From: Bacteroidales bacterium
Lineage (GTDB): Bacteria; Bacteroidota; Bacteroidia; Bacteroidales; Muribaculaceae
DNA length: 54,613 bases
Reading direction: 5' to 3'
Assembly: GCA_014800785.1 (NCBI GenBank)
Contig: JAAVFK010000043.1
Location: forward strand, 1 to 54,613
The stretch's first letter is position 1, and each line of letters starts with the position of its first letter. The translations under genes were made by a program, and so were the position numbers. Of this stretch, positions 1 to 54,613 are shown piece by piece. Below the pieces are notes generated by a model, which searched no databases, was not told the DNA's origin, and was given only the letters and a program-made list of their open reading frames with translations.

Positions 1-20
1 TAGGGACGCACGGCTCGTGC
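1..20. repeat. left half of REP-like palindrome split by the IS
   Basis: The sequence tagggacgcacggctcgtgc is the left portion of a palindrome whose right portion, ending in gtccc, lies at 1466-1483. Rejoined without the IS, the two give a 23-bp near-perfect palindrome (gggacgcac, five-base centre, gtgcgtccc). The same palindrome with a ggccc centre recurs at 19861-19881 and 22666-22686. Confidence 0.85.
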
Positions 21-1465
21 AATGTGGTTCAAATAATGTTAATCAGCAAATAAAAACGATGTGCCAGATCGTTTATGGATTATTATCCCTTAATCATAAA
101 CGGTATGGCACATCGGCATTTTAGTACTATTATAAACGCAATTGAGAGCAAGTTGTTTTCTATCCAGAGCAACATTGATGATTATTCCCGGTATTTCAAC
201 AATTGGACATTCAGGGACGGCCATAGCAGCGACAAGGTGTTCCGCAGAAAGACCCTGCTTAATCTGAGAAACACCTTCTGGCTCATTGTGAGCCGTATAG
301 TACGTAGCCTTCCGGTGGCTCTCGATGAGTTTTTCTCCCGTATGGATCTTCCGGTGCCAACCAAAAGTGCCTTCTCGATGAAGCGCAAGCTTATCAGAAG
401 CGAGTTCTTCGAACTCATGAACCATACAGTGGTCAGGGAATTTTACAAAAGTCCCGGTGTCCTCAAATGGCACGGCTTCGTCCTGATAGCCTGCGACGGA
501 ACAAGACTGGCCCTGCCGGATGTAGATGAACTGGGCAGCTGTTTCGGATGGTATCACACCTATCAGGGGAAGAACCTTTATCCCTGTGCCAAGGCATGTG
601 TGTTCCATGACACGCTCAACAACATCACCGTATGTGCCTCGGTTGAGAAGAAGGATGTGGATGACAGAATCACTTTTGAATCGTATTTCCGACAGGCCTC
701 GGAACTTACAGGATCCAGAACCATCATGCTTCTGGACCGGGGATATTTCTCCTACCTCATTATGTATGTGTTGATTAAAGAGAATCAAAAGTTTGTAATG
801 AAGGCGCGTAATGCGCCGTGGAGAACGGCTTTCATCAATTCGGGCCTCCGTCAGTCAACGGTGCGTATCAGACCATCAAAGACCACATCAATATATAAGA
901 ATCAGGACTGGCTTGCCGAACCGGAGAAAGAGCTTGTGGTCAGGCTTGTGCGTTTCGATCATCCTGACGGAAGCACCGATGTGCTCATAACCAATCTCAC
1001 AGCAACGGAGGGGGTATCGTATCATGACGTGATCAGTCTGTACCGTTTGCGGTGGGGAGTCGAGACCGCATACGGGATCTACAAAAACGATGAGGCTCTG
1101 GAACTGTTCAGCTCTTTCAGGCCAGACGGAGTGCTCCAGGATTTCCATGCGGCCGTCATAATGTTCAATCTTGCATCCATCCTCTCGGCAGACGCCATAC
1201 ATGACAGCGGCAGGAAGATCAAGCCGGACATGAATGTGGTCATTGGACTGATACACAACCTCTGTCCTGTGCTGGCAATGGGACCTGACAGAGCTGAGTA
1301 TAGAAAAAGGATAAGGTCCATAGTAGAGGAAGCAGGACACTGCTACATCTACATAAATCCCGGAAGATCATTTCCAAGGACAAGAAGAAAGAGGAAAACA
1401 AGTGGTAAATTCTATAGACATACTAACTTCTCAAGAGCTGTATAGAAACTTATTTGAACCACATT
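21..1465 (+). mobile_element. IS4-family insertion sequence, complete
   Basis: The element is 1445 bp long and is bounded by perfect 16-bp terminal inverted repeats (21-36 and 1450-1465, outer sequence aatgtggttcaaataa). A 13-bp direct repeat, gcacggctcgtgc, flanks it at 8-20 and 1466-1478 and is the target-site duplication. One transposase gene fills the interior. The length, the single gene with a YREK motif and a 13-bp duplication all fit the IS4 family. Intact ends and an intact gene suggest a recent insertion. Removing the element and one duplication copy restores a 23-bp palindrome of the REP-like family seen elsewhere in the window. Confidence 0.93.
75..1445 (+). CDS. IS4-family transposase (DDE)
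   Basis: This 456-residue DDE transposase is expected to cut at the 16-bp terminal repeats and move the element by cut-and-paste. The first catalytic Asp lies in a CDGTRL context (about D141) and the second in LLDRGY (about D221). The IS4 signature Y-x2-R-x3-E-x6-K is exact at Y323, R326, E330 and K337, E330 being the third catalytic acid. The reading frame has no interruption, so the enzyme is probably active. It begins 54 nt inside the left end and stops 20 nt before the right end, the usual compact arrangement. The start at 75 is the first ATG in frame after the left repeat; a later Met at 105 is possible. The flanking GNAT gene is unrelated cargo-free chromosome. Confidence 0.93.
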   Translation: MDYYPLIINGMAHRHFSTIINAIESKLFSIQSNIDDYSRYFNNWTFRDGHSSDKVFRRKTLLNLRNTFWLIVSRIVRSLPVALDEFFSRMDLPVPTKSAFSMKRKLIRSEFFELMNHTVVREFYKSPGVLKWHGFVLIACDGTRLALPDVDELGSCFGWYHTYQGKNLYPCAKACVFHDTLNNITVCASVEKKDVDDRITFESYFRQASELTGSRTIMLLDRGYFSYLIMYVLIKENQKFVMKARNAPWRTAFINSGLRQSTVRIRPSKTTSIYKNQDWLAEPEKELVVRLVRFDHPDGSTDVLITNLTATEGVSYHDVISLYRLRWGVETAYGIYKNDEALELFSSFRPDGVLQDFHAAVIMFNLASILSADAIHDSGRKIKPDMNVVIGLIHNLCPVLAMGPDRAEYRKRIRSIVEEAGHCYIYINPGRSFPRTRRKRKTSGKFYRHTNFSRAV

Positions 1466-1483
1466 GCACGGCTCGTGCGTCCC
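1466..1483. repeat. right half of REP-like palindrome split by the IS
   Basis: It begins with the second copy of the 13-bp target duplication (1466-1478) and continues with gtccc, completing the palindrome begun at 3-20. Such extragenic palindromes would form a 9-bp stem in RNA or cruciform DNA. Confidence 0.85.
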
Positions 1484-1594
1484 TTTATAATTCCTTTAAA
1501 TTCGCCTCCCCAATTCCCTTTCTTACCCTCTCCCCAATACGCTTTCTAACCCCTACAATCCCCCACCGCCACTCCAGGCGTTCGTCCCCCGCAT

Positions 1595-1610
1595 AGCCCG
1601 CTCGCGGGCT
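1595..1610. repeat. short GC-rich hairpin before the GNAT gene
   Basis: A perfect inverted repeat, agcccg-ctcg-cgggct, lies 24 nt upstream of the GNAT start inside a C-rich, gene-free stretch (1491-1634). It has no following T-run, so it is more likely a REP-like or leader hairpin than a terminator. Confidence 0.4.
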
Positions 1611-1634
1611 CCCAAACTTAACCCCCGAAAATAT

Positions 1635-2231
1635 ATGGACTACAAAATCATACCTGCCGAAAAAACGGACTCACCGATGATCGCACGGACCATAATGGAA
1701 GCCCTCGGTCAGGAACTCTGCGAATCATTCACCCATCCCGGCCGAACGCTCCAAGACGTCGCCGACCTCTTCCGCCTATGCGCCGAAGCGGACGACTCCC
1801 AATACTCCTGGAATAACACCCTGAAAGCAGTCGATGAAAACGGCAATATCCTCGGAATGGTCATCAGCTACGACGGCGCGCAACTGCATGAACTCCGCAA
1901 ACGCTTTCTCGATGAATTTGCAAAGCAGAACGGCTTCCGCATAGACGACCGCATGTCTGACGAAACCGACGCCACAGAATGGTATCTCGACTCACTGGCA
2001 GTCTTTCCTGAATATCGCGGCCGAGGAATCGCCCGAAGCCTCATATCCGCCGTCCGCGAACGAGCCGCATCCTCCGGCAAGCCCGTAGGCCTCCTCGTCG
2101 ACAAAACCAACCACCGCGCCGAAGGCCTCTACGACCGCCTCGGCTTCCAAACCGTAGGCGACCGCCCCTTCGCCGGCGAACTGATGACCCACAAACAAAT
2201 CCCAACCAACCCCAACTTTACTCAAAACTAA
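1635..2231 (+). CDS. GNAT family N-acetyltransferase
   Basis: This 198-residue cytoplasmic acetyltransferase would use acetyl-CoA; the acceptor is unknown. The C-terminal half carries the GNAT core: a beta strand DSLAVFPEYRG followed by the pyrophosphate loop RGRGIARSLI (about residues 122-140), then the Asn/Tyr region NHRAEGLYDRLGF typical of motif B. The N-terminal 110 residues are less conserved and probably set substrate specificity. The ATG at 1635 gives a normal family length. It lies 7 nt upstream of the CotH-like gene on the same strand, so the two may be co-transcribed, but nothing ties their functions. Codon use matches the GC-rich core. Confidence 0.9.
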   Translation: MDYKIIPAEKTDSPMIARTIMEALGQELCESFTHPGRTLQDVADLFRLCAEADDSQYSWNNTLKAVDENGNILGMVISYDGAQLHELRKRFLDEFAKQNGFRIDDRMSDETDATEWYLDSLAVFPEYRGRGIARSLISAVRERAASSGKPVGLLVDKTNHRAEGLYDRLGFQTVGDRPFAGELMTHKQIPTNPNFTQN

Positions 2232-2238
2232 TCTTATC

Positions 2239-3786
2239 ATGAAACTTCTTTTGTCTTTTATTTTCATATTAGCAGCGCTTTGCGGATTCTCACAAGAAGC
2301 GACAACGCAACCCGGGATATTACCCGTCTTGTATATCAATGTCTACGAATCCGGAACTGAGACATTCAACGACGAGATCATAAGTGCCAATCTGGATCAT
2401 AAAGAATATTTTAAAGGTGTCTATTGGCTGGAAACCAATGGCTGCAGCTGGATAGAAGATCCGGAAGCCGAAAACCTCGGCTCACGCGAGAACCCACTTC
2501 CACTTCAGATCAAAGCTCGGGGAAATTACACCCGGGTAGCCTTCGCTAAAAAACCGTTTAAAATCAAACTCGATAGCAAGCAAGCAATGCTCGGCCTCTC
2601 TAAAAGCAAGCATTTTGCACTGCTTGCCCACGCCGATGACTCCCATGGATACTTGAACAACTTCACAGGATTCAATCTCGGAAAGAGAATCGGTCTCCCG
2701 TGGACTCCATCCGTCAGGCCTTTGGAGCTGTACATTAACGGCGATTACCGTGGCCTATACTTCCTGACTGAAAGCGTGCGCGTAGAAAAAGACAGAGTCA
2801 ATATCACCGAATTGCTTGACAATGAACAGAACAGCGATCTGGTTTCCGGTGGATATCTTGTCGAACTCGACAACTATGATGAACCGGAAGACATTCAATT
2901 AAGAATCACCGAAAAGTATTGCGCCGGGAAATGGCATAATCCATATATCCGCGTTTCATTCAAGGAACCGGAGTCATATTCGGACCTTCAGCGAGCTTTC
3001 ATTACCCAACAATTCAATGCGATCAACGACGGCGCCGAGACATGCGACCGGGATGATGTTGTCTGGAGTTATATAGACCTCGATGATGCTGCCCGATACT
3101 ATCTCGTACGTGAAATCATGAGCGACAGCGAGTCCTACATTCAATCGACCTATCTTTTTCGAGACCGTGGGGAGGGTCAGAAATGGCACTTCTCTCCGCT
3201 TTGGGATTTCGGCCAGTCATTCACCTCTACTGCGCGCACTGACCTGTTTGTCAACCACGCAAAACTTGGTACGACCTGGCTACTATCGTGGATGCAGAAT
3301 GAAAAGTTCATGAATAAAGTGCGCGAAACATGGATTTGGTTTATGCAAAACTGCTACGATGGCCTGGAAAAAGACATTGATGACTTTGAATCAAGCATAG
3401 CGGAAGCGGCCAAACGCGACGCAGCACGCTGGAAAAACGTTCCGTTACCCTCCGATAGCCGTGCGGAGCCGGTTTGTGATAACTCGGATATTGAGAGTAA
3501 AGCAATTTTTGCAAAAAATTTTTTGAATGACAAAATCAACTGGATGAAGAGTATATATGGCGACTACGCATCACTCCCGAAAACTGATGAGCCCGAACGC
3601 GACGATACTCCGGCTGCAATGCTTCCTGAGTTCATACAGGTATCGGTCTACGAAATGTCCGACACTTCCACTGGCACCGGCTACGAAGAATATTACACTC
3701 TACAAGGTCTCAAAACCAACTCTCCTCGTCCCGGCAACCTATATATTATCGTAACTCCCGAAGGAGCCTCAAAACGCATCTTCTGA
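2239..3786 (+). CDS. secreted CotH-like kinase family protein
   Basis: This 515-residue protein belongs to the CotH family, named after the spore-coat protein kinase CotH of Bacillus and also found as extracytoplasmic proteins in non-sporulating bacteria. A signal peptide is clear (Met-Lys, a hydrophobic stretch to about residue 18, then CGFSQEA, possibly a lipoprotein-like Cys at about 16). The family core runs from about residue 90: RGNYTRVAFAKKPFKIKL, an LLAHADDS segment, LELYINGDYRGLYFLTE, and late SPLWDFGQSF (about 318-327), whose Asp fits the metal-binding position of the atypical kinase fold. The last 40 residues contain YTLQGLKTNSPRPGNLYII, resembling the C-terminal tail common on exported Bacteroidales proteins. 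Its substrate is unknown. It is somewhat less GC-rich than the purine genes. Confidence 0.87.
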   Translation: MKLLLSFIFILAALCGFSQEATTQPGILPVLYINVYESGTETFNDEIISANLDHKEYFKGVYWLETNGCSWIEDPEAENLGSRENPLPLQIKARGNYTRVAFAKKPFKIKLDSKQAMLGLSKSKHFALLAHADDSHGYLNNFTGFNLGKRIGLPWTPSVRPLELYINGDYRGLYFLTESVRVEKDRVNITELLDNEQNSDLVSGGYLVELDNYDEPEDIQLRITEKYCAGKWHNPYIRVSFKEPESYSDLQRAFITQQFNAINDGAETCDRDDVVWSYIDLDDAARYYLVREIMSDSESYIQSTYLFRDRGEGQKWHFSPLWDFGQSFTSTARTDLFVNHAKLGTTWLLSWMQNEKFMNKVRETWIWFMQNCYDGLEKDIDDFESSIAEAAKRDAARWKNVPLPSDSRAEPVCDNSDIESKAIFAKNFLNDKINWMKSIYGDYASLPKTDEPERDDTPAAMLPEFIQVSVYEMSDTSTGTGYEEYYTLQGLKTNSPRPGNLYIIVTPEGASKRIF

Positions 3787-4206
3787 GAGCGTTTTGAGTT
3801 TATTCCACCCAACGCGCTTTGCGCTTTTGTTAAGGCCCCAAGCTTCAGCGCAGGAGCAACCGCCCCCCAACGCGCCTCGCGCTTTTTGTTAAGGCCCCAA
3901 GCTTCAGCGCAGGGGCAGCGGTAAGTGCAAAAAAAAATTGATTGTCATCGCGACAACCAATCTTGCGTTAACCTTAAAATCTAATACCATGAAAAACTCG
4001 ATGCAAAGTTAGGTATTTTTGCTGAAACATGTTATAAAACACAAAAAAATCTTTACTCTTTTAAATCTATTTAACAATTACAAATCCAATACCACACTAA
4101 TTTCACACTCATTAACAATTATGATAAAATTCATCTGAAAATTTCTTTTGTTATTTCTATCTGCTTCGTCAAATAACACCAACCCACTTTCGGACGTTTA
4201 TATAAT
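3787..4206. other. gene-free stretch with tandem repeats and probable promoter region
   Basis: No credible gene is seen in these 420 bp. The left part holds a two-copy tandem repeat (listed separately). The right part, from about 4000, is AT-rich and probably carries the promoter of the HipA-like kinase gene, but no clean TAnnTTTG box could be assigned. A seven-codon reading frame at 3988-4011 (start ATG AAA AAC) is too short to call. Confidence 0.5.
3810..3915. repeat. two-copy tandem repeat, period 58 bp
   Basis: Two copies of a unit starting caacgcgc and containing ttaaggccccaagcttcagc begin at 3810 and 3868. They are nearly identical over about 47 bp, differing by a few substitutions and one extra T. 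Each unit includes the small inverted motif gcgctttgcgc / gcgcctcgcgc, so each copy could form a hairpin. Function unknown; possibly a REP-like extragenic repeat. Confidence 0.8.
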
Positions 4207-5001
4207 ATGGAATTGAGAAGACAGAAACTCACAAGATATATCGTGCCTCTGCGAGAGGGTGGCTCCCTTCCGGCTCTCGGCGAAGCTGACGACGGCTTCC
4301 GATATGCCGTCAAGATGCTCGGAGCCGGCCACGGCTCGAAGAGCCTCATATCCGAACTCGTAGGCGGTCTCGTGGCCAAGGCGTTCAAGTTCCGCACTCC
4401 CGAACTTGTCCTCCTCGACCTCGACCACCTTTTCGGAATCACTGAACCCGATCAGGAAATTCAGGAACTCCTGCGAAAATCCGAAGGCCTCAATCTCGGA
4501 CTGCATTTTCTTGACCGCGCCGTGACATTCGACCCTGCCGTCAACGCGGAAGCGATCGACCCTCTGACCGCCTCAAAGATTGTCTGGATGGATGCGTTTC
4601 TCACCAACGTTGACCGCACACGCCTCAATCCAAACATGATGATGTGGAACAACGAGCTGTGGCTGATTGACCACGGTGCCTCCCTCTATTTCCACCACTC
4701 ATGGCGACCCGTAGAGGAGGCCGCGGCCGATCCTTTCCCGTTCATCCGCACCCACGCACTTCTGCCATACGCCTCGCGTCTCGAAGAGGCCGACAAACTG
4801 ATGCGCCAGGCCATCACTCCGCGAACCCTGTCGAAGATCGTGGAGATGATCCCCGAGGAATGGCTGACAGAGCCCGACTCGGAAATATCGGCCTCCGAAA
4901 GAAGAGAGACCTACCGCCGGTTCCTGACCGAAAGACTCGCGAAATCCGAAATATTCACCCGCCGCGCCATCGAAGAGCGTGCGAAACTCACGAAAGCATG
5001 A
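4207..5001 (+). CDS. HipA-like kinase family protein
   Basis: This 264-residue protein belongs to the short HipA-like kinase group that occurs beside DUF3037 proteins. The N-terminal part has RYAVKMLGAGHGSKSLISELVGGLVAKAF, matching the ATP-site Lys and the following helix. The catalytic segment is WMDAFLTNVDRTRLNPNMM (about 138-156), with Asp and Asn placed as in HipA catalytic loops, followed by LWLIDHGASLYFHH (about 160-173), where the Asp of IDHG fits the metal-binding DFG-like position. It is much shorter than toxin HipA (about 440 residues), and no HipB-like DNA-binding antitoxin is adjacent, so a classic toxin role is not supported. Its stop codon overlaps the start of the DUF3037 gene (ATGA), which implies coupled translation. 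Confidence 0.82.
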   Translation: MELRRQKLTRYIVPLREGGSLPALGEADDGFRYAVKMLGAGHGSKSLISELVGGLVAKAFKFRTPELVLLDLDHLFGITEPDQEIQELLRKSEGLNLGLHFLDRAVTFDPAVNAEAIDPLTASKIVWMDAFLTNVDRTRLNPNMMMWNNELWLIDHGASLYFHHSWRPVEEAAADPFPFIRTHALLPYASRLEEADKLMRQAITPRTLSKIVEMIPEEWLTEPDSEISASERRETYRRFLTERLAKSEIFTRRAIEERAKLTKA

Positions 5002-5393
5002 CCGCAGACATTCTACCGAAAGACTCGGCGCTCTACGAATATGCAGTGATCCGCTATGTCCCGCGAGTAGACCGGGAGGAGTTCATAAACGTCGGCCTGA
5101 TCATGCTGTGCAAGCGCCGCAGATGGATGAAAGGCGAGATCCGCTTGAACGAGACGCGCATCCTGGCATTCGACCCCAAAGCGGACCTTAAGCGACTCCG
5201 CCTGCAACTCTCCCTCTTCGAGCGACCCGACGTTCCCGGACGCGACATTCCCGCCGAGGAACGCTACCGCTGGATGGCAGCCGCAAAAAGCGCCGTAATC
5301 CAAGTCTCCCCCTCACATCCCGGCCTCCTCCCCACCCCCGACGCCGACCCGGCCGAAACCTTCGACCGCCTAATGGCAGATCTCGTCGATTAA
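4998..5393 (+). CDS. DUF3037 domain-containing protein
   Basis: This 131-residue protein begins at the ATG at 4998, whose last two bases share the stop of the upstream HipA-like kinase gene. Earlier in-frame Met codons lie inside the kinase gene and are not credible. The opening residues, YEYAVIRYVPRVDREEFINVGLIM, are the DUF3037 hallmark, followed by a basic patch CKRRRWMKG and the conserved L.AFDP segment. Function is unknown. The recurring pairing of DUF3037 with HipA-like kinases suggests it is the partner or substrate of the kinase, which is inference from neighbourhood only. Confidence 0.85.
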   Translation: MTADILPKDSALYEYAVIRYVPRVDREEFINVGLIMLCKRRRWMKGEIRLNETRILAFDPKADLKRLRLQLSLFERPDVPGRDIPAEERYRWMAAAKSAVIQVSPSHPGLLPTPDADPAETFDRLMADLVD

Positions 5394-5510
5394 ATAGATC
5401 AATAGGCCAACGAGCAGGCATAGTAAGGGCAGAAATTACAGAGATTGTTTGATTCAATGACCGAGAAGAGGTTTTCCGGCAATTTTTTTCGCGGTTAACG
5501 GAGCGATATG

Positions 5511-5541
5511 TTGCAGAACATAGAAATGTTTCGTAACTTTG
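5511..5541 (+). promoter_or_regulatory. Bacteroidetes-type promoter for the purine cluster
   Basis: The -7 box TAACTTTG at 5534-5541 matches TAnnTTTG exactly, and TTG at 5511-5513 lies 20 nt upstream, the usual position of the -33 element. Transcription should start near 5548, leaving a leader of about 250 nt before purE. Confidence 0.7.
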
Positions 5542-5547
5542 CAGTTC

Positions 5548-5795
5548 AAAACGCAAGCCCGGCTCATTCATGAGATATAATGCCCGTCATATCAGCCAAC
5601 ACGAGCGCCGACGTTACCGAAACGTCTGCTGCTGGCAGCGGGGCGCGCAGTTTTCAACGGAGGAGTGCGCACGCACGATGCCCTGCGGAATGTGGGCGGG
5701 TGTGCGCCGACTCAAGCAAAAATTCTGAAGACATACAAGGCCGTCACGCCCTGAAAGGCGTGGCGGCCAATCGTTTTCCATAAATTTACTGTAAA
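5548..5795 (+). ncRNA. structured leader RNA candidate upstream of purE
   Basis: The segment between the promoter and purE folds well by eye. A three-way junction is closed by gcgcc/ggcgc (about 5605-5646) and holds two hairpins, gacgtt-accga-aacgtc and gctg-ctgg-cagc. Next is a long stem pairing gagt-gcgcac with gtgcgc-actc (about 5663-5715) with an inner gccc/gggc hairpin. Last is a 12-bp hairpin, ggccgtcacgcc-ctgaaa-ggcgtggcggcc (about 5740-5769), followed by a short T-containing stretch that could act as an attenuator or terminator. A frame is open here, but its translation resembles no protein. It may be a cis-regulatory leader or a separate small RNA; in some cyanobacteria 6S RNA lies beside purK, but this fold is not clearly 6S-like. 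I do not recognise a known riboswitch class. Confidence 0.5.
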
Positions 5796-5802
5796 GACAG
5801 AC

Positions 5803-6282
5803 ATGAAAATCGGAATCGTAATGGGCTCCACAAGCGATCTTGGCGTCATGAAGGGCGCCGCGGAAATCTGCGACCGCTTCGGAGTTGAGTATGAAATGAA
5901 GGTTCTTAGCGCACACCGCACCCCGGCTCAGGTCGAGGAGTGGGCTTCTTCGGCCCGCGGCCGCGGTTTCGCCGCTATCATCGCCGGCGCCGGAGGTGCC
6001 GCTCACCTCGGCGGCGTTGTCGCAGCCTTCACCACACTGCCCGTAATCGGAGTTCCCATCAAGTCGCGCTCGCTCGAAGGTCTCGACTCTCTCCTTTCGA
6101 TGGTGCAGATGCCCTCCGGAATCCCCGTGGCTACCGTCGGAATTGACGGCGCAAAGAACGCCGCCCTCCTCGCAATCGAGATGATGGCCATCACCGACAC
6201 GCGCCTGAAAGACGAGATGGACGCCTTCCGTAAGGAACAGGCCGACAAGGTGCTCGCCGCAAACGAAGCTCCCCTCCTCTGA
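5803..6282 (+). CDS. purE: N5-carboxyaminoimidazole ribonucleotide mutase / AIR carboxylase PurE
   Basis: This 159-residue enzyme makes CAIR, the carboxylated imidazole intermediate of purine synthesis. The N-terminal phosphate loop GSTSD is at 8-12 and the catalytic motif SAHRTP at 36-41, including the His that shuttles the proton. The [10 protein letters not shown] segment follows at about 65-74, continuing as GGVVAAF where most PurE proteins have PGM. The length is normal for PurE. No purK is in the window, so whether it acts as a class I mutase with a distant PurK or uses CO2 directly cannot be told from this sequence. It is the first gene of the purine cluster and lies behind a structured leader. 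Confidence 0.95.
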
Positions 6283-6426
6283 TTCCGACGTAGCCGGCCC
6301 CACCCCCGCCGGCCCGCGAATAATCAATCTACACTACCTGACAACCATTCATGAAATATACCGGCGATCCGGAAACCCGAAGTCAAGCCGACTTCCCCGT
6401 TTCCTCACGCCGACAATCATCAAATA

Positions 6427-9400
6427 ATGAGCAACTACCGTCTTTTTGTCGAAAAGAGAGAGCCCTATCGCGTTGAGGCAGAGAGCCTCCGCAACGAGCT
6501 CAACTCAAACCTCGGACTCGACATCAAGGATCTGCGCGTCGTCTGCGTCTACGACCTCTTCGGGTTCGAGCCCGAGCTGGTCGAGAAGGCACGCTACAAG
6601 GTCTTCGGCGAGACAGCGACCGACACTGTCTCCGATTCTTTCGATCTCTCCCTCTCACCCTACATCGCCGTCGAGTGTCTCCCCGGCCAGTTCGACCAGC
6701 GCGCCGCCTCCGCCAAGGATTGCGTGAAACTGATCGACCCCGCCGCCGACATCGAGATCCGCTCGGCCAAACTTCTCGTCTTCGACAATTCTGTCAGCGA
6801 GAAGGATCTGGAGAAGATCAAGAAGTATGTGATCAACGCTGTCGAGTCGAGAGCCAAGGATATGACCATCCTCGCCGCTCCCGAACGCGCAGTGGCCAAG
6901 GAGGTCAAGGTGCTCGACGGTTTCCGCGCGATCACCCCCGAAGAAGCCCCCGCGTGGGTGAAGGCCAACGGTCTGGCCATGAATGCCGATGACCTCATGG
7001 AGGTCGTGAAATATTTCACCGCCGAGGGCCGCGATCCCAACGAGACGGAGCTCCGTATTCTCGACACTTACTGGAGCGACCACTGCCGCCATACCACCTT
7101 CACCTCGCGCCTGACCGACATCGAAGTCGAGGACTCTCCCGCCGCCGACACGATCCGCAAGGCTGTCGAGGAGTGGCACGAGGTGCGCCGCGAACTCGGC
7201 CGCGAGAACAAGGATCTGTGTCTGATGGATCTCGCCACCATCGGCGCCCGCTGGCTCCGTGCCCACGGCAAACTCGACGACCTCGAACAGAGCGAGGAGA
7301 ACAACGCCTGCTCCATCTTCGTCGATGTGGACGTTGACGGCGAGAAGGAACGCTGGCTCCTACAGTTCAAGAACGAGACCCACAATCACCCCACCGAGAT
7401 CGAGCCTTTCGGCGGCGCATCTACCTGTCTGGGCGGCGCCATCCGCGACCCGCTGAGCGGTCGCGCATACGTCTATCAGGCTATGCGCGTGACCGGAGCC
7501 GCTGACATTTGGCAGCCCGTCTCGGAGACTATGGCCGGCAAACTCCCCCAGCGCGTGATCTCGCTCCGCGCCGCAGGCGGCTACTCTTCATATGGCAACC
7601 AGATCGGTCTGGCAACAACCCATGTGCGCGAGATCTTCCACCCCGGATATGTAGCCAAGCGTCTTGAGGTAGGCGCGGTTGTCGGTGCCGTCAAGGCGGC
7701 CGACGTGCGCCGCGAGCGTCCCGAACCCGGCGACGTGATCCTGATGTTCGGCGGCCGCACCGGCCGCGATGGCATCGGCGGTGCCACCGGTTCGTCAAAG
7801 GAACACACCGAGGCCTCGCTCGAAGAGTGCGGCTCTGAGGTGCAGAAAGGTAACGCTCCCGAGGAGCGCAAGATCGAACGTCTGTTCCGTCGTCCGGAGG
7901 TGACCCGACTGATCAAGAAGTCAAACGACTTCGGCGCCGGTGGCGTCAGCGTCGCTATCGGCGAGCTGACCGACGGTCTCGACATCTATCTCGACCGCGT
8001 GACCACCAAATATGACGGTCTGAACCCGACCGAACTCGCTATCTCCGAGAGCCAGGAACGCATGAGCGTTGTCGTTGAGCGCAAGGATATGGAGGAGTTC
8101 ATGAAATACTGCGGCGAGGAGAACCTCGAGGTGCGCCACGTCGCCGACGTGACCGACTCGGGCCGCATGAGAATGTACTATAACGGCGAGACCGTGGCCG
8201 ACCTCAAGCGCGAGTTTATAGACTCGGCAGGCGCCCCCCACTTCGCCGCCGCCACAATCGGTACCATCGAAGACCGCGATCCCTTCGGCCGCCAGCCCGA
8301 TGGCGCGACGCTCGAAGAGAAGTTCAAGAACCTGCTCGCTCTCCCCAACGTGACCTCTCAGAAGGGTCTGATCGAAATGTTCGACTCTTCTATCGGCGCC
8401 TCGACCGTCCTGATGCCTTTCGGTGGCCGCACACAGCAGACCGAATCACAGGTTTCGGTCCAGAAACTCCCCGTCGGCAATCACCACACCGACACCGCCT
8501 CGATCATGAGCTTCGGCTTCAACCCCGACCTCTCGTCGTGGAGCCCCTTCCACGGTTCGCAGTATGCAGTCGTTGATTCAGTGGCAAAGGTTGCCGCAGC
8601 CGGTGCCGACTGGTCCGGTATGCGTTTCTCCTATCAGGAATATTTCGAGAAGATGACCTCGCGCCATGCCTGGGGCAAACCCCTCGCGGCTCTGCTCGGC
8701 ACTCTGCGTATGCAGAAGGAGCTCGGTCTCGGCTCGATCGGTGGTAAGGACTCCATGAGTGGCACGTTCGGCAACATCTCCGTTCCCCCGACTCTCATCG
8801 CGTTCGGTATCACTACCGTAGATGCCAACCGCGTCGTCAGCCCCGAGTTCAAGGAGGCCGGCCACAAGCTCTACCTCCTCCGCCACACTCCGAAGGCCGA
8901 CCGCACCCCCGACACCGACCTGCTCAAGGAGAACTTCACCAAGATGAACGCCCAGTCTGCCGCCGGCAACATCGCCGCCGCTTCGGCTCTCGGCTACGGC
9001 GGTCTGGCCGAAGCCCTCGCCAAGAGCACCTTCGGCAACCGCGTTGGCGCTGACGTGAAGATCGACGAGGATGCACTCTTCAACCTCGACTACGGCACGA
9101 TCCTCCTTGAGGCCAAGTCTCCGATCGCGAACCCCGCCTTTGTCGAGATCGGCGAGACCATCGCCGCCGATAAGCTGATTGTCAACGGAGTCGAAATGGC
9201 TATCGAGGATCTTTATCAGGCAAACCGCGCCAAGTTCAACGAGGTTTATCCCGACAGCACTCCGAAACGTGGCCGTGTTGAAAACGCCTCGTCCGAAAAG
9301 AACACCACCCGCCGCGAGGGGGCTCCGATCGAACACCCGACAGTCTATCTGCCGACTTTCCCCGGAACCAACTGCGACTACGATATGGCCCGCGCCTTCG

Positions 9401-10137
9401 AGCGTGAGGGTGCGAAGACTGTGACCACAGTCTTCTGCAACCTGACCCCCGAAGACATCGACCGCTCGACCGAACGTATGGCCGAGGAGATCGACAAATG
9501 TGATATTCTCGCCATCTCCGGCGGCTTCTCCGCGGGCGACGAACCCGACGGCAGCGGTAAGTTTATCGCCTCTGTTCTTCAGAACGAGAAAGTGAAGGCC
9601 GCGATCGAGCGTCTGCTCGCACGCAAGGGTCTCGTGCTCGGTATCTGCAACGGCTTCCAGGCTCTCGTGAAGTCGGGTCTCCTCCCCTTCGGCAAGATCG
9701 GCGAGCTGACCCCGGACAGCCCGACGCTGTTCCACAACGATATCCACCGCCACATCTCGCAGATGGTGACTACCCGCACGGCTTCCGTGAAGTCACCCTG
9801 GCTCGAGGGCTTCGAACCGGGCGAGCTCCACACCGTCGCCGCCTCACACGGCGAGGGCAAGTTCACCGCGAGCGCAGAGCTGGCCGCTGAACTCCGCCGC
9901 AACGGACAGATCGCATTCCAGTATGCCGACGCGGAAGGAAACGCGACCATGGATTCGCCGGCCAACCCGAACGGCTCGACCGAGGCGATCGAGGGTATCA
10001 TCTCACCCGACGGTCTCGTGCTCGGCAAGATGGCCCACTCGGAGCGCTACGCCGACGGACTGATGAAAAATATTCCGGGCGAAAAGCGTCAGAATCTTTT
10101 CCGCAACGCCGTCAATTATTTCCGTAAACAAAGCTAA
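6427..10137 (+). CDS. purL: phosphoribosylformylglycinamidine synthase, single-chain PurL
   Basis: At 1236 residues this is the large single-chain form of FGAM synthase, which converts FGAR, glutamine and ATP to FGAM in de novo purine synthesis. The synthetase half contains the linker motif YWSDHCRHTTF (about 216-226) and the ATP/FGAR site NETHNHPTEIEPFGGASTC (about 315-335). The C-terminal class I glutaminase starts at about residue 975 (VYLPTFPGTNCDYD), with the nucleophile in GICNGFQ (about C1074) and the catalytic His in ASHGEGKF (about 1140). An acidic, unconserved linker (about 955-972) separates the parts. The small-subunit system PurS/PurL/PurQ is therefore not needed. It follows purE by 144 bp and is strongly biased to G/C-ending codons. 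Confidence 0.97.
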   Translation: MSNYRLFVEKREPYRVEAESLRNELNSNLGLDIKDLRVVCVYDLFGFEPELVEKARYKVFGETATDTVSDSFDLSLSPYIAVECLPGQFDQRAASAKDCVKLIDPAADIEIRSAKLLVFDNSVSEKDLEKIKKYVINAVESRAKDMTILAAPERAVAKEVKVLDGFRAITPEEAPAWVKANGLAMNADDLMEVVKYFTAEGRDPNETELRILDTYWSDHCRHTTFTSRLTDIEVEDSPAADTIRKAVEEWHEVRRELGRENKDLCLMDLATIGARWLRAHGKLDDLEQSEENNACSIFVDVDVDGEKERWLLQFKNETHNHPTEIEPFGGASTCLGGAIRDPLSGRAYVYQAMRVTGAADIWQPVSETMAGKLPQRVISLRAAGGYSSYGNQIGLATTHVREIFHPGYVAKRLEVGAVVGAVKAADVRRERPEPGDVILMFGGRTGRDGIGGATGSSKEHTEASLEECGSEVQKGNAPEERKIERLFRRPEVTRLIKKSNDFGAGGVSVAIGELTDGLDIYLDRVTTKYDGLNPTELAISESQERMSVVVERKDMEEFMKYCGEENLEVRHVADVTDSGRMRMYYNGETVADLKREFIDSAGAPHFAAATIGTIEDRDPFGRQPDGATLEEKFKNLLALPNVTSQKGLIEMFDSSIGASTVLMPFGGRTQQTESQVSVQKLPVGNHHTDTASIMSFGFNPDLSSWSPFHGSQYAVVDSVAKVAAAGADWSGMRFSYQEYFEKMTSRHAWGKPLAALLGTLRMQKELGLGSIGGKDSMSGTFGNISVPPTLIAFGITTVDANRVVSPEFKEAGHKLYLLRHTPKADRTPDTDLLKENFTKMNAQSAAGNIAAASALGYGGLAEALAKSTFGNRVGADVKIDEDALFNLDYGTILLEAKSPIANPAFVEIGETIAADKLIVNGVEMAIEDLYQANRAKFNEVYPDSTPKRGRVENASSEKNTTRREGAPIEHPTVYLPTFPGTNCDYDMARAFEREGAKTVTTVFCNLTPEDIDRSTERMAEEIDKCDILAISGGFSAGDEPDGSGKFIASVLQNEKVKAAIERLLARKGLVLGICNGFQALVKSGLLPFGKIGELTPDSPTLFHNDIHRHISQMVTTRTASVKSPWLEGFEPGELHTVAASHGEGKFTASAELAAELRRNGQIAFQYADAEGNATMDSPANPNGSTEAIEGIISPDGLVLGKMAHSERYADGLMKNIPGEKRQNLFRNAVNYFRKQS

Positions 10138-10205
10138 GACCTTAGAGTGGCCGGAAACACCTCCGGACGCTCTGAGAATCTTGATCCAAATATTCTCTAC
10201 ATAAT

Positions 10206-11252
10206 ATGGCAAAAAGTTATGAGGCTTCGGGCGTGAATCTCGAAGCGGGATATGAAGTTGTCAGCCGCATCAAGAAACATGTGGCCTCGACAAACCGTCC
10301 GGGCGTGATGGGCAACATCGGCGCCTTCGGCGGAATGTTCGACCTCGGATCGCTCGGATATCGCCACCCGATTCTCGTGAGCGGCACCGACGGTGTCGGA
10401 ACAAAACTCAAGCTCGCTTTCGAGCTCGACCGCCACGACACCATCGGCATCGACGCCGTGGCCATGTGCGTCAACGACGTGCTGGCCCAGGGCGCAAGAC
10501 CGCTCGTCTTCCTCGACTATGTGGCTGTGGGCAAGAACCATCCCGCCGTTGTCGAGGCTATCGTCTCGGGCGTAGCCGAGGGTTGCCGCCAGGCCGAATG
10601 CGCCCTCGTCGGCGGCGAGACCGCCGAGATGCCGGGCATGTATTCCGATGGTGAATACGACATCGCCGGTTTCACCGTGGGCGCCGTCGAGAAAGACCGT
10701 CTGATCGACTGCTCGAAAGTGGCCGTTGACGACATTCTCATCGCCCTCCATTCCAGCGGCGTTCACTCCAACGGCTTCAGCCTTGTCCGCAAGGTCATCG
10801 CCGACGCCGGTCTCGACCTCAACAAGGAATATGAGGAGATCCCCGGCCGCACTCTCGGCGAGGCCCTTCTCGAACCGACCCGCATCTACGTGAAGCCCGT
10901 CCACAAACTCCTCGAGGAGGTTGACGTTCACGGAATCGCCCACATCACCGGCGGCGGCTTCGACGAGAATATCCCCCGCATCTTCCCGAACGGCCAGGGT
11001 GCCGTGATCAACGAGGGCACCTGGGAAATTCCCGGCGTGTTCCGTCTGATCGAGAAATATGGCAATATCCCCCACCGCGAGATGTTCAACATCTTCAACA
11101 TGGGTGTCGGCATGGTGATCGCAGTCGATCCTGAGGATGCCGAAAAGACCCTTGAGGTACTCCGCGCCGCCGGCGAGAAGCCCGTGGTGATCGGCCGCGT
11201 AGCCGACGTAGCCGGAATCGACATCATCCTCCTCGACGAAGACAAAAAGTAA
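10206..11252 (+). CDS. purM: phosphoribosylformylglycinamidine cyclo-ligase (AIR synthase)
   Basis: This 348-residue enzyme closes the imidazole ring, making AIR from FGAM with ATP. It shows the family motif [10 protein letters not shown] (about 60-69), the DYVAVGK segment (about 107-113), [13 protein letters not shown] (about 136-148), [15 protein letters not shown] (about 182-196) and the C-terminal [13 protein letters not shown]. Length and order fit PurM throughout. It follows purL by 68 bp and comes next in pathway order after it. No regulatory element is evident in the short spacer except a weak ccgga/tccgg hairpin. Confidence 0.96.
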
Positions 11253-11312
11253 AACTCATCGGGAATAGATCCTCAGGACCCCGCCACCCAATTATACGGA
11301 ACCCGACAAATT

Positions 11313-11335
11313 GTAGGGACATGCCTTCGGCATGT
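11313..11335. repeat. REP-like hairpin in the purM-purH spacer
   Basis: The sequence tagggacatgccttcggcat, followed by gt, has the same tagggac start as the palindromes at 1-20, 19859 and 22664, but a different stem: acatgcc-ttc-ggcatgt at 11319-11335. It is probably a divergent member of the same extragenic palindrome family and could form a stable hairpin in the purine transcript. Confidence 0.5.
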
Positions 11336-11407
11336 TAAACTTGCAACCCGAAACCGGCACCCGCATAACCGGCAAACCTGAGATTTATCCACTCTGCTAT
11401 TAAAATA

Positions 11408-12937
11408 ATGAGAGCACTCATCAGTGTAAGCGACAAAAGGGGCGTTGTTGAATTCGCCAAGGCCCTCAAGAACCTCGGTTGGGATATCATCGCGACCGGT
11501 GGCACAATGACTAAACTCCGCGAAGCCGGACTCGATGTGATCAACATCAGCGACGTGACCGGTTTCCCCGAAATATGCGAGGGCCGCGTGAAGACCCTCC
11601 ACCCCAAGGTTCACGGCGGTCTTCTCGCGCGCCGCGACAAGGCCGACCACATGGCCACCATCGCCGAGAACGGCATCGAGCCGATCGACATGGTCTGCGT
11701 GAACCTCTATCCTTTCGAGGCTACCATCGCCAAGGAGGGAACATCACTCGAAGACGCTGTGGAGAACATCGACATAGGCGGTCCTTCGATGCTCCGCTCG
11801 GCTGCCAAGAATTTCGCGGCCGTGACCGTTGTCTGCGATCCGGACGACTATGAGAATATCATCTCCGAGATCAAGGAGACCGGCAACACCCTTCCCGAGA
11901 CCCGTTTCAAACTCTCGGCCAAGGCGTTCACCCACACCGCGCTCTATGACAGCCGTATCGCCGAGTACATGCGCCGTAAGGCCGGTCTCGACGAGAAGCT
12001 CTTCCTCGACTTCGATCTCGTCCAGTCTCTCCGCTACGGCGAGAACCCCCACCAGCAGGCCAAGTTCTACCGCTCGAAACCTGAGGTTTCATATTCTGTG
12101 GCCTATGCGCGCCAGCTCGGCGGCAAGGAGCTCAGCTACAACAATATTCAGGACGCCAACGCGGCTCTCGCCATCGTCCGCGAGTTCAAGGAGCCTTTCG
12201 CTGTCGGTCTGAAGCACATGAACCCCTGCGGCGCAGCTGTCGGCAAGGATCTCAAGGAGGCCTGGACCAAGGCTTATGAGGCCGACACCGTCAGCATCTA
12301 CGGCGGTATCGTTGCCGTAAACCGCCCCCTCACCGGCGAGGTAGCCGAGATGATGAAGCCCATCTTCCTCGAGATCGTGATGGCTCCCGAGTTCACTCCC
12401 GAAGCCCTCGAAGTTTTCTCAAAGAAGAAGAACCTCCGTCTCCTCGAAGTGAAGATGGACAACGAGAAGCAGCCCCAGCGCCAGTATGTAGGTATGTCGG
12501 GCGGCCTCCTCGTCCAGGACGCCGACGTAGATTGTCTCGACGTGACCGAGGAGATGACCGTCACCGAGCGCAAGCCGACCGAGCGCGAGCTCGCTGACAT
12601 GGATTTCGGCTGGAAGGTCGTGAAGCATGTGAAGAGCAACGCTATCGTCGTTGTCAAGGACGGCCAGACTCTGGGTGTAGGCGCAGGCCAGATGAACCGT
12701 GTCGGTTCTGCCGGCATCGCGCTTGAAGAGGCCAAGGCCGCCGGCCACACCGAGGGCCTCGTGCTCGCCTCCGACGGCTTCCTCCCCTTCGACGACACCG
12801 TTGAACTCGCCTCCAACTACGGTGTGACCGCCATCGTTCAGCCCGGCGGCTCGATCCGCGACGAAGACGCTATCAAGAAGGCCAACGAGAAGGGCATCAC
12901 GATGCTCTTCACCGGTATGCGCCATTTCAAACATTGA
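11408..12937 (+). CDS. purH: bifunctional AICAR transformylase / IMP cyclohydrolase
   Basis: This 509-residue protein catalyses the last two steps to IMP. The N-terminal MGS-like cyclohydrolase domain runs to about residue 145 and includes ALISVSDKRGVVEFA, the ATGGT segment and VKTLHPKVHGGLL (about 60-72). The AICAR transformylase domain begins near residue 195 (LRYGENPHQQAKFYR) and carries the catalytic KHMNPCGAAVG (about 268-278). The C-terminal GAGQMNRVGS and SDGFLPFDDTVELA segments complete the fold. It is 155 bp behind purM and 12 bp before purD. The long reverse-strand open frame across it is a codon-bias artefact. Confidence 0.97.
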   Translation: MRALISVSDKRGVVEFAKALKNLGWDIIATGGTMTKLREAGLDVINISDVTGFPEICEGRVKTLHPKVHGGLLARRDKADHMATIAENGIEPIDMVCVNLYPFEATIAKEGTSLEDAVENIDIGGPSMLRSAAKNFAAVTVVCDPDDYENIISEIKETGNTLPETRFKLSAKAFTHTALYDSRIAEYMRRKAGLDEKLFLDFDLVQSLRYGENPHQQAKFYRSKPEVSYSVAYARQLGGKELSYNNIQDANAALAIVREFKEPFAVGLKHMNPCGAAVGKDLKEAWTKAYEADTVSIYGGIVAVNRPLTGEVAEMMKPIFLEIVMAPEFTPEALEVFSKKKNLRLLEVKMDNEKQPQRQYVGMSGGLLVQDADVDCLDVTEEMTVTERKPTERELADMDFGWKVVKHVKSNAIVVVKDGQTLGVGAGQMNRVGSAGIALEEAKAAGHTEGLVLASDGFLPFDDTVELASNYGVTAIVQPGGSIRDEDAIKKANEKGITMLFTGMRHFKH

Positions 12938-12949
12938 AGTTGAACAATC

Positions 12950-14212
12950 ATGATTGAAGACAAGAAAGTGAAACGTGTCCTGGTGATCGGCAGTGGCGGC
13001 CGCGAACATGCGATCGTCGACGCCCTCGCCCGCTCGTCGCGTGTGGCCAAGATCTTCTGCGCACCCGGCAACGCCGGAATCGCCGACAAGGCTGAGTGCG
13101 TGGACATCAGTGTGACCGACATCGACGATCTGGCCCGTTTCGCTAAAGATAACAATATCGACCTGACGGTCGTTGGTCCCGAAGCCGCGCTGGCCGAGGG
13201 TGTCGCCGACCGTTTCGCCGAGGATGGTCTCGCTATCTTCGGTCCTACCCGCGAGGCTGCCCGCATCGAGAGCAGCAAGGAGTTCGCCAAGGAGATCATG
13301 GAGCGCCACGGAATCCCGACGGCCTCCTATCGCGCGTTCGACAATTTCGACGAGGCTCTCGCCTACGTCAAGAGCCGTCCTCTCCCGGCCGTCGTGAAGT
13401 ATGACGGTCTGGCAGCGGGCAAGGGCGTGGTCGTTGCTCCTACCTATGAAGAGGCTGAGGCGGCTCTCCGCGACATGCTTCTCGGAGCCGCCTTCGGAAA
13501 GGGCCGCGTGGTCATCGAGGATTTCCTCGCCGGTCCCGAATTCTCGTTCATGTGCATCGTCTCGGGCCGAAAGGTCTATCCCCTCGCTATCGCCCAGGAC
13601 CACAAGCGTGCCTATGACAACGATGAAGGTCCCAACACCGGCGGCATGGGTGCCTATTCTCCCGTGCCTTTCGTGACCGATGAGATCCGCGAGAAGGCGC
13701 TCAAGGAGGTGATGCAGAAGACGGCCGACGCTCTGGCCGACGAGGGCATACACTACTGCGGTGTTCTCTACGGCGGTCTGATCCTGACTGCCGAGGGCCC
13801 TAAGGTGATCGAGTTCAACGCCCGCTTCGGAGACCCCGAGACCGAGGTCGTGCTCCCGCGCCTGAAGACCGACATCTATACTCTCTTCGAGAGCGCTGTC
13901 GCAGGCGTCGACTGCCCCACTTCGTGGAATCCGGAGACTTGTCTCGGCGTGGTTCTCGCAGCCGAGGGCTACCCCGGAAAGTATGCCAAGGGTATTGAGA
14001 TCGAAGGCACCGACAAGGTGTCGGGCGACGTTCTCCACATGGGGACCGCCCGCAAGGAGGGCAAGCTCGTCAGCGCCGGCGGCCGCGTGATGATGATCAC
14101 CGCGACCGGCGGGAATGTGGCCGAGGCCCGCGACCGCGTGATGGCCGACATCCGCAAGATCAACGCACCCGGCCTCTTCTGGCGCACCGACATCGGTCAC
14201 CAGAGCATCTGA
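12950..14212 (+). CDS. purD: phosphoribosylamine-glycine ligase (GAR synthetase)
   Basis: This 420-residue ATP-grasp ligase joins phosphoribosylamine and glycine. The N-terminal GSGGREHAI (about 11-19) is the PurD signature. It is followed by the VGPEAAL segment, the ATP-grasp lysine in VVKYDGLAAGKGVVVA (about 148-163), a long loop with FLAGPEFSFMCIV, the DEGPNTGGMGAYSP motif (about 225-238) and the magnesium-binding EFNARFGDPETEVVLPRL. All landmarks and the length fit PurD. It lies 12 bp after purH, so the two are almost certainly co-transcribed. The N-terminal eight residues are an extra basic extension before the Rossmann strand. Confidence 0.97.
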   Translation: MIEDKKVKRVLVIGSGGREHAIVDALARSSRVAKIFCAPGNAGIADKAECVDISVTDIDDLARFAKDNNIDLTVVGPEAALAEGVADRFAEDGLAIFGPTREAARIESSKEFAKEIMERHGIPTASYRAFDNFDEALAYVKSRPLPAVVKYDGLAAGKGVVVAPTYEEAEAALRDMLLGAAFGKGRVVIEDFLAGPEFSFMCIVSGRKVYPLAIAQDHKRAYDNDEGPNTGGMGAYSPVPFVTDEIREKALKEVMQKTADALADEGIHYCGVLYGGLILTAEGPKVIEFNARFGDPETEVVLPRLKTDIYTLFESAVAGVDCPTSWNPETCLGVVLAAEGYPGKYAKGIEIEGTDKVSGDVLHMGTARKEGKLVSAGGRVMMITATGGNVAEARDRVMADIRKINAPGLFWRTDIGHQSI

Positions 14213-14235
14213 TCCGCTCCAATCCAACACAGGCT

Positions 14236-14262
14236 CCCGGGCCGACACTCCGACGGCCCGGG
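14236..14262 (+). promoter_or_regulatory. GC-rich hairpin between purD and folD
   Basis: A perfect 9-bp inverted repeat, cccgggccg / cggcccggg, with a nine-base loop lies in the 72-bp spacer. There is no downstream T-run, so it is more likely an mRNA-stability or processing hairpin than a terminator. Confidence 0.45.
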
Positions 14263-14284
14263 TGAATATCAAACCCGCTCTTAA

Positions 14285-15148
14285 ATGAAGATAATCGACG
14301 GCAAGGAACTTGCCCAGCAGATAAAGACGAATCTTGCGGCTACTGTGGCTGAGGTCACCGGCGAGGGCGCACGCGCACCTCACCTGGCGGTGATCCTCGT
14401 CGGCGACGACAAGTCGAGCGCCACTTATGTCCGGGGCAAGGCGAAGGCTTCGGCCGAGGTCGGAATCGAGAACACCACGATCCACCGTCCGGCTGACCTC
14501 TCCCACACCGAGCTTCTCGAACTTGTGGAGAAACTCAACAATGACCCGGCAGTCGACGGAATCCTCGTCCAGCTTCCTCTCCCCGAACATATCGACACAC
14601 AGAAGATCATCGAGCACATCGACCCCTCAAAGGATGTCGACGGCCTGACCTCAGCCAATGCCGGCTGTCTGGCCCAGGCGCTTCCCGGAGTGCGTGCCTG
14701 CACTCCGCGCGGAATCATCGCAATGCTCGACTCGGCCGGTGTCCGGATCGACGGAGCGAGAGCCGTTGTCGTCGGTCGTAGCAACCTCGTCGGTTTCCCC
14801 GTGGCCAAGATGCTTCTTGACCGCGACGCGACCGTGACGATCGCCCACACCCACACCCGCGACCTGGGCACCGTGACACGCGAGGCTGATATCCTCGTGG
14901 TCGCTGCCGGTTCGCCGCGCCTGATAAAGGCAGATATGGTCAAGGAGGGCGCTGCCGTGATCGATGTCGGAATCTCATGGGACGACGCTGCGGGACGCCT
15001 CGTCGGCGACGTCGATTTCGACGCAGTCAAGGATAAGGCCTCGGCCATCTCCCCCGTCCCGGGCGGTGTCGGCCCGATGACCATCGCCGGACTGATGATG
15101 AACACGGTCGAATGTTGGCTCCGCCACATCCGTTCCGAGGAAAAGTGA
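14285..15148 (+). CDS. folD: methylenetetrahydrofolate dehydrogenase / cyclohydrolase
   Basis: This 287-residue bifunctional enzyme makes 10-formyl-THF, the one-carbon donor for AICAR transformylase (and for PurN-type steps). It shows the catalytic SATYVRGKAKASAEVGI segment (about 45-61, with the conserved Tyr and Lys), VDGILVQLPLPEH (about 92-104), DVDGLTSANAG, the NADP site VVGRSNLVGFPVAKML (about 160-175) and the C-terminal PVPGGVGPMTIA. Its place between purD and purB is functionally logical because it supplies formyl groups to PurH. The length is normal. Confidence 0.96.
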   Translation: MKIIDGKELAQQIKTNLAATVAEVTGEGARAPHLAVILVGDDKSSATYVRGKAKASAEVGIENTTIHRPADLSHTELLELVEKLNNDPAVDGILVQLPLPEHIDTQKIIEHIDPSKDVDGLTSANAGCLAQALPGVRACTPRGIIAMLDSAGVRIDGARAVVVGRSNLVGFPVAKMLLDRDATVTIAHTHTRDLGTVTREADILVVAAGSPRLIKADMVKEGAAVIDVGISWDDAAGRLVGDVDFDAVKDKASAISPVPGGVGPMTIAGLMMNTVECWLRHIRSEEK

Positions 15149-15216
15149 ACCGCCTCCCCCCGAAGCGCCACCCACTTCCACAACTCAATGAGTAATCGGT
15201 CAAGAGACCGTCACTT

Positions 15217-15411
15217 AGAGAATGTTTGGATTTAAATGATTTTAGCACAAAGAGAGATTTTGGGATGATTTTTAAAAGTTGAAGAGGGAGCGATGCGGGC
15301 ATCGCGACTGATGAAATCTTTTAAAAAGGGCCCAAAAGATCCTTTGTGATGAAATCAAAAATTTCTAAACCTCTCTAAATATTAAATTTGGTTTAAATCC
15401 AAACATTCTCT
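15217..15411 (+). repeat. MITE-like long palindrome, copy 1 (folD-purB spacer)
   Basis: A 195-bp element is bounded by perfect 20-bp inverted repeats (15217-15236 and 15392-15411). Inside, the two halves remain imperfectly complementary almost to the centre, which is the palindrome gcgatgc-gg-gcatcgc at about 15290-15307, so the whole element could fold into one long hairpin. It encodes nothing credible. Copies 2 and 3 lie at 16750-16948 and 53080-53267. The purB-proximal arm contains a TAAATTTG -7 box at 15383-15390. Confidence 0.85.
15383..15390 (+). promoter_or_regulatory. outward -7 box carried by MITE copy 1, facing purB
   Basis: TAAATTTG is an exact match to TAnnTTTG and lies in the right arm of the palindromic element, 63 nt upstream of the purB start codon. 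No clear -33 TTG is seen at the expected distance, so promoter strength is uncertain. Confidence 0.4.
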
Positions 15412-15453
15412 TACTGAACTCCTAAAAAGATAACTTTCAAACTACCAACTCAA

Positions 15454-16752
15454 ATGATAGAACGTTACGGCCGCGACGTCATGCGGCAGATATGGACCGA
15501 GGAAAACAAGTTCAACGCCTACCTCAAGGTTGAGCTCCTCGCAGCCGAAGCCTGGAGAGAACTCGGCGTCGTTCCTCCCGAAGACATCGAGAAACTGAAC
15601 GCAAAGGCAACCTTCAACATTGACCGCATCAAGGAGATCGAGCTCCAGACCCGCCACGATATCGTGGCTTTCACCCGCACCGTCTCCGAGTCGCTCGGCG
15701 AGGAACGCAAGTGGATCCACTACGGTCTGACCTCGACCGACGTCGTAGACACCGCCAACGGATATATCTTCCGCCAGGCAAACGAAATCATCAAGGATGA
15801 CCTCCGCCGTTTCTCTGAAATGCTGAAACGCCAGGCTCTCCGCTTCAAATACACCCCCTGCATCGGCCGTACCCACGGAATCCACGCCGACATCACTTCG
15901 TTCGGCCTCAAGTGGGTTCTCTGGCACGAGGAGATGCGCCGCAACATCGAACGCTTCGACCGCGCTTCGCGTGGCGTCGAGGTCGGCAAGATCAGCGGTG
16001 CCGTCGGCAATTTCGCTAACATCCCCCCGTTCGTCCAGGACTATGTCTGCGAACATCTCGGAATCGACTCGGCCGACATCTCGACCCAGGTGATCCAGCG
16101 TGACCGCCACGCTTACTATATGGCTACCATCGCCCTGATCGGCGCCACCATCGAACAGATGGCCCTCGAGGTCCGCAACCTCCAGCGCACCGAGGTTCAC
16201 GAAGTCGAAGAGTCGTTCGGCAAGGGCCAGAAGGGTTCGTCGGCAATGCCCCACAAGCGCAACCCGATCGGTTCTGAAAACATGTGCGGATGCGCTCGCG
16301 TTCTCCGCGGATACATGCAGACGGCATACGACAACGTAGCCCTCTGGCACGAGCGCGACATCTCCCACTCGGCTACCGAGCGAATCCTGATGCCCGACGC
16401 TACCATCCTCCTCGACTATATGCTCAACCGCATGATGTCGATCCTGGAAAACCTCGTCGTCTTCGAAGCCCAGATGAAGGCCAACATCTACCGCACCAAC
16501 GGCGTGATCTTCGCCCAGCGAGTGATGAACGCTCTCATCGAGAAGGGCTTCGTTCGCGAGAAGGCCTACGACACCGTCCAGCCCATCGCCATGCGCGCTA
16601 TGGCCGAAGGCCGTCCCTATGCCGAGCTTCTGGCCGAAGATCCGACCGTCAGCTCGATGCTCACCCCCGAGGAACTGGAGGCCTGCTTCACGCTCGACTA
16701 TTACATGAAGAACGTCGATTACATTTACAAACGCAATAAACTCGAAGAGTAA
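15454..16752 (+). CDS. purB: adenylosuccinate lyase
   Basis: This 432-residue lyase of the fumarase/aspartase superfamily acts twice in purine synthesis: SAICAR to AICAR, and adenylosuccinate to AMP. The N-terminal MIERYGRDVMRQIWTEENKF is typical of the PurB group. The active-site regions are HYGLTSTDVVDTA (about 90-102), GRTHGIHADITSFG (about 137-150) and the signature GSSAMPHKRNPIGSE (about 260-275), which carries the flexible catalytic loop. The gene is flanked on both sides by copies of the same palindromic element, and the downstream copy begins within its stop codon. Recombination between these direct repeats could delete it. Confidence 0.96.
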   Translation: MIERYGRDVMRQIWTEENKFNAYLKVELLAAEAWRELGVVPPEDIEKLNAKATFNIDRIKEIELQTRHDIVAFTRTVSESLGEERKWIHYGLTSTDVVDTANGYIFRQANEIIKDDLRRFSEMLKRQALRFKYTPCIGRTHGIHADITSFGLKWVLWHEEMRRNIERFDRASRGVEVGKISGAVGNFANIPPFVQDYVCEHLGIDSADISTQVIQRDRHAYYMATIALIGATIEQMALEVRNLQRTEVHEVEESFGKGQKGSSAMPHKRNPIGSENMCGCARVLRGYMQTAYDNVALWHERDISHSATERILMPDATILLDYMLNRMMSILENLVVFEAQMKANIYRTNGVIFAQRVMNALIEKGFVREKAYDTVQPIAMRAMAEGRPYAELLAEDPTVSSMLTPEELEACFTLDYYMKNVDYIYKRNKLEE

Positions 16753-16948
16753 GAGAGAGTTTGAATTTAAATGATTTTAGCACAAAGAGAGATTTTGGGA
16801 TGATTTTTCAAAGTTGAAGAGGGAGCGATGCGGGCATCGCGACCGATGAAATCTTTGGAAAAGCGCCCAAAAGATCCTTTGTGATGAAATCAAAAATTCC
16901 TAAACCTCTCTAAACATTAAATTTGATTTAAATTCAAAGACTCTCTTA
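16750..16948 (+). repeat. MITE-like long palindrome, copy 2 (purB-purA spacer)
   Basis: This 199-bp element is closely similar to copy 1 over its whole length and has the same orientation. Its 22-bp terminal inverted repeats (16750-16771 and 16927-16948) differ at two positions. It starts with the TAA stop of purB and ends one base before the ATG of purA, so the whole spacer is the element. The centre gcgatgc-gg-gcatcgc is identical to copy 1. Its right arm carries TAAATTTG at 16918-16925, facing purA. Confidence 0.88.
16918..16925 (+). promoter_or_regulatory. outward -7 box carried by MITE copy 2, facing purA
   Basis: TAAATTTG matches TAnnTTTG and lies 24 nt upstream of the purA ATG. Transcription from it would start near 16932 and give a leader of under 20 nt. 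The -33 region lacks a clear TTG, so this is a candidate only. Confidence 0.45.
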
Positions 16949-16949
16949 T

Positions 16950-19818
<2,869 letters not shown>

Positions 19819-19842
19819 TCCCCCCGGGACCGCAAGCGCCCA

Positions 19843-19924
19843 GCACCGATAACCTCGTAGGGACGCACGGCCCGTGCGTCCACTCCCCCCAAATGCCGCA
19901 CCGATAACCTCGTGCGTCCACTCC
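19843..19924. repeat. REP-like module, one full and one deleted copy
   Basis: The first copy (19843-19886) reads gcaccgataacctcgt, then the palindrome ggacgcacgg-c-ccgtgcgtcc (19861-19881), then actcc. The second copy (19898-19924) has the same flanks but lacks the 17 bp that contain most of the palindrome, with the join inside a shared cgt. A third copy of the module with palindrome is at 22649-22688. The intact palindrome would form a 10-bp stem. The array occupies the guaB-guaA spacer. Confidence 0.8.
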
Positions 19925-19935
19925 AACCAAAAAAA

Positions 19936-21462
19936 ATGGAAAAAATACTCATAATAGACTTCGGATCGCAATACACCCAGCTCATCGCCCGACGCGTGCG
20001 CGAGCTGAACGTATATTGCGAGATCCACCCCTTCAACAAGATCCCGGCGATCGACGCCGACGTGAAGGGTGTGATTCTCTCCGGCTCACCATACTCCGTG
20101 CGTGACGAGAACGCACCGAAGCCGGACATCTCCGCAATCAAAGGCAAGCTCCCCCTGCTCGGCGTCTGCTACGGCGCCCAGCTGCTCGCCAACGAATTCG
20201 GTGGCCGCGTTGACGGCGCTCCGAGCCGCGAATACGGTCGCGCCATGCTGACCGTAGTCGCCCCCGAAGACGCCCTCATGCTCGGCATCCCCTCGCCGAC
20301 CCAGGTATGGATGTCACACGGCGACACCATCACCTCCGTCCCCGAAAACTACAAGATCATCGCCAGCACCGACAACGTCCGCTGCGCCGCATACCACATC
20401 GAGGGCGAATCGACCTGGGGGATCCAGTTCCACCCCGAGGTGTTCCACTCGACCGACGGTCCCCGTCTGCTCCACAACTTCGTGATGGGCATCTGCGGAT
20501 GCACTGGCACATGGAGCCCCGCCTCCTTCATCGAGTCCACCGTGGCCGAACTCCGCGAGAAACTCGGTGACGACAAGGTCATCCTCGGTCTCAGCGGCGG
20601 CGTCGACTCCTCCGTAGCCGCCATGCTCCTCCACCGCGCGATCGGACAGAACCTCCACTGTATCTTCGTCAACAACGGCCTTCTCCGCAAAAACGAATTC
20701 GAAGAGGTTCTCGACTCCTACCGCCACATGGGTCTCAACGTCCGCGGCGTCGACGCCTCGGAACGCTTCTACGCAGACCTCGCCGGCGTCAAGGAACCCG
20801 AGCAGAAACGCAAGATCATCGGCCGCGACTTCGTTGAAGTCTTCAACGACGAAGCACAGAAGATCGAAGGCGCCCGCTGGCTCGCCCAGGGCACCATCTA
20901 CCCCGACGTGATCGAAAGCGTATCGGTCAACGGTCCCTCGGCCACCATCAAATCCCACCACAACGTGGGCGGCCTCCCCGAGAAGATGAACCTCAAGATC
21001 GTCGAGCCCCTGCGCCTCCTCTTCAAAGACGAGGTTCGCCGCGTCGGCAAAGCCCTTGAGATGGATCCCAACCTTCTCGGACGTCACCCCTTCCCCGGCC
21101 CCGGCCTCGGCATCCGCATCCTCGGCGACGTCACGCCCGAAAAGGTACGCGTACTCCAGGAAGCCGACCGCATCTTCATCGACGGACTCCGTCGCGAAGG
21201 ACTCTACGACAAAGTATGGCAGGCAGGCGTCATGCTCCTCCCCGTCCAGAGCGTAGGCGTCATGGGCGACGAGCGCACCTACGAAAGCTGCGTAGCGCTC
21301 CGCGCCGTGATCTCCACCGACGGCATGACCGCCGACTGGGTACACCTCCCCTATGAATTCCTCGCCAACATCAGCAACGAGATCATCAACAAAGTCCGCG
21401 GCGTCAACCGAGTAGTCTACGACATCTCCTCCAAACCCCCGGCAACCATCGAATGGGAATAA
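19936..21462 (+). CDS. guaA: GMP synthase (glutamine-hydrolysing)
   Basis: This 508-residue two-domain enzyme aminates XMP to GMP. The N-terminal class I glutaminase domain begins [18 protein letters not shown] and has the nucleophile in GVCYGAQL (about C78) and the His/Glu in [11 protein letters not shown] (about 165-175). The synthetase domain has the PP-loop [13 protein letters not shown] (about 217-229), and the C-terminal dimerisation domain ends with [17 protein letters not shown], the invariant family tail. The ATG at 19936 is chosen over one at 19912 because [10 protein letters not shown] is the usual N-terminus. It closes the purine cluster; a strong terminator follows at 21485. Confidence 0.97.
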
Positions 21463-21484
21463 CCATCCCAACCCAACCAACCAT

Positions 21485-21513
21485 AAGAGGATGCCCCCGG
21501 CATCCTCTTTTTT
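21485..21513 (+). terminator. rho-independent terminator after guaA
   Basis: The stem aagaggatgcc / ggcatcctctt is perfect over 11 bp with a ccc loop and runs into six T residues. It lies 22 nt after the guaA stop and should end the purine transcript. Confidence 0.9.
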
Positions 21514-21599
21514 CATACCCATCTCACCCCCCGGACCGCAGACGTCCCTGCCTACGCACCAAATTACACGCAGGCGAGACGCCCGCGTTCCCAGTCGGG

Positions 21600-21719
21600 T
21601 CCTATGGTCAAAAATCCACCAAAGCAAAATATGGCTCTATGGTCCTATGGTCAAGAATCCACCTAAGCAAATATGGCTCTATAGTCCTATGGTCAAAAAA
21701 CACCCCTATGGCTATATAG
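21600..21719. repeat. degenerate tandem repeat, unit about 43 bp
   Basis: Three consecutive units begin gtcctatggtcaa at 21600, 21643 and 21685. The first two are 43 and 42 bp and almost identical; the third is shortened to about 35 bp. Within the units ctatggtc itself is repeated. An open frame crosses the repeats but encodes only the repeated peptide with no recognisable domain, so I treat the stretch as non-coding. It lies between the guaA terminator and the promoter of the next gene. Confidence 0.8.
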
Positions 21720-21813
21720 TCAAAAACCGATACCAAGAAGCCCGATTTTGTGGATATATGGAAAAAACTCTCAAAAGTATTCGATAAATTTAGGTAAGTT
21801 CGGCAAATTAACT

Positions 21814-21821
21814 TAACTTTG
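21814..21821 (+). promoter_or_regulatory. -7 box for the GT2 gene
   Basis: TAACTTTG matches TAnnTTTG exactly and lies 37 nt upstream of the glycosyltransferase start codon at 21859. The -33 position has only a weak TAG/TTTAG match. Confidence 0.5.
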
Positions 21822-21858
21822 CAGATGAAACCGTTTCAGTGGCATCCTTCTACAATCA

Positions 21859-22632
21859 ATGAAGATCTCGATTATAACAGCATCATATAACAGCGGAGCC
21901 ACTCTCAGGGATACCCTTGAGAGTGTACTCTCCCAGTCGCACAGCGACTGGGAACACATCGTTATAGACGGTGCCTCAAGCGACAACTCTGTCGAGATCA
22001 TCCGCGAACTCGAACCCCGATATAAAGGACGCCTCAAATGGATCAGCGAGCCCGACAACGGAATGTATGACGCCATGAATAAAGGCATCGCCATGGCCGA
22101 AGGAGACGTGATCGGCATCCTCAACTCCGACGACTTCTACACCGACTCCAAGGTGCTACACCGCATAGCCGAGGCTATGGCCGACATAAACCTCGACGCC
22201 GTCTTCGGCGACATTCATTTCATAGACCACCACGACCGCGGGACCTGCGTCCGCTACTACTCCTCGCGCTTCTTCAGACGATGGATGATGATACTCGGCT
22301 ACCAACCGGCTCACCCCTCATTCTACTGCCGACGGGAATGTTTCGACCGCTTCGGTCACTTCGACACCCGCATCCGTCTCGCCTCCGACTTCGAGTTCAT
22401 GCTCCGGTTGATCTACGTCAACCGCATCCGTACCCGCTACCTCCCCCTCGACTTCGTCACCATGCGCACCGGCGGCGCCTCCACCATGGGCATCAGAAGC
22501 CACCGCAAGATAGTAGCCGACCACTACCGCGCCTACCACCGCCACGGCCTCTACCTCGGCTACCTCTTCGACCTCGCCCGCTACCCCTTCAAAACCGCCA
22601 TCCTAATCAAACGCAAACTAATCGGCCGCTAA
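21859..22632 (+). CDS. family 2 glycosyltransferase
   Basis: This 257-residue GT-A fold protein transfers a sugar from a nucleotide donor, probably to a lipid-linked glycan at the inner face of the membrane. The N-terminal ITASYNSGATLRDTLESVLSQS and WEHIVIDGASSDNSVEI are classic GT2 motifs. The DxD-like metal site is LNSDDFYTD (about 91-99), and YQPAHPSFYCRREC (about 152-165) lies in the acceptor region. A basic C-terminal stretch (LIKRKLIGR) may contact the membrane. It has its own promoter and a terminator behind it, so it is transcribed separately from the main glycan operon that starts about 0.5 kb downstream. GC-rich like the core genome. Confidence 0.9.
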   Translation: MKISIITASYNSGATLRDTLESVLSQSHSDWEHIVIDGASSDNSVEIIRELEPRYKGRLKWISEPDNGMYDAMNKGIAMAEGDVIGILNSDDFYTDSKVLHRIAEAMADINLDAVFGDIHFIDHHDRGTCVRYYSSRFFRRWMMILGYQPAHPSFYCRRECFDRFGHFDTRIRLASDFEFMLRLIYVNRIRTRYLPLDFVTMRTGGASTMGIRSHRKIVADHYRAYHRHGLYLGYLFDLARYPFKTAILIKRKLIGR

Positions 22633-22648
22633 CCCCCGCGACCCCCCC

Positions 22649-22688
22649 CACCGATAACCTCGTAGGGACGCACGGCCCGTGCGTCCAC
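22649..22688. repeat. REP-like module, third copy
   Basis: This repeats caccgataacctcgtag and the palindrome ggacgcacgg-c-ccgtgcgtcc (22666-22686) from the guaB-guaA spacer almost base for base, 17-56 nt after the GT2 stop codon. Confidence 0.85.
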
Positions 22689-22757
22689 CCCCAAACCACT
22701 TATAACCAAGCCCCAACATAACCCCACTCCAATCCAATATAACCCCAACCCCATACA

Positions 22758-22794
22758 AAACGAGAAACGCCCCAGTGGGGCGTTTCTCGTTTTA
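22758..22794. terminator. rho-independent terminator, symmetric
   Basis: A perfect 17-bp stem, aaaacgagaaacgcccc / ggggcgtttctcgtttt, with an agt loop carries A residues on one side and T residues on the other, so it can terminate transcription from either direction. It isolates the upstream GT2 gene from the switch region that follows. Confidence 0.92.
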
Positions 22795-22824
22795 TCTCCC
22801 AAAGAACTCCAATAAAATCTCCAA

Positions 22825-22847
22825 ATCTCTTTGTAAGAGATTTGAAA
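22825..22847 (+). repeat. left inverted repeat of putative invertible promoter segment
   Basis: This 23-bp sequence (starting atctctttgtaagagat) is repeated as an exact reverse complement at 22994-23016. Its first part is itself dyad-symmetric: aatctc and gagatt arms flank a 7-bp asymmetric core, tttgtaa. That is the layout of a tyrosine-recombinase crossover site. Confidence 0.75.
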
Positions 22848-22978
22848 CGTCGTTAATTGTTTGGTAATCAACTCATCGCCAAAAACCGAAATCTAAAAAA
22901 CTAAACATTCGGTGTCATTTCTCCAATTTTCAAAAACCAAAATATCTTTAAAAACTCGCTGATCTTAAATTTTTTGAT

Positions 22979-22986
22979 TAATTTTG
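22979..22986 (+). promoter_or_regulatory. -7 box inside the putative invertible segment, ON orientation
   Basis: TAATTTTG matches TAnnTTTG exactly and sits 7 nt inside the right inverted repeat, facing the recombinase-NusG fusion gene. At the -33 position, TCG at 22956-22958 differs by one base from TTG. Transcription should start at about 22993, at the inner edge of the right repeat. After inversion the box would face away from the operon. Confidence 0.6.
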
Positions 22987-22993
22987 TACTCAA

Positions 22994-23016
22994 TTTCAAA
23001 TCTCTTACAAAGAGAT
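22994..23016 (-). repeat. right inverted repeat of putative invertible promoter segment
   Basis: This is the exact reverse complement of 22825-22847, separated from it by 146 bp of AT-rich DNA. In the present orientation it falls at the very 5' end of the predicted operon transcript, where its internal dyad would form a hairpin. Confidence 0.75.
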
Positions 23017-23086
23017 CCGAAAATTTCAGCCACCAATTTTCGACTTCAAGATTCAGTGCTGAAAACCATAAAATATTGCGAAGTTG

Positions 23087-23122
23087 CCGCTGTCAATCAG
23101 GTAAATACCCACAAGACAGCGG
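23087..23122 (+). promoter_or_regulatory. leader stem-loop upstream of the fusion gene
   Basis: Perfect 8-bp arms, ccgctgtc (23087-23094) and gacagcgg (23115-23122), enclose a 20-nt loop in the 5' leader, 45 nt before the start codon of the NusG-like gene. UpxY proteins are known to act at the leaders of their own operons, so this may be a pause or recruitment element. That role is inferred. Confidence 0.45.
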
Positions 23123-23167
23123 GACTATCTCTATTTTCCCTCAACCGAATTTCATTAAAAATCGTCG

Positions 23168-24613
23168 ATGACTAAAAGCATTGAACTAAAGTCCGTTAGC
23201 ATCGACCGACTTATGGAATATTTCGGATCGAGGGCACAAGAGATGGAACTCACGTCGCCGACCTATGTGAAAGCCGTCGCCGCCTTCCAGGCATATATCA
23301 ACATGACCGGCGCCACCGCCATCACCGAACCCCTCCTTGCCGACTGGTTCGTCAACATGTACCTGCGCGACTTCACATTCAAGACTTCCCTCCACTACTT
23401 CAACATCATATCAGGGCTCTACACCGCCGCCGTTAAAGAAGGGATCGCACAACCATGCGATGCTTTCCGGACCACCAAAGCCAAGATCGCCCGCCTCGGA
23501 GAAACCGGCGACAGCGCAATCGACAAAACCGGCTTCGAACGCTTCAAAAACCTGATGCGCAACGCCGTCAACCAGAACGCAGAAATTGCGCAAGCAACCG
23601 ACCTGCTCCTTCTAACCCTCCTCAACGGCTGTCGCTCCTTAATCGAAACCGCCCTGCTCAAACGCAACGACATCGAGCCCGACGACCGCGAAAAGCAAGC
23701 TATAGCCGACCGCCACGCTTCCGCACGACGTCAATATATCTTCGATCTGAAGCAATCCCTCCTCACCCCCCGCCAACTCTCCGCGGCAATCGACACAGAG
23801 ATCAACACACTCTTCATCCGCAAGAACATTCCTCACCTCGAAAACGCCGACGAAACCGCAACCGCCTACTGGGCCTTCGCCGCACTCCAATGCGGACTCT
23901 CCGGCTCCACGGTAGTCAGCTACCTCGGGAAAGTCCCCAAAGGGATCCCGGCTCTCGGCCTATGCGAGAAAACGGAACTCACGGAAGAAAAACGCCGTCG
24001 GACCACAAAACTCGTAGGCGACATCTTCATCGAGAACCCCCTCAGATGGTACGCACTCAGATTGCGCACCCGAGGCGGCTTCAGCCAATTCATCGAACGG
24101 CTCGATGACCTCCGCAACCAACCCGGCGTCTTCGTCCCCGAAATATTCTATCCCCTCGAAGAAGTAGCGAAACGCATCCGCAAGAAACTCGTCTTCGAGA
24201 CACAGCCGGTACTTCCCGACATCGTCTTCATCAACTGCCGCGTGACGAGCGTCCTCCCCTTTCTCCTCCGCGTCAACGATCTCGCATGGTGCTACACCGT
24301 CACCGGCCGCCCCGGCTCCGACTACGCTGTCATCCCCGACAGCTCTTTCCGCAAATTCCAGGAAGCCATAGGCCACTTCGCCACCTGCTACGTCGAAGAC
24401 AACCCCTCCATCAAAGCACAAGCCGGCGATAGAGTCCGGGTCAACGCAGGCCTCTTCCAAGGCCTCGAGACCACCATCGACAGCATCGCCAACGAAGACG
24501 GCAACAACATCTTCCGCCTCCTCTACCACAGCGACAACGGCATCCGCTGGAACGTCGGCGTCCCGGCACGCACCACAGGCATCCTCGCCGCCGAACAGGT
24601 ATCCCCATTTTGA
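23168..24613 (+). CDS. degenerate tyrosine recombinase fused to NusG/UpxY-like antiterminator
   Basis: This 481-residue protein has two parts. Residues 1-95 look like the SAM-like core-binding domain of Bacteroidetes integrases (SPTYVKAVAAFQAYI, SLHYFNIISGLYTAAVKEGI). Residues 115-255 look like a recombinase catalytic domain: LLTLLNGCRSLIETALLKRNDI keeps the box I Arg (about R156), but the HxxR and LGH region has become TATAYWAF...SYLGKVPKG, and no Tyr nucleophile is evident. From about residue 290, RWYALRLRTRGG opens an NGN domain (LPDIVFINCRV, YAVIPDSSFRKFQEAI), followed by a KOW segment AGDRVRVNAGLFQGLETT (about 418-435). UpxY/NusG-like proteins prevent early termination in their own polysaccharide operon. 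Its position at the operon head behind the switch supports that job. Codon use is GC-rich, like the core. Confidence 0.75.
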   Translation: MTKSIELKSVSIDRLMEYFGSRAQEMELTSPTYVKAVAAFQAYINMTGATAITEPLLADWFVNMYLRDFTFKTSLHYFNIISGLYTAAVKEGIAQPCDAFRTTKAKIARLGETGDSAIDKTGFERFKNLMRNAVNQNAEIAQATDLLLLTLLNGCRSLIETALLKRNDIEPDDREKQAIADRHASARRQYIFDLKQSLLTPRQLSAAIDTEINTLFIRKNIPHLENADETATAYWAFAALQCGLSGSTVVSYLGKVPKGIPALGLCEKTELTEEKRRRTTKLVGDIFIENPLRWYALRLRTRGGFSQFIERLDDLRNQPGVFVPEIFYPLEEVAKRIRKKLVFETQPVLPDIVFINCRVTSVLPFLLRVNDLAWCYTVTGRPGSDYAVIPDSSFRKFQEAIGHFATCYVEDNPSIKAQAGDRVRVNAGLFQGLETTIDSIANEDGNNIFRLLYHSDNGIRWNVGVPARTTGILAAEQVSPF

Positions 24614-25287
24614 AGAACGACCTCAACATAAGGCTTAAGACGCCGACCGACAGCACCCCCCGCACGCTCGACGTGACGGATAAAGAGGCCATGGCCCGAT
24701 ACGTCTCCCACCTCATGCAAGAGGCTGCCGACCTTGGCATCTTCAGCCCCACGCGCCCCACAAAGAGCGATCTCGGTCTCAGACGCAAAGAGAGCCAACT
24801 GCGCACAGACGCAGCCGACGCACTCAGCCGGCTCAAAGCCCACATCGTCCAAGCCGCTCCCGCCGACGCACTCGACGCACTCGAACCCTACGACCTCCTC
24901 CACCGCATAGCCTACGACTCCCCCGCCGACACCGTCTTCACCGACCCCATAGTCCTGAACGCCCTCGACGCAAGGATCAAAGGCAACCAAACGGTCAACG
25001 AATACACCCTCTACGACGCCATAGGCAAGCGTCTCGAAGCCCGCGCCCCCCGCTTCATGAAGCGCCCCCTCGACTGGCACCTCCGCCAGCTCGACCGCTG
25101 GTACCGCGAAGCCCGCGCCATCCTCGACGGCGCCCCCATCCCCCCCGGCCTACCCCCCGCCGACCTCCACCGCCGCCGCCAAATCCTCCTCCGAGCCAAC
25201 CTCTACGCCTACGAAGGCACCGCCGCCCCCACCTTCAAACACCGCCTATCCACCGAACTATCCAGCTTTATGACCAACAAAAGATAG
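24610..25287 (+). CDS. hypothetical protein, partner of the NusG-like fusion
   Basis: I do not recognise this 225-residue protein. It starts with a TTG whose last two bases begin the upstream stop codon (TTGA overlap), so translation is coupled to the fusion gene. It has no signal peptide or membrane segment and is rich in Arg, Ala, Leu and Asp. The middle contains ALEPYDLLHRIAYDSPADTVF and DWHLRQLDRWYREARAIL, which look helical; the C-terminal part is Pro-rich (GAPIPPGLPPADLHRRRQ). Its place directly behind a UpxY-like gene is the position of UpxZ in Bacteroides capsule loci, but I see no convincing sequence similarity to UpxZ. A regulatory partner role is inference. GC-rich; the sequence turns AT-rich immediately after it. 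Confidence 0.65.
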   Translation: MKNDLNIRLKTPTDSTPRTLDVTDKEAMARYVSHLMQEAADLGIFSPTRPTKSDLGLRRKESQLRTDAADALSRLKAHIVQAAPADALDALEPYDLLHRIAYDSPADTVFTDPIVLNALDARIKGNQTVNEYTLYDAIGKRLEARAPRFMKRPLDWHLRQLDRWYREARAILDGAPIPPGLPPADLHRRRQILLRANLYAYEGTAAPTFKHRLSTELSSFMTNKR

Positions 25288-25314
25288 TTTCCAATATCCT
25301 TTATCTCGTTACAA

Positions 25315-26298
25315 ATGGCTCATAATAACAACGTCTTACTCTTAGATCCCTCCATAGGAACAAGCAATGTCGGTGACGAAATCATTATGGAGTGTGCGTT
25401 GGAAGAACTCCGTTCTATTATCGGAGATCGTTTCGTCTATCGTCTTCCAACTCATGTCTCTTCATTCCATTGGTATCAGGTCTGGCGCAACTCTTTGGCC
25501 ATACAAAACTATTCCAATTGCAAATACAAATTTGTATGCGGGTCAAATCTTCTTATGAAAGATATGCTGACCCATTATCCCCAATGGAATCTCAACCTAT
25601 GGAACTGCAAGCCATTTGCTGGAAGTATCTTGCTTGGCGTAGGCGCCAGCGCAGGTGAAAAGACTAACGCATATACCCGACGCCTCTATAACAAATTTCT
25701 GAACCACAATATCGCACACAGTGTCCGGGACCAAAGGTCGAAAGAGTTTCTGGACAGCCTCGGATTCAAGTCAATCAATACCGGATGTGTGACGATGTGG
25801 AAGCTTACGCCGGAGTTCTGCAAAACGATTCCACATGGAAAAGCCTCCCGCGTTGTATTCACCCTCACCGCCCACAATACACCTCTGGAGTCCGATCAGC
25901 AGATGATCGATATTCTCAAACGTAACTACAAGGAAGTTTACTTCTGGGTTCAGGGCGACAAGGATAGGGAATATATTTCCAAGTTCAAAAACATTGACGG
26001 AATTAAGATAATTCCTCCTACAAAACAAGCATACCACGAACTCTTGTCGGAGCCCGATTTAGATTATGTCGGTACGCGACTGCACGCTGGAGTCTACGCA
26101 ATGCGCCACTCGAAGAGAGCGATAATCATTGTCATCGACGAACGTGCTCGTGAGATCAACAAATCGAACAATCTTGTCTGTATGGAACGCGATGCCATCC
26201 GGACAAAGCTGGAGAGTCTGATAAATTCAGAATTCGCAACTGAAATAAGAATGCCCCGGGCCGAGATAGAAGCCTGGAAAGCACAGTTCAAGGCCTAA
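25315..26298 (+). CDS. polysaccharide pyruvyl transferase family protein
   Basis: This 327-residue cytoplasmic protein is expected to add a pyruvyl group from phosphoenolpyruvate to a glycan sugar, or to be a family member with a related transfer role. The N-terminal LLLDPSIGTSNVGDEIIMECALEEL matches the family start (a G-x-x-N-x-G-D pattern). The C-terminal half has VFTLTAHNT, VYFWVQGDKDREYI and the characteristic YVGTRLHAGVYAMRHSKRAIII (about 250-271), corresponding to the S/GTRLHA motif. It is the first structural gene of the glycan operon and marks the change to lower GC. Length fits the family. Confidence 0.85.
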   Translation: MAHNNNVLLLDPSIGTSNVGDEIIMECALEELRSIIGDRFVYRLPTHVSSFHWYQVWRNSLAIQNYSNCKYKFVCGSNLLMKDMLTHYPQWNLNLWNCKPFAGSILLGVGASAGEKTNAYTRRLYNKFLNHNIAHSVRDQRSKEFLDSLGFKSINTGCVTMWKLTPEFCKTIPHGKASRVVFTLTAHNTPLESDQQMIDILKRNYKEVYFWVQGDKDREYISKFKNIDGIKIIPPTKQAYHELLSEPDLDYVGTRLHAGVYAMRHSKRAIIIVIDERAREINKSNNLVCMERDAIRTKLESLINSEFATEIRMPRAEIEAWKAQFKA

Positions 26299-26313
26299 CT
26301 GATCCCTGTCGGT

Positions 26314-27846
26314 TTGACTTCTTCCTCAGGAACTTCCCGCAAACGCGTCCTTAAAAATACGGTATATCTGTATTGCAGGATGTTGTTTCTCATGCTCATC
26401 TCTTTCTATACATCCCGTATAGTTCTTGATGCGCTCGGAAGCGTCGACTACGGTGTCTACAATGTAGTTGGCGGTATAGTCGCTTTGCTGGGTTTCGTAA
26501 ATGCGTCGATGACACAGGCCTCCAACCGTTTCTTCTCCTATGCCATCGGGAAAAACGACGGGCATATGCTCGTAAGGACCTACAGCACCTCCATTTATCT
26601 ACATCTCGCCATCTCGATTGTTGTCGTTGTTCTCGCGGAGACCGCGGGGATATGGTTTTTCAATAACTATATCAATATTCCGGAAGCCTCCGTACCTGCC
26701 GCAAAATGGGTATATCAACTCTCCGTAATAAGCGCATTCATAGGTATAAATAGCGTGCCACAGATGGCTCTCGTGATCTCTCACGAAGATATGCACGTCT
26801 ATGCATATGTCAGTCTTCTTGAAGGAGGGCTGAAGCTCTGTATCGCTTTCCTGCTTCTGATACCGGCTCTCGCAAATCTTAAGGCATACGCCATTATGAC
26901 CTTCGTCCTCTCGGTCATCATTCGCGTCGTCTGGCAGATATATATATCACACAAATACAAAAAATGCCGGTTCAACAAAAAACTGGATCTTGAGATTTTC
27001 CGCAATATATCAGGATTTGTAGGATGGCAGATATTCAGCGGACTCAGCTGGATACTGAGAAATCAGGGTGCAAATTTTGTCCTCAACAACTTTTTCGGTC
27101 CGATACTCAACACGGCCCGGGCTCTTGCGCTTCAGATAAACGGAGGAATCACATCGCTTGTCGGAAACTTTCAGATGGCCTCCAACCCTCAGATGGTGAA
27201 ATATTATGCTGCCGGCCAGATAGACGAGATGAAACGGTTACTGTACCAAAGCTCCCGAATATCGTTTCTGCTCTTGTTTATATTTGCGTTTCCGATTTAC
27301 ATGCAAGCCCGGGAAGCCGTCTACTTTTGGTTGGGCAGGCTGCCGGAATATGCGGTTGTCTTCACCAGACTTATTATCATAGCCACCCTGATCGATTCTC
27401 TCTCAGGAACCCTGCAGCAGGCTGCACAGGCAACAGGGAAAATACGCATATACACCATTGTGGTTACATCCATAATGTTGAGCAATATCTTTCTGGTCTA
27501 CCTCGCTTTTAAATCCGGATTTCCTCCGACTGCGATGATATATGTGGATATGATATTATATCTCACTGTGTTTATCGCCAGACTGCTCATATCCCGCAGA
27601 ATGTACGGGTTGTCCATATACGGGTTCCTCCGAAATGTGACATTCAGGGAAGCGCTCGTAGTTATTCTGACAGGAGCAGTCAGTCTCCCATATCTGAAAT
27701 TATCAGTTGCCTGGCATATTCCATTCTTCATTAATCTGGCAATACTTTTCGGTCTGTCATGCCTGGGATGCTATTTTGTCGGATTATCTGTGAATGAAAG
27801 AAAATCCGTCCTCATATCCGTAAAAAGCAAACTGCATTTAGGATGA
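26314..27846 (+). CDS. Wzx-type oligosaccharide flippase / LPS biosynthesis membrane protein
   Basis: This 510-residue integral membrane protein of the MATE-like flippase superfamily probably moves lipid-linked repeat units across the inner membrane. About 12-14 hydrophobic segments are visible. The N-terminal KNTVYLYCRMLFLMLISFY and SRIVLDALGSVDYGVYNVVGGIVA (about 30-53) are typical of the Bacteroidetes flippase group, and FNNFFGP-like and ALALQINGGI segments follow. No ATG is suitable; a TTG at 26314 gives the usual N-terminus, 15 nt after the upstream stop. Its end overlaps the next gene by four bases. Functionally it pairs with the EpsG-type polymerase farther down. Confidence 0.88.
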   Translation: MTSSSGTSRKRVLKNTVYLYCRMLFLMLISFYTSRIVLDALGSVDYGVYNVVGGIVALLGFVNASMTQASNRFFSYAIGKNDGHMLVRTYSTSIYLHLAISIVVVVLAETAGIWFFNNYINIPEASVPAAKWVYQLSVISAFIGINSVPQMALVISHEDMHVYAYVSLLEGGLKLCIAFLLLIPALANLKAYAIMTFVLSVIIRVVWQIYISHKYKKCRFNKKLDLEIFRNISGFVGWQIFSGLSWILRNQGANFVLNNFFGPILNTARALALQINGGITSLVGNFQMASNPQMVKYYAAGQIDEMKRLLYQSSRISFLLLFIFAFPIYMQAREAVYFWLGRLPEYAVVFTRLIIIATLIDSLSGTLQQAAQATGKIRIYTIVVTSIMLSNIFLVYLAFKSGFPPTAMIYVDMILYLTVFIARLLISRRMYGLSIYGFLRNVTFREALVVILTGAVSLPYLKLSVAWHIPFFINLAILFGLSCLGCYFVGLSVNERKSVLISVKSKLHLG

Positions 27847-29132
27847 AAATCAAGGAGAACATTATTCTTAAGGAGATAGTCCGGGAGGGAAACACCGTGA
27901 GGTACAGGTTCGAGGTGTCCGTAGCCATCCGGCCATACTTCACTACAAACGAAATGTTTGTCTCGTATGATGACGGTATTGATCTCTCTGAAATACCGGA
28001 TAGCATTCTCGCAATTCCATTCGTAGGATCAGTAATTGCACTTTCCTGGCTTATCGACGCCGTCCTTTGGGTAAAGGATATCGATGATACATTTTATAAA
28101 TCAGCTAGAAATCTAAAACTTGCTTATAGCGAACTCTATCCCCATTATAAATTCGGAGGGCGTTTTGTAGCAGCCAACAGACATTTCAACACAATCTCCG
28201 GGAATCGTAGCCATGAGTCTGAGGCACTCCTCCTTTTCAGCGGTGGTATAGATGCCCATACATCATATATTAGGAATATAGGAAAGAAGCCCCTTCTATG
28301 CAATATCCAGGGATGGCTTAAGGATCCTGAGTCCGAGTCGAAAGCGCAGAAATCAGACTTTCACGATATCCATGAATTTGCGAGGAGGGAAGGCTGTGGG
28401 GAGGCACTTATTAAATCCAATTTCGCAACAGTAGTTGACGGCCGATACTTTTCTAAATCCTTAGGAAAAAAAATCGGTGATTCATGGTGGCATGGTTTCC
28501 AACATTCCATGTCTTTCATCTCCATAGCCATCCCGGTCGCCTATCAGTACGGCATAGCCGAAATTCTGATAGCCAGTTCACACTCGATCGGCAGCAAGGG
28601 GATATGCGCTTCATATCCGACAACGGACACCGAGTTCAGATTTGCCACACGGGGCTATACGGTCCACGATGCTTTCGAAATGACAAGACAGGATAAGGTC
28701 GCCTTCATTGTTGATTTCCAGAAACGCTCCGACAAACCCTATCCTATACGGGTATGCTCCTTCAACGACCACAATTGCGGAGTATGTGTCAAATGCTTCA
28801 GGACTATCCTGGAAATTATTTCGGAAGGTGGTGATATTGCTGATTTCGGTTTCTATAAACCTGAGAACATGAGGGAGTATTACGATAAATACATCCGCTC
28901 TCACTATATAGAATTCGGCATCAACCGTGAGGCACTCCTTTTCTGGCCGGAAATTAAACGGCGCATTAAAGAGAACTACAATACCATTGAGGAGAAGGAT
29001 TTCGTGGATTGGTTCAACAGTGTGGATTTCGTTGCCGAAAGGAAGAAAGCGGTTCTTAAATACCGAATACGGAATTTTTTCCCATTGCTTAGAAAAAAAC
29101 TGATGGGATCGGACTCTGAGGCCCAAAGATAA
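27843..29132 (+). CDS. PP-loop (QueC-like) protein in the glycan operon
   Basis: This 429-residue protein has the ATP-pyrophosphatase loop LLFSGGIDAHTSY (SGGID at about 133-137) and a late Cys cluster CGVCVKC (C312, C315, C318) in a setting like the zinc site of QueC. PP-loop enzymes adenylate a carboxyl or carbonyl group before amination or sulfur transfer. The N-terminal 100 residues do not resemble QueC. It overlaps the flippase gene by four bases, so it is part of the operon; a role in making an amidated or otherwise modified sugar is plausible, as with the WbpG/PseA sugar amidotransferases, but the sequence is not obviously that family. Alternative: a dedicated 7-deazapurine-like or peptide modification enzyme. 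Function open. Confidence 0.65.
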   Translation: MKIKENIILKEIVREGNTVRYRFEVSVAIRPYFTTNEMFVSYDDGIDLSEIPDSILAIPFVGSVIALSWLIDAVLWVKDIDDTFYKSARNLKLAYSELYPHYKFGGRFVAANRHFNTISGNRSHESEALLLFSGGIDAHTSYIRNIGKKPLLCNIQGWLKDPESESKAQKSDFHDIHEFARREGCGEALIKSNFATVVDGRYFSKSLGKKIGDSWWHGFQHSMSFISIAIPVAYQYGIAEILIASSHSIGSKGICASYPTTDTEFRFATRGYTVHDAFEMTRQDKVAFIVDFQKRSDKPYPIRVCSFNDHNCGVCVKCFRTILEIISEGGDIADFGFYKPENMREYYDKYIRSHYIEFGINREALLFWPEIKRRIKENYNTIEEKDFVDWFNSVDFVAERKKAVLKYRIRNFFPLLRKKLMGSDSEAQR

Positions 29133-29154
29133 TTACTAAAGATAATTACTTCTG

Positions 29155-30357
29155 ATGTCAAAGCCAAGCATTATCATTCTGATGCACTACCTCGAGTTAG
29201 GGGGTGCGGAGATGGCGTTGATCGGACTTTTGAGTGCGCTCGACCCCGAGAAGGTAGATGTTGATTTGTTCATCTATGACCATCGCGGACCACTAATGAG
29301 ATTCATTCCCGAACATATCAATCTGCTTCCCGAAAAACGAGACTACTCAGTTATCGAACGTCCGTTATCTGAGGCATTAAAAAAGGGATGTTTTGGTACT
29401 GTAATGGGTAGGTTATTAAGTAAGATCGCATATAAGAGATGTTTCAGGTCTCATCATTCTCATGAGGATGATATTTCTTATTATGATTATCTCGGAAGGT
29501 TTGTAACTCCGTTTCTACATAAAATAAGTCCCGGGAAGAACTATGATCTTGCCATTAGTTTTTTAATTCCTCACCAGATCACTCGAGCAAAAGTAAATGC
29601 AAAGAAGTATTTGGCCTGGATTCATACGGATTATTCAACCGTTCAGATAAATCCCGTTGCCGAGCTGAAAACTTGGAACAGCTATGATCATATAGCCTCA
29701 ATTTCCCGGGAGGTAGCAAAATCTTTTCTGACTGTGTTCCCGAGTTTAAAAGACAAGGTTGTTCCCATTGAAAATATACTTCCCGTATCTTATATCAAGA
29801 AAAGGGCAGATGAAAAAGATGTATCCAATGAAATGCCGGCAGATCTTAAATTGCTCTCTATCGGAAGATTCACAAATGCAAAAAACTTTGATAATGTGCC
29901 GTCGATTGCCTCGGAGTTAAAAAAACATGGCATAATCAATTTTCAATGGTATATAATAGGATTTGGCGCTGACGAAGAATTGATACGAAGAAAGATCGCT
30001 GAAGCCAATGTGAAGGACAAAGTGATAATCCTCGGCAAGAAAGAAAATCCATACCCCTATATAAAGGCCTGCGATATCTATATTCAGCCATCCCGATATG
30101 AAGGGAAGTCTATTACGGTAAGAGAAGCCCAGGTACTCGGTAAACCGGTTGCTATCACAAACTATCCTACAGCTAAGTCTCAAGTGATTAATGGAAAGGA
30201 TGGTGTGATAGTTCCCATGGCAAATGAAGAATGTGCGGCCGGAATTGCGAAATTTATACTGGATTCGGCCACTCAAAACAACATAAAGAACTATCTTCAA
30301 AGCCATAACTTCGGAAACGAAGAAGAGGTGTCTAAAATATACGATCTTATTAAATGA
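29155..30357 (+). CDS. family 4 glycosyltransferase
   Basis: This 400-residue GT-B fold protein has N-terminal LMHYLELGGAEMALIGLLSAL, typical of retaining GT4 enzymes, a central AWIHTDYST, and the donor-binding domain with LLSIGRFTNAKNFDNVPSIA and the C-terminal IQPSRYEGKSITVREAQVLGKPVAITNYP (about 318-346), whose ExxxxxxxE pair is the nucleotide-sugar signature. It is cytoplasmic or membrane-associated and adds one sugar to the lipid-linked repeat. It is more AT-rich than the flippase. Its end overlaps the acyltransferase gene by four bases (ATGA). Confidence 0.9.
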   Translation: MSKPSIIILMHYLELGGAEMALIGLLSALDPEKVDVDLFIYDHRGPLMRFIPEHINLLPEKRDYSVIERPLSEALKKGCFGTVMGRLLSKIAYKRCFRSHHSHEDDISYYDYLGRFVTPFLHKISPGKNYDLAISFLIPHQITRAKVNAKKYLAWIHTDYSTVQINPVAELKTWNSYDHIASISREVAKSFLTVFPSLKDKVVPIENILPVSYIKKRADEKDVSNEMPADLKLLSIGRFTNAKNFDNVPSIASELKKHGIINFQWYIIGFGADEELIRRKIAEANVKDKVIILGKKENPYPYIKACDIYIQPSRYEGKSITVREAQVLGKPVAITNYPTAKSQVINGKDGVIVPMANEECAAGIAKFILDSATQNNIKNYLQSHNFGNEEEVSKIYDLIK

Positions 30358-30893
30358 GATTTTACCTCTTGATCCTATATAATTTCATCTTCTTGATGGT
30401 TCGAAAACTTCGCTATGGTTCGAGATATCAATCATCCTTTATTGAACGTCTCTCTCCGGCATCTTCAATTCGTCTTATCGGGAAGAGTAAGATAAAACTC
30501 GGCTACAACATTGATATAGCTCCGCATACAAGGATTGAAGCCCTGCATGGAGGGGATATCTTTATAGGCGATCGCACCTATATCAATCGTGATTGCATTA
30601 TTAGTTGTCATAAATCGGTACATATTGGCAAAAATTGTATGTTCGGTCCGGGTGTGAGAATCTATGACAATAATCACAAATTCTCTAAAGATGAAGGGGT
30701 TTCGTCAAAGTTGAAAACAGGCAGCATTTCTATCGGTGATAACTGTTGGATAGCAAGTAACGCAATTATCCTCAAAGGGGCTGATATTGGAAATAATTGC
30801 ATAATTGGTGCGGGGTGCATCATAGATTACAAAATACCGGATGGCTCATTGGTTCGTCTGAAGCAACAACACTCCGTTGAACAATTAAGATGA
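30354..30893 (+). CDS. hexapeptide-repeat acyltransferase (LbH fold)
   Basis: This 179-residue protein has a short hydrophobic start (LLILYNFIFLMV), then left-handed beta-helix hexads: IRLIGKSKIKLGYNIDIAP, GGDIFIGDRTYINRDC, HIGKNCMFGPGVRIYDNNH and a second run ISIGDNCWIASNAIILKGADIGNNCIIGAGCI. The NNH motif with His (about residue 105) fits the catalytic base of maltose O-acetyltransferase/WcaF-like acetyltransferases. It probably O-acetylates a sugar of the repeat unit. It overlaps both neighbours by four bases, which indicates tight translational coupling. Confidence 0.88.
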   Translation: MRFYLLILYNFIFLMVRKLRYGSRYQSSFIERLSPASSIRLIGKSKIKLGYNIDIAPHTRIEALHGGDIFIGDRTYINRDCIISCHKSVHIGKNCMFGPGVRIYDNNHKFSKDEGVSSKLKTGSISIGDNCWIASNAIILKGADIGNNCIIGAGCIIDYKIPDGSLVRLKQQHSVEQLR

Positions 30894-31633
30894 TACCCAA
30901 GAAAATACACTACTGCTGGTTTGGGAGAAATCCGCTGCCGGAAGATGCTCTGAAATGTATCGCTTCATGGCGTAAGTTCTTTCCGGATTACGAAATTATC
31001 GAGTGGAACGAAGATAATTTTGACGTCAATTCAATTCCTTACACCGCACAAGCCTACGCAGCAAAGAAATATGCTTTTGTCAGCGACTACGCACGCTTTA
31101 AGATTCTATACGAGCATGGCGGTTTATATTTCGACACGGATGTGGAGGTGATTCGTTCTTTAGAGCCTCTAATTCAAAGAGGTCCTTTCATGGGCTTCGA
31201 AATTGACCCCGGCTCGAAGAGAACGTTCGGAGCAGTAAATCCCGGTCTCGGATTATGTGCCTTACCGGGTATGTCGATTTATCAGGATGTTATCAGCTAT
31301 TATCACCAATTGAATTTCATAAAACAAGATGGTAGCTACAACATTGAGGATGCCGTTGTTAACATCACTACTCGCGAGTTGATAAAAAGCGGATTGAAGA
31401 ATATCCCGGGAATACAGTGTGTGAAAGACATAACCATTTACCCATCGGATTATTTTAACCCATTTGACGATCTGACCGGTAGATTATGTCTCTCTGAAAA
31501 TACATATACCATTCATTGGTTCTCCAAAACCTGGATGCCCACCTCAACCATCCGTACTAGAATTTCACGATTTGTCCACCGAATCTTTGGAGTTCACTTT
31601 ATGACATCAATTAGAAAACTCTTTAAAATCTGA
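30890..31633 (+). CDS. family 32 glycosyltransferase
   Basis: This 247-residue enzyme of the GT32 (OCH1/TcdB-related) group starts IPKKIHYCWFGRNPLPEDALKCI, the standard GT32 opening, and continues YEIIEWNEDNFDVN. The donor metal motif is LYFDTDVEVIRSL (about 80-92), with the DxD in FDTDVE. The C-terminal IHWFSKTWM segment is also typical. It adds a sugar to the capsule or O-antigen repeat. The start overlaps the acyltransferase stop, and the stop shares a base with the next start codon. Confidence 0.92.
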   Translation: MIPKKIHYCWFGRNPLPEDALKCIASWRKFFPDYEIIEWNEDNFDVNSIPYTAQAYAAKKYAFVSDYARFKILYEHGGLYFDTDVEVIRSLEPLIQRGPFMGFEIDPGSKRTFGAVNPGLGLCALPGMSIYQDVISYYHQLNFIKQDGSYNIEDAVVNITTRELIKSGLKNIPGIQCVKDITIYPSDYFNPFDDLTGRLCLSENTYTIHWFSKTWMPTSTIRTRISRFVHRIFGVHFMTSIRKLFKI

Positions 31634-32721
31634 TGCTTCCTGCACCCTTATACTCTCCAATCTATCTAACGATAGTGACTATCCTGACCATAGCACTATC
31701 CATACGATATAAGAAGTTATCTGATTACGACATCTTACATGGCGTCAATAAAACTTTAATTTTCCAAACAGCGATTCCGATTATAATTGCACTATTTATA
31801 GGCTTCAGGCCTCTGAGTGGCTATTATTTTGGAGACATGTCTAATTATAATATATATTATACCTCTTTATATGGTAAGGAATTTATTTTTTCATGGGACA
31901 AGAAAAACTTCTTATTTGATAATTTTATTGAATGGCTCTCAGCTAATCAATATGAGGTAACTACCTTTTTCGTATATTGCTCCTTCATCTATTTTCTTGG
32001 CACATATATTGGTCTAAGAACGATATTTAATAACAACTCATTATACGCCTTCATATGTTTTCTCGGAGCTTTCTCTACATTCTCCTACGGGACCAATGGT
32101 TTGAAAGCCGGAATGGCAGCCGCAATATTTTATATCGCTCTTTCATATTACAACAAGCCTTTGATATTTGCCTTATTCCTGTGGATAAGTCTTGGATTCC
32201 ACCATTCCATGATACTTCCAATTATCGCGGTAGTCATAACATACTTTTATAGGAATTCAAGGATTTATCTTTTATTCTGGTTTGTTACACTTATAATAGC
32301 CTTTCTGCATATTACATATTTTCAAACTCTACTCGGAGAGATTTCCGAAGAAGGTAATAACTCATATCTCAACAATATTGATACTGACTGGGGTGGCAAA
32401 GGAGGTTTCAGATTAGATTTCATCCTTTATAGTTGCGTACCCATTATTACCGGATACTACTGGTACGTTCGTAGAAATCTCAAGGATAAGTTATACTCCA
32501 TCATTTATAACACCTATATCCTGACAAACGGAGTGTGGATGCTATGTATGTACGCATCCTACACCAATCGCATAGCCTATTTATCCTGGTTCTTATTTCC
32601 TCTTGTGCTTATCTATCCTCTGTTAAAATTCGATCTATTTGAAAGACAAGGAAAGATAGTCAACTATACCGTCTGGGGACAGCTTCTGTTCACACTTGCT
32701 ATGGCATATCTCTATTATTAA
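31633..32721 (+). CDS. EpsG-family membrane protein, probable repeat-unit polymerase
   Basis: This 362-residue polytopic membrane protein has about ten hydrophobic segments. The loop after the third segment reads GDMSNYNIYYTSLYGK, resembling the G-x-D-x-x-x-Y pattern of EpsG/Wzy-like polymerases, and KAGMAAAIFYIALSY and LGFHHSMILPI (about 173-197) match conserved parts of that family, including the paired His. It would polymerise the flipped repeat units in the periplasm, matching the upstream Wzx. It is strongly AT-rich, as polymerase genes often are. The start codon overlaps the previous stop by one base. Confidence 0.85.
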   Translation: MLPAPLYSPIYLTIVTILTIALSIRYKKLSDYDILHGVNKTLIFQTAIPIIIALFIGFRPLSGYYFGDMSNYNIYYTSLYGKEFIFSWDKKNFLFDNFIEWLSANQYEVTTFFVYCSFIYFLGTYIGLRTIFNNNSLYAFICFLGAFSTFSYGTNGLKAGMAAAIFYIALSYYNKPLIFALFLWISLGFHHSMILPIIAVVITYFYRNSRIYLLFWFVTLIIAFLHITYFQTLLGEISEEGNNSYLNNIDTDWGGKGGFRLDFILYSCVPIITGYYWYVRRNLKDKLYSIIYNTYILTNGVWMLCMYASYTNRIAYLSWFLFPLVLIYPLLKFDLFERQGKIVNYTVWGQLLFTLAMAYLYY

Positions 32722-32729
32722 CAATACTT

Positions 32730-33632
32730 ATGGCTAAGACTCTTACTATCTTTACTCCAGCGTACAATCGAGCACATACTATTGGCAGGACGTACGAAAG
32801 TCTGCTACGTCAGACCTGCAATGACTTTGAATGGTTGGTGGTTGATGACGGATCATCCGACAATACCGAAGAGCTTGTTCGTGGATGGATCGCAGAGAAT
32901 AAAATTCCTATTCGGTACATAAAACAGAAGAATCAGGGAATGCATGGAGCTCACAACACGGCCTACCATAACATCACGACCGAACTGAATACATGCATCG
33001 ACTCCGACGACTATATGCCGGACGATGCCGTAGAAAAGATTGTCAGGCTTTGGAAAGAAAAGGGGTCTGATAAATATGGGGGGATAATAGGCCTTGATTG
33101 TACCGAGGACGGAAAGATAATCGGTACTGCTTTCCCTGAGTATCTTAAAGAAACTACCCTTACAGGTGTGTATGCTGCCGGGGGAACAGGTGACAAGAAA
33201 CAGGTTTATCGGACTGATGTGATAAACAGCTATCCGGATTATCCGATTTTCGAGGGCGAGAAATATGTCGGGCTTGCCTATAAGTACATTCTTTTGGATC
33301 AAGACTACAAGTTACTGACCATAAATTCGCCTCTTGTGGTGGTAGACTATCAACAGGATGGTTCCAGCTACAATATGTACAAACAGTATTGGAACAACCC
33401 CAAGGGATTCTCTTTTTTCAGAAAAACTGAAATGGTTTATGCTCCGACTCTCAAACGTAAATTCATATCCTGCGTACACTATGTGGCAAGTTCAATCATA
33501 TCCAAAGACAGAAATTTTCTGAAAGAATCCCCCAAGAAATTTTTGACAGCTCTGGCAATTCCCTTTGGAATAGCATGGTATTACAGGATCAAGTCTAAAG
33601 TAGAATCAGGCGCAAAGATGAATTTCAGATGA
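32730..33632 (+). CDS. family 2 glycosyltransferase
   Basis: This 300-residue GT2 enzyme starts TIFTPAYNRAHTIGRTYESLLRQT and WLVVDDGSSDNTEELV. Its DxD-like site is NTCIDSDDYMPDDAV (about 90-104). The C-terminal third has VVVDYQQDGSSYNMY (about 206-220), which recurs in GT2 proteins of Bacteroidetes glycan loci. It adds one sugar to the growing repeat. It begins 8 nt after the polymerase gene. The last codon overlaps the start of a truncated acyltransferase remnant. Confidence 0.92.
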   Translation: MAKTLTIFTPAYNRAHTIGRTYESLLRQTCNDFEWLVVDDGSSDNTEELVRGWIAENKIPIRYIKQKNQGMHGAHNTAYHNITTELNTCIDSDDYMPDDAVEKIVRLWKEKGSDKYGGIIGLDCTEDGKIIGTAFPEYLKETTLTGVYAAGGTGDKKQVYRTDVINSYPDYPIFEGEKYVGLAYKYILLDQDYKLLTINSPLVVVDYQQDGSSYNMYKQYWNNPKGFSFFRKTEMVYAPTLKRKFISCVHYVASSIISKDRNFLKESPKKFLTALAIPFGIAWYYRIKSKVESGAKMNFR

Positions 33633-33795
33633 ACGATATAATTCAGAAAGATCTGTACCGATATGAGGGGGAGAGAAGTAAATTTAGAAAAACTTTTCTC
33701 AGATACTAATTATACTCACTTGTGGGAATCTAACTACTTATCTAGAAGGCTTAAGAGACAAAGAATGAAAGCATCGCTTCTGCGTTTCGAATGAG
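33629..33795 (+). pseudogene. remnant of a serine-acetyltransferase-like O-acetyltransferase
   Basis: An ATG overlapping the upstream stop (ATGA, the operon's usual coupling) begins MNDIIQKDLYRYEGERSKF, which resembles the N-terminus of CysE-like O-acetyltransferases in capsule loci (typically a start such as 'DLYRY.GK'). The frame stops after 26 codons at 33709. The +1 frame stays open to about 33795 (NYTHLWESNYLSRR), as if one frameshift and a truncation had destroyed the gene. The remaining 100 bp to 33894 contain nothing recognisable. Confidence 0.45.
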
Positions 33796-33894
33796 CTGAC
33801 ACTCTGTTCGGAGTCACGAGAATTGAGGATAACATAATGAAGAATTCAACATCTAAATGAATTTTCAATAATTTTAACTTTAAAATTTAAAACA

Positions 33895-34968
33895 ATGAAA
33901 GTATCTTGTATAGTGCCTGTATATAACACCTCTTCATTTTTACATAAGGCGATATCATCTATATTGAAGCAAACATACCAAGATTTTGAAATAATCTTAA
34001 TAAATGACGCCTCAACGGATTATTCAAAAGAAATATGTCTTTTATATTCCGCAACATATCCCGATAAAATAGTCTTCATAGACAAGAAGGTAAACGAAGG
34101 TGTTGATAAAGCAAGATTTACAGGTATTGATTATGTCTTAAAGAACAATCCGGGAGGATCAATTACTTTTCTTGATTCTGATGACTATTTGTCAGAATGT
34201 GCGTTTGAGAAACTTGTAAGTGAGATGAAGAGCTCAAATGCTGATGTAGTCGAAATGAGGTTCAACAGGATTATGGGACCTATTCGAAAGAAAGCAAAGA
34301 TATTAACCCCAGCTCAAAGAATAGCACAACCAGTTTTGTTTGATGATTATTATATCTCCTTTTTTGGTGTTAACAGATTGTCTGTTAATCTATGTGGAAA
34401 ATTATTCAAGACCGATCTTTTCGCCAATAGCGATATACAACCAACGGGGTTTAGGATGGGAGAGGATCTTATGTTAATGATGGAGCTGTTTCCGCAAATT
34501 CAACGCTACTCAGTAATTGATTATTTTGGATATAATTACAGATGGGGTGGCTTGACAAGTGGTTATAATCCATATTTCTGGGATAATTTAGTTACTCAAT
34601 TTTGGTTAAAACGTCAAAAAGCTATTGAAAATAATTATCTGAAGGCAATACCAACTTTGATCATTGAATTGAAGAACGTTCTCTTAACTAATATTTCAAG
34701 TCAAATTATATATCAGAAGAAGTCAGAAGAAGAAATTAAAAAATGGATTTCTTCTCAAATTGGGAATAACCCATTATGGGATGATATTCGAGAAGATCCA
34801 ATAGAAACAAGGGACAAGCGATATAACACTCCAATTTTTAGTGCAATTGCTAGAGGAGATGTAGAGTATATATTTGCTGTTGCCCGAGAAAGGGTTCACC
34901 AAACAAGGCATCGCCGTAAACTCATAGGATTAGTTTATTCTGCTCTAAAGCTAATAAAAGTTTTATGA
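33895..34968 (+). CDS. family 2 glycosyltransferase, AT-rich
   Basis: This 357-residue GT2 enzyme opens SCIVPVYNTSSFLHKAISSILKQT and IILINDASTDYSKEI, and has TFLDSDDYLSE (about 93-103) as its DxD-like site. It is clearly more AT-rich than the genes on either side and is preceded by 262 bp that hold only a gene remnant, so it looks like a separately acquired piece. An AT-rich stretch just before its start may hold a promoter, but no clean TAnnTTTG is seen. Its end overlaps the next gene by four bases, so translation is still coupled downstream. The C-terminal 100 residues are poorly conserved. Confidence 0.9.
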   Translation: MKVSCIVPVYNTSSFLHKAISSILKQTYQDFEIILINDASTDYSKEICLLYSATYPDKIVFIDKKVNEGVDKARFTGIDYVLKNNPGGSITFLDSDDYLSECAFEKLVSEMKSSNADVVEMRFNRIMGPIRKKAKILTPAQRIAQPVLFDDYYISFFGVNRLSVNLCGKLFKTDLFANSDIQPTGFRMGEDLMLMMELFPQIQRYSVIDYFGYNYRWGGLTSGYNPYFWDNLVTQFWLKRQKAIENNYLKAIPTLIIELKNVLLTNISSQIIYQKKSEEEIKKWISSQIGNNPLWDDIREDPIETRDKRYNTPIFSAIARGDVEYIFAVARERVHQTRHRRKLIGLVYSALKLIKVL

Positions 34969-36050
34969 AGATATTACAGGTAATAACATCTCTGCGCACC
35001 GGTGGAGCAGAGAAACTGATGCTCGATTTGATTCCGAGACTCAAGGAGCATGGACTGGAGGTGGACCTTCTGCTTTTCGATGGCACGGACACGCCATTTA
35101 AGCGACAGGCATTGGAGAAGGGAATTAAGATCTACGATCTTGGGATAGGAGGTTCGGTCTATGACCCGAGACGACTGATTAAACTTGCTCAGTTCATGCG
35201 TAAGTATGATATTGTCCATACGCATAATACCGCTCCCCAGATTTTCGCTGCCTTCGACAAGATGTTTGGAAAGGCTAAATTGGTGACTACGGAACACAAC
35301 ACCACAAACAGAAGACGGGATTGGAAAGGATACAAAGTTATTGATTACTGGATGTACAACCGATATTCTACGGTGATATGTATATCGGATCAGGCAGAGG
35401 CTAACCTACGGGAATATCTGAGCGGTAGTACCGCGGATATTCTTACTATCTATAATGGTGTTGATCTCGTGAAATATTCTTCAGCGACATCCTCTAATGA
35501 ACTTGAAAGTTTGGCACCCGGCAGTCGCAAGCTTATCATGGTTGCCGGTTTCCGGGATCAAAAGGATCAAGATACTATTATTCGGGCCCTGCCCCGTTTG
35601 CCTGAGCAGTTTCATCTATTCCTGGTCGGAGACGGCGTCAGAAGAGAGGAGCTAAATAAGCTGGCTACAGATAAAGGAGTCGCAAGGAGGGTTCACTTCT
35701 TAGGCGTGCGCTCGGACGTCCCGGAATTGCTTCACGCTGCCGATTATGTTATTATGTCCTCTCATTTCGAGGGACTTTCGCTGTCATCGGTAGAGGGTAT
35801 GTCGGTCGGCAAGCCATTCATAGCCTCCGATGTTGACGGGCTTAGAGAAGTGGTAAAGGGAGCCGGCATTCTTTGTCCGCATGGGGATGAAAAAGCTCTT
35901 GCCCAAAATATCCTGGATCTGGAGAATGACCATAATTCCTATTTAGAGGTTGCTGACAGATGCGCAATACGGGCTAGCGACTTTGACATCTCCAGAATGG
36001 TCGAGGGATACGTTAACGTTTATAACTCTTTGAATGGGAAAAACCAATAA
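34965..36050 (+). CDS. family 4 glycosyltransferase
   Basis: This 361-residue GT4 enzyme starts LQVITSLRTGGAEKLMLDLIPRL, the nucleotide-sugar-binding opening of the family. Other landmarks are VHTHNTAPQIFA, IYNGVDLVKYSS (about 163-174) and the C-terminal ADYVIMSSHFEGLSLSSVEGMSVGKPFIASD (about 260-290), with the conserved E-x7-E pair. It probably adds a sugar at the cytoplasmic face. It overlaps the previous gene by four bases and the following GT4 gene by 17 bases. Confidence 0.93.
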   Translation: MKILQVITSLRTGGAEKLMLDLIPRLKEHGLEVDLLLFDGTDTPFKRQALEKGIKIYDLGIGGSVYDPRRLIKLAQFMRKYDIVHTHNTAPQIFAAFDKMFGKAKLVTTEHNTTNRRRDWKGYKVIDYWMYNRYSTVICISDQAEANLREYLSGSTADILTIYNGVDLVKYSSATSSNELESLAPGSRKLIMVAGFRDQKDQDTIIRALPRLPEQFHLFLVGDGVRREELNKLATDKGVARRVHFLGVRSDVPELLHAADYVIMSSHFEGLSLSSVEGMSVGKPFIASDVDGLREVVKGAGILCPHGDEKALAQNILDLENDHNSYLEVADRCAIRASDFDISRMVEGYVNVYNSLNGKNQ

Positions 36051-37185
36051 AATACTCAGAACTACTACCGTTCCGGGCTCTCTTAACAATTTCTGTAGGG
36101 GCCTGTTGCGGGAACTCACCGTTGAGGGCTACGAAGTTGTGGCTGTCAGTTCTCCCGGACCGGCAATGGAAGAGATTGCGGAGCGCGAGGGTGTGAGAAC
36201 TATAGCTGTTCCGATGTACCGCGAGATTTCTCCACTCAATGATCTCAAGAGTTTATTGGGTCTGATCAAGGTATTCCGCAAGGAAAAGCCGACAATGGTT
36301 CATTCGATGACTCCGAAGGCCGGATTGCTGTCAATGATGGCAGCGTGGGTGTGTCGTGTGCCGGTCCGTCTACATACCTTTACCGGTCTGGTATTTCCGA
36401 CCTCGACGGGCCTTAAACAGAAAATCCTGATTTTCACCGACCGCCTTACTTGTGCTTGCGCGACACATATCGTTCCGGAAGGTGAGGGTGTGAAGAACGA
36501 TCTGATCAATTACGGCATCACGAAGAAACCTCTGAAAGTATTGGGCTACGGCAATGTACGCGGAATCGACCTAAAGCGGTTCGATCCGGAACTTCCCGAA
36601 GTAAAAGCCGAGGCCGAGAAGATCCGCAAAGATGGCGTATTTACATTCGTATCCATTGGCCGTCTTGTCGGAGACAAGGGTATAAATGAATTGGTCGAGG
36701 CTTTCAAACGGCTCAACGAGAGGTATCCCGACACACGTCTGATTCTTATCGGATCGGAGGAACGGGAACTTGATCCGCTGAGAGACGAAACAATTGCTGA
36801 AATCGAAAATAATTCGGCTATCGAAGCGGTCGGCAGGCAGTCGGATGTCCGTCCCTGGCTTCTCGCCTCCGATACGCTTGTACATCCCAGTTATCGCGAG
36901 GGTTTTCCAAATGTAGTGATAGAAGCCGGAGCAATGGGTCTTCCGTCTATCGTCACTGACATCAACGGTTCACGCGAGATCATCATCGAGGGCGAAAACG
37001 GAACAATAGTTCCTTCAAAGGATATAGCGGCTCTTGAAACGGCCATGGAGAAGTTTATCAAGGAGCGGGAATTAACCAAAGCTATGGCATCCAAAGCCCG
37101 CAATATGGCTGCAAATCGCTTCGAGCAAGGATTCGTACACAAATGCCTGAGAGATTACTATAAGGAAATTATGAGGGTGAATTAA
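36034..37185 (+). CDS. family 4 glycosyltransferase (WcaL/PglA-like group)
   Basis: This 383-residue enzyme has RTTTVPGSLNNFCRGLLREL near the N-terminus, then MVHSMTPKAGLLSMMAA and RLHTFTGLVFPTSTGLKQ, a pattern of the GT4 group that acts early on undecaprenyl-linked sugars. The donor site is in FVSIGRLVGDKGINELVEAF and VHPSYREGFPNVVIEAGAMGLPSIVTD (about 288-314). It starts inside the end of the previous gene (17-base overlap). In many Bacteroidetes loci such an enzyme lies next to the initiating transferase, as here (38917), separated only by the BCCT gene. Confidence 0.92.
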   Translation: MGKTNKILRTTTVPGSLNNFCRGLLRELTVEGYEVVAVSSPGPAMEEIAEREGVRTIAVPMYREISPLNDLKSLLGLIKVFRKEKPTMVHSMTPKAGLLSMMAAWVCRVPVRLHTFTGLVFPTSTGLKQKILIFTDRLTCACATHIVPEGEGVKNDLINYGITKKPLKVLGYGNVRGIDLKRFDPELPEVKAEAEKIRKDGVFTFVSIGRLVGDKGINELVEAFKRLNERYPDTRLILIGSEERELDPLRDETIAEIENNSAIEAVGRQSDVRPWLLASDTLVHPSYREGFPNVVIEAGAMGLPSIVTDINGSREIIIEGENGTIVPSKDIAALETAMEKFIKERELTKAMASKARNMAANRFEQGFVHKCLRDYYKEIMRVN

Positions 37186-37409
37186 ATTTTCACTATCAAA
37201 TTTCATTCACATAATAAAATATTTAAACATGAAACGTGTCCGCGATTAAAGAGACCATCAGTTTAATCGTCATCTTTATCATACGGAATGTAACGCAACT
37301 GACTGAATATTTCTCCGCTTTCCTATCAATGGCGGGGGTCATCCGTACGGGTAGCGCCGACAGAAACTCAAATGGCCCTTGATAAGGAGTGCAAATATCC
37401 ATAATATCC

Positions 37410-38909
37410 ATGTTTCATTCTTCTTATTTCGAGAAATCGTTTATCAGGCGTAAATCAAGCGGAATCACCGCTCTGGCTCTTCTGACCGTGACGATCTTCT
37501 CGCTCGCTGTGTTTCACCCCAAGACAGAGTTCTTCCAGTCTCTGCTTTCGCACATGTGTGTGATTTTCAGAGGACCGGTGACTCTCTTCTGCTTTTTCTG
37601 CATCGCTGTTCTTCTATTCCTGGTGTGCTCCGGGTATGGTAACATCCGACTCGGTGGCGAGAAAGCAAAGCCGGAGTTCAGCACGTTCTCCTGGCTTTCG
37701 TGTCTGTTTATGGCCGGATGTGGAATCGGTATTGTGTTTTATTGTCAGGAGCCTATCCTGCACTATTACAACAACCCTTATGCCGGAAACGTGCCGGGAG
37801 ACCCTGTATCCGTGGCTTATTCCCTCACCTTATTCAACTGGACAATAAACGACTGGGTACAGTTTGCCCTGCTCGGCGTGATCATCGCCTACTTCCATTA
37901 TAACAAGGGGAAGGATCTGAAAATGAGTTCCATTCTGCCGGGGAAGACCCCAATATGGATCAGGCGGAGCGTCGATATAATAATGGCTCTCGGTGTCATT
38001 TCTGGTCTCACAACGTCACTCGGACTCGGAGTGAACCAAATTGGCAAGGGGTTCGAATATGTTTTCGATACATCTATCAGTCCGTTCATTCTGATGTTCC
38101 TGATTGCGGTTGTAGCTGCATGGTCTGTTACATCGGGATTGAAAAAGGGTGTCAAATGGCTTTCCAATATATCGACAGTCATGGTATCTCTTCTCATGAT
38201 ATCGATAGTTTTTATCGGTGTGTTCTATCATGATATATTCAACTTTCTGGGTTATATAGCCAATGGAACCGGGCTGTTGTTCGCAAACTATTTACATTAC
38301 AATGACTTCATGAACGAGGCGTCCGACTCCTGGGCTGCGGCAAATCCAATTTTCTTCAATCTCTGGTTTGCTGCCTGGGCAGCTTTCGTGGCCGTCTTTG
38401 TTGCGAAAATCTCCAAGGGGCGTACCATACGGGAGTTTATAATAGGAGTTGTGGCCTTTCCGACGATATTCACAATACTTTGGTTTGGGGTCTTCGGTTG
38501 TGTCGGAGCAGAATACAGAGAACTCATCTACAAAGCGATGTCAAACGATGTGCCGACTGCATTATTCATCTTCTTTCAGCACATTACCAATAATGGCTAT
38601 TACGTCATCTTATCTTCGGCGGCACTACTCACCATCTGTTTGTTCTTCATTACATCGTCAGATTCGGGGTCCTATGTAGTCGCCACGTTGCTTTCCAAAG
38701 AAAAACATATTTCCTCAAAAGAGAAGATCTTCTGGGCTACCGTACAGTGTCTGGTAGCTATGGCTCTTTATTGGTGCGGGGGACTGGCACTTGTTCAGTC
38801 GGTCTCTGTAATCATGGGGCTTCTCGTAATGATACTGATTCTTATAGGTTCCGTTCTGTTCATTCGTAGACTGATACAAGACTCTCGCATTTCCAAAAAT
38901 AACCAATAA
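37410..38909 (+). CDS. BCCT-family transporter
   Basis: This roughly 499-residue secondary transporter of the betaine/carnitine/choline family has about 12 membrane segments. The glycine-rich motif of helix 3 reads AGCGIGIVFYCQEPILHYYN (about 101-120), matching the GxGIG...EP..H pattern, and the signature helix is FNWTINDWVQFALLGVIIAYFHYNKG (about 138-163). The ATG at 37410 gives a usual N-terminus; a GTG seven codons earlier is possible. BCCT proteins take up quaternary ammonium compounds with sodium or protons. A transporter is out of place in a glycan operon and may import the substrate for the ATP-grasp/PLP genes that follow. It lies after a 224-bp gap and 7 nt before the sugar transferase gene. 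Confidence 0.88.
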   Translation: MFHSSYFEKSFIRRKSSGITALALLTVTIFSLAVFHPKTEFFQSLLSHMCVIFRGPVTLFCFFCIAVLLFLVCSGYGNIRLGGEKAKPEFSTFSWLSCLFMAGCGIGIVFYCQEPILHYYNNPYAGNVPGDPVSVAYSLTLFNWTINDWVQFALLGVIIAYFHYNKGKDLKMSSILPGKTPIWIRRSVDIIMALGVISGLTTSLGLGVNQIGKGFEYVFDTSISPFILMFLIAVVAAWSVTSGLKKGVKWLSNISTVMVSLLMISIVFIGVFYHDIFNFLGYIANGTGLLFANYLHYNDFMNEASDSWAAANPIFFNLWFAAWAAFVAVFVAKISKGRTIREFIIGVVAFPTIFTILWFGVFGCVGAEYRELIYKAMSNDVPTALFIFFQHITNNGYYVILSSAALLTICLFFITSSDSGSYVVATLLSKEKHISSKEKIFWATVQCLVAMALYWCGGLALVQSVSVIMGLLVMILILIGSVLFIRRLIQDSRISKNNQ

Positions 38910-38916
38910 TTAAACC

Positions 38917-39546
38917 ATGAAGCCCTATAGAGATTTTTTCAAAAGAGGCATTGATATAGGAGTCTCTTCACTCGGATTGCTCCTCCTCTCGTTGCCATTG
39001 TCGGTTATTGCTCTTTGGCTACATTTTGCAAACAAAGGAGCCGGAGTCTTCTTCTTACAGGAACGTCCGGGAAAAAATGGGAAAATATTTCGGATATACA
39101 AGTTTAAATCCATGACTGATCAGAGAGATGAACAAGGACATCTTCTGCCAGACTCCAAAAGAATGACAAAAGGAGGAAAATTTGTGCGCAAGACTTCCAT
39201 TGACGAATTGCCACAGTTGTGGAATGTACTTAAGGGTGACATGTCCTTAATAGGGCCAAGACCACTTTTGCCTGAGTATCTCCCATATTATACTGAGAAG
39301 GAAATGCACAGGCATGATGTACGTCCGGGTATAACGGGCCTCGCACAGGTAGAGGGAAGAAACTCCAATACCTGGGAGGAGACTTTTGCTAAAGATTTGG
39401 AATACACTGAGAATGTAACATTTCTTAACGATTGCAAAATTTTATTTGGCACATTCCTTAATGTCATAAAAAAACGCGATGTTCAAGCTGTGCCGACAGG
39501 CAACTATCTCCATGTTGAAAGAGCGAGATTGCAGAATAAGAATTAA
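38917..39546 (+). CDS. initiating sugar-phosphate transferase (PglC/WcaJ type)
   Basis: This 209-residue membrane enzyme transfers a sugar-1-phosphate to undecaprenyl phosphate, starting repeat-unit assembly. It has the single N-terminal re-entrant/hydrophobic segment (about 15-38), followed by FFLQERPGKNGKIFRIYKFKSM (about 49-70), TSIDELPQLWNVLKGDMSLIGPRPLLPEYL (about 93-122) and RPGITGLAQVEGRNS, all hallmarks of the small (monotopic) polyprenyl phosphosugar transferases. It is short like PglC, without the extra N-terminal helices of WcaJ. Such genes usually sit near the 3' end of Bacteroides glycan operons. Confidence 0.95.
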   Translation: MKPYRDFFKRGIDIGVSSLGLLLLSLPLSVIALWLHFANKGAGVFFLQERPGKNGKIFRIYKFKSMTDQRDEQGHLLPDSKRMTKGGKFVRKTSIDELPQLWNVLKGDMSLIGPRPLLPEYLPYYTEKEMHRHDVRPGITGLAQVEGRNSNTWEETFAKDLEYTENVTFLNDCKILFGTFLNVIKKRDVQAVPTGNYLHVERARLQNKN

Positions 39547-39562
39547 TCAATAAAGCAAATCA

Positions 39563-40843
39563 ATGAAAAAGAAACTACTTATTCTTGGAAGTGATTACGG
39601 AACATTGGATACCGTAAGAACTGCTCAAGAGATGGGATTATATGTTGTTGTTACCGACACGATGTCGACGTCGCCAACAAAAAGAGCTGCTGACGAAGCT
39701 TGGATGATTTCGACAACAGATATAGATACTCTTGAAGCAGAATGTAGAAGACATGACATAGCCGGTATCGCTTATGGTGCATCTGATTTCAATATCAATA
39801 ACGGTAGAAAGCTATGTAAACGCCTTGGACTACCTGTGTACTGCGAGGATGACAGAGCATGGGAGATCGCTAATAACAAAAGCGAATTCAAAAAGGTCTG
39901 TAGGAAGGTCGGAGCTCCGGTGGCTAAAGACTACTATCTGAACGATAAGCTAAACGACGAGGAAATTGATATGATTACTTTCCCCGTCGTTGTCAAACCG
40001 GTGGACAAAAGCGGCAATCGAGGGATGAGTTATTGTTATGACAAGGAACAATTGAAAACCGCATGGGCTCATGCAAGATCCATCTCCGATAATCCCGTTA
40101 TCGTAGTGGAAAGGATGCTCAAAGGTCCTGAATATGCTGTTAACTATGTAATTGCTGATGGGGAGCCTCGTCTTCTATATTTCAGTGCAGAGCATCATCA
40201 GCCAGGACAGGCAGCTAACTTGTATTCGGTCATAAATACACAGCCTCTTCATCTCAGACAATATCTCGATGAAGTGAATGACAAGGTCATCGAACTCCTG
40301 AAAGAAGTTGGTTGTCGTGAAGGAGTTGCATGGGTAGAATGTATGCGCGATGAGGACGGCAAGTTCTACCTTTTAGAAATGGGCTATCGGTACGGCGGTG
40401 AAATGACATATGTGCCATATAAACTCGTGAGAGGTTTCGACACCATAAAATGGATGATAGAGATTTCTATGGGGCAGAAGCATCAGGTATCTGATCTTCC
40501 GTCCGGGCTTAATGGGTTGGAAACAGCAACTGCAGCCTCTTACTATATGTTCAGCCATCAAGCCGGCACTATAGAGCGTATCGATGGATTGGAAAAGATC
40601 GAAAGCTTACCGGGAGTATTTGTAGACTTCCCGAAGAGAGAGGGTAACCAGGTTCGCGGTAAAGCAGCAATGGGTATAATAAGAATATATGGTGAGACGA
40701 TTCAAGATCTCGTTTCAAAAATCCGGCTTATCAATGAAAATCTAAGAATCACTGATAAGGAAAATAAAGGAATGTTCATATACTTTGATGATTACGGAGC
40801 GTTGATCGATGATTTCGAAGCCGGGATCAAAGAATTTTGCTAA
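39563..40843 (+). CDS. ATP-grasp ligase
   Basis: This 426-residue ATP-grasp protein probably activates a carboxylate as acyl phosphate and joins it to an amine. The pre-ATP-grasp Rossmann part starts KLLILGSDYGTLDTVRTAQEMG. The ATP-grasp core has NKSEFKKVCRKVGAPVAKDYY, FPVVVKPVDKSGNRGM (about 141-156, with the ATP Lys), VIVVERMLKGPEYAVNYVI and the late magnesium site FYLLEMGYRYGGEMT (about 270-284), which replaces the more usual E.N.R with E.G.R. It resembles carbamoyl-phosphate synthase-like ligases but is not a known named enzyme. It is one of two ATP-grasp genes flanking a PLP enzyme, which suggests an amino-acid or amide decoration of the glycan. Confidence 0.85.
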   Translation: MKKKLLILGSDYGTLDTVRTAQEMGLYVVVTDTMSTSPTKRAADEAWMISTTDIDTLEAECRRHDIAGIAYGASDFNINNGRKLCKRLGLPVYCEDDRAWEIANNKSEFKKVCRKVGAPVAKDYYLNDKLNDEEIDMITFPVVVKPVDKSGNRGMSYCYDKEQLKTAWAHARSISDNPVIVVERMLKGPEYAVNYVIADGEPRLLYFSAEHHQPGQAANLYSVINTQPLHLRQYLDEVNDKVIELLKEVGCREGVAWVECMRDEDGKFYLLEMGYRYGGEMTYVPYKLVRGFDTIKWMIEISMGQKHQVSDLPSGLNGLETATAASYYMFSHQAGTIERIDGLEKIESLPGVFVDFPKREGNQVRGKAAMGIIRIYGETIQDLVSKIRLINENLRITDKENKGMFIYFDDYGALIDDFEAGIKEFC

Positions 40844-40848
40844 GATCT

Positions 40849-41757
40849 ATGATATTCCTTAAAATAGAGAGGATTAGTTGCTTCGGAGTGCCGATAGCAC
40901 TGGTAAGAGATGATCTCTACCCGGCTGTGGGGGGTGGAAACAAAGCACGCAAAGCCACTTATTATGAAAAGGCTATGCGGGAGGGAGGTTTTGATGCTTG
41001 TGTGACGACAGGTGGAATCCAATCCAATCATAATCGAGCGATAGCTTTAATGTGTGCACGTAACGGTTGGAAGTGCCATAATGTCTATCACGGATCAGAA
41101 GACAGATTTTTGAATGAGAGAGGGAACGCTCTATTAGTCAGAAAGAGCGGTGCGTCTTATGAATTTGTTGAGCCCTCAGAGATCGGTCCGGCTATGGATA
41201 GAGCTATGACTACATTAAGGGAGCAGGGCTTTAATCCGCTCTACATTCATGGCGGTGGTCATGATCTACCGGGAGGACTGGCTCTGATTGAAGCCGTAAA
41301 GGAGTTGAAAAGAGAATGTGATCTGATGGGATATAAACCAACCCATATTTTTCAAGCATCAGGGACAGGATCTACTCAGGCCGGGATTGCCGTTGGACTG
41401 GATATTGTCGGTTGGTCCGATGTCAGTCTTACCGGAATATCGGTCGCCAGACAAAAGGAACGTGGAACCATGGTCATAGAGGAGTTTGCCAACATGCTCG
41501 CTGAACATATTGGTCTCGAGAAAAACTATGACGGCCTTATAGACTTCAATACCGATTATCTATCCGGAGGATATGAAAAGTATACGCCCGAGATGGATAA
41601 ATATCTTGAAGGAGTAATGAAGCATACCGGGGTGATGTTCGATACCACGTATTCAGGAAAAGCATTCTATGGAATGATGGATATCATAAAGAAAAATGGC
41701 CTTAAGGGCAACTTTCTTTTCTGGCATACGGGAGGACTAATGAATATGATGAAGTAA
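40849..41757 (+). CDS. PLP-dependent D-cysteine desulfhydrase / ACC deaminase family enzyme
   Basis: This roughly 302-residue fold-type II PLP enzyme has VPIALVRDDLYPAVGGGNKARKA near the start, where the Lys of GGGNKARK is the expected PLP Schiff-base residue (compare GGNKxRK in D-cysteine desulfhydrase). It is followed by TTGGIQSNHNRAIALMCARNG (about 55-75), with the SNHxR substrate loop, and by ASGTGSTQAGIAVGLD for the PLP phosphate. The ATG at 40849 lies just past the upstream stop. Family members deaminate or eliminate from small amino acids (D-cysteine, ACC, 2,3-diaminopropionate). Its location between two ATP-grasp genes suggests it shapes the amino acid they attach. Confidence 0.87.
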   Translation: MIFLKIERISCFGVPIALVRDDLYPAVGGGNKARKATYYEKAMREGGFDACVTTGGIQSNHNRAIALMCARNGWKCHNVYHGSEDRFLNERGNALLVRKSGASYEFVEPSEIGPAMDRAMTTLREQGFNPLYIHGGGHDLPGGLALIEAVKELKRECDLMGYKPTHIFQASGTGSTQAGIAVGLDIVGWSDVSLTGISVARQKERGTMVIEEFANMLAEHIGLEKNYDGLIDFNTDYLSGGYEKYTPEMDKYLEGVMKHTGVMFDTTYSGKAFYGMMDIIKKNGLKGNFLFWHTGGLMNMMK

Positions 41758-41763
41758 CTACAA

Positions 41764-42789
41764 ATGAATATATTGTTTACTTGTGCAGGTAGACGCACTT
41801 ATCTCCTGAAATATTTCAAGGAGCAAATGGGAACAAGTGGTCTCGTGGTCGGAGCGGATATGCAGTTATCTGCGCCGGCACTGACAGCAGCCGACGTGAA
41901 GGTACAGGTTCCGGCAGTATATGCCCCCAACTATATCGATACAATTATTGATATCTGTCAAAAGTGGGAAATAAAAGCTATTATACCTCTCAATGATCTC
42001 GAACTTCCAATTCTTGCGCGAAACCGCGAGCAATTTGAAAAGATAGGTGTCATAGTGATGGTAGCTCCTACTGAATTTATAGATATCTGCTTCGACAAAT
42101 TCAAGACAGCGAAATTCGTTGAATCCATAGGTCTCAGTACACCCAGGACTTATATTAATCTCCACAAAGCCGAAGAAGCATTGATGACTGGAGATCTGCA
42201 GTTCCCTCTGGTACTGAAGCCAAGATGGGGTTCAGGATCCATCGGTATAGAATTCGTCAACAATGATACGGAGTTGAGAGAAACCTACGGCTCACTTTTA
42301 AAGAAAATCAAGCAGACGATTCTGTCAACGGCCTCTCAAGGGGATGAATATATTCTAATTCAGGAGAAAATTGAGGGTCAGGAATATGGTATGGATGTTA
42401 TGAATGACCTAAAAGGCAGTCATCAGGCAGTTTCCGTGAAAAAGAAACTTTCGATGAGAGCCGGAGAAACAGATAAGGCCAAGACGGTAGAAAATGCGGA
42501 AATAGAGCGTATTGGCCGCATATTGGGAGAAAACTCGGGACATCTTGGTAATCTGGATGTCGATGTGTTTGAAAAAGATGGCCATTATTATGTTCTTGAA
42601 CTCAATCCACGTTTTGGAGGCGGATTCCCCTTCAGCTATGAAGCCGGGGTCAACCTCCCCAAAGCTATCCTCAAATGGCTAAACGGAGAAGCTATAGACT
42701 CGGCCATTCTCATATCCAGAAAAAACGAGACCTTCGCCAAGTGTGACTACCTTGTAAATGTAGGAAACAACTATATATGTGAGAAATAG
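41764..42789 (+). CDS. ATP-grasp ligase (carbamoyl-phosphate synthase large-subunit-like)
   Basis: This 341-residue protein begins ILFTCAGRRTYLLKYFKEQ, the usual opening of the short CarB-like ATP-grasp group in glycan loci. The core has FDKFKTAKFVESIGLSTPRTY, FPLVLKPRWGSGSIGIEFV (about 144-162, ATP Lys), YILIQEKIEGQEYGMDVMND and the metal-binding YYVLELNPRFGGGFPFSYEAGVNLP (about 277-301). It would ligate a carboxylate to an amine, ATP-dependently. It differs clearly from the first ATP-grasp protein, so the two probably act on different substrates or steps. It is the last intact gene of the glycan operon before RADAR. Confidence 0.88.
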   Translation: MNILFTCAGRRTYLLKYFKEQMGTSGLVVGADMQLSAPALTAADVKVQVPAVYAPNYIDTIIDICQKWEIKAIIPLNDLELPILARNREQFEKIGVIVMVAPTEFIDICFDKFKTAKFVESIGLSTPRTYINLHKAEEALMTGDLQFPLVLKPRWGSGSIGIEFVNNDTELRETYGSLLKKIKQTILSTASQGDEYILIQEKIEGQEYGMDVMNDLKGSHQAVSVKKKLSMRAGETDKAKTVENAEIERIGRILGENSGHLGNLDVDVFEKDGHYYVLELNPRFGGGFPFSYEAGVNLPKAILKWLNGEAIDSAILISRKNETFAKCDYLVNVGNNYICEK

Positions 42790-42828
42790 CTAACTTCCAT
42801 TATTATACAGCTACCTCCAAGAGTATAA

Positions 42829-42984
42829 ATCTATATTATCAAGCTTATCGTCAACAATATCAATGGCATTGAGAATCCGGTTGAGGTCGGTAACTATGAC
42901 GACGATGTGCTGATGCTGATGTATGACGATGTCGTTGTATGCAAGGCCGACGATCTTGTCGACCGTAACTTCACTACTATATAG
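42829..42984 (+). pseudogene. 3' remnant of an unidentified gene
   Basis: A frame of about 51 codons without a start codon reads like real protein (KLIVNNINGIENPVEVGNYD, then DDVLMLMYDDVVVCKADDL) and ends in TAG. I do not recognise the family. It probably marks the end of a gene cut off when the downstream segment was inserted or deleted. Confidence 0.35.
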
Positions 42985-43065
42985 TAATCCTACCTGAGTA
43001 TATTAAAATGCGAACAGGCATCGAACTCTTCTTGTGCGATGGCTGGGTGGTAGTAGCGTTCCGGG

Positions 43066-43095
43066 ACGTGTTATTCTTATACGTGTTATTCTTAT
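43066..43095. repeat. 15-bp perfect tandem duplication
   Basis: The unit acgtgttattcttat occurs twice in a row (43066-43080 and 43081-43095) in the junction upstream of rdrA. Confidence 0.85.
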
Positions 43096-43137
43096 AAAAG
43101 ATATATGAGTTTAAATAGATAAGACTTCGAGAGTTTG

Positions 43138-43183
43138 GATATAATTTAGGGGGAGTAATCGATATAATTTAGGGGGAGTAATC
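43138..43183. repeat. 23-bp perfect tandem duplication upstream of rdrA
   Basis: A 23-bp unit containing ataatttagggggagtaat is present twice without a mismatch (43138-43160 and 43161-43183), ending 22 nt before the rdrA start. Copy-number change here could alter the promoter spacing or leader of the defence operon. Confidence 0.88.
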
Positions 43184-43204
43184 TTTGATTTAGATGATAT
43201 AACA

Positions 43205-46200
43205 ATGGCAAGCAATAAGATGGAAAGTGAAAAATTGGATAATGACGGACAGATTGTGCTTAAGTATGTGCGCGGTCGTGAACGTGATGTTGTGATTGAG
43301 GAGTCGGGATTCGATAAGTCGATTTTTACAGATCAGTATGTGCAGGCTTTGAAGCTTGTCAATAGTTTGATTGATGATGATGAGAACAGCTCGTTGAAGT
43401 GCGTGGCTTTCTGTGGAGACCGTGGCGAAGGAAAGACTTCGTGTATGTCTACGGTCCGTCATATTCTGGAGTATTGCGATGATGAAAAAGATCTTCGGAA
43501 TAAGTTTGTCAAAAATCTGAACCTGACAAAGCTCGAAGGAAAGAAATTCTATGAGGTGGAGGTTATTGATCCTTCGTTTTTCGATGAGAAAAACAATATC
43601 CTTGAAGTAGTAATCAGCCACCTATATAATGAAAGTCTCAAAAGGGCTAACGGGAACACTGATTGCCGTCTGAATCTAAACAAGGCTTTCAGTGATGTGA
43701 ACTCAAGCTTGAAGACTCTTGAGACCGGTGATCTTGATTCACTCAATGACCTTCATCGTCTCTCGGTCATGTCCACACGAATTACTCTTCGTAAACAGAT
43801 GGAGGAATTAGTGGAGAAGTTCCTGAAATTCGTAGGTTGTGATTATCTTGTTATCCCCATAGACGATATAGATCTTCACATTTCCTATGCCTACAGAATG
43901 TGCGAACAGATACGGAAATATCTATGTGTGAAGCATTGTCTTGTCTTCTTCAGTGTAAAGATAAGTCAACTTCAGGATGTCGTGGCCAGCGAAATGAAGT
44001 CTGCACTCAAAGCTGTGGACACGAATTCTCCTAAGCAAGATATTTTTAATGTTGAGGAGATTTCAGCCATGGCCGAAAAGTATGTCAATAAGCTTATTCC
44101 GGCCAGAAACCGAATCAATATGCCAAAGGCCTACAGTATGATTGACTTCAAGCTTGACATCAACGGAGAAATATATACCGAGTCTGTCAAGGATGTTATC
44201 GTGCAGTTGATTTATACCTGCACACGCTATATGTTTTATAACTCTTATGACAACGTTTCTCCGATAGTGCCCAACAATCTGCGTGATCTTCAGAATCTGA
44301 TTGCCTTTCTGTCATCTTTAGATATGATCGACAATTCACGTTCAGCCGAGGAAAAGCCAATACTTGAGAAGAATAAACGTCTATTCAAATCATATTTCTT
44401 CTCAGTATGGAGGAACCGTTTTAATACGCCACTTCGTGACAAATTAGATGCACTGATCAACTTCGATTTCGGCACATCATTCAATAAGGAGGTAGTCTCC
44501 ATTATAGCTGAGTACTTTAAGAATAACTTGGCGAAAGATTATTTGTCAAATGGCGAGGAAGAATATGAGGCTGACGCCAAGACAAACGTGAAAAGCGAGG
44601 GGAACGCTGTCCAAACAAGTGTAGGTAAAGAAATGATCAACAGTATTCTCTCCACTAATAATTTCGGATATAACATTACTATTGGGGATGTATTCTATCT
44701 TTTAACCTCTCTTGAGAGTGAAACTCTTAATGAGTCTCTCTATGCACTGGTCTTCTTCCTCAAAAGCATATACTCTATCAAGTTATATGAGACATACGAT
44801 CTGATTACCGAGAAACCGGGTATGATCTATCCCAAGGAGGACAAGGAACGAGCCGGCCTCATGCTTGTAGACAGACGGTTCGATCAATCAAACCGTCTCC
44901 AACAATTGACCGGAGGTAGCTATTTTACCTATCGTCCTGGAGAATACATCCCCTACAATAGCCAGAATCAACAAGATAACAAGCCTAACGATCTCCGAGT
45001 CATTAATGGCAAAGCTCTCAACGACCTTCTAAGTAAGCTAAAGCGAGAATATCCCAAGATTATTGAGATCAAAGATAAAGAAAAGCTCGAACCGGAGGAG
45101 AAAGAGAAGTTGGATCAGTTCATTCAAAAACTCAAGGTAGCCGAGTTTTTCATTCTGACTATAAAAGCAGCCATTCCGCAAAAACAAATAGGGACAGGTG
45201 ATAGAGAGAATCTTATAAAGGTATCCAATTACCTTCGCAAGAATGTAGACGCTTGGCATTATCGCGGATTTTATCCTAATACCGGATATTATCTGTTTGA
45301 TATTATGGCTCCATTCGGAACCATGCTTAACGTAGAATTTACCTATAGACGTTTCGCTGCTGTAGATGATGAGTTCTTTTCTTTCATAAAGAACTTCGAG
45401 GGTTCAATATTATACTCAATATTCGAGGAGTGTAAGGATTCTCGGGAATATATCATGGGAACAGAGTCCGACTTTGTTCAACAACACAAAGTTCTCTCGG
45501 ACTGCTCGATCAGAAATGCGGAGGTTTTGATGTCAATTATCGATTTTATCACGCATAATCGTAAATTGACTCACACCGGAGGCAAAAATCTATTCAATAC
45601 TTTCTATCAAGAAATTTTGGATAGTAAAATGAAGACCCAGAAGAATCTGAAAAACGGTAAGGCTTATAATATAACATTCAGCTTTCTCGAGCCACTTAAG
45701 AGAATTCTGGATCAAAGAATAGCAATTACGAAAAAACGTAATGATAAAAACAAGGAGAAAAAGGGAGGGAATGATAAAATGACCGATTTGGATCGGTTAT
45801 TTGAGAAAACATTCTCCTCCATTTTTGAACTCAATTTCAAGACAAAAACAGACATAACAAAGAGTGAGTTAATCGAGGAACTTAAACTGTCTATTGGTGG
45901 GGCACACACAAAAAATTCTATCTATAAACGCATTATAGTAGTACTTAAATCACATAATTTGGAATGGGATAAAGAGGTCCTAAGAAATGTAATCCCAAAC
46001 TACAACAAATCGAAAGGGTTAAACGAGGATGAACTCAACGTACTAATCAATACTATTTATCCTTATATTGGCCATCCCATTGTTTCTACTAAACATGCTG
46101 ACACAGAGAAGTCTAAGGGGAAAGATGGCGAAACAAGAAATTCCTCAGATACAAGCAATACCAACGAGCAAAGAACTGAGAATCCTACTCAGGAGTCATC

Positions 46201-46258
46201 GAATTCAGAAGCCGGGACAGAGTCTGCAGATATCAGCTCCAACAATGAAGATGAATGA
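43205..46258 (+). CDS. rdrA: RADAR system ATPase RdrA
   Basis: This 1017-residue P-loop ATPase is assigned mainly from its operon with an RdrB-like deaminase. Walker A is CGDRGEGKTS (about 70-79) and Walker B is YLVIPIDDIDL (about 214-224, with D220-D221), followed by a sensor-like LVFFSVKISQLQDV. The rest is a large, mostly helical region without a named domain. A Lys-rich linker (KKRNDKNKEKKGG, about 842-854) and a Ser/Thr/Asn-rich acidic tail close the protein. In studied RADAR systems RdrA forms a ring that senses infection and works with RdrB. It is AT-richer than the core genome, and its upstream region carries a 23-bp tandem duplication. Confidence 0.85.
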   Translation: MASNKMESEKLDNDGQIVLKYVRGRERDVVIEESGFDKSIFTDQYVQALKLVNSLIDDDENSSLKCVAFCGDRGEGKTSCMSTVRHILEYCDDEKDLRNKFVKNLNLTKLEGKKFYEVEVIDPSFFDEKNNILEVVISHLYNESLKRANGNTDCRLNLNKAFSDVNSSLKTLETGDLDSLNDLHRLSVMSTRITLRKQMEELVEKFLKFVGCDYLVIPIDDIDLHISYAYRMCEQIRKYLCVKHCLVFFSVKISQLQDVVASEMKSALKAVDTNSPKQDIFNVEEISAMAEKYVNKLIPARNRINMPKAYSMIDFKLDINGEIYTESVKDVIVQLIYTCTRYMFYNSYDNVSPIVPNNLRDLQNLIAFLSSLDMIDNSRSAEEKPILEKNKRLFKSYFFSVWRNRFNTPLRDKLDALINFDFGTSFNKEVVSIIAEYFKNNLAKDYLSNGEEEYEADAKTNVKSEGNAVQTSVGKEMINSILSTNNFGYNITIGDVFYLLTSLESETLNESLYALVFFLKSIYSIKLYETYDLITEKPGMIYPKEDKERAGLMLVDRRFDQSNRLQQLTGGSYFTYRPGEYIPYNSQNQQDNKPNDLRVINGKALNDLLSKLKREYPKIIEIKDKEKLEPEEKEKLDQFIQKLKVAEFFILTIKAAIPQKQIGTGDRENLIKVSNYLRKNVDAWHYRGFYPNTGYYLFDIMAPFGTMLNVEFTYRRFAAVDDEFFSFIKNFEGSILYSIFEECKDSREYIMGTESDFVQQHKVLSDCSIRNAEVLMSIIDFITHNRKLTHTGGKNLFNTFYQEILDSKMKTQKNLKNGKAYNITFSFLEPLKRILDQRIAITKKRNDKNKEKKGGNDKMTDLDRLFEKTFSSIFELNFKTKTDITKSELIEELKLSIGGAHTKNSIYKRIIVVLKSHNLEWDKEVLRNVIPNYNKSKGLNEDELNVLINTIYPYIGHPIVSTKHADTEKSKGKDGETRNSSDTSNTNEQRTENPTQESSNSEAGTESADISSNNEDE

Positions 46259-46371
46259 TCTCTTAATAGACTGTCTAACAAGAAGACATTTCTCAAAAAA
46301 CACCCATACAATCCACGCCTCAGTAATCGAAATCTGACGTTTCGGACCGTGAGTAGACCAATTTCTAATAT

Positions 46372-48906
46372 ATGGATTTGATTCGAGCAGGCATAAAAGC
46401 TATGCTTTACAACTTCCCTATTGAGGAGTTGGCACGGATTATTGTTGATCCTTATGGCAGGCAGAAGGATTTTAACGAGATTCTTTTAGAGGTATTGAAA
46501 TGGGATCAGCAGGCGTTCACCAAATCTGAGCTACGACTGCTGGTACAGGCGATCGATCATAAGTGGAGTGTGTCGAAGGAATTTAACTTGGATACCTCGT
46601 TGCCTCTATGCTGTCGATTTCCGGTTCTTCTCAGGGAGTTTGCTAATGATGTTCTGTTATACAATGGAGACAGCGCTCCTAAGGTAATTTTCCGGAATCT
46701 GCTTAGATGGAGGGAGATTTCGTTATTGATCAGTGAGGATACGCTTATCACTCCCTGGCTCGCCTACATAGAGGCGAAATCAAATGATGATCGGACACGA
46801 TTCCTTTGGCCAAATATTCTTGACCATGATAATTTCAGGATAAACGCAATTCTTGAGGACGAGCTGTCTGACACACATTGTCATATCAATGCCGCTACCG
46901 ACGTATTCGAATTCAATTGGTTGCGTCTGATGACCGAGACCGACCAGATTCTCATTGAGTCAAAGAAAAACAAGGATTATCCATTTTGGTTTTTCGGAAT
47001 CAATAAAGAGTATGACAGAGTCGCTCATTTCTCAGAAAGGAGAATACCTTTAGGTGAGTGGGGGTTAGTGGCGGCGGCAATCAGAATATATTTGTGCCAG
47101 CGGCTCAATGGGCGGCCAACCCTTCTGAGTAGAGAGAAAATAGAAGCTCTATTCAAAGAAAACACGTTCAACTATGGCCTGCTCTCGGATATCAATACGG
47201 ATATAGCAGATGCCTTATCCGGGGCATTGAAAACTCCGGAAGGTGTGATTGTAGACTATAATATAAAAGCAGAAGAGTTCAAGCAGGGTATCCCGACCTC
47301 TCCCTATCTGATACATCACGGCGAACGGGCATTCTTATACCGGTGGTTCAATGCATTCTTCAGAGACCGCGAAGGATTCAGAGAGACCACCGGTTTTATG
47401 TTGCTTTATCTGTTAATCAAATCCAAAATCCGAAGGGAGTTCATACAAACCAATCCTCTTGTCGGTTTTGAAAATTTTCAGGACTATGATCATGTAAAGG
47501 ATGGTTACAAGCAAAAGGATGAAAAGGATAGTACAAAAAAAGCTGCACAGAAAGCAAGGAATCAAAGGTTACGCGAAATAATGTTTCGCTATGCAGTCCA
47601 GACAACTATCGGGCCAAGCGGAAAAATAAACCTTGAAGCGAGAATGACACCCCAACGGGTCAGTGAGTTTATGAGTTTAGACTATCGTCGATCCATTTTC
47701 TCTAATGAAATTTTTCTCAAAGATCAGAAATCCAATGTTTCATTCATAGCTCATTTCATTAAGGGGAAACGAAAAGAGGGAGAGAGACGTCACCACACAG
47801 TCCGCAAAAGATTGCATAAAGATCTTGATAAACTCAAAGCAATTGTCATAACTCAAAAAGGTACGGACGTTCCACAACTCGTAGGAATAGATGCAGCCGG
47901 CTCGGAACTGAACTGTCGTCCGGAAGTTTTCGCTCCGTTCTTCAGAGAATTGGCCGCGCACAACCTGCGAAACTTTACATTTCATGCGGGAGAGGATTTC
48001 TTCGATTTAGTTGACGGATTGCGTACCATTGAGGAGACAATCAGCTTTATGGGATACAAGACCGGTGACCGTATCGGCCATGGCCTTGCCTTGGGATTGA
48101 ATCCTTTCGAATTCTACGAGAAACGACACTTTAACCTTATCGCTCCGCGTCAGATTCTTCTCGACAATCTCGTATGGCTGAAATTCATGGCAGCGGAACA
48201 CGATATCAGCCTCCACCCCAAGACCCACCAACTAATTGAGCGCCACTTCAACCAATTGACCCGTGAATTAAAATTTCCTAATTCCGATAATAAATTGGAA
48301 ATACTTGATTACTACATCAGTATGAGACTTAGAGGAGATTATCGATCGGATACCTATCAAGATAATATTCGAGACAGATTGTCCTCATTTGAGACATCTT
48401 TATATTCACCTGTAAGTCCCCAATGGGAGGATGAAGATTCCAGTATAAGCAAGACGTTGTGGAATCACTATGAGAATTCCATGGACTGTCAGAACCTGGG
48501 TGATGAGGTATCCGTAATTCAAGTTTCGGAATCCTTTGTGGAGGATGTGGCAAGAGTTCAGGAAAGTCTGGTCGCCGATGTAGAACATAGTGGGATTGTA
48601 ATAGAGACCAATCCATCGTCAAATTTAAAAATCGGTAGATTTGACAGATTTGACAAGCATCCGATCCTACGTTTTCATCAAATTGGGGAAGATTTGAAAA
48701 ATGGTGTCGGTCATTCGATGGTAGTATCCATAAATACCGATGACAAAGGTATCTTCAGTACGTCATTGAAAAACGAATATTCGCTTATTGCCGCTTCGTT
48801 ATACAAGGAACGCGATAAGGAGGGTAAACGCAAATGGTCGGAACTCCAAATTGAGAACTTCATACGGAGGATTGCTCATTATGGAAACATCAGCCGATTC
48901 AGATGA
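46372..48906 (+). CDS. rdrB: RADAR system adenosine deaminase RdrB
   Basis: This 844-residue protein contains a split adenosine-deaminase active site. The metal motif is DTHCHIN (H169, H171), the catalytic region FHAGED (H538, E541), the third part RIGHG (H570) and the last INTDDKG (D790, D791). All correspond to the zinc and catalytic residues of ADA, so it should be active. About 370 residues are inserted between the first and second motifs, as expected for RdrB. Known relatives form large shells and convert adenosine to inosine in RNA or in ATP pools during phage infection, stopping growth. It lies 113 bp after rdrA and overlaps the membrane-protein gene by 26 bases. Confidence 0.88.
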   Translation: MDLIRAGIKAMLYNFPIEELARIIVDPYGRQKDFNEILLEVLKWDQQAFTKSELRLLVQAIDHKWSVSKEFNLDTSLPLCCRFPVLLREFANDVLLYNGDSAPKVIFRNLLRWREISLLISEDTLITPWLAYIEAKSNDDRTRFLWPNILDHDNFRINAILEDELSDTHCHINAATDVFEFNWLRLMTETDQILIESKKNKDYPFWFFGINKEYDRVAHFSERRIPLGEWGLVAAAIRIYLCQRLNGRPTLLSREKIEALFKENTFNYGLLSDINTDIADALSGALKTPEGVIVDYNIKAEEFKQGIPTSPYLIHHGERAFLYRWFNAFFRDREGFRETTGFMLLYLLIKSKIRREFIQTNPLVGFENFQDYDHVKDGYKQKDEKDSTKKAAQKARNQRLREIMFRYAVQTTIGPSGKINLEARMTPQRVSEFMSLDYRRSIFSNEIFLKDQKSNVSFIAHFIKGKRKEGERRHHTVRKRLHKDLDKLKAIVITQKGTDVPQLVGIDAAGSELNCRPEVFAPFFRELAAHNLRNFTFHAGEDFFDLVDGLRTIEETISFMGYKTGDRIGHGLALGLNPFEFYEKRHFNLIAPRQILLDNLVWLKFMAAEHDISLHPKTHQLIERHFNQLTRELKFPNSDNKLEILDYYISMRLRGDYRSDTYQDNIRDRLSSFETSLYSPVSPQWEDEDSSISKTLWNHYENSMDCQNLGDEVSVIQVSESFVEDVARVQESLVADVEHSGIVIETNPSSNLKIGRFDRFDKHPILRFHQIGEDLKNGVGHSMVVSINTDDKGIFSTSLKNEYSLIAASLYKERDKEGKRKWSELQIENFIRRIAHYGNISRFR

Positions 48907-49549
48907 TACGCACCAATCAAATATAGAAAATATGGAATTTAGATACCAAGAGACTCTGACGTGGATTATTCCCGGATTCTACTTATCGGTCGGAATCTTA
49001 GTATTAGGACAGTGGTTTGATGCATTCTCGGTTCTTGATTTTTTTGCTCCGCTTAAGATACGAAACGGTAGCTTCGAAGGAATAAATACCATTCTGATTT
49101 TTCTTATTCCTCTTTTGTCATTTATCATAGGTTGGTTGATAAACGGTATTGCCGGATTTTTATTTAGGTGCGACATCTTATTCGGATATCCAGTTTATGC
49201 TGCATTCGATAAACTTTATCCTAAAGAGTCGGGAATATCATCTAAAGATAAGATGGAGAGATTCGATCATGCCAAATATATATTAGAGGATTTGGAAAAG
49301 TACGACAGATTCTATTATCGGTATATATTTAGTCGAAATATGTTTGTCGCACAACTTCTTCTATTATTATCTGCACCTATTATCTATTGTATGGACTCTT
49401 CTGAAGGGGAATCATGTCAAGCATTAATCAAGACCCTTTTTCTATTGCTCTCACTATGCATGCTCTTCTTTTTCCTGACGTACAGGGATCTAAATACCCA
49501 CGCCAGATATATATATAATGGGGCAAGGAAGAAGATAGAGAACTCTTAA
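48881..49549 (+). CDS. four-helix membrane protein of the RADAR operon
   Basis: This 222-residue protein starts at the ATG at 48881, which has GGAGG 9 nt upstream and lies inside the end of rdrB; the in-frame start at 48788 is less likely. Four hydrophobic segments are visible: about 26-44 (WIIPGFYLSVGILVLG), 68-95 (ILIFLIPLLSFIIGWLI), 150-165 and 181-199 (FLLLSLCMLFFFL). A charged cytoplasmic loop, PKESGISSKDKMERFDHAKYI, lies between the pairs. Known RADAR operons may carry a membrane accessory, either Csx27-like (RdrC) or SLATT (RdrD). Four segments fit a Csx27-like protein better than a two-helix SLATT, but the sequence similarity is not something I can confirm. Confidence 0.7.
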   Translation: METSADSDDTHQSNIENMEFRYQETLTWIIPGFYLSVGILVLGQWFDAFSVLDFFAPLKIRNGSFEGINTILIFLIPLLSFIIGWLINGIAGFLFRCDILFGYPVYAAFDKLYPKESGISSKDKMERFDHAKYILEDLEKYDRFYYRYIFSRNMFVAQLLLLLSAPIIYCMDSSEGESCQALIKTLFLLLSLCMLFFFLTYRDLNTHARYIYNGARKKIENS

Positions 49550-49578
49550 TTAGCGAAATTCATAAATAAACTCAGAAA

Positions 49579-49656
49579 ATGAACGTATGGGTAACGGGAG
49601 CAGCCGGATTTATCGGAAGTACCGTTTGTAAAAGCATGCTATACAATCTCCAATAA
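49579..49656 (+). pseudogene. N-terminal fragment of an NAD-dependent epimerase
   Basis: An ATG starts MNVWVTGAAGFIGSTVCKSM, the Rossmann GxxGxxG opening of sugar-nucleotide epimerases (UDP-glucuronate 4-epimerase-like), but the frame stops after 25 codons. The remainder is gone; the next recognisable sequence is the dehydrogenase remnant at 49708. Confidence 0.75.
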
Positions 49657-49707
49657 ACCTGAATCAGGCCTATTGTTATCTGGTTTAAGAATATTATCAT
49701 ATATAGA

Positions 49708-50405
49708 ATCAACTTGCTATTCTTCCCCGAGTTTCTCCGCGAAAGTAAGGCCCTTTATGATAATCTCTATCCATCGAGGATTATAGCCGGAGTTCCAAAG
49801 ATTATTGACCGGCCGGAATTTACCGAAGAAAACGAGGCTATACTGGCTGTTACCGATCCGACAAAAATGGATAATGCAGCACATATATTCGCTGATTTGC
49901 TTCAGCAAGGAGCGATAAAGACGGACATCCCTACGCTTTACATGGGAATGAAGGAGGCTGAGGCAGTCAAGTTATTTGCTAACACATATCTCGCACTCCG
50001 TGTAAGCTATTTCAATGAATTGTTGATTCCAATCGTACTCGCAAAGATTTCATCGCTGATCAGATTCTTCAAATGGCAGGTTGGTATGGAGAGAACGAAC
50101 AATACCGGTCGGAAGAAGAACCCTGTACGATCGGTGTCTATCGATTGACTATGAAGTCCAACTCGGACAACTTTCGTCAATCATCCATCCAGGGTGTTAT
50201 GAAGCGTATTAAGGCTAAGGGGGCTCAGGTTATAATCTACGAACCTACGCTTGAAGACGGCACGACTTTCTTCGGAAGTCTAATTGTCAACGATCTTGAA
50301 AGGTTCAAGGAAGAGTCTCAGGCAATCGTGGCGAACCGCTACGATTCATGTCTTGATGACGTTGCATCAAAGGTATATACCCGTGACATCTTCCGCCGTG
50401 ACTAA
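49708..50405 (+). pseudogene. ugd: broken UDP-glucose 6-dehydrogenase
   Basis: The sequence resumes at about residue 130 of a Ugd: [19 protein letters not shown], then [19 protein letters not shown] to about 50015. The frame then shifts to [20 protein letters not shown] and runs to the normal C-terminus ([21 protein letters not shown], stop at 50403-50405). Missing are the N-terminal NAD domain and an internal piece of roughly 80 residues that should hold the catalytic Cys motif (GGYCLPKD). The protein cannot work. It was probably the last gene of the original glycan operon, because a terminator follows. Confidence 0.88.
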
Positions 50406-50484
50406 TCATGTATTCTCTGATATTTACCGATCTGTCAACTAACCGATAAGTCACTGTCGGGATTTGAGCATATAGTATAAAAGC

Positions 50485-50516
50485 GGACGCGGCCGGTTGG
50501 TCGCGCCCATTTTTTT
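50485..50516 (+). terminator. terminator after the broken ugd
   Basis: The stem ggacgcggcc / ggtcgcgccc (two mismatches or wobbles) with a ggtt loop is followed by A and seven T residues. It appears to be the old end of the glycan operon. Confidence 0.8.
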
Positions 50517-50598
50517 CGGATGGCTACGAATTCAATTAATTTAGAGATGGGGTATCAAAATAATTTGTAAATTTGTCATTTCGTAATTTGATATTTTT

Positions 50599-52485
50599 AT
50601 GATGAGTGAAGAAATGATATTTGAGTTAGTCAGTGAGTTCTTGGCTGAAGCATTTGAAGTTCTGAAAGTCCCGGAAGCGGATAGACTTAGATGCGTGCGC
50701 ATACCGGAAAATATGATATCTGATGGCAAATATAATCCTATTAGGATTAATGCTGTGAAGAAACAATTGGTTATGAGACCCGCTCTCTTCAGGATCATGT
50801 CCGGAGGTGGATACAAACCTACTCCTCTCAGATTAATTACGTACGCATTCGCTATCCGCTGGAAAATGTATCTTGATACGGGACGACTGACAGAATGTTA
50901 TGAAGAGGAGATGATTGGTGGCTATGCGATTGCCACCACTAAGGGGCTCCAATTGTACATGAAAGAAGAATCAACAGATCCAAAGAGATCCGCTGAGCTG
51001 CTCCATTCTAATTTGAAAGGGACCACTCACTCCTTTGGATTTAATCCTCCTTTTGAACTTGTCAGAAAAAAGATATACCAATTAAGCGGAGTCTCTACGG
51101 AGTTGCAGGAGGTGAAGACACATAATGGCTCTAAGTTCGTGGATTTTGTTTGCGTTAAGCCTACAAGCTGTGTAGCTTATGCCGAAAAGGTATACGAGCT
51201 GATGAAAGGGGAAAGTGTAGCAGCAAAACCTCTTGGATCGCTGGCAGAAGGAGAAAAAGGCACGGAATCAAATCCTTTTGAAAATGTGGATGAAGCGGCA
51301 AATTACATCAAAGAACTTGAAAAGTTTCGTCTTGCCGGAGATCAATACAGAAGTTTCATAATCGATGAGCCTTATTTTATTGATCCCAACATGAGAAGCT
51401 TCAGGATTCCATGGTCTTCACCAAGGGTAGCCTATATGGATGGAGCAAATGTGATAAAGGATGGCTTTGTAGTTAATCAAGTTGAATGTAGAGATAAAAC
51501 GCTGCCTTACCCATACAGATTCAACTTCAAGCCGTGTCTCTGTGATCATAAATTTCTGTTCCGTGGTCAGGCGGAATATTATTCTCCTTGCGTGCCTAAT
51601 ATATTCAGGAAAAAAGAGGAGGATTATTTCTTAAAGTACAATATCTTCACTTATGAAATGAGACTCTTGCTGGAGTCCCATCCTCTTGTGAAGTTGTTTA
51701 ACAATGGGGTTACACTCTTCAACGATAACTTTCCATTTGAGGTCAATTATGGAGGGTTAAGTCAGCATTACTACAACCGGACTCAATTTCTTGATCTCAC
51801 AAGCCAAATAGATACGGCAAAATTCTTTGCCGTCACTACTTTCGACTTCGACAACAATAAGTATGTTCCGTATACCGGATCAAAACTCGGAGTTCTGTAT
51901 TACTTTGACATTGAGCCAGACGCATTCTTAAATCATATCCCTGAAAAGGGTTACCAACTTTCTTCAATAGGGAAGCAACCGTTTATGAGAAGCGGGGCAC
52001 AGCATGGCTTTCTTCTCCTAATGGAAAAAGGGCTCGATTTTAATAAGTTGCCTCAAGTTAGAACAGTTTTCTTCAAGCATGATAAGGCAGTAACAGAACG
52101 AATATACAGAGAGTCGAAGCAAGGAGACATTTATCAGGCGGAGGACATTCTTCAGGACTATTGGTTAAGGAAGTTGAAAGATCCTAAGCTGAATAATCGC
52201 GTTTGTATGAGAGCAGTAGAAGAAAACCAAAAAGATAATCCTGATAAGTCTGTGGGGGAGTTGATTGAGATTTTGAAGAAAGATGGAATTACAGTTCATA
52301 ACGATGGCTTTCCAAAGTTTGATGATCTGAGTCTCGACAAATTCTATTACAACCATATCGACGAGTATTGGGCCGACTTCTGTAGTAATATCTACTTCTA
52401 TAGTCCTGAAGGGAGGATCCTCAAAGAGTATCTTCTAAACTTGCCTAATGATACTGCTTACCGCCAATTCTTCCGCAAAATATAA
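50599..52485 (+). CDS. FRG-domain protein
   Basis: This 628-residue protein has an FRG domain in its second half: FLFRGQAEYYSPCVPNIFRK (about 319-338) and QHYYNRTQFLDLTSQIDTAKFFAVTTF (about 391-417), matching the FRGQ...PS..R and QHY...TRLLDWT...A..FA pattern of the family. The N-terminal 300 residues show no domain I recognise. FRG proteins are of unknown biochemistry and turn up next to defence genes and in mobile DNA. Here it follows RADAR after a terminator, so it is transcribed on its own. No partner gene shares its strand closely. The start is the first of two adjacent Met codons. Confidence 0.8.
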   Translation: MMSEEMIFELVSEFLAEAFEVLKVPEADRLRCVRIPENMISDGKYNPIRINAVKKQLVMRPALFRIMSGGGYKPTPLRLITYAFAIRWKMYLDTGRLTECYEEEMIGGYAIATTKGLQLYMKEESTDPKRSAELLHSNLKGTTHSFGFNPPFELVRKKIYQLSGVSTELQEVKTHNGSKFVDFVCVKPTSCVAYAEKVYELMKGESVAAKPLGSLAEGEKGTESNPFENVDEAANYIKELEKFRLAGDQYRSFIIDEPYFIDPNMRSFRIPWSSPRVAYMDGANVIKDGFVVNQVECRDKTLPYPYRFNFKPCLCDHKFLFRGQAEYYSPCVPNIFRKKEEDYFLKYNIFTYEMRLLLESHPLVKLFNNGVTLFNDNFPFEVNYGGLSQHYYNRTQFLDLTSQIDTAKFFAVTTFDFDNNKYVPYTGSKLGVLYYFDIEPDAFLNHIPEKGYQLSSIGKQPFMRSGAQHGFLLLMEKGLDFNKLPQVRTVFFKHDKAVTERIYRESKQGDIYQAEDILQDYWLRKLKDPKLNNRVCMRAVEENQKDNPDKSVGELIEILKKDGITVHNDGFPKFDDLSLDKFYYNHIDEYWADFCSNIYFYSPEGRILKEYLLNLPNDTAYRQFFRKI

Positions 52486-52513
52486 GTTTGGGATGAGGCT
52501 AAAATAATTAATC

Positions 52514-53077
52514 TCAGCACACGGGCGCGTTAACTATGTATTCGCCTTCATAGGTTTGATTTAGGCATCGTTCAATATCTTGGATGGTTACTTTGCCGGT
52601 TTCAAGTTGTCGTCTATTTATCATCAGATAGATCGTACTGGAAGTATCGGCAACCTGTAAGAAAGTTTTTGGACCGAATAGGTTTATCATCATACGTTGA
52701 TAAAATCGAAACCTACGGCTCCCATTCTCCGGATGAACCTTCTTCCCTTTAATATCTTTCTCAAGATCGGGAGCAGCTACAAATCCGAATGAGACAGACG
52801 AGTCGTTCCGATAATATTCCAACATTACTTCAATACATGATCTTACTATAATTCGTGGTTCATAGTCATTGGTAAGAATGGAATAACGATTTTTACTTTT
52901 TTCTACTCCTTTCCAATAAAATTTAATTCCGTAGAACTCATTCTCAAAACCTTCTACTTCTACAATATAACGTTTATTACTTTTTGTTGATTTGAAGGTC
53001 CACAAATCAATAATGCGAAGTGAGTTTGGATCCTTACTTCGCATTATATATTTAGGAGGGTAATAGTCAGTACTCAT
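52514..53077 (-). CDS. hypothetical protein
   Basis: I do not recognise this 187-residue protein. It is cytoplasmic, without signal or membrane segments. The N-terminal half (SKDPNSLRIIDLWTFKS, RYIVEVEGFENEFYGIKFYWK) looks like a beta-rich domain that might bind a ligand. The C-terminal half has GSRRFRFYQRMMINLFGPKTF and IYLMINRRQLE. It is the only clear minus-strand gene of the window and converges on the FRG gene, 28 bp apart, with no obvious terminator between. Its start codon is abutted by MITE copy 3 two bases upstream, so its leader and possibly its promoter come from that element. Confidence 0.75.
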   Translation of the reverse strand: MSTDYYPPKYIMRSKDPNSLRIIDLWTFKSTKSNKRYIVEVEGFENEFYGIKFYWKGVEKSKNRYSILTNDYEPRIIVRSCIEVMLEYYRNDSSVSFGFVAAPDLEKDIKGKKVHPENGSRRFRFYQRMMINLFGPKTFLQVADTSSTIYLMINRRQLETGKVTIQDIERCLNQTYEGEYIVNAPVC

Positions 53078-53079
53078 CT

Positions 53080-53267
53080 TAGAAACTGTTTAAATTTATG
53101 TCGAAATTTTTATTATCATACTTATATGCCATGATTTCAAGAATCTTTTTGGCGCTTTTTGCCATGATTCATCAGTCGTGATGCCCGCATCACTCCTTCT
53201 TCATCACGCAAAAATCATCCAAATTATTCTCAAAATCATTGGCACATAAATTTAAACATGTTTCTTA
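53080..53267 (-). repeat. MITE-like long palindrome, copy 3
   Basis: This 188-bp relative of copies 1 and 2 lies in the opposite orientation. Terminal repeats at 53079-53100 and 53245-53267 are inverted copies with one indel. The diagnostic centre reads gtgatg-cccg-catcac, and on the minus strand the flanks (ggagtgatgcgggcatcacg, then actgatga) match the centres of the other copies. It ends two bases from the start codon of the minus-strand gene, and TAAATTTA near that end resembles the TAAATTTG box of copies 1 and 2. Confidence 0.75.
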
Positions 53268-53764
53268 GTCAACACACGTCCTTTTATTGGATAAAAAATA
53301 TACTATTTTATCCAGTACAGTGGATTTATTGGATAAATTTGTGATCAATGTTAAAGGTAGCTGGAATTAAATCCAATATCTAACTGTAAGTTGAATTGGA
53401 AAAACCACAAAAACCTGATGCCTTTACCTGATTGAGTATATAGGTCACAACATCCTCCAGTTTTACAAAGTAAGCACGCAGGGGCAGTTCATCACATTTA
53501 TATGGTTCGTTGTGACGAGTATTATAACAGTTGTCTGTAATAGACTTTGATGTTTAACCGTATAGATCTAAATTTTTTTCAAGTAAAGTTTTCTTTTTTA
53601 TCCCTTAGTAACCTATTTATCGCAAATAATGATTTTCAGCAGATTGTTCATACTCCTAAATATATCACGTCAAAATATGAAGGTAACCAATTAGTAATAC
53701 GCGATATAACAAATCAAACTTTCAATGGATAGAGGTGTTGTTTTTATAAAACTATCAAGAAAAT
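53268..53764. other. gene-poor AT-rich stretch before the SRPBCC gene
   Basis: About 500 bp contain no intact gene. A direct repeat tttattggataaa occurs at about 53282 and 53327. A minus-strand remnant is listed separately at 53380-53550. The plus-strand open frame near 53547-53732 has AT-rich, non-protein-like composition and is not called. Confidence 0.4.
53380..53550 (-). pseudogene. possible 3' remnant of a minus-strand gene
   Basis: On the minus strand a frame of about 55 codons, without a start codon, reads like protein (NTRHNEPYKCDELPLRAYF, then VKLEDVVTYILNQVKASGFCGF) and ends at a TAG at 53380-53382. I cannot name the family. It may be the tail of a deleted gene. Confidence 0.3.
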
Positions 53765-54286
53765 ATGGAAGCAATACATTGGCCCAAGGAATTTACACCG
53801 GGGTTCACCGACAATTTTGTGTCGACCGAAACATATGTGGCAGGCCTCACTGCTGAAGAAGTATTCCCGTATCTCACCCATGCCCACATTTGGGCTGACT
53901 ATTATGATGGGGTAAGTGATATGAAACTTACCGGAAGTGACGGGAAACCTGAACTCAAAGAGGGCACGAGGTTCTCATTTAACATTATTGGCTGGGACGT
54001 GACAGCTGAGGTCGTTGAGTTTGTTGAACCGTCAAAAGAGCGTCCCGGGCGTTTGTCTTGGCATGGTTGGGTGCCAGGTGATGAGAACACACGATTTGAT
54101 GCCCTGCATGGTTTTCTTTTTGAAAATATGCCCGACGGGAGGGTTCGCATCCTCACGCAGGAGTCTGAAATCGGAAAACCTGCCGCAGAACTTGCGAAGT
54201 CACACTCAGCCTCATTATTGGTAGGTTTTCAGGCATGGCTCGATGGTATGGTTGATTTCGCCAGAAAGAAAGTCAGATTGGACTAA
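53765..54286 (+). CDS. SRPBCC-fold (START-like) protein
   Basis: This 173-residue protein has the helix-grip layout: TETYVAGLTAEEVFPYLTHAHIWADYYDGVSDM at the start, then EGTRFSFNIIGWDVTAEVVEFVEP, LSWHGWVPGDENTRFDALHGFLF and a long C-terminal helix (SASLLVGFQAWLDGMVDFARK). This is the pattern of polyketide-cyclase-like SRPBCC proteins, which bind hydrophobic ligands. The ligand and role are unknown. It is 61 nt before a radical SAM gene on the same strand and may be co-transcribed with it. Confidence 0.82.
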   Translation: MEAIHWPKEFTPGFTDNFVSTETYVAGLTAEEVFPYLTHAHIWADYYDGVSDMKLTGSDGKPELKEGTRFSFNIIGWDVTAEVVEFVEPSKERPGRLSWHGWVPGDENTRFDALHGFLFENMPDGRVRILTQESEIGKPAAELAKSHSASLLVGFQAWLDGMVDFARKKVRLD

Positions 54287-54347
54287 ACCATAAAGGCTAT
54301 ACAATAGTCGGTAAAACATAAATAACTAAAAAAGAAAGGAAATATAT

Positions 54348-54613
54348 ATGCATTTTTCAAGTGGAATTAACAGACCGCCTTACGAGGCCAACGATGCTTA
54401 TCTGCAAGTGACCAGCGGATGCAGTCACGATAAGTGTGATTTCTGTACATTTTACAAAGATGCTCGATTTCATGCCTCGCCGTTGAAGGAGGTTGAGGAG
54501 GACATTCTTGAACTCAAAGAGTATGGTCCACGTTACGACAGAATTTACCTACAGGGTGCCGACCCGTTTATTCTGCCATACAAGCGACTTATGGAAATAG
54601 CCGATCTTATCCA
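54348..54613 (+). CDS. radical SAM protein, 5' part only
   Basis: The reading frame starts at the ATG at 54348, 8 nt after an AAAGGA-like site, and runs off the window end after 88 codons. TSGCSHDKCDFCTFYKDA (about 23-40) holds a C-x4-C-x2-C cluster of the type seen in radical SAM proteins of the GCSHNKCTFC group, which binds the 4Fe-4S cluster and S-adenosylmethionine. DRIYLQGADPFILPY follows, the start of the barrel with the glycine-rich SAM-binding region. Substrate unknown. Confidence 0.85.
   Translation, partial: MHFSSGINRPPYEANDAYLQVTSGCSHDKCDFCTFYKDARFHASPLKEVEEDILELKEYGPRYDRIYLQGADPFILPYKRLMEIADLI

Follow-up and report, generated by a model that had tools for sequence, protein, structure and literature searches.

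The window, the whole stretch of 54,613 nucleotides that was analysed, carries on its forward strand a gene of 481 codons in one frame (23168..24613) whose product joins a tyrosine-recombinase fold to a NusG-type module. In the structure model, a core-binding (SAM-like) domain of tyrosine recombinases occupies residues 10-105 (23195..23482), followed by a tyrosine-recombinase catalytic fold whose catalytic residues are gone at residues 106-288 (23483..24031). The C-terminal part, residues 290-475 by the model and its structural matches, consists of a NusG N-terminal (NGN) domain at residues 290-403 (24035..24376), also seen by profile, and a KOW domain at residues 415-475 (24410..24592), also seen in relatives. 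The preliminary description of this DNA had proposed an inactivated recombinase followed by a NusG/UpxY-like antiterminator, to be checked by structure prediction and profile searches; these found an integrase fold in the N-terminal region and upheld the NGN and KOW assignment. Both the core-binding and the catalytic fold of a tyrosine recombinase are recognised by model and structure comparison, and the SroF structures 9rd5 and 9rgl are structural matches of the fusion model. The catalytic-fold model was clear in the VIA second look, a Foldseek search with it returned nothing at E 0.001 or better (best XerH, 0.22), and a sequence search of solved structures with the fusion gave a best E of 0.21, taken as chance. 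The protein scores 49.2 bits against NCBIfam NF033644 (UpxY) over residues 294-442, where the cut-off is 100 bits, 21.7 bits against Pfam NusG, slightly below the cut-off of 22.2, and 14.2 bits against NCBIfam NF033641 (LoaP), where the cut-off is 125 bits. It is filed as a UpxY-like variant of the specialised-NusG antiterminators that falls outside UpxY proper by the curated cut-off.

The gene is a true single-frame fusion. A frame error joining two genes, or a chimera, is ruled out by recurrence of the whole length in homologs and in family genomes; all 23 homologs listed in a large protein search cover 82-98% of the fusion, not separate halves, and most of the 23 keep the full-length N-domain fold at 24-45% identity. 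The survey for the same fusion elsewhere that the preliminary description had suggested found it complete, counted as one match that starts no later than profile position 60 and reaches at least 430, in at least 63 of 397 same-family genomes, the window's own included. The profile of the fusion alignment matches 219 of the 397 at E 1e-10, in many of them by the N-terminal part only, and these resemble true recombinases. In an order-wide draw of 393 genomes, among them a few family members that lack the gene, no fusion match was found at E 1e-25 beyond the window's own genome. That genome holds a second copy on contig 46. Some fusion-bearing records are named Staphylococcus, Clostridiales, Bacteroides or Alistipes, and such names are read as labels. 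A fusion (L044) is also encoded in the record of a cultured commensal, Duncaniella muris DSM 103720. In a tree of 60 fusions, 12 form a separate branch (SH-aLRT 100), and the other 48, including the window's fusion, constitute the main class.

The loss of the recombinase active site, proposed for this protein, extends across the family. Residues were compared between 48 fusions and 32 intact invertases, 12 of the 60 fusions being left out because their domain was too short or its border escaped automatic detection. The nucleophile Tyr and the Lys are each present in 0/48 fusions, and Arg-I, Arg-II and His are found in 2, 10 and 7 of the 48, respectively; each of the five is present in 32/32 invertases, in which the first place of HxxR is Tyr, not His. 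The window's fusion has none of the five (Arg, Lys, Arg, His, Tyr). An active recombinase-antiterminator is thus ruled out by the residue counts, with Tyr in none of the 48 fusions compared. A structural Trp is retained in all 48. The catalytic fold has a median charge of +2 in fusions versus +11 in invertases, over spans that are not quite equal; the core-binding domain of the window's fusion has a charge of -1, and the NGN domain is the basic part of the fusions (median +6). The lowered positive charge counts against simple binding of double-stranded DNA by the dead domain. The N-domain is homologous to invertases of a family found beside the crossover-type sites described below, a kinship that suggests a nucleic-acid-reading role. 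A quick tree of 25 of the 48 usable fusions, in which the root is not fixed and several branches are long, groups the fusion N-domains in a single clade (SH-aLRT 100). The 32 invertases and 6 further recombinases included in it (L027 recurs in a seventh row) fall outside that clade. An origin of the N-domain within the invertases beside core sites was rejected, since this tree sets the fusion clade apart. At one locus (L130, 121-1464 and 1841-3016), a highly divergent ORF with dead-recombinase and NusG parts lies next to an invertase and a pair of core sites; this ORF is cut by the locus end, and its dead domain still has an invertase-like HGW.

The fusion is the first gene of a polysaccharide gene cluster, as is typical of UpxY-type genes, and the glycan locus named in the preliminary description is borne out. 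The second gene (24610..25287, forward strand) encodes 225 amino acids, occupies the position of UpxZ and has no Pfam or NCBIfam match; it is homologous (25% identity, E 5e-10) to the second gene at the contig 46 fusion locus. At 42 of the 60 fusion loci a second ORF could be obtained, and 9 of the 42 belong to the family of the window's second gene. All nine lie at crossover-core loci versus 6/33 of the other second ORFs, one of the nine (L108) having a single core site with two mismatches. The co-directional genes that follow (25315..42789, forward strand) encode a pyruvyl transferase, a MatE flippase, glycosyltransferases, an EpsG-type polymerase, a sugar transferase and ATP-grasp enzymes, and likely form a single operon. 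A gene for a BCCT-type transporter lies amid the glycan genes (37389-38909). Directly after them, RdrA-like and RdrB-like genes (43205-48906) make up a RADAR-type defence pair, and an FRG-domain protein that weakly matches candidate defence families is encoded at 50599-52485.

The DNA upstream of the fusion has the form of an invertible promoter. A perfect hairpin of 18 bp, with T/A runs at either end (22757..22793), found by inverted-repeat scan and not listed by the terminator pattern scan, is likely a terminator insulating the upstream gene. It is followed by a left crossover-type site (22825..22841, forward strand; core ATCTCTT-TGT-AAGAGAT) inside a 23-bp palindrome (22822-22844), and by a right site found by repeat and core search (23000..23016; core ATCTCTT-ACA-AAGAGAT) that is inverted relative to the left. 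Both repeat arms are palindromes in their own right, ATCTCTT-nnn-AAGAGAT, with an asymmetric centre in opposite orientation in the two arms, as expected of tyrosine-recombinase crossover sites; the crossover-like inverted repeats noted earlier are accordingly a palindromic site pair in inverted orientation. The promoter box consensus of Bacteroidales at -7 is TAnnTTTG. The sequence TAATTTTG (22979..22986, forward strand) matches it and faces the fusion gene (ON here), which places a promoter, as judged by consensus, between inverted recombination sites, the arrangement of an inverton. A -7 box at a fixed distance in the segment, on one strand only, is present at 12 of 17 site-pair loci (1000 shuffles, maximum 3), the distance being 26-33 nt from the inner half-site end, a window chosen after a first look. 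Of these 12 segments, 8 face the gene and 4 face away, never both. The window is in the ON state and the contig 46 copy is OFF. Opposite promoter orientations are also seen between two related genomes (L111 and L112), whose segments are identical at 138/184 positions when reversed, with no forward match beyond 15 nt; the flanks keep their orientation (right 129/137, left 220/305 identical). No report of inversion in Muribaculaceae was found in searches of one open-licence library of papers.

The crossover sites do not coincide with the fusion throughout the family. The core ATCTCTTnnnAAGAGAT occurs exactly in 100 of 297 family genomes (one row in the reversed-pattern control), and paired CTCTTnnnAAGAG sites, the inner core, lie in the window's own genome only 5' of its two fusion genes. 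At two mismatches, the core is found in front of 18 of the 56 fusions with 350 nt or more of upstream DNA, versus 6 of 565 same-locus control windows. Among the 48 main-class loci, 17 have a site pair and 31 have none, and core sites also adjoin non-fusion genes, namely short NusG-type genes (L117, L121, L122, L137) and a DUF3575 gene (L123). The core sites as a universal target of the fusion were therefore rejected. No second palindrome common to the fusion loci without core sites was seen by eye. A single invertase of the matching family, with catalytic residues present, is found in the window's genome, on contig 35 in a stretch with ambiguous bases. An invertase lies just upstream at only 2 of the 51 fusion loci with enough upstream DNA, so flipping presumably occurs in trans, by an enzyme assigned here by family.

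A second upstream feature is a conserved structured leader element (23070..23140, forward strand; main stem 23087-23094/23115-23122), recognised by covariation and a covariance model. The hairpin lies approximately 40-80 nt before the start codon, and its stems vary while the surrounding bases are constant. In 20 leaders, 11 of 14 pairs changed on both sides, and pairing stood at 72% versus 44-54% in slid controls. The paired share and the covariation score were reached by 0/500 shuffles, the number of pairs with two-sided change by 2/500 and the pair types by 5/500. The inner stem carries the covariation; each of the six outer pairs fails in 8-13 of the 20 leaders. A structure count from a 30-row leader alignment was set aside, as the alignment was fitted to the model and three of its rows, two from L061 and one antisense from L115, are not sense-strand fusion leaders. 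With a threshold of E 0.05, the covariance model matches 26 of the 60 fusion loci, 20 of these being its training set and 6 lying outside it, and finds no element at 22 of 48 main-class loci or at any of the 12 second-class loci. In L108 and L109 the match falls after the script-assigned start codon, which is thus probably placed too far upstream. In the window's own genome, with 150 of 256 first-look candidates scored, the model matches the leaders of both fusions and nothing else, one of the two being outside training. Across 247 genomes, 21 of 23 matches lie directly 5' of a fusion (7 of 9 among matches outside training). The hairpin was found at 0/34 UpxY-type loci without a fusion (30 high-scoring NF033644 loci of 99 genomes and 4 site-bearing short-NusG-type loci), of which 33 are informative since L224 has only approximately 40 nt upstream. 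In the main class, the element occurs with a site pair at 12 loci and without one at 14 (Fisher p 0.13), indicating that the leader follows the protein and not the switch. No clear co-divergence of the leader with either half of the protein was seen (Mantel p 0.18 against the N-domain and 0.23 against NGN). Rfam gave seven matches in window positions 22600-23400, all under the gathering score, and none on the hairpin (23087-23122) except one that spans the repeat arms upstream of it. No intrinsic terminator was found in the leader; a scan of 22600-25400 gave five terminator-like sites, all on the reverse strand (shuffles, 4.1).

The two classes differ in their surroundings. Among judgeable main-class loci, 38 of 43 are followed by a same-strand ORF, and the following ORF is on the opposite strand in 8 of 11 loci of the second class (for example, L074 5871-7341, L083 5820-7341, L080 3919-5461 and L084 5829-7296). 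The full-length N-domain fold is kept in both, and the second-class loci also have no core site at two mismatches. By analogy with RfaH, the orphan fusions among them may act in trans. Several second-class fusions have a promoter-like box near the start codon. At a further locus (L236 284-1983, genome G271), the fusion is broken within NGN into two ORFs of 405 and 161 amino acids with overlapping stop and start, representing either a split protein or a frame break, and a 215-amino-acid ORF follows in the UpxZ position.

Taken together, the fusion, a dead recombinase fold joined to NGN-KOW, is probably an antiterminator dedicated to the polysaccharide operon at whose head it appears to stand, and is predicted to load onto RNA polymerase at its own leader hairpin. 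A promoter between the two inverted 17-bp sites would be flipped by a matching-family invertase whose gene lies elsewhere in the genome, in which case the fusion and the operon would be made in the ON state only. The sites and their orientation are observed in the DNA; that the segment flips in the source strain, and that the contig 35 enzyme is responsible, is presumed. Once the gene is transcribed, the hairpin in its leader (about +75 to +145) would bring in the fusion, and NGN would then ride RNA polymerase through the long operon, by analogy with RfaH, LoaP and UpxY. The second gene, from its UpxZ position, may silence competing loci. In the least certain step of this scheme, the dead recombinase domain would most likely supply or refine the choice of target by contacting the leader, as folded RNA or as non-template DNA. 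Integron integrases recognise a folded site, attC. A more specific form of this step is put forward only tentatively: the dead fold could be the reading head of the antiterminator, recognising the folded leader hairpin in the nascent RNA or the non-template strand and loading the fused NusG module onto polymerase.

The preliminary description had instead suggested that the recombinase-derived domain tethers the antiterminator to the upstream repeats. In such a case, the dead domain would bind the crossover sites as double-stranded DNA near the transcription start, and would either hand NGN-KOW to the passing polymerase or block inversion while the promoter is ON. The N-domain is homologous to invertases found beside such sites, the right site sits just past the -7 box, and dead recombinase folds can bind specific DNA, as in SroF and MrpR (PMC10516654). 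Nevertheless, the absence of a site pair at 31/48 main-class loci, the use of the same sites by non-fusion genes, the lowered positive charge of the dead domain and the separate clade formed by the 25 fusion domains tested all weaken the tether, and the fusion goes with the leader hairpin (26/60 loci versus 0/34). Binding to the sites is therefore unlikely, and since the sites do not track the fusion, a leader-loaded antiterminator with flipping in trans is preferred over a repeat tether.

The main rival to a leader-contacting domain is a role in protein contact or autoinhibition, in which the dead domain pairs with an invertase or masks NGN until loading, in the manner of the RfaH C-terminal domain, and NGN alone reads the leader. 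This is a genuine possibility, if short of a probable one. In its favour, fold and core packing persist (Trp in 48/48) despite the loss of catalytic and basic residues, the basic part of the protein is NGN, and UpxY, LoaP and RfaH function without such a domain (PMC7819879 and PMC12691694). Against it, the leader is absent from all 34 UpxY-type loci without a fusion, indicating that something in the fusion type is tied to the leader. It is very improbable that the N-domain is a decaying remnant, left by an invertase once upstream of upxY and fused by chance, with no present role. An invertase, a site pair and a short NusG-type gene do adjoin in L121 and L122, and the same gene order is described in Bacteroidales (PMC12118408). 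However, a domain without function should disappear with time, and the full-length fold is kept at 24-45% identity in most of the 23 homologs and in both classes; three loci (L064, L065 and L067) do have a shortened one.

The fusion can be compared with several known systems. UpxY of Bacteroides capsule operons shares the NGN-KOW module, the position at the head of a polysaccharide cluster behind an invertible promoter and the small gene in the UpxZ position, and acts within its own leader (PMC7819879 and PMC7315117). UpxY proteins are approximately 200 amino acids, whereas the fusion has 481, carries the N-terminal dead recombinase and scores under the NCBIfam UpxY cut-off; the leader hairpin found with 26/60 fusions was likewise not found at the 34 UpxY-type loci without one. 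LoaP of the Bacillus difficidin operon is a specialised NusG paralog with a hairpin in its leader, which is of the UNCG type and differs from that of the fusion; LoaP is not known to have a recombinase domain and comes from a different phylum. LoaP antitermination needs its leader hairpin (PMC12691694). MrpR and SroF, repressors of SPbeta-type phages, are tyrosine-recombinase folds serving as transcription regulators, but stand alone without a NusG module. According to PMC10516654 (including its Table 3), MrpR shows no recombinase activity and keeps the Lys and Tyr, neither of which is present in the fusion. The tyrosine invertases of Bacteroidales beside invertible promoters have homologous core-binding and catalytic folds and the same kind of palindromic repeat pair around the promoter. 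Unlike them, the fusion has lost the catalytic residues and begins at the core-binding domain, without the arm-binding domain (Arm-DNA-bind_5). An invertase or integrase, a palindromic repeat pair, a UpxY/NusG gene and UpxZ are described at capsule loci of Bacteroides and Parabacteroides (PMC12118408).

Finally, a recombinase fold without recombinase activity acting as a regulator is already known (PMC10516654). As far as the searches go, three things are new: the fusion itself, the loss of its catalytic residues throughout a family, and the leader element. No description of a recombinase-NusG fusion came up in searches of one open-licence library of papers. To our knowledge, the way in which a UpxY-type antiterminator recognises the capsule operon it belongs to is an open question in the phase variation of Bacteroidales. 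The fusion family offers a handle on this question, with a covarying leader tied to one protein architecture in a capsule-type switch with a flippable promoter, and a dead recombinase added as a fused part of an elongation factor. If the dead fold is indeed the reading head of the antiterminator, the inversion enzyme and the elongation factor of the same capsule switch would have merged into one regulator.
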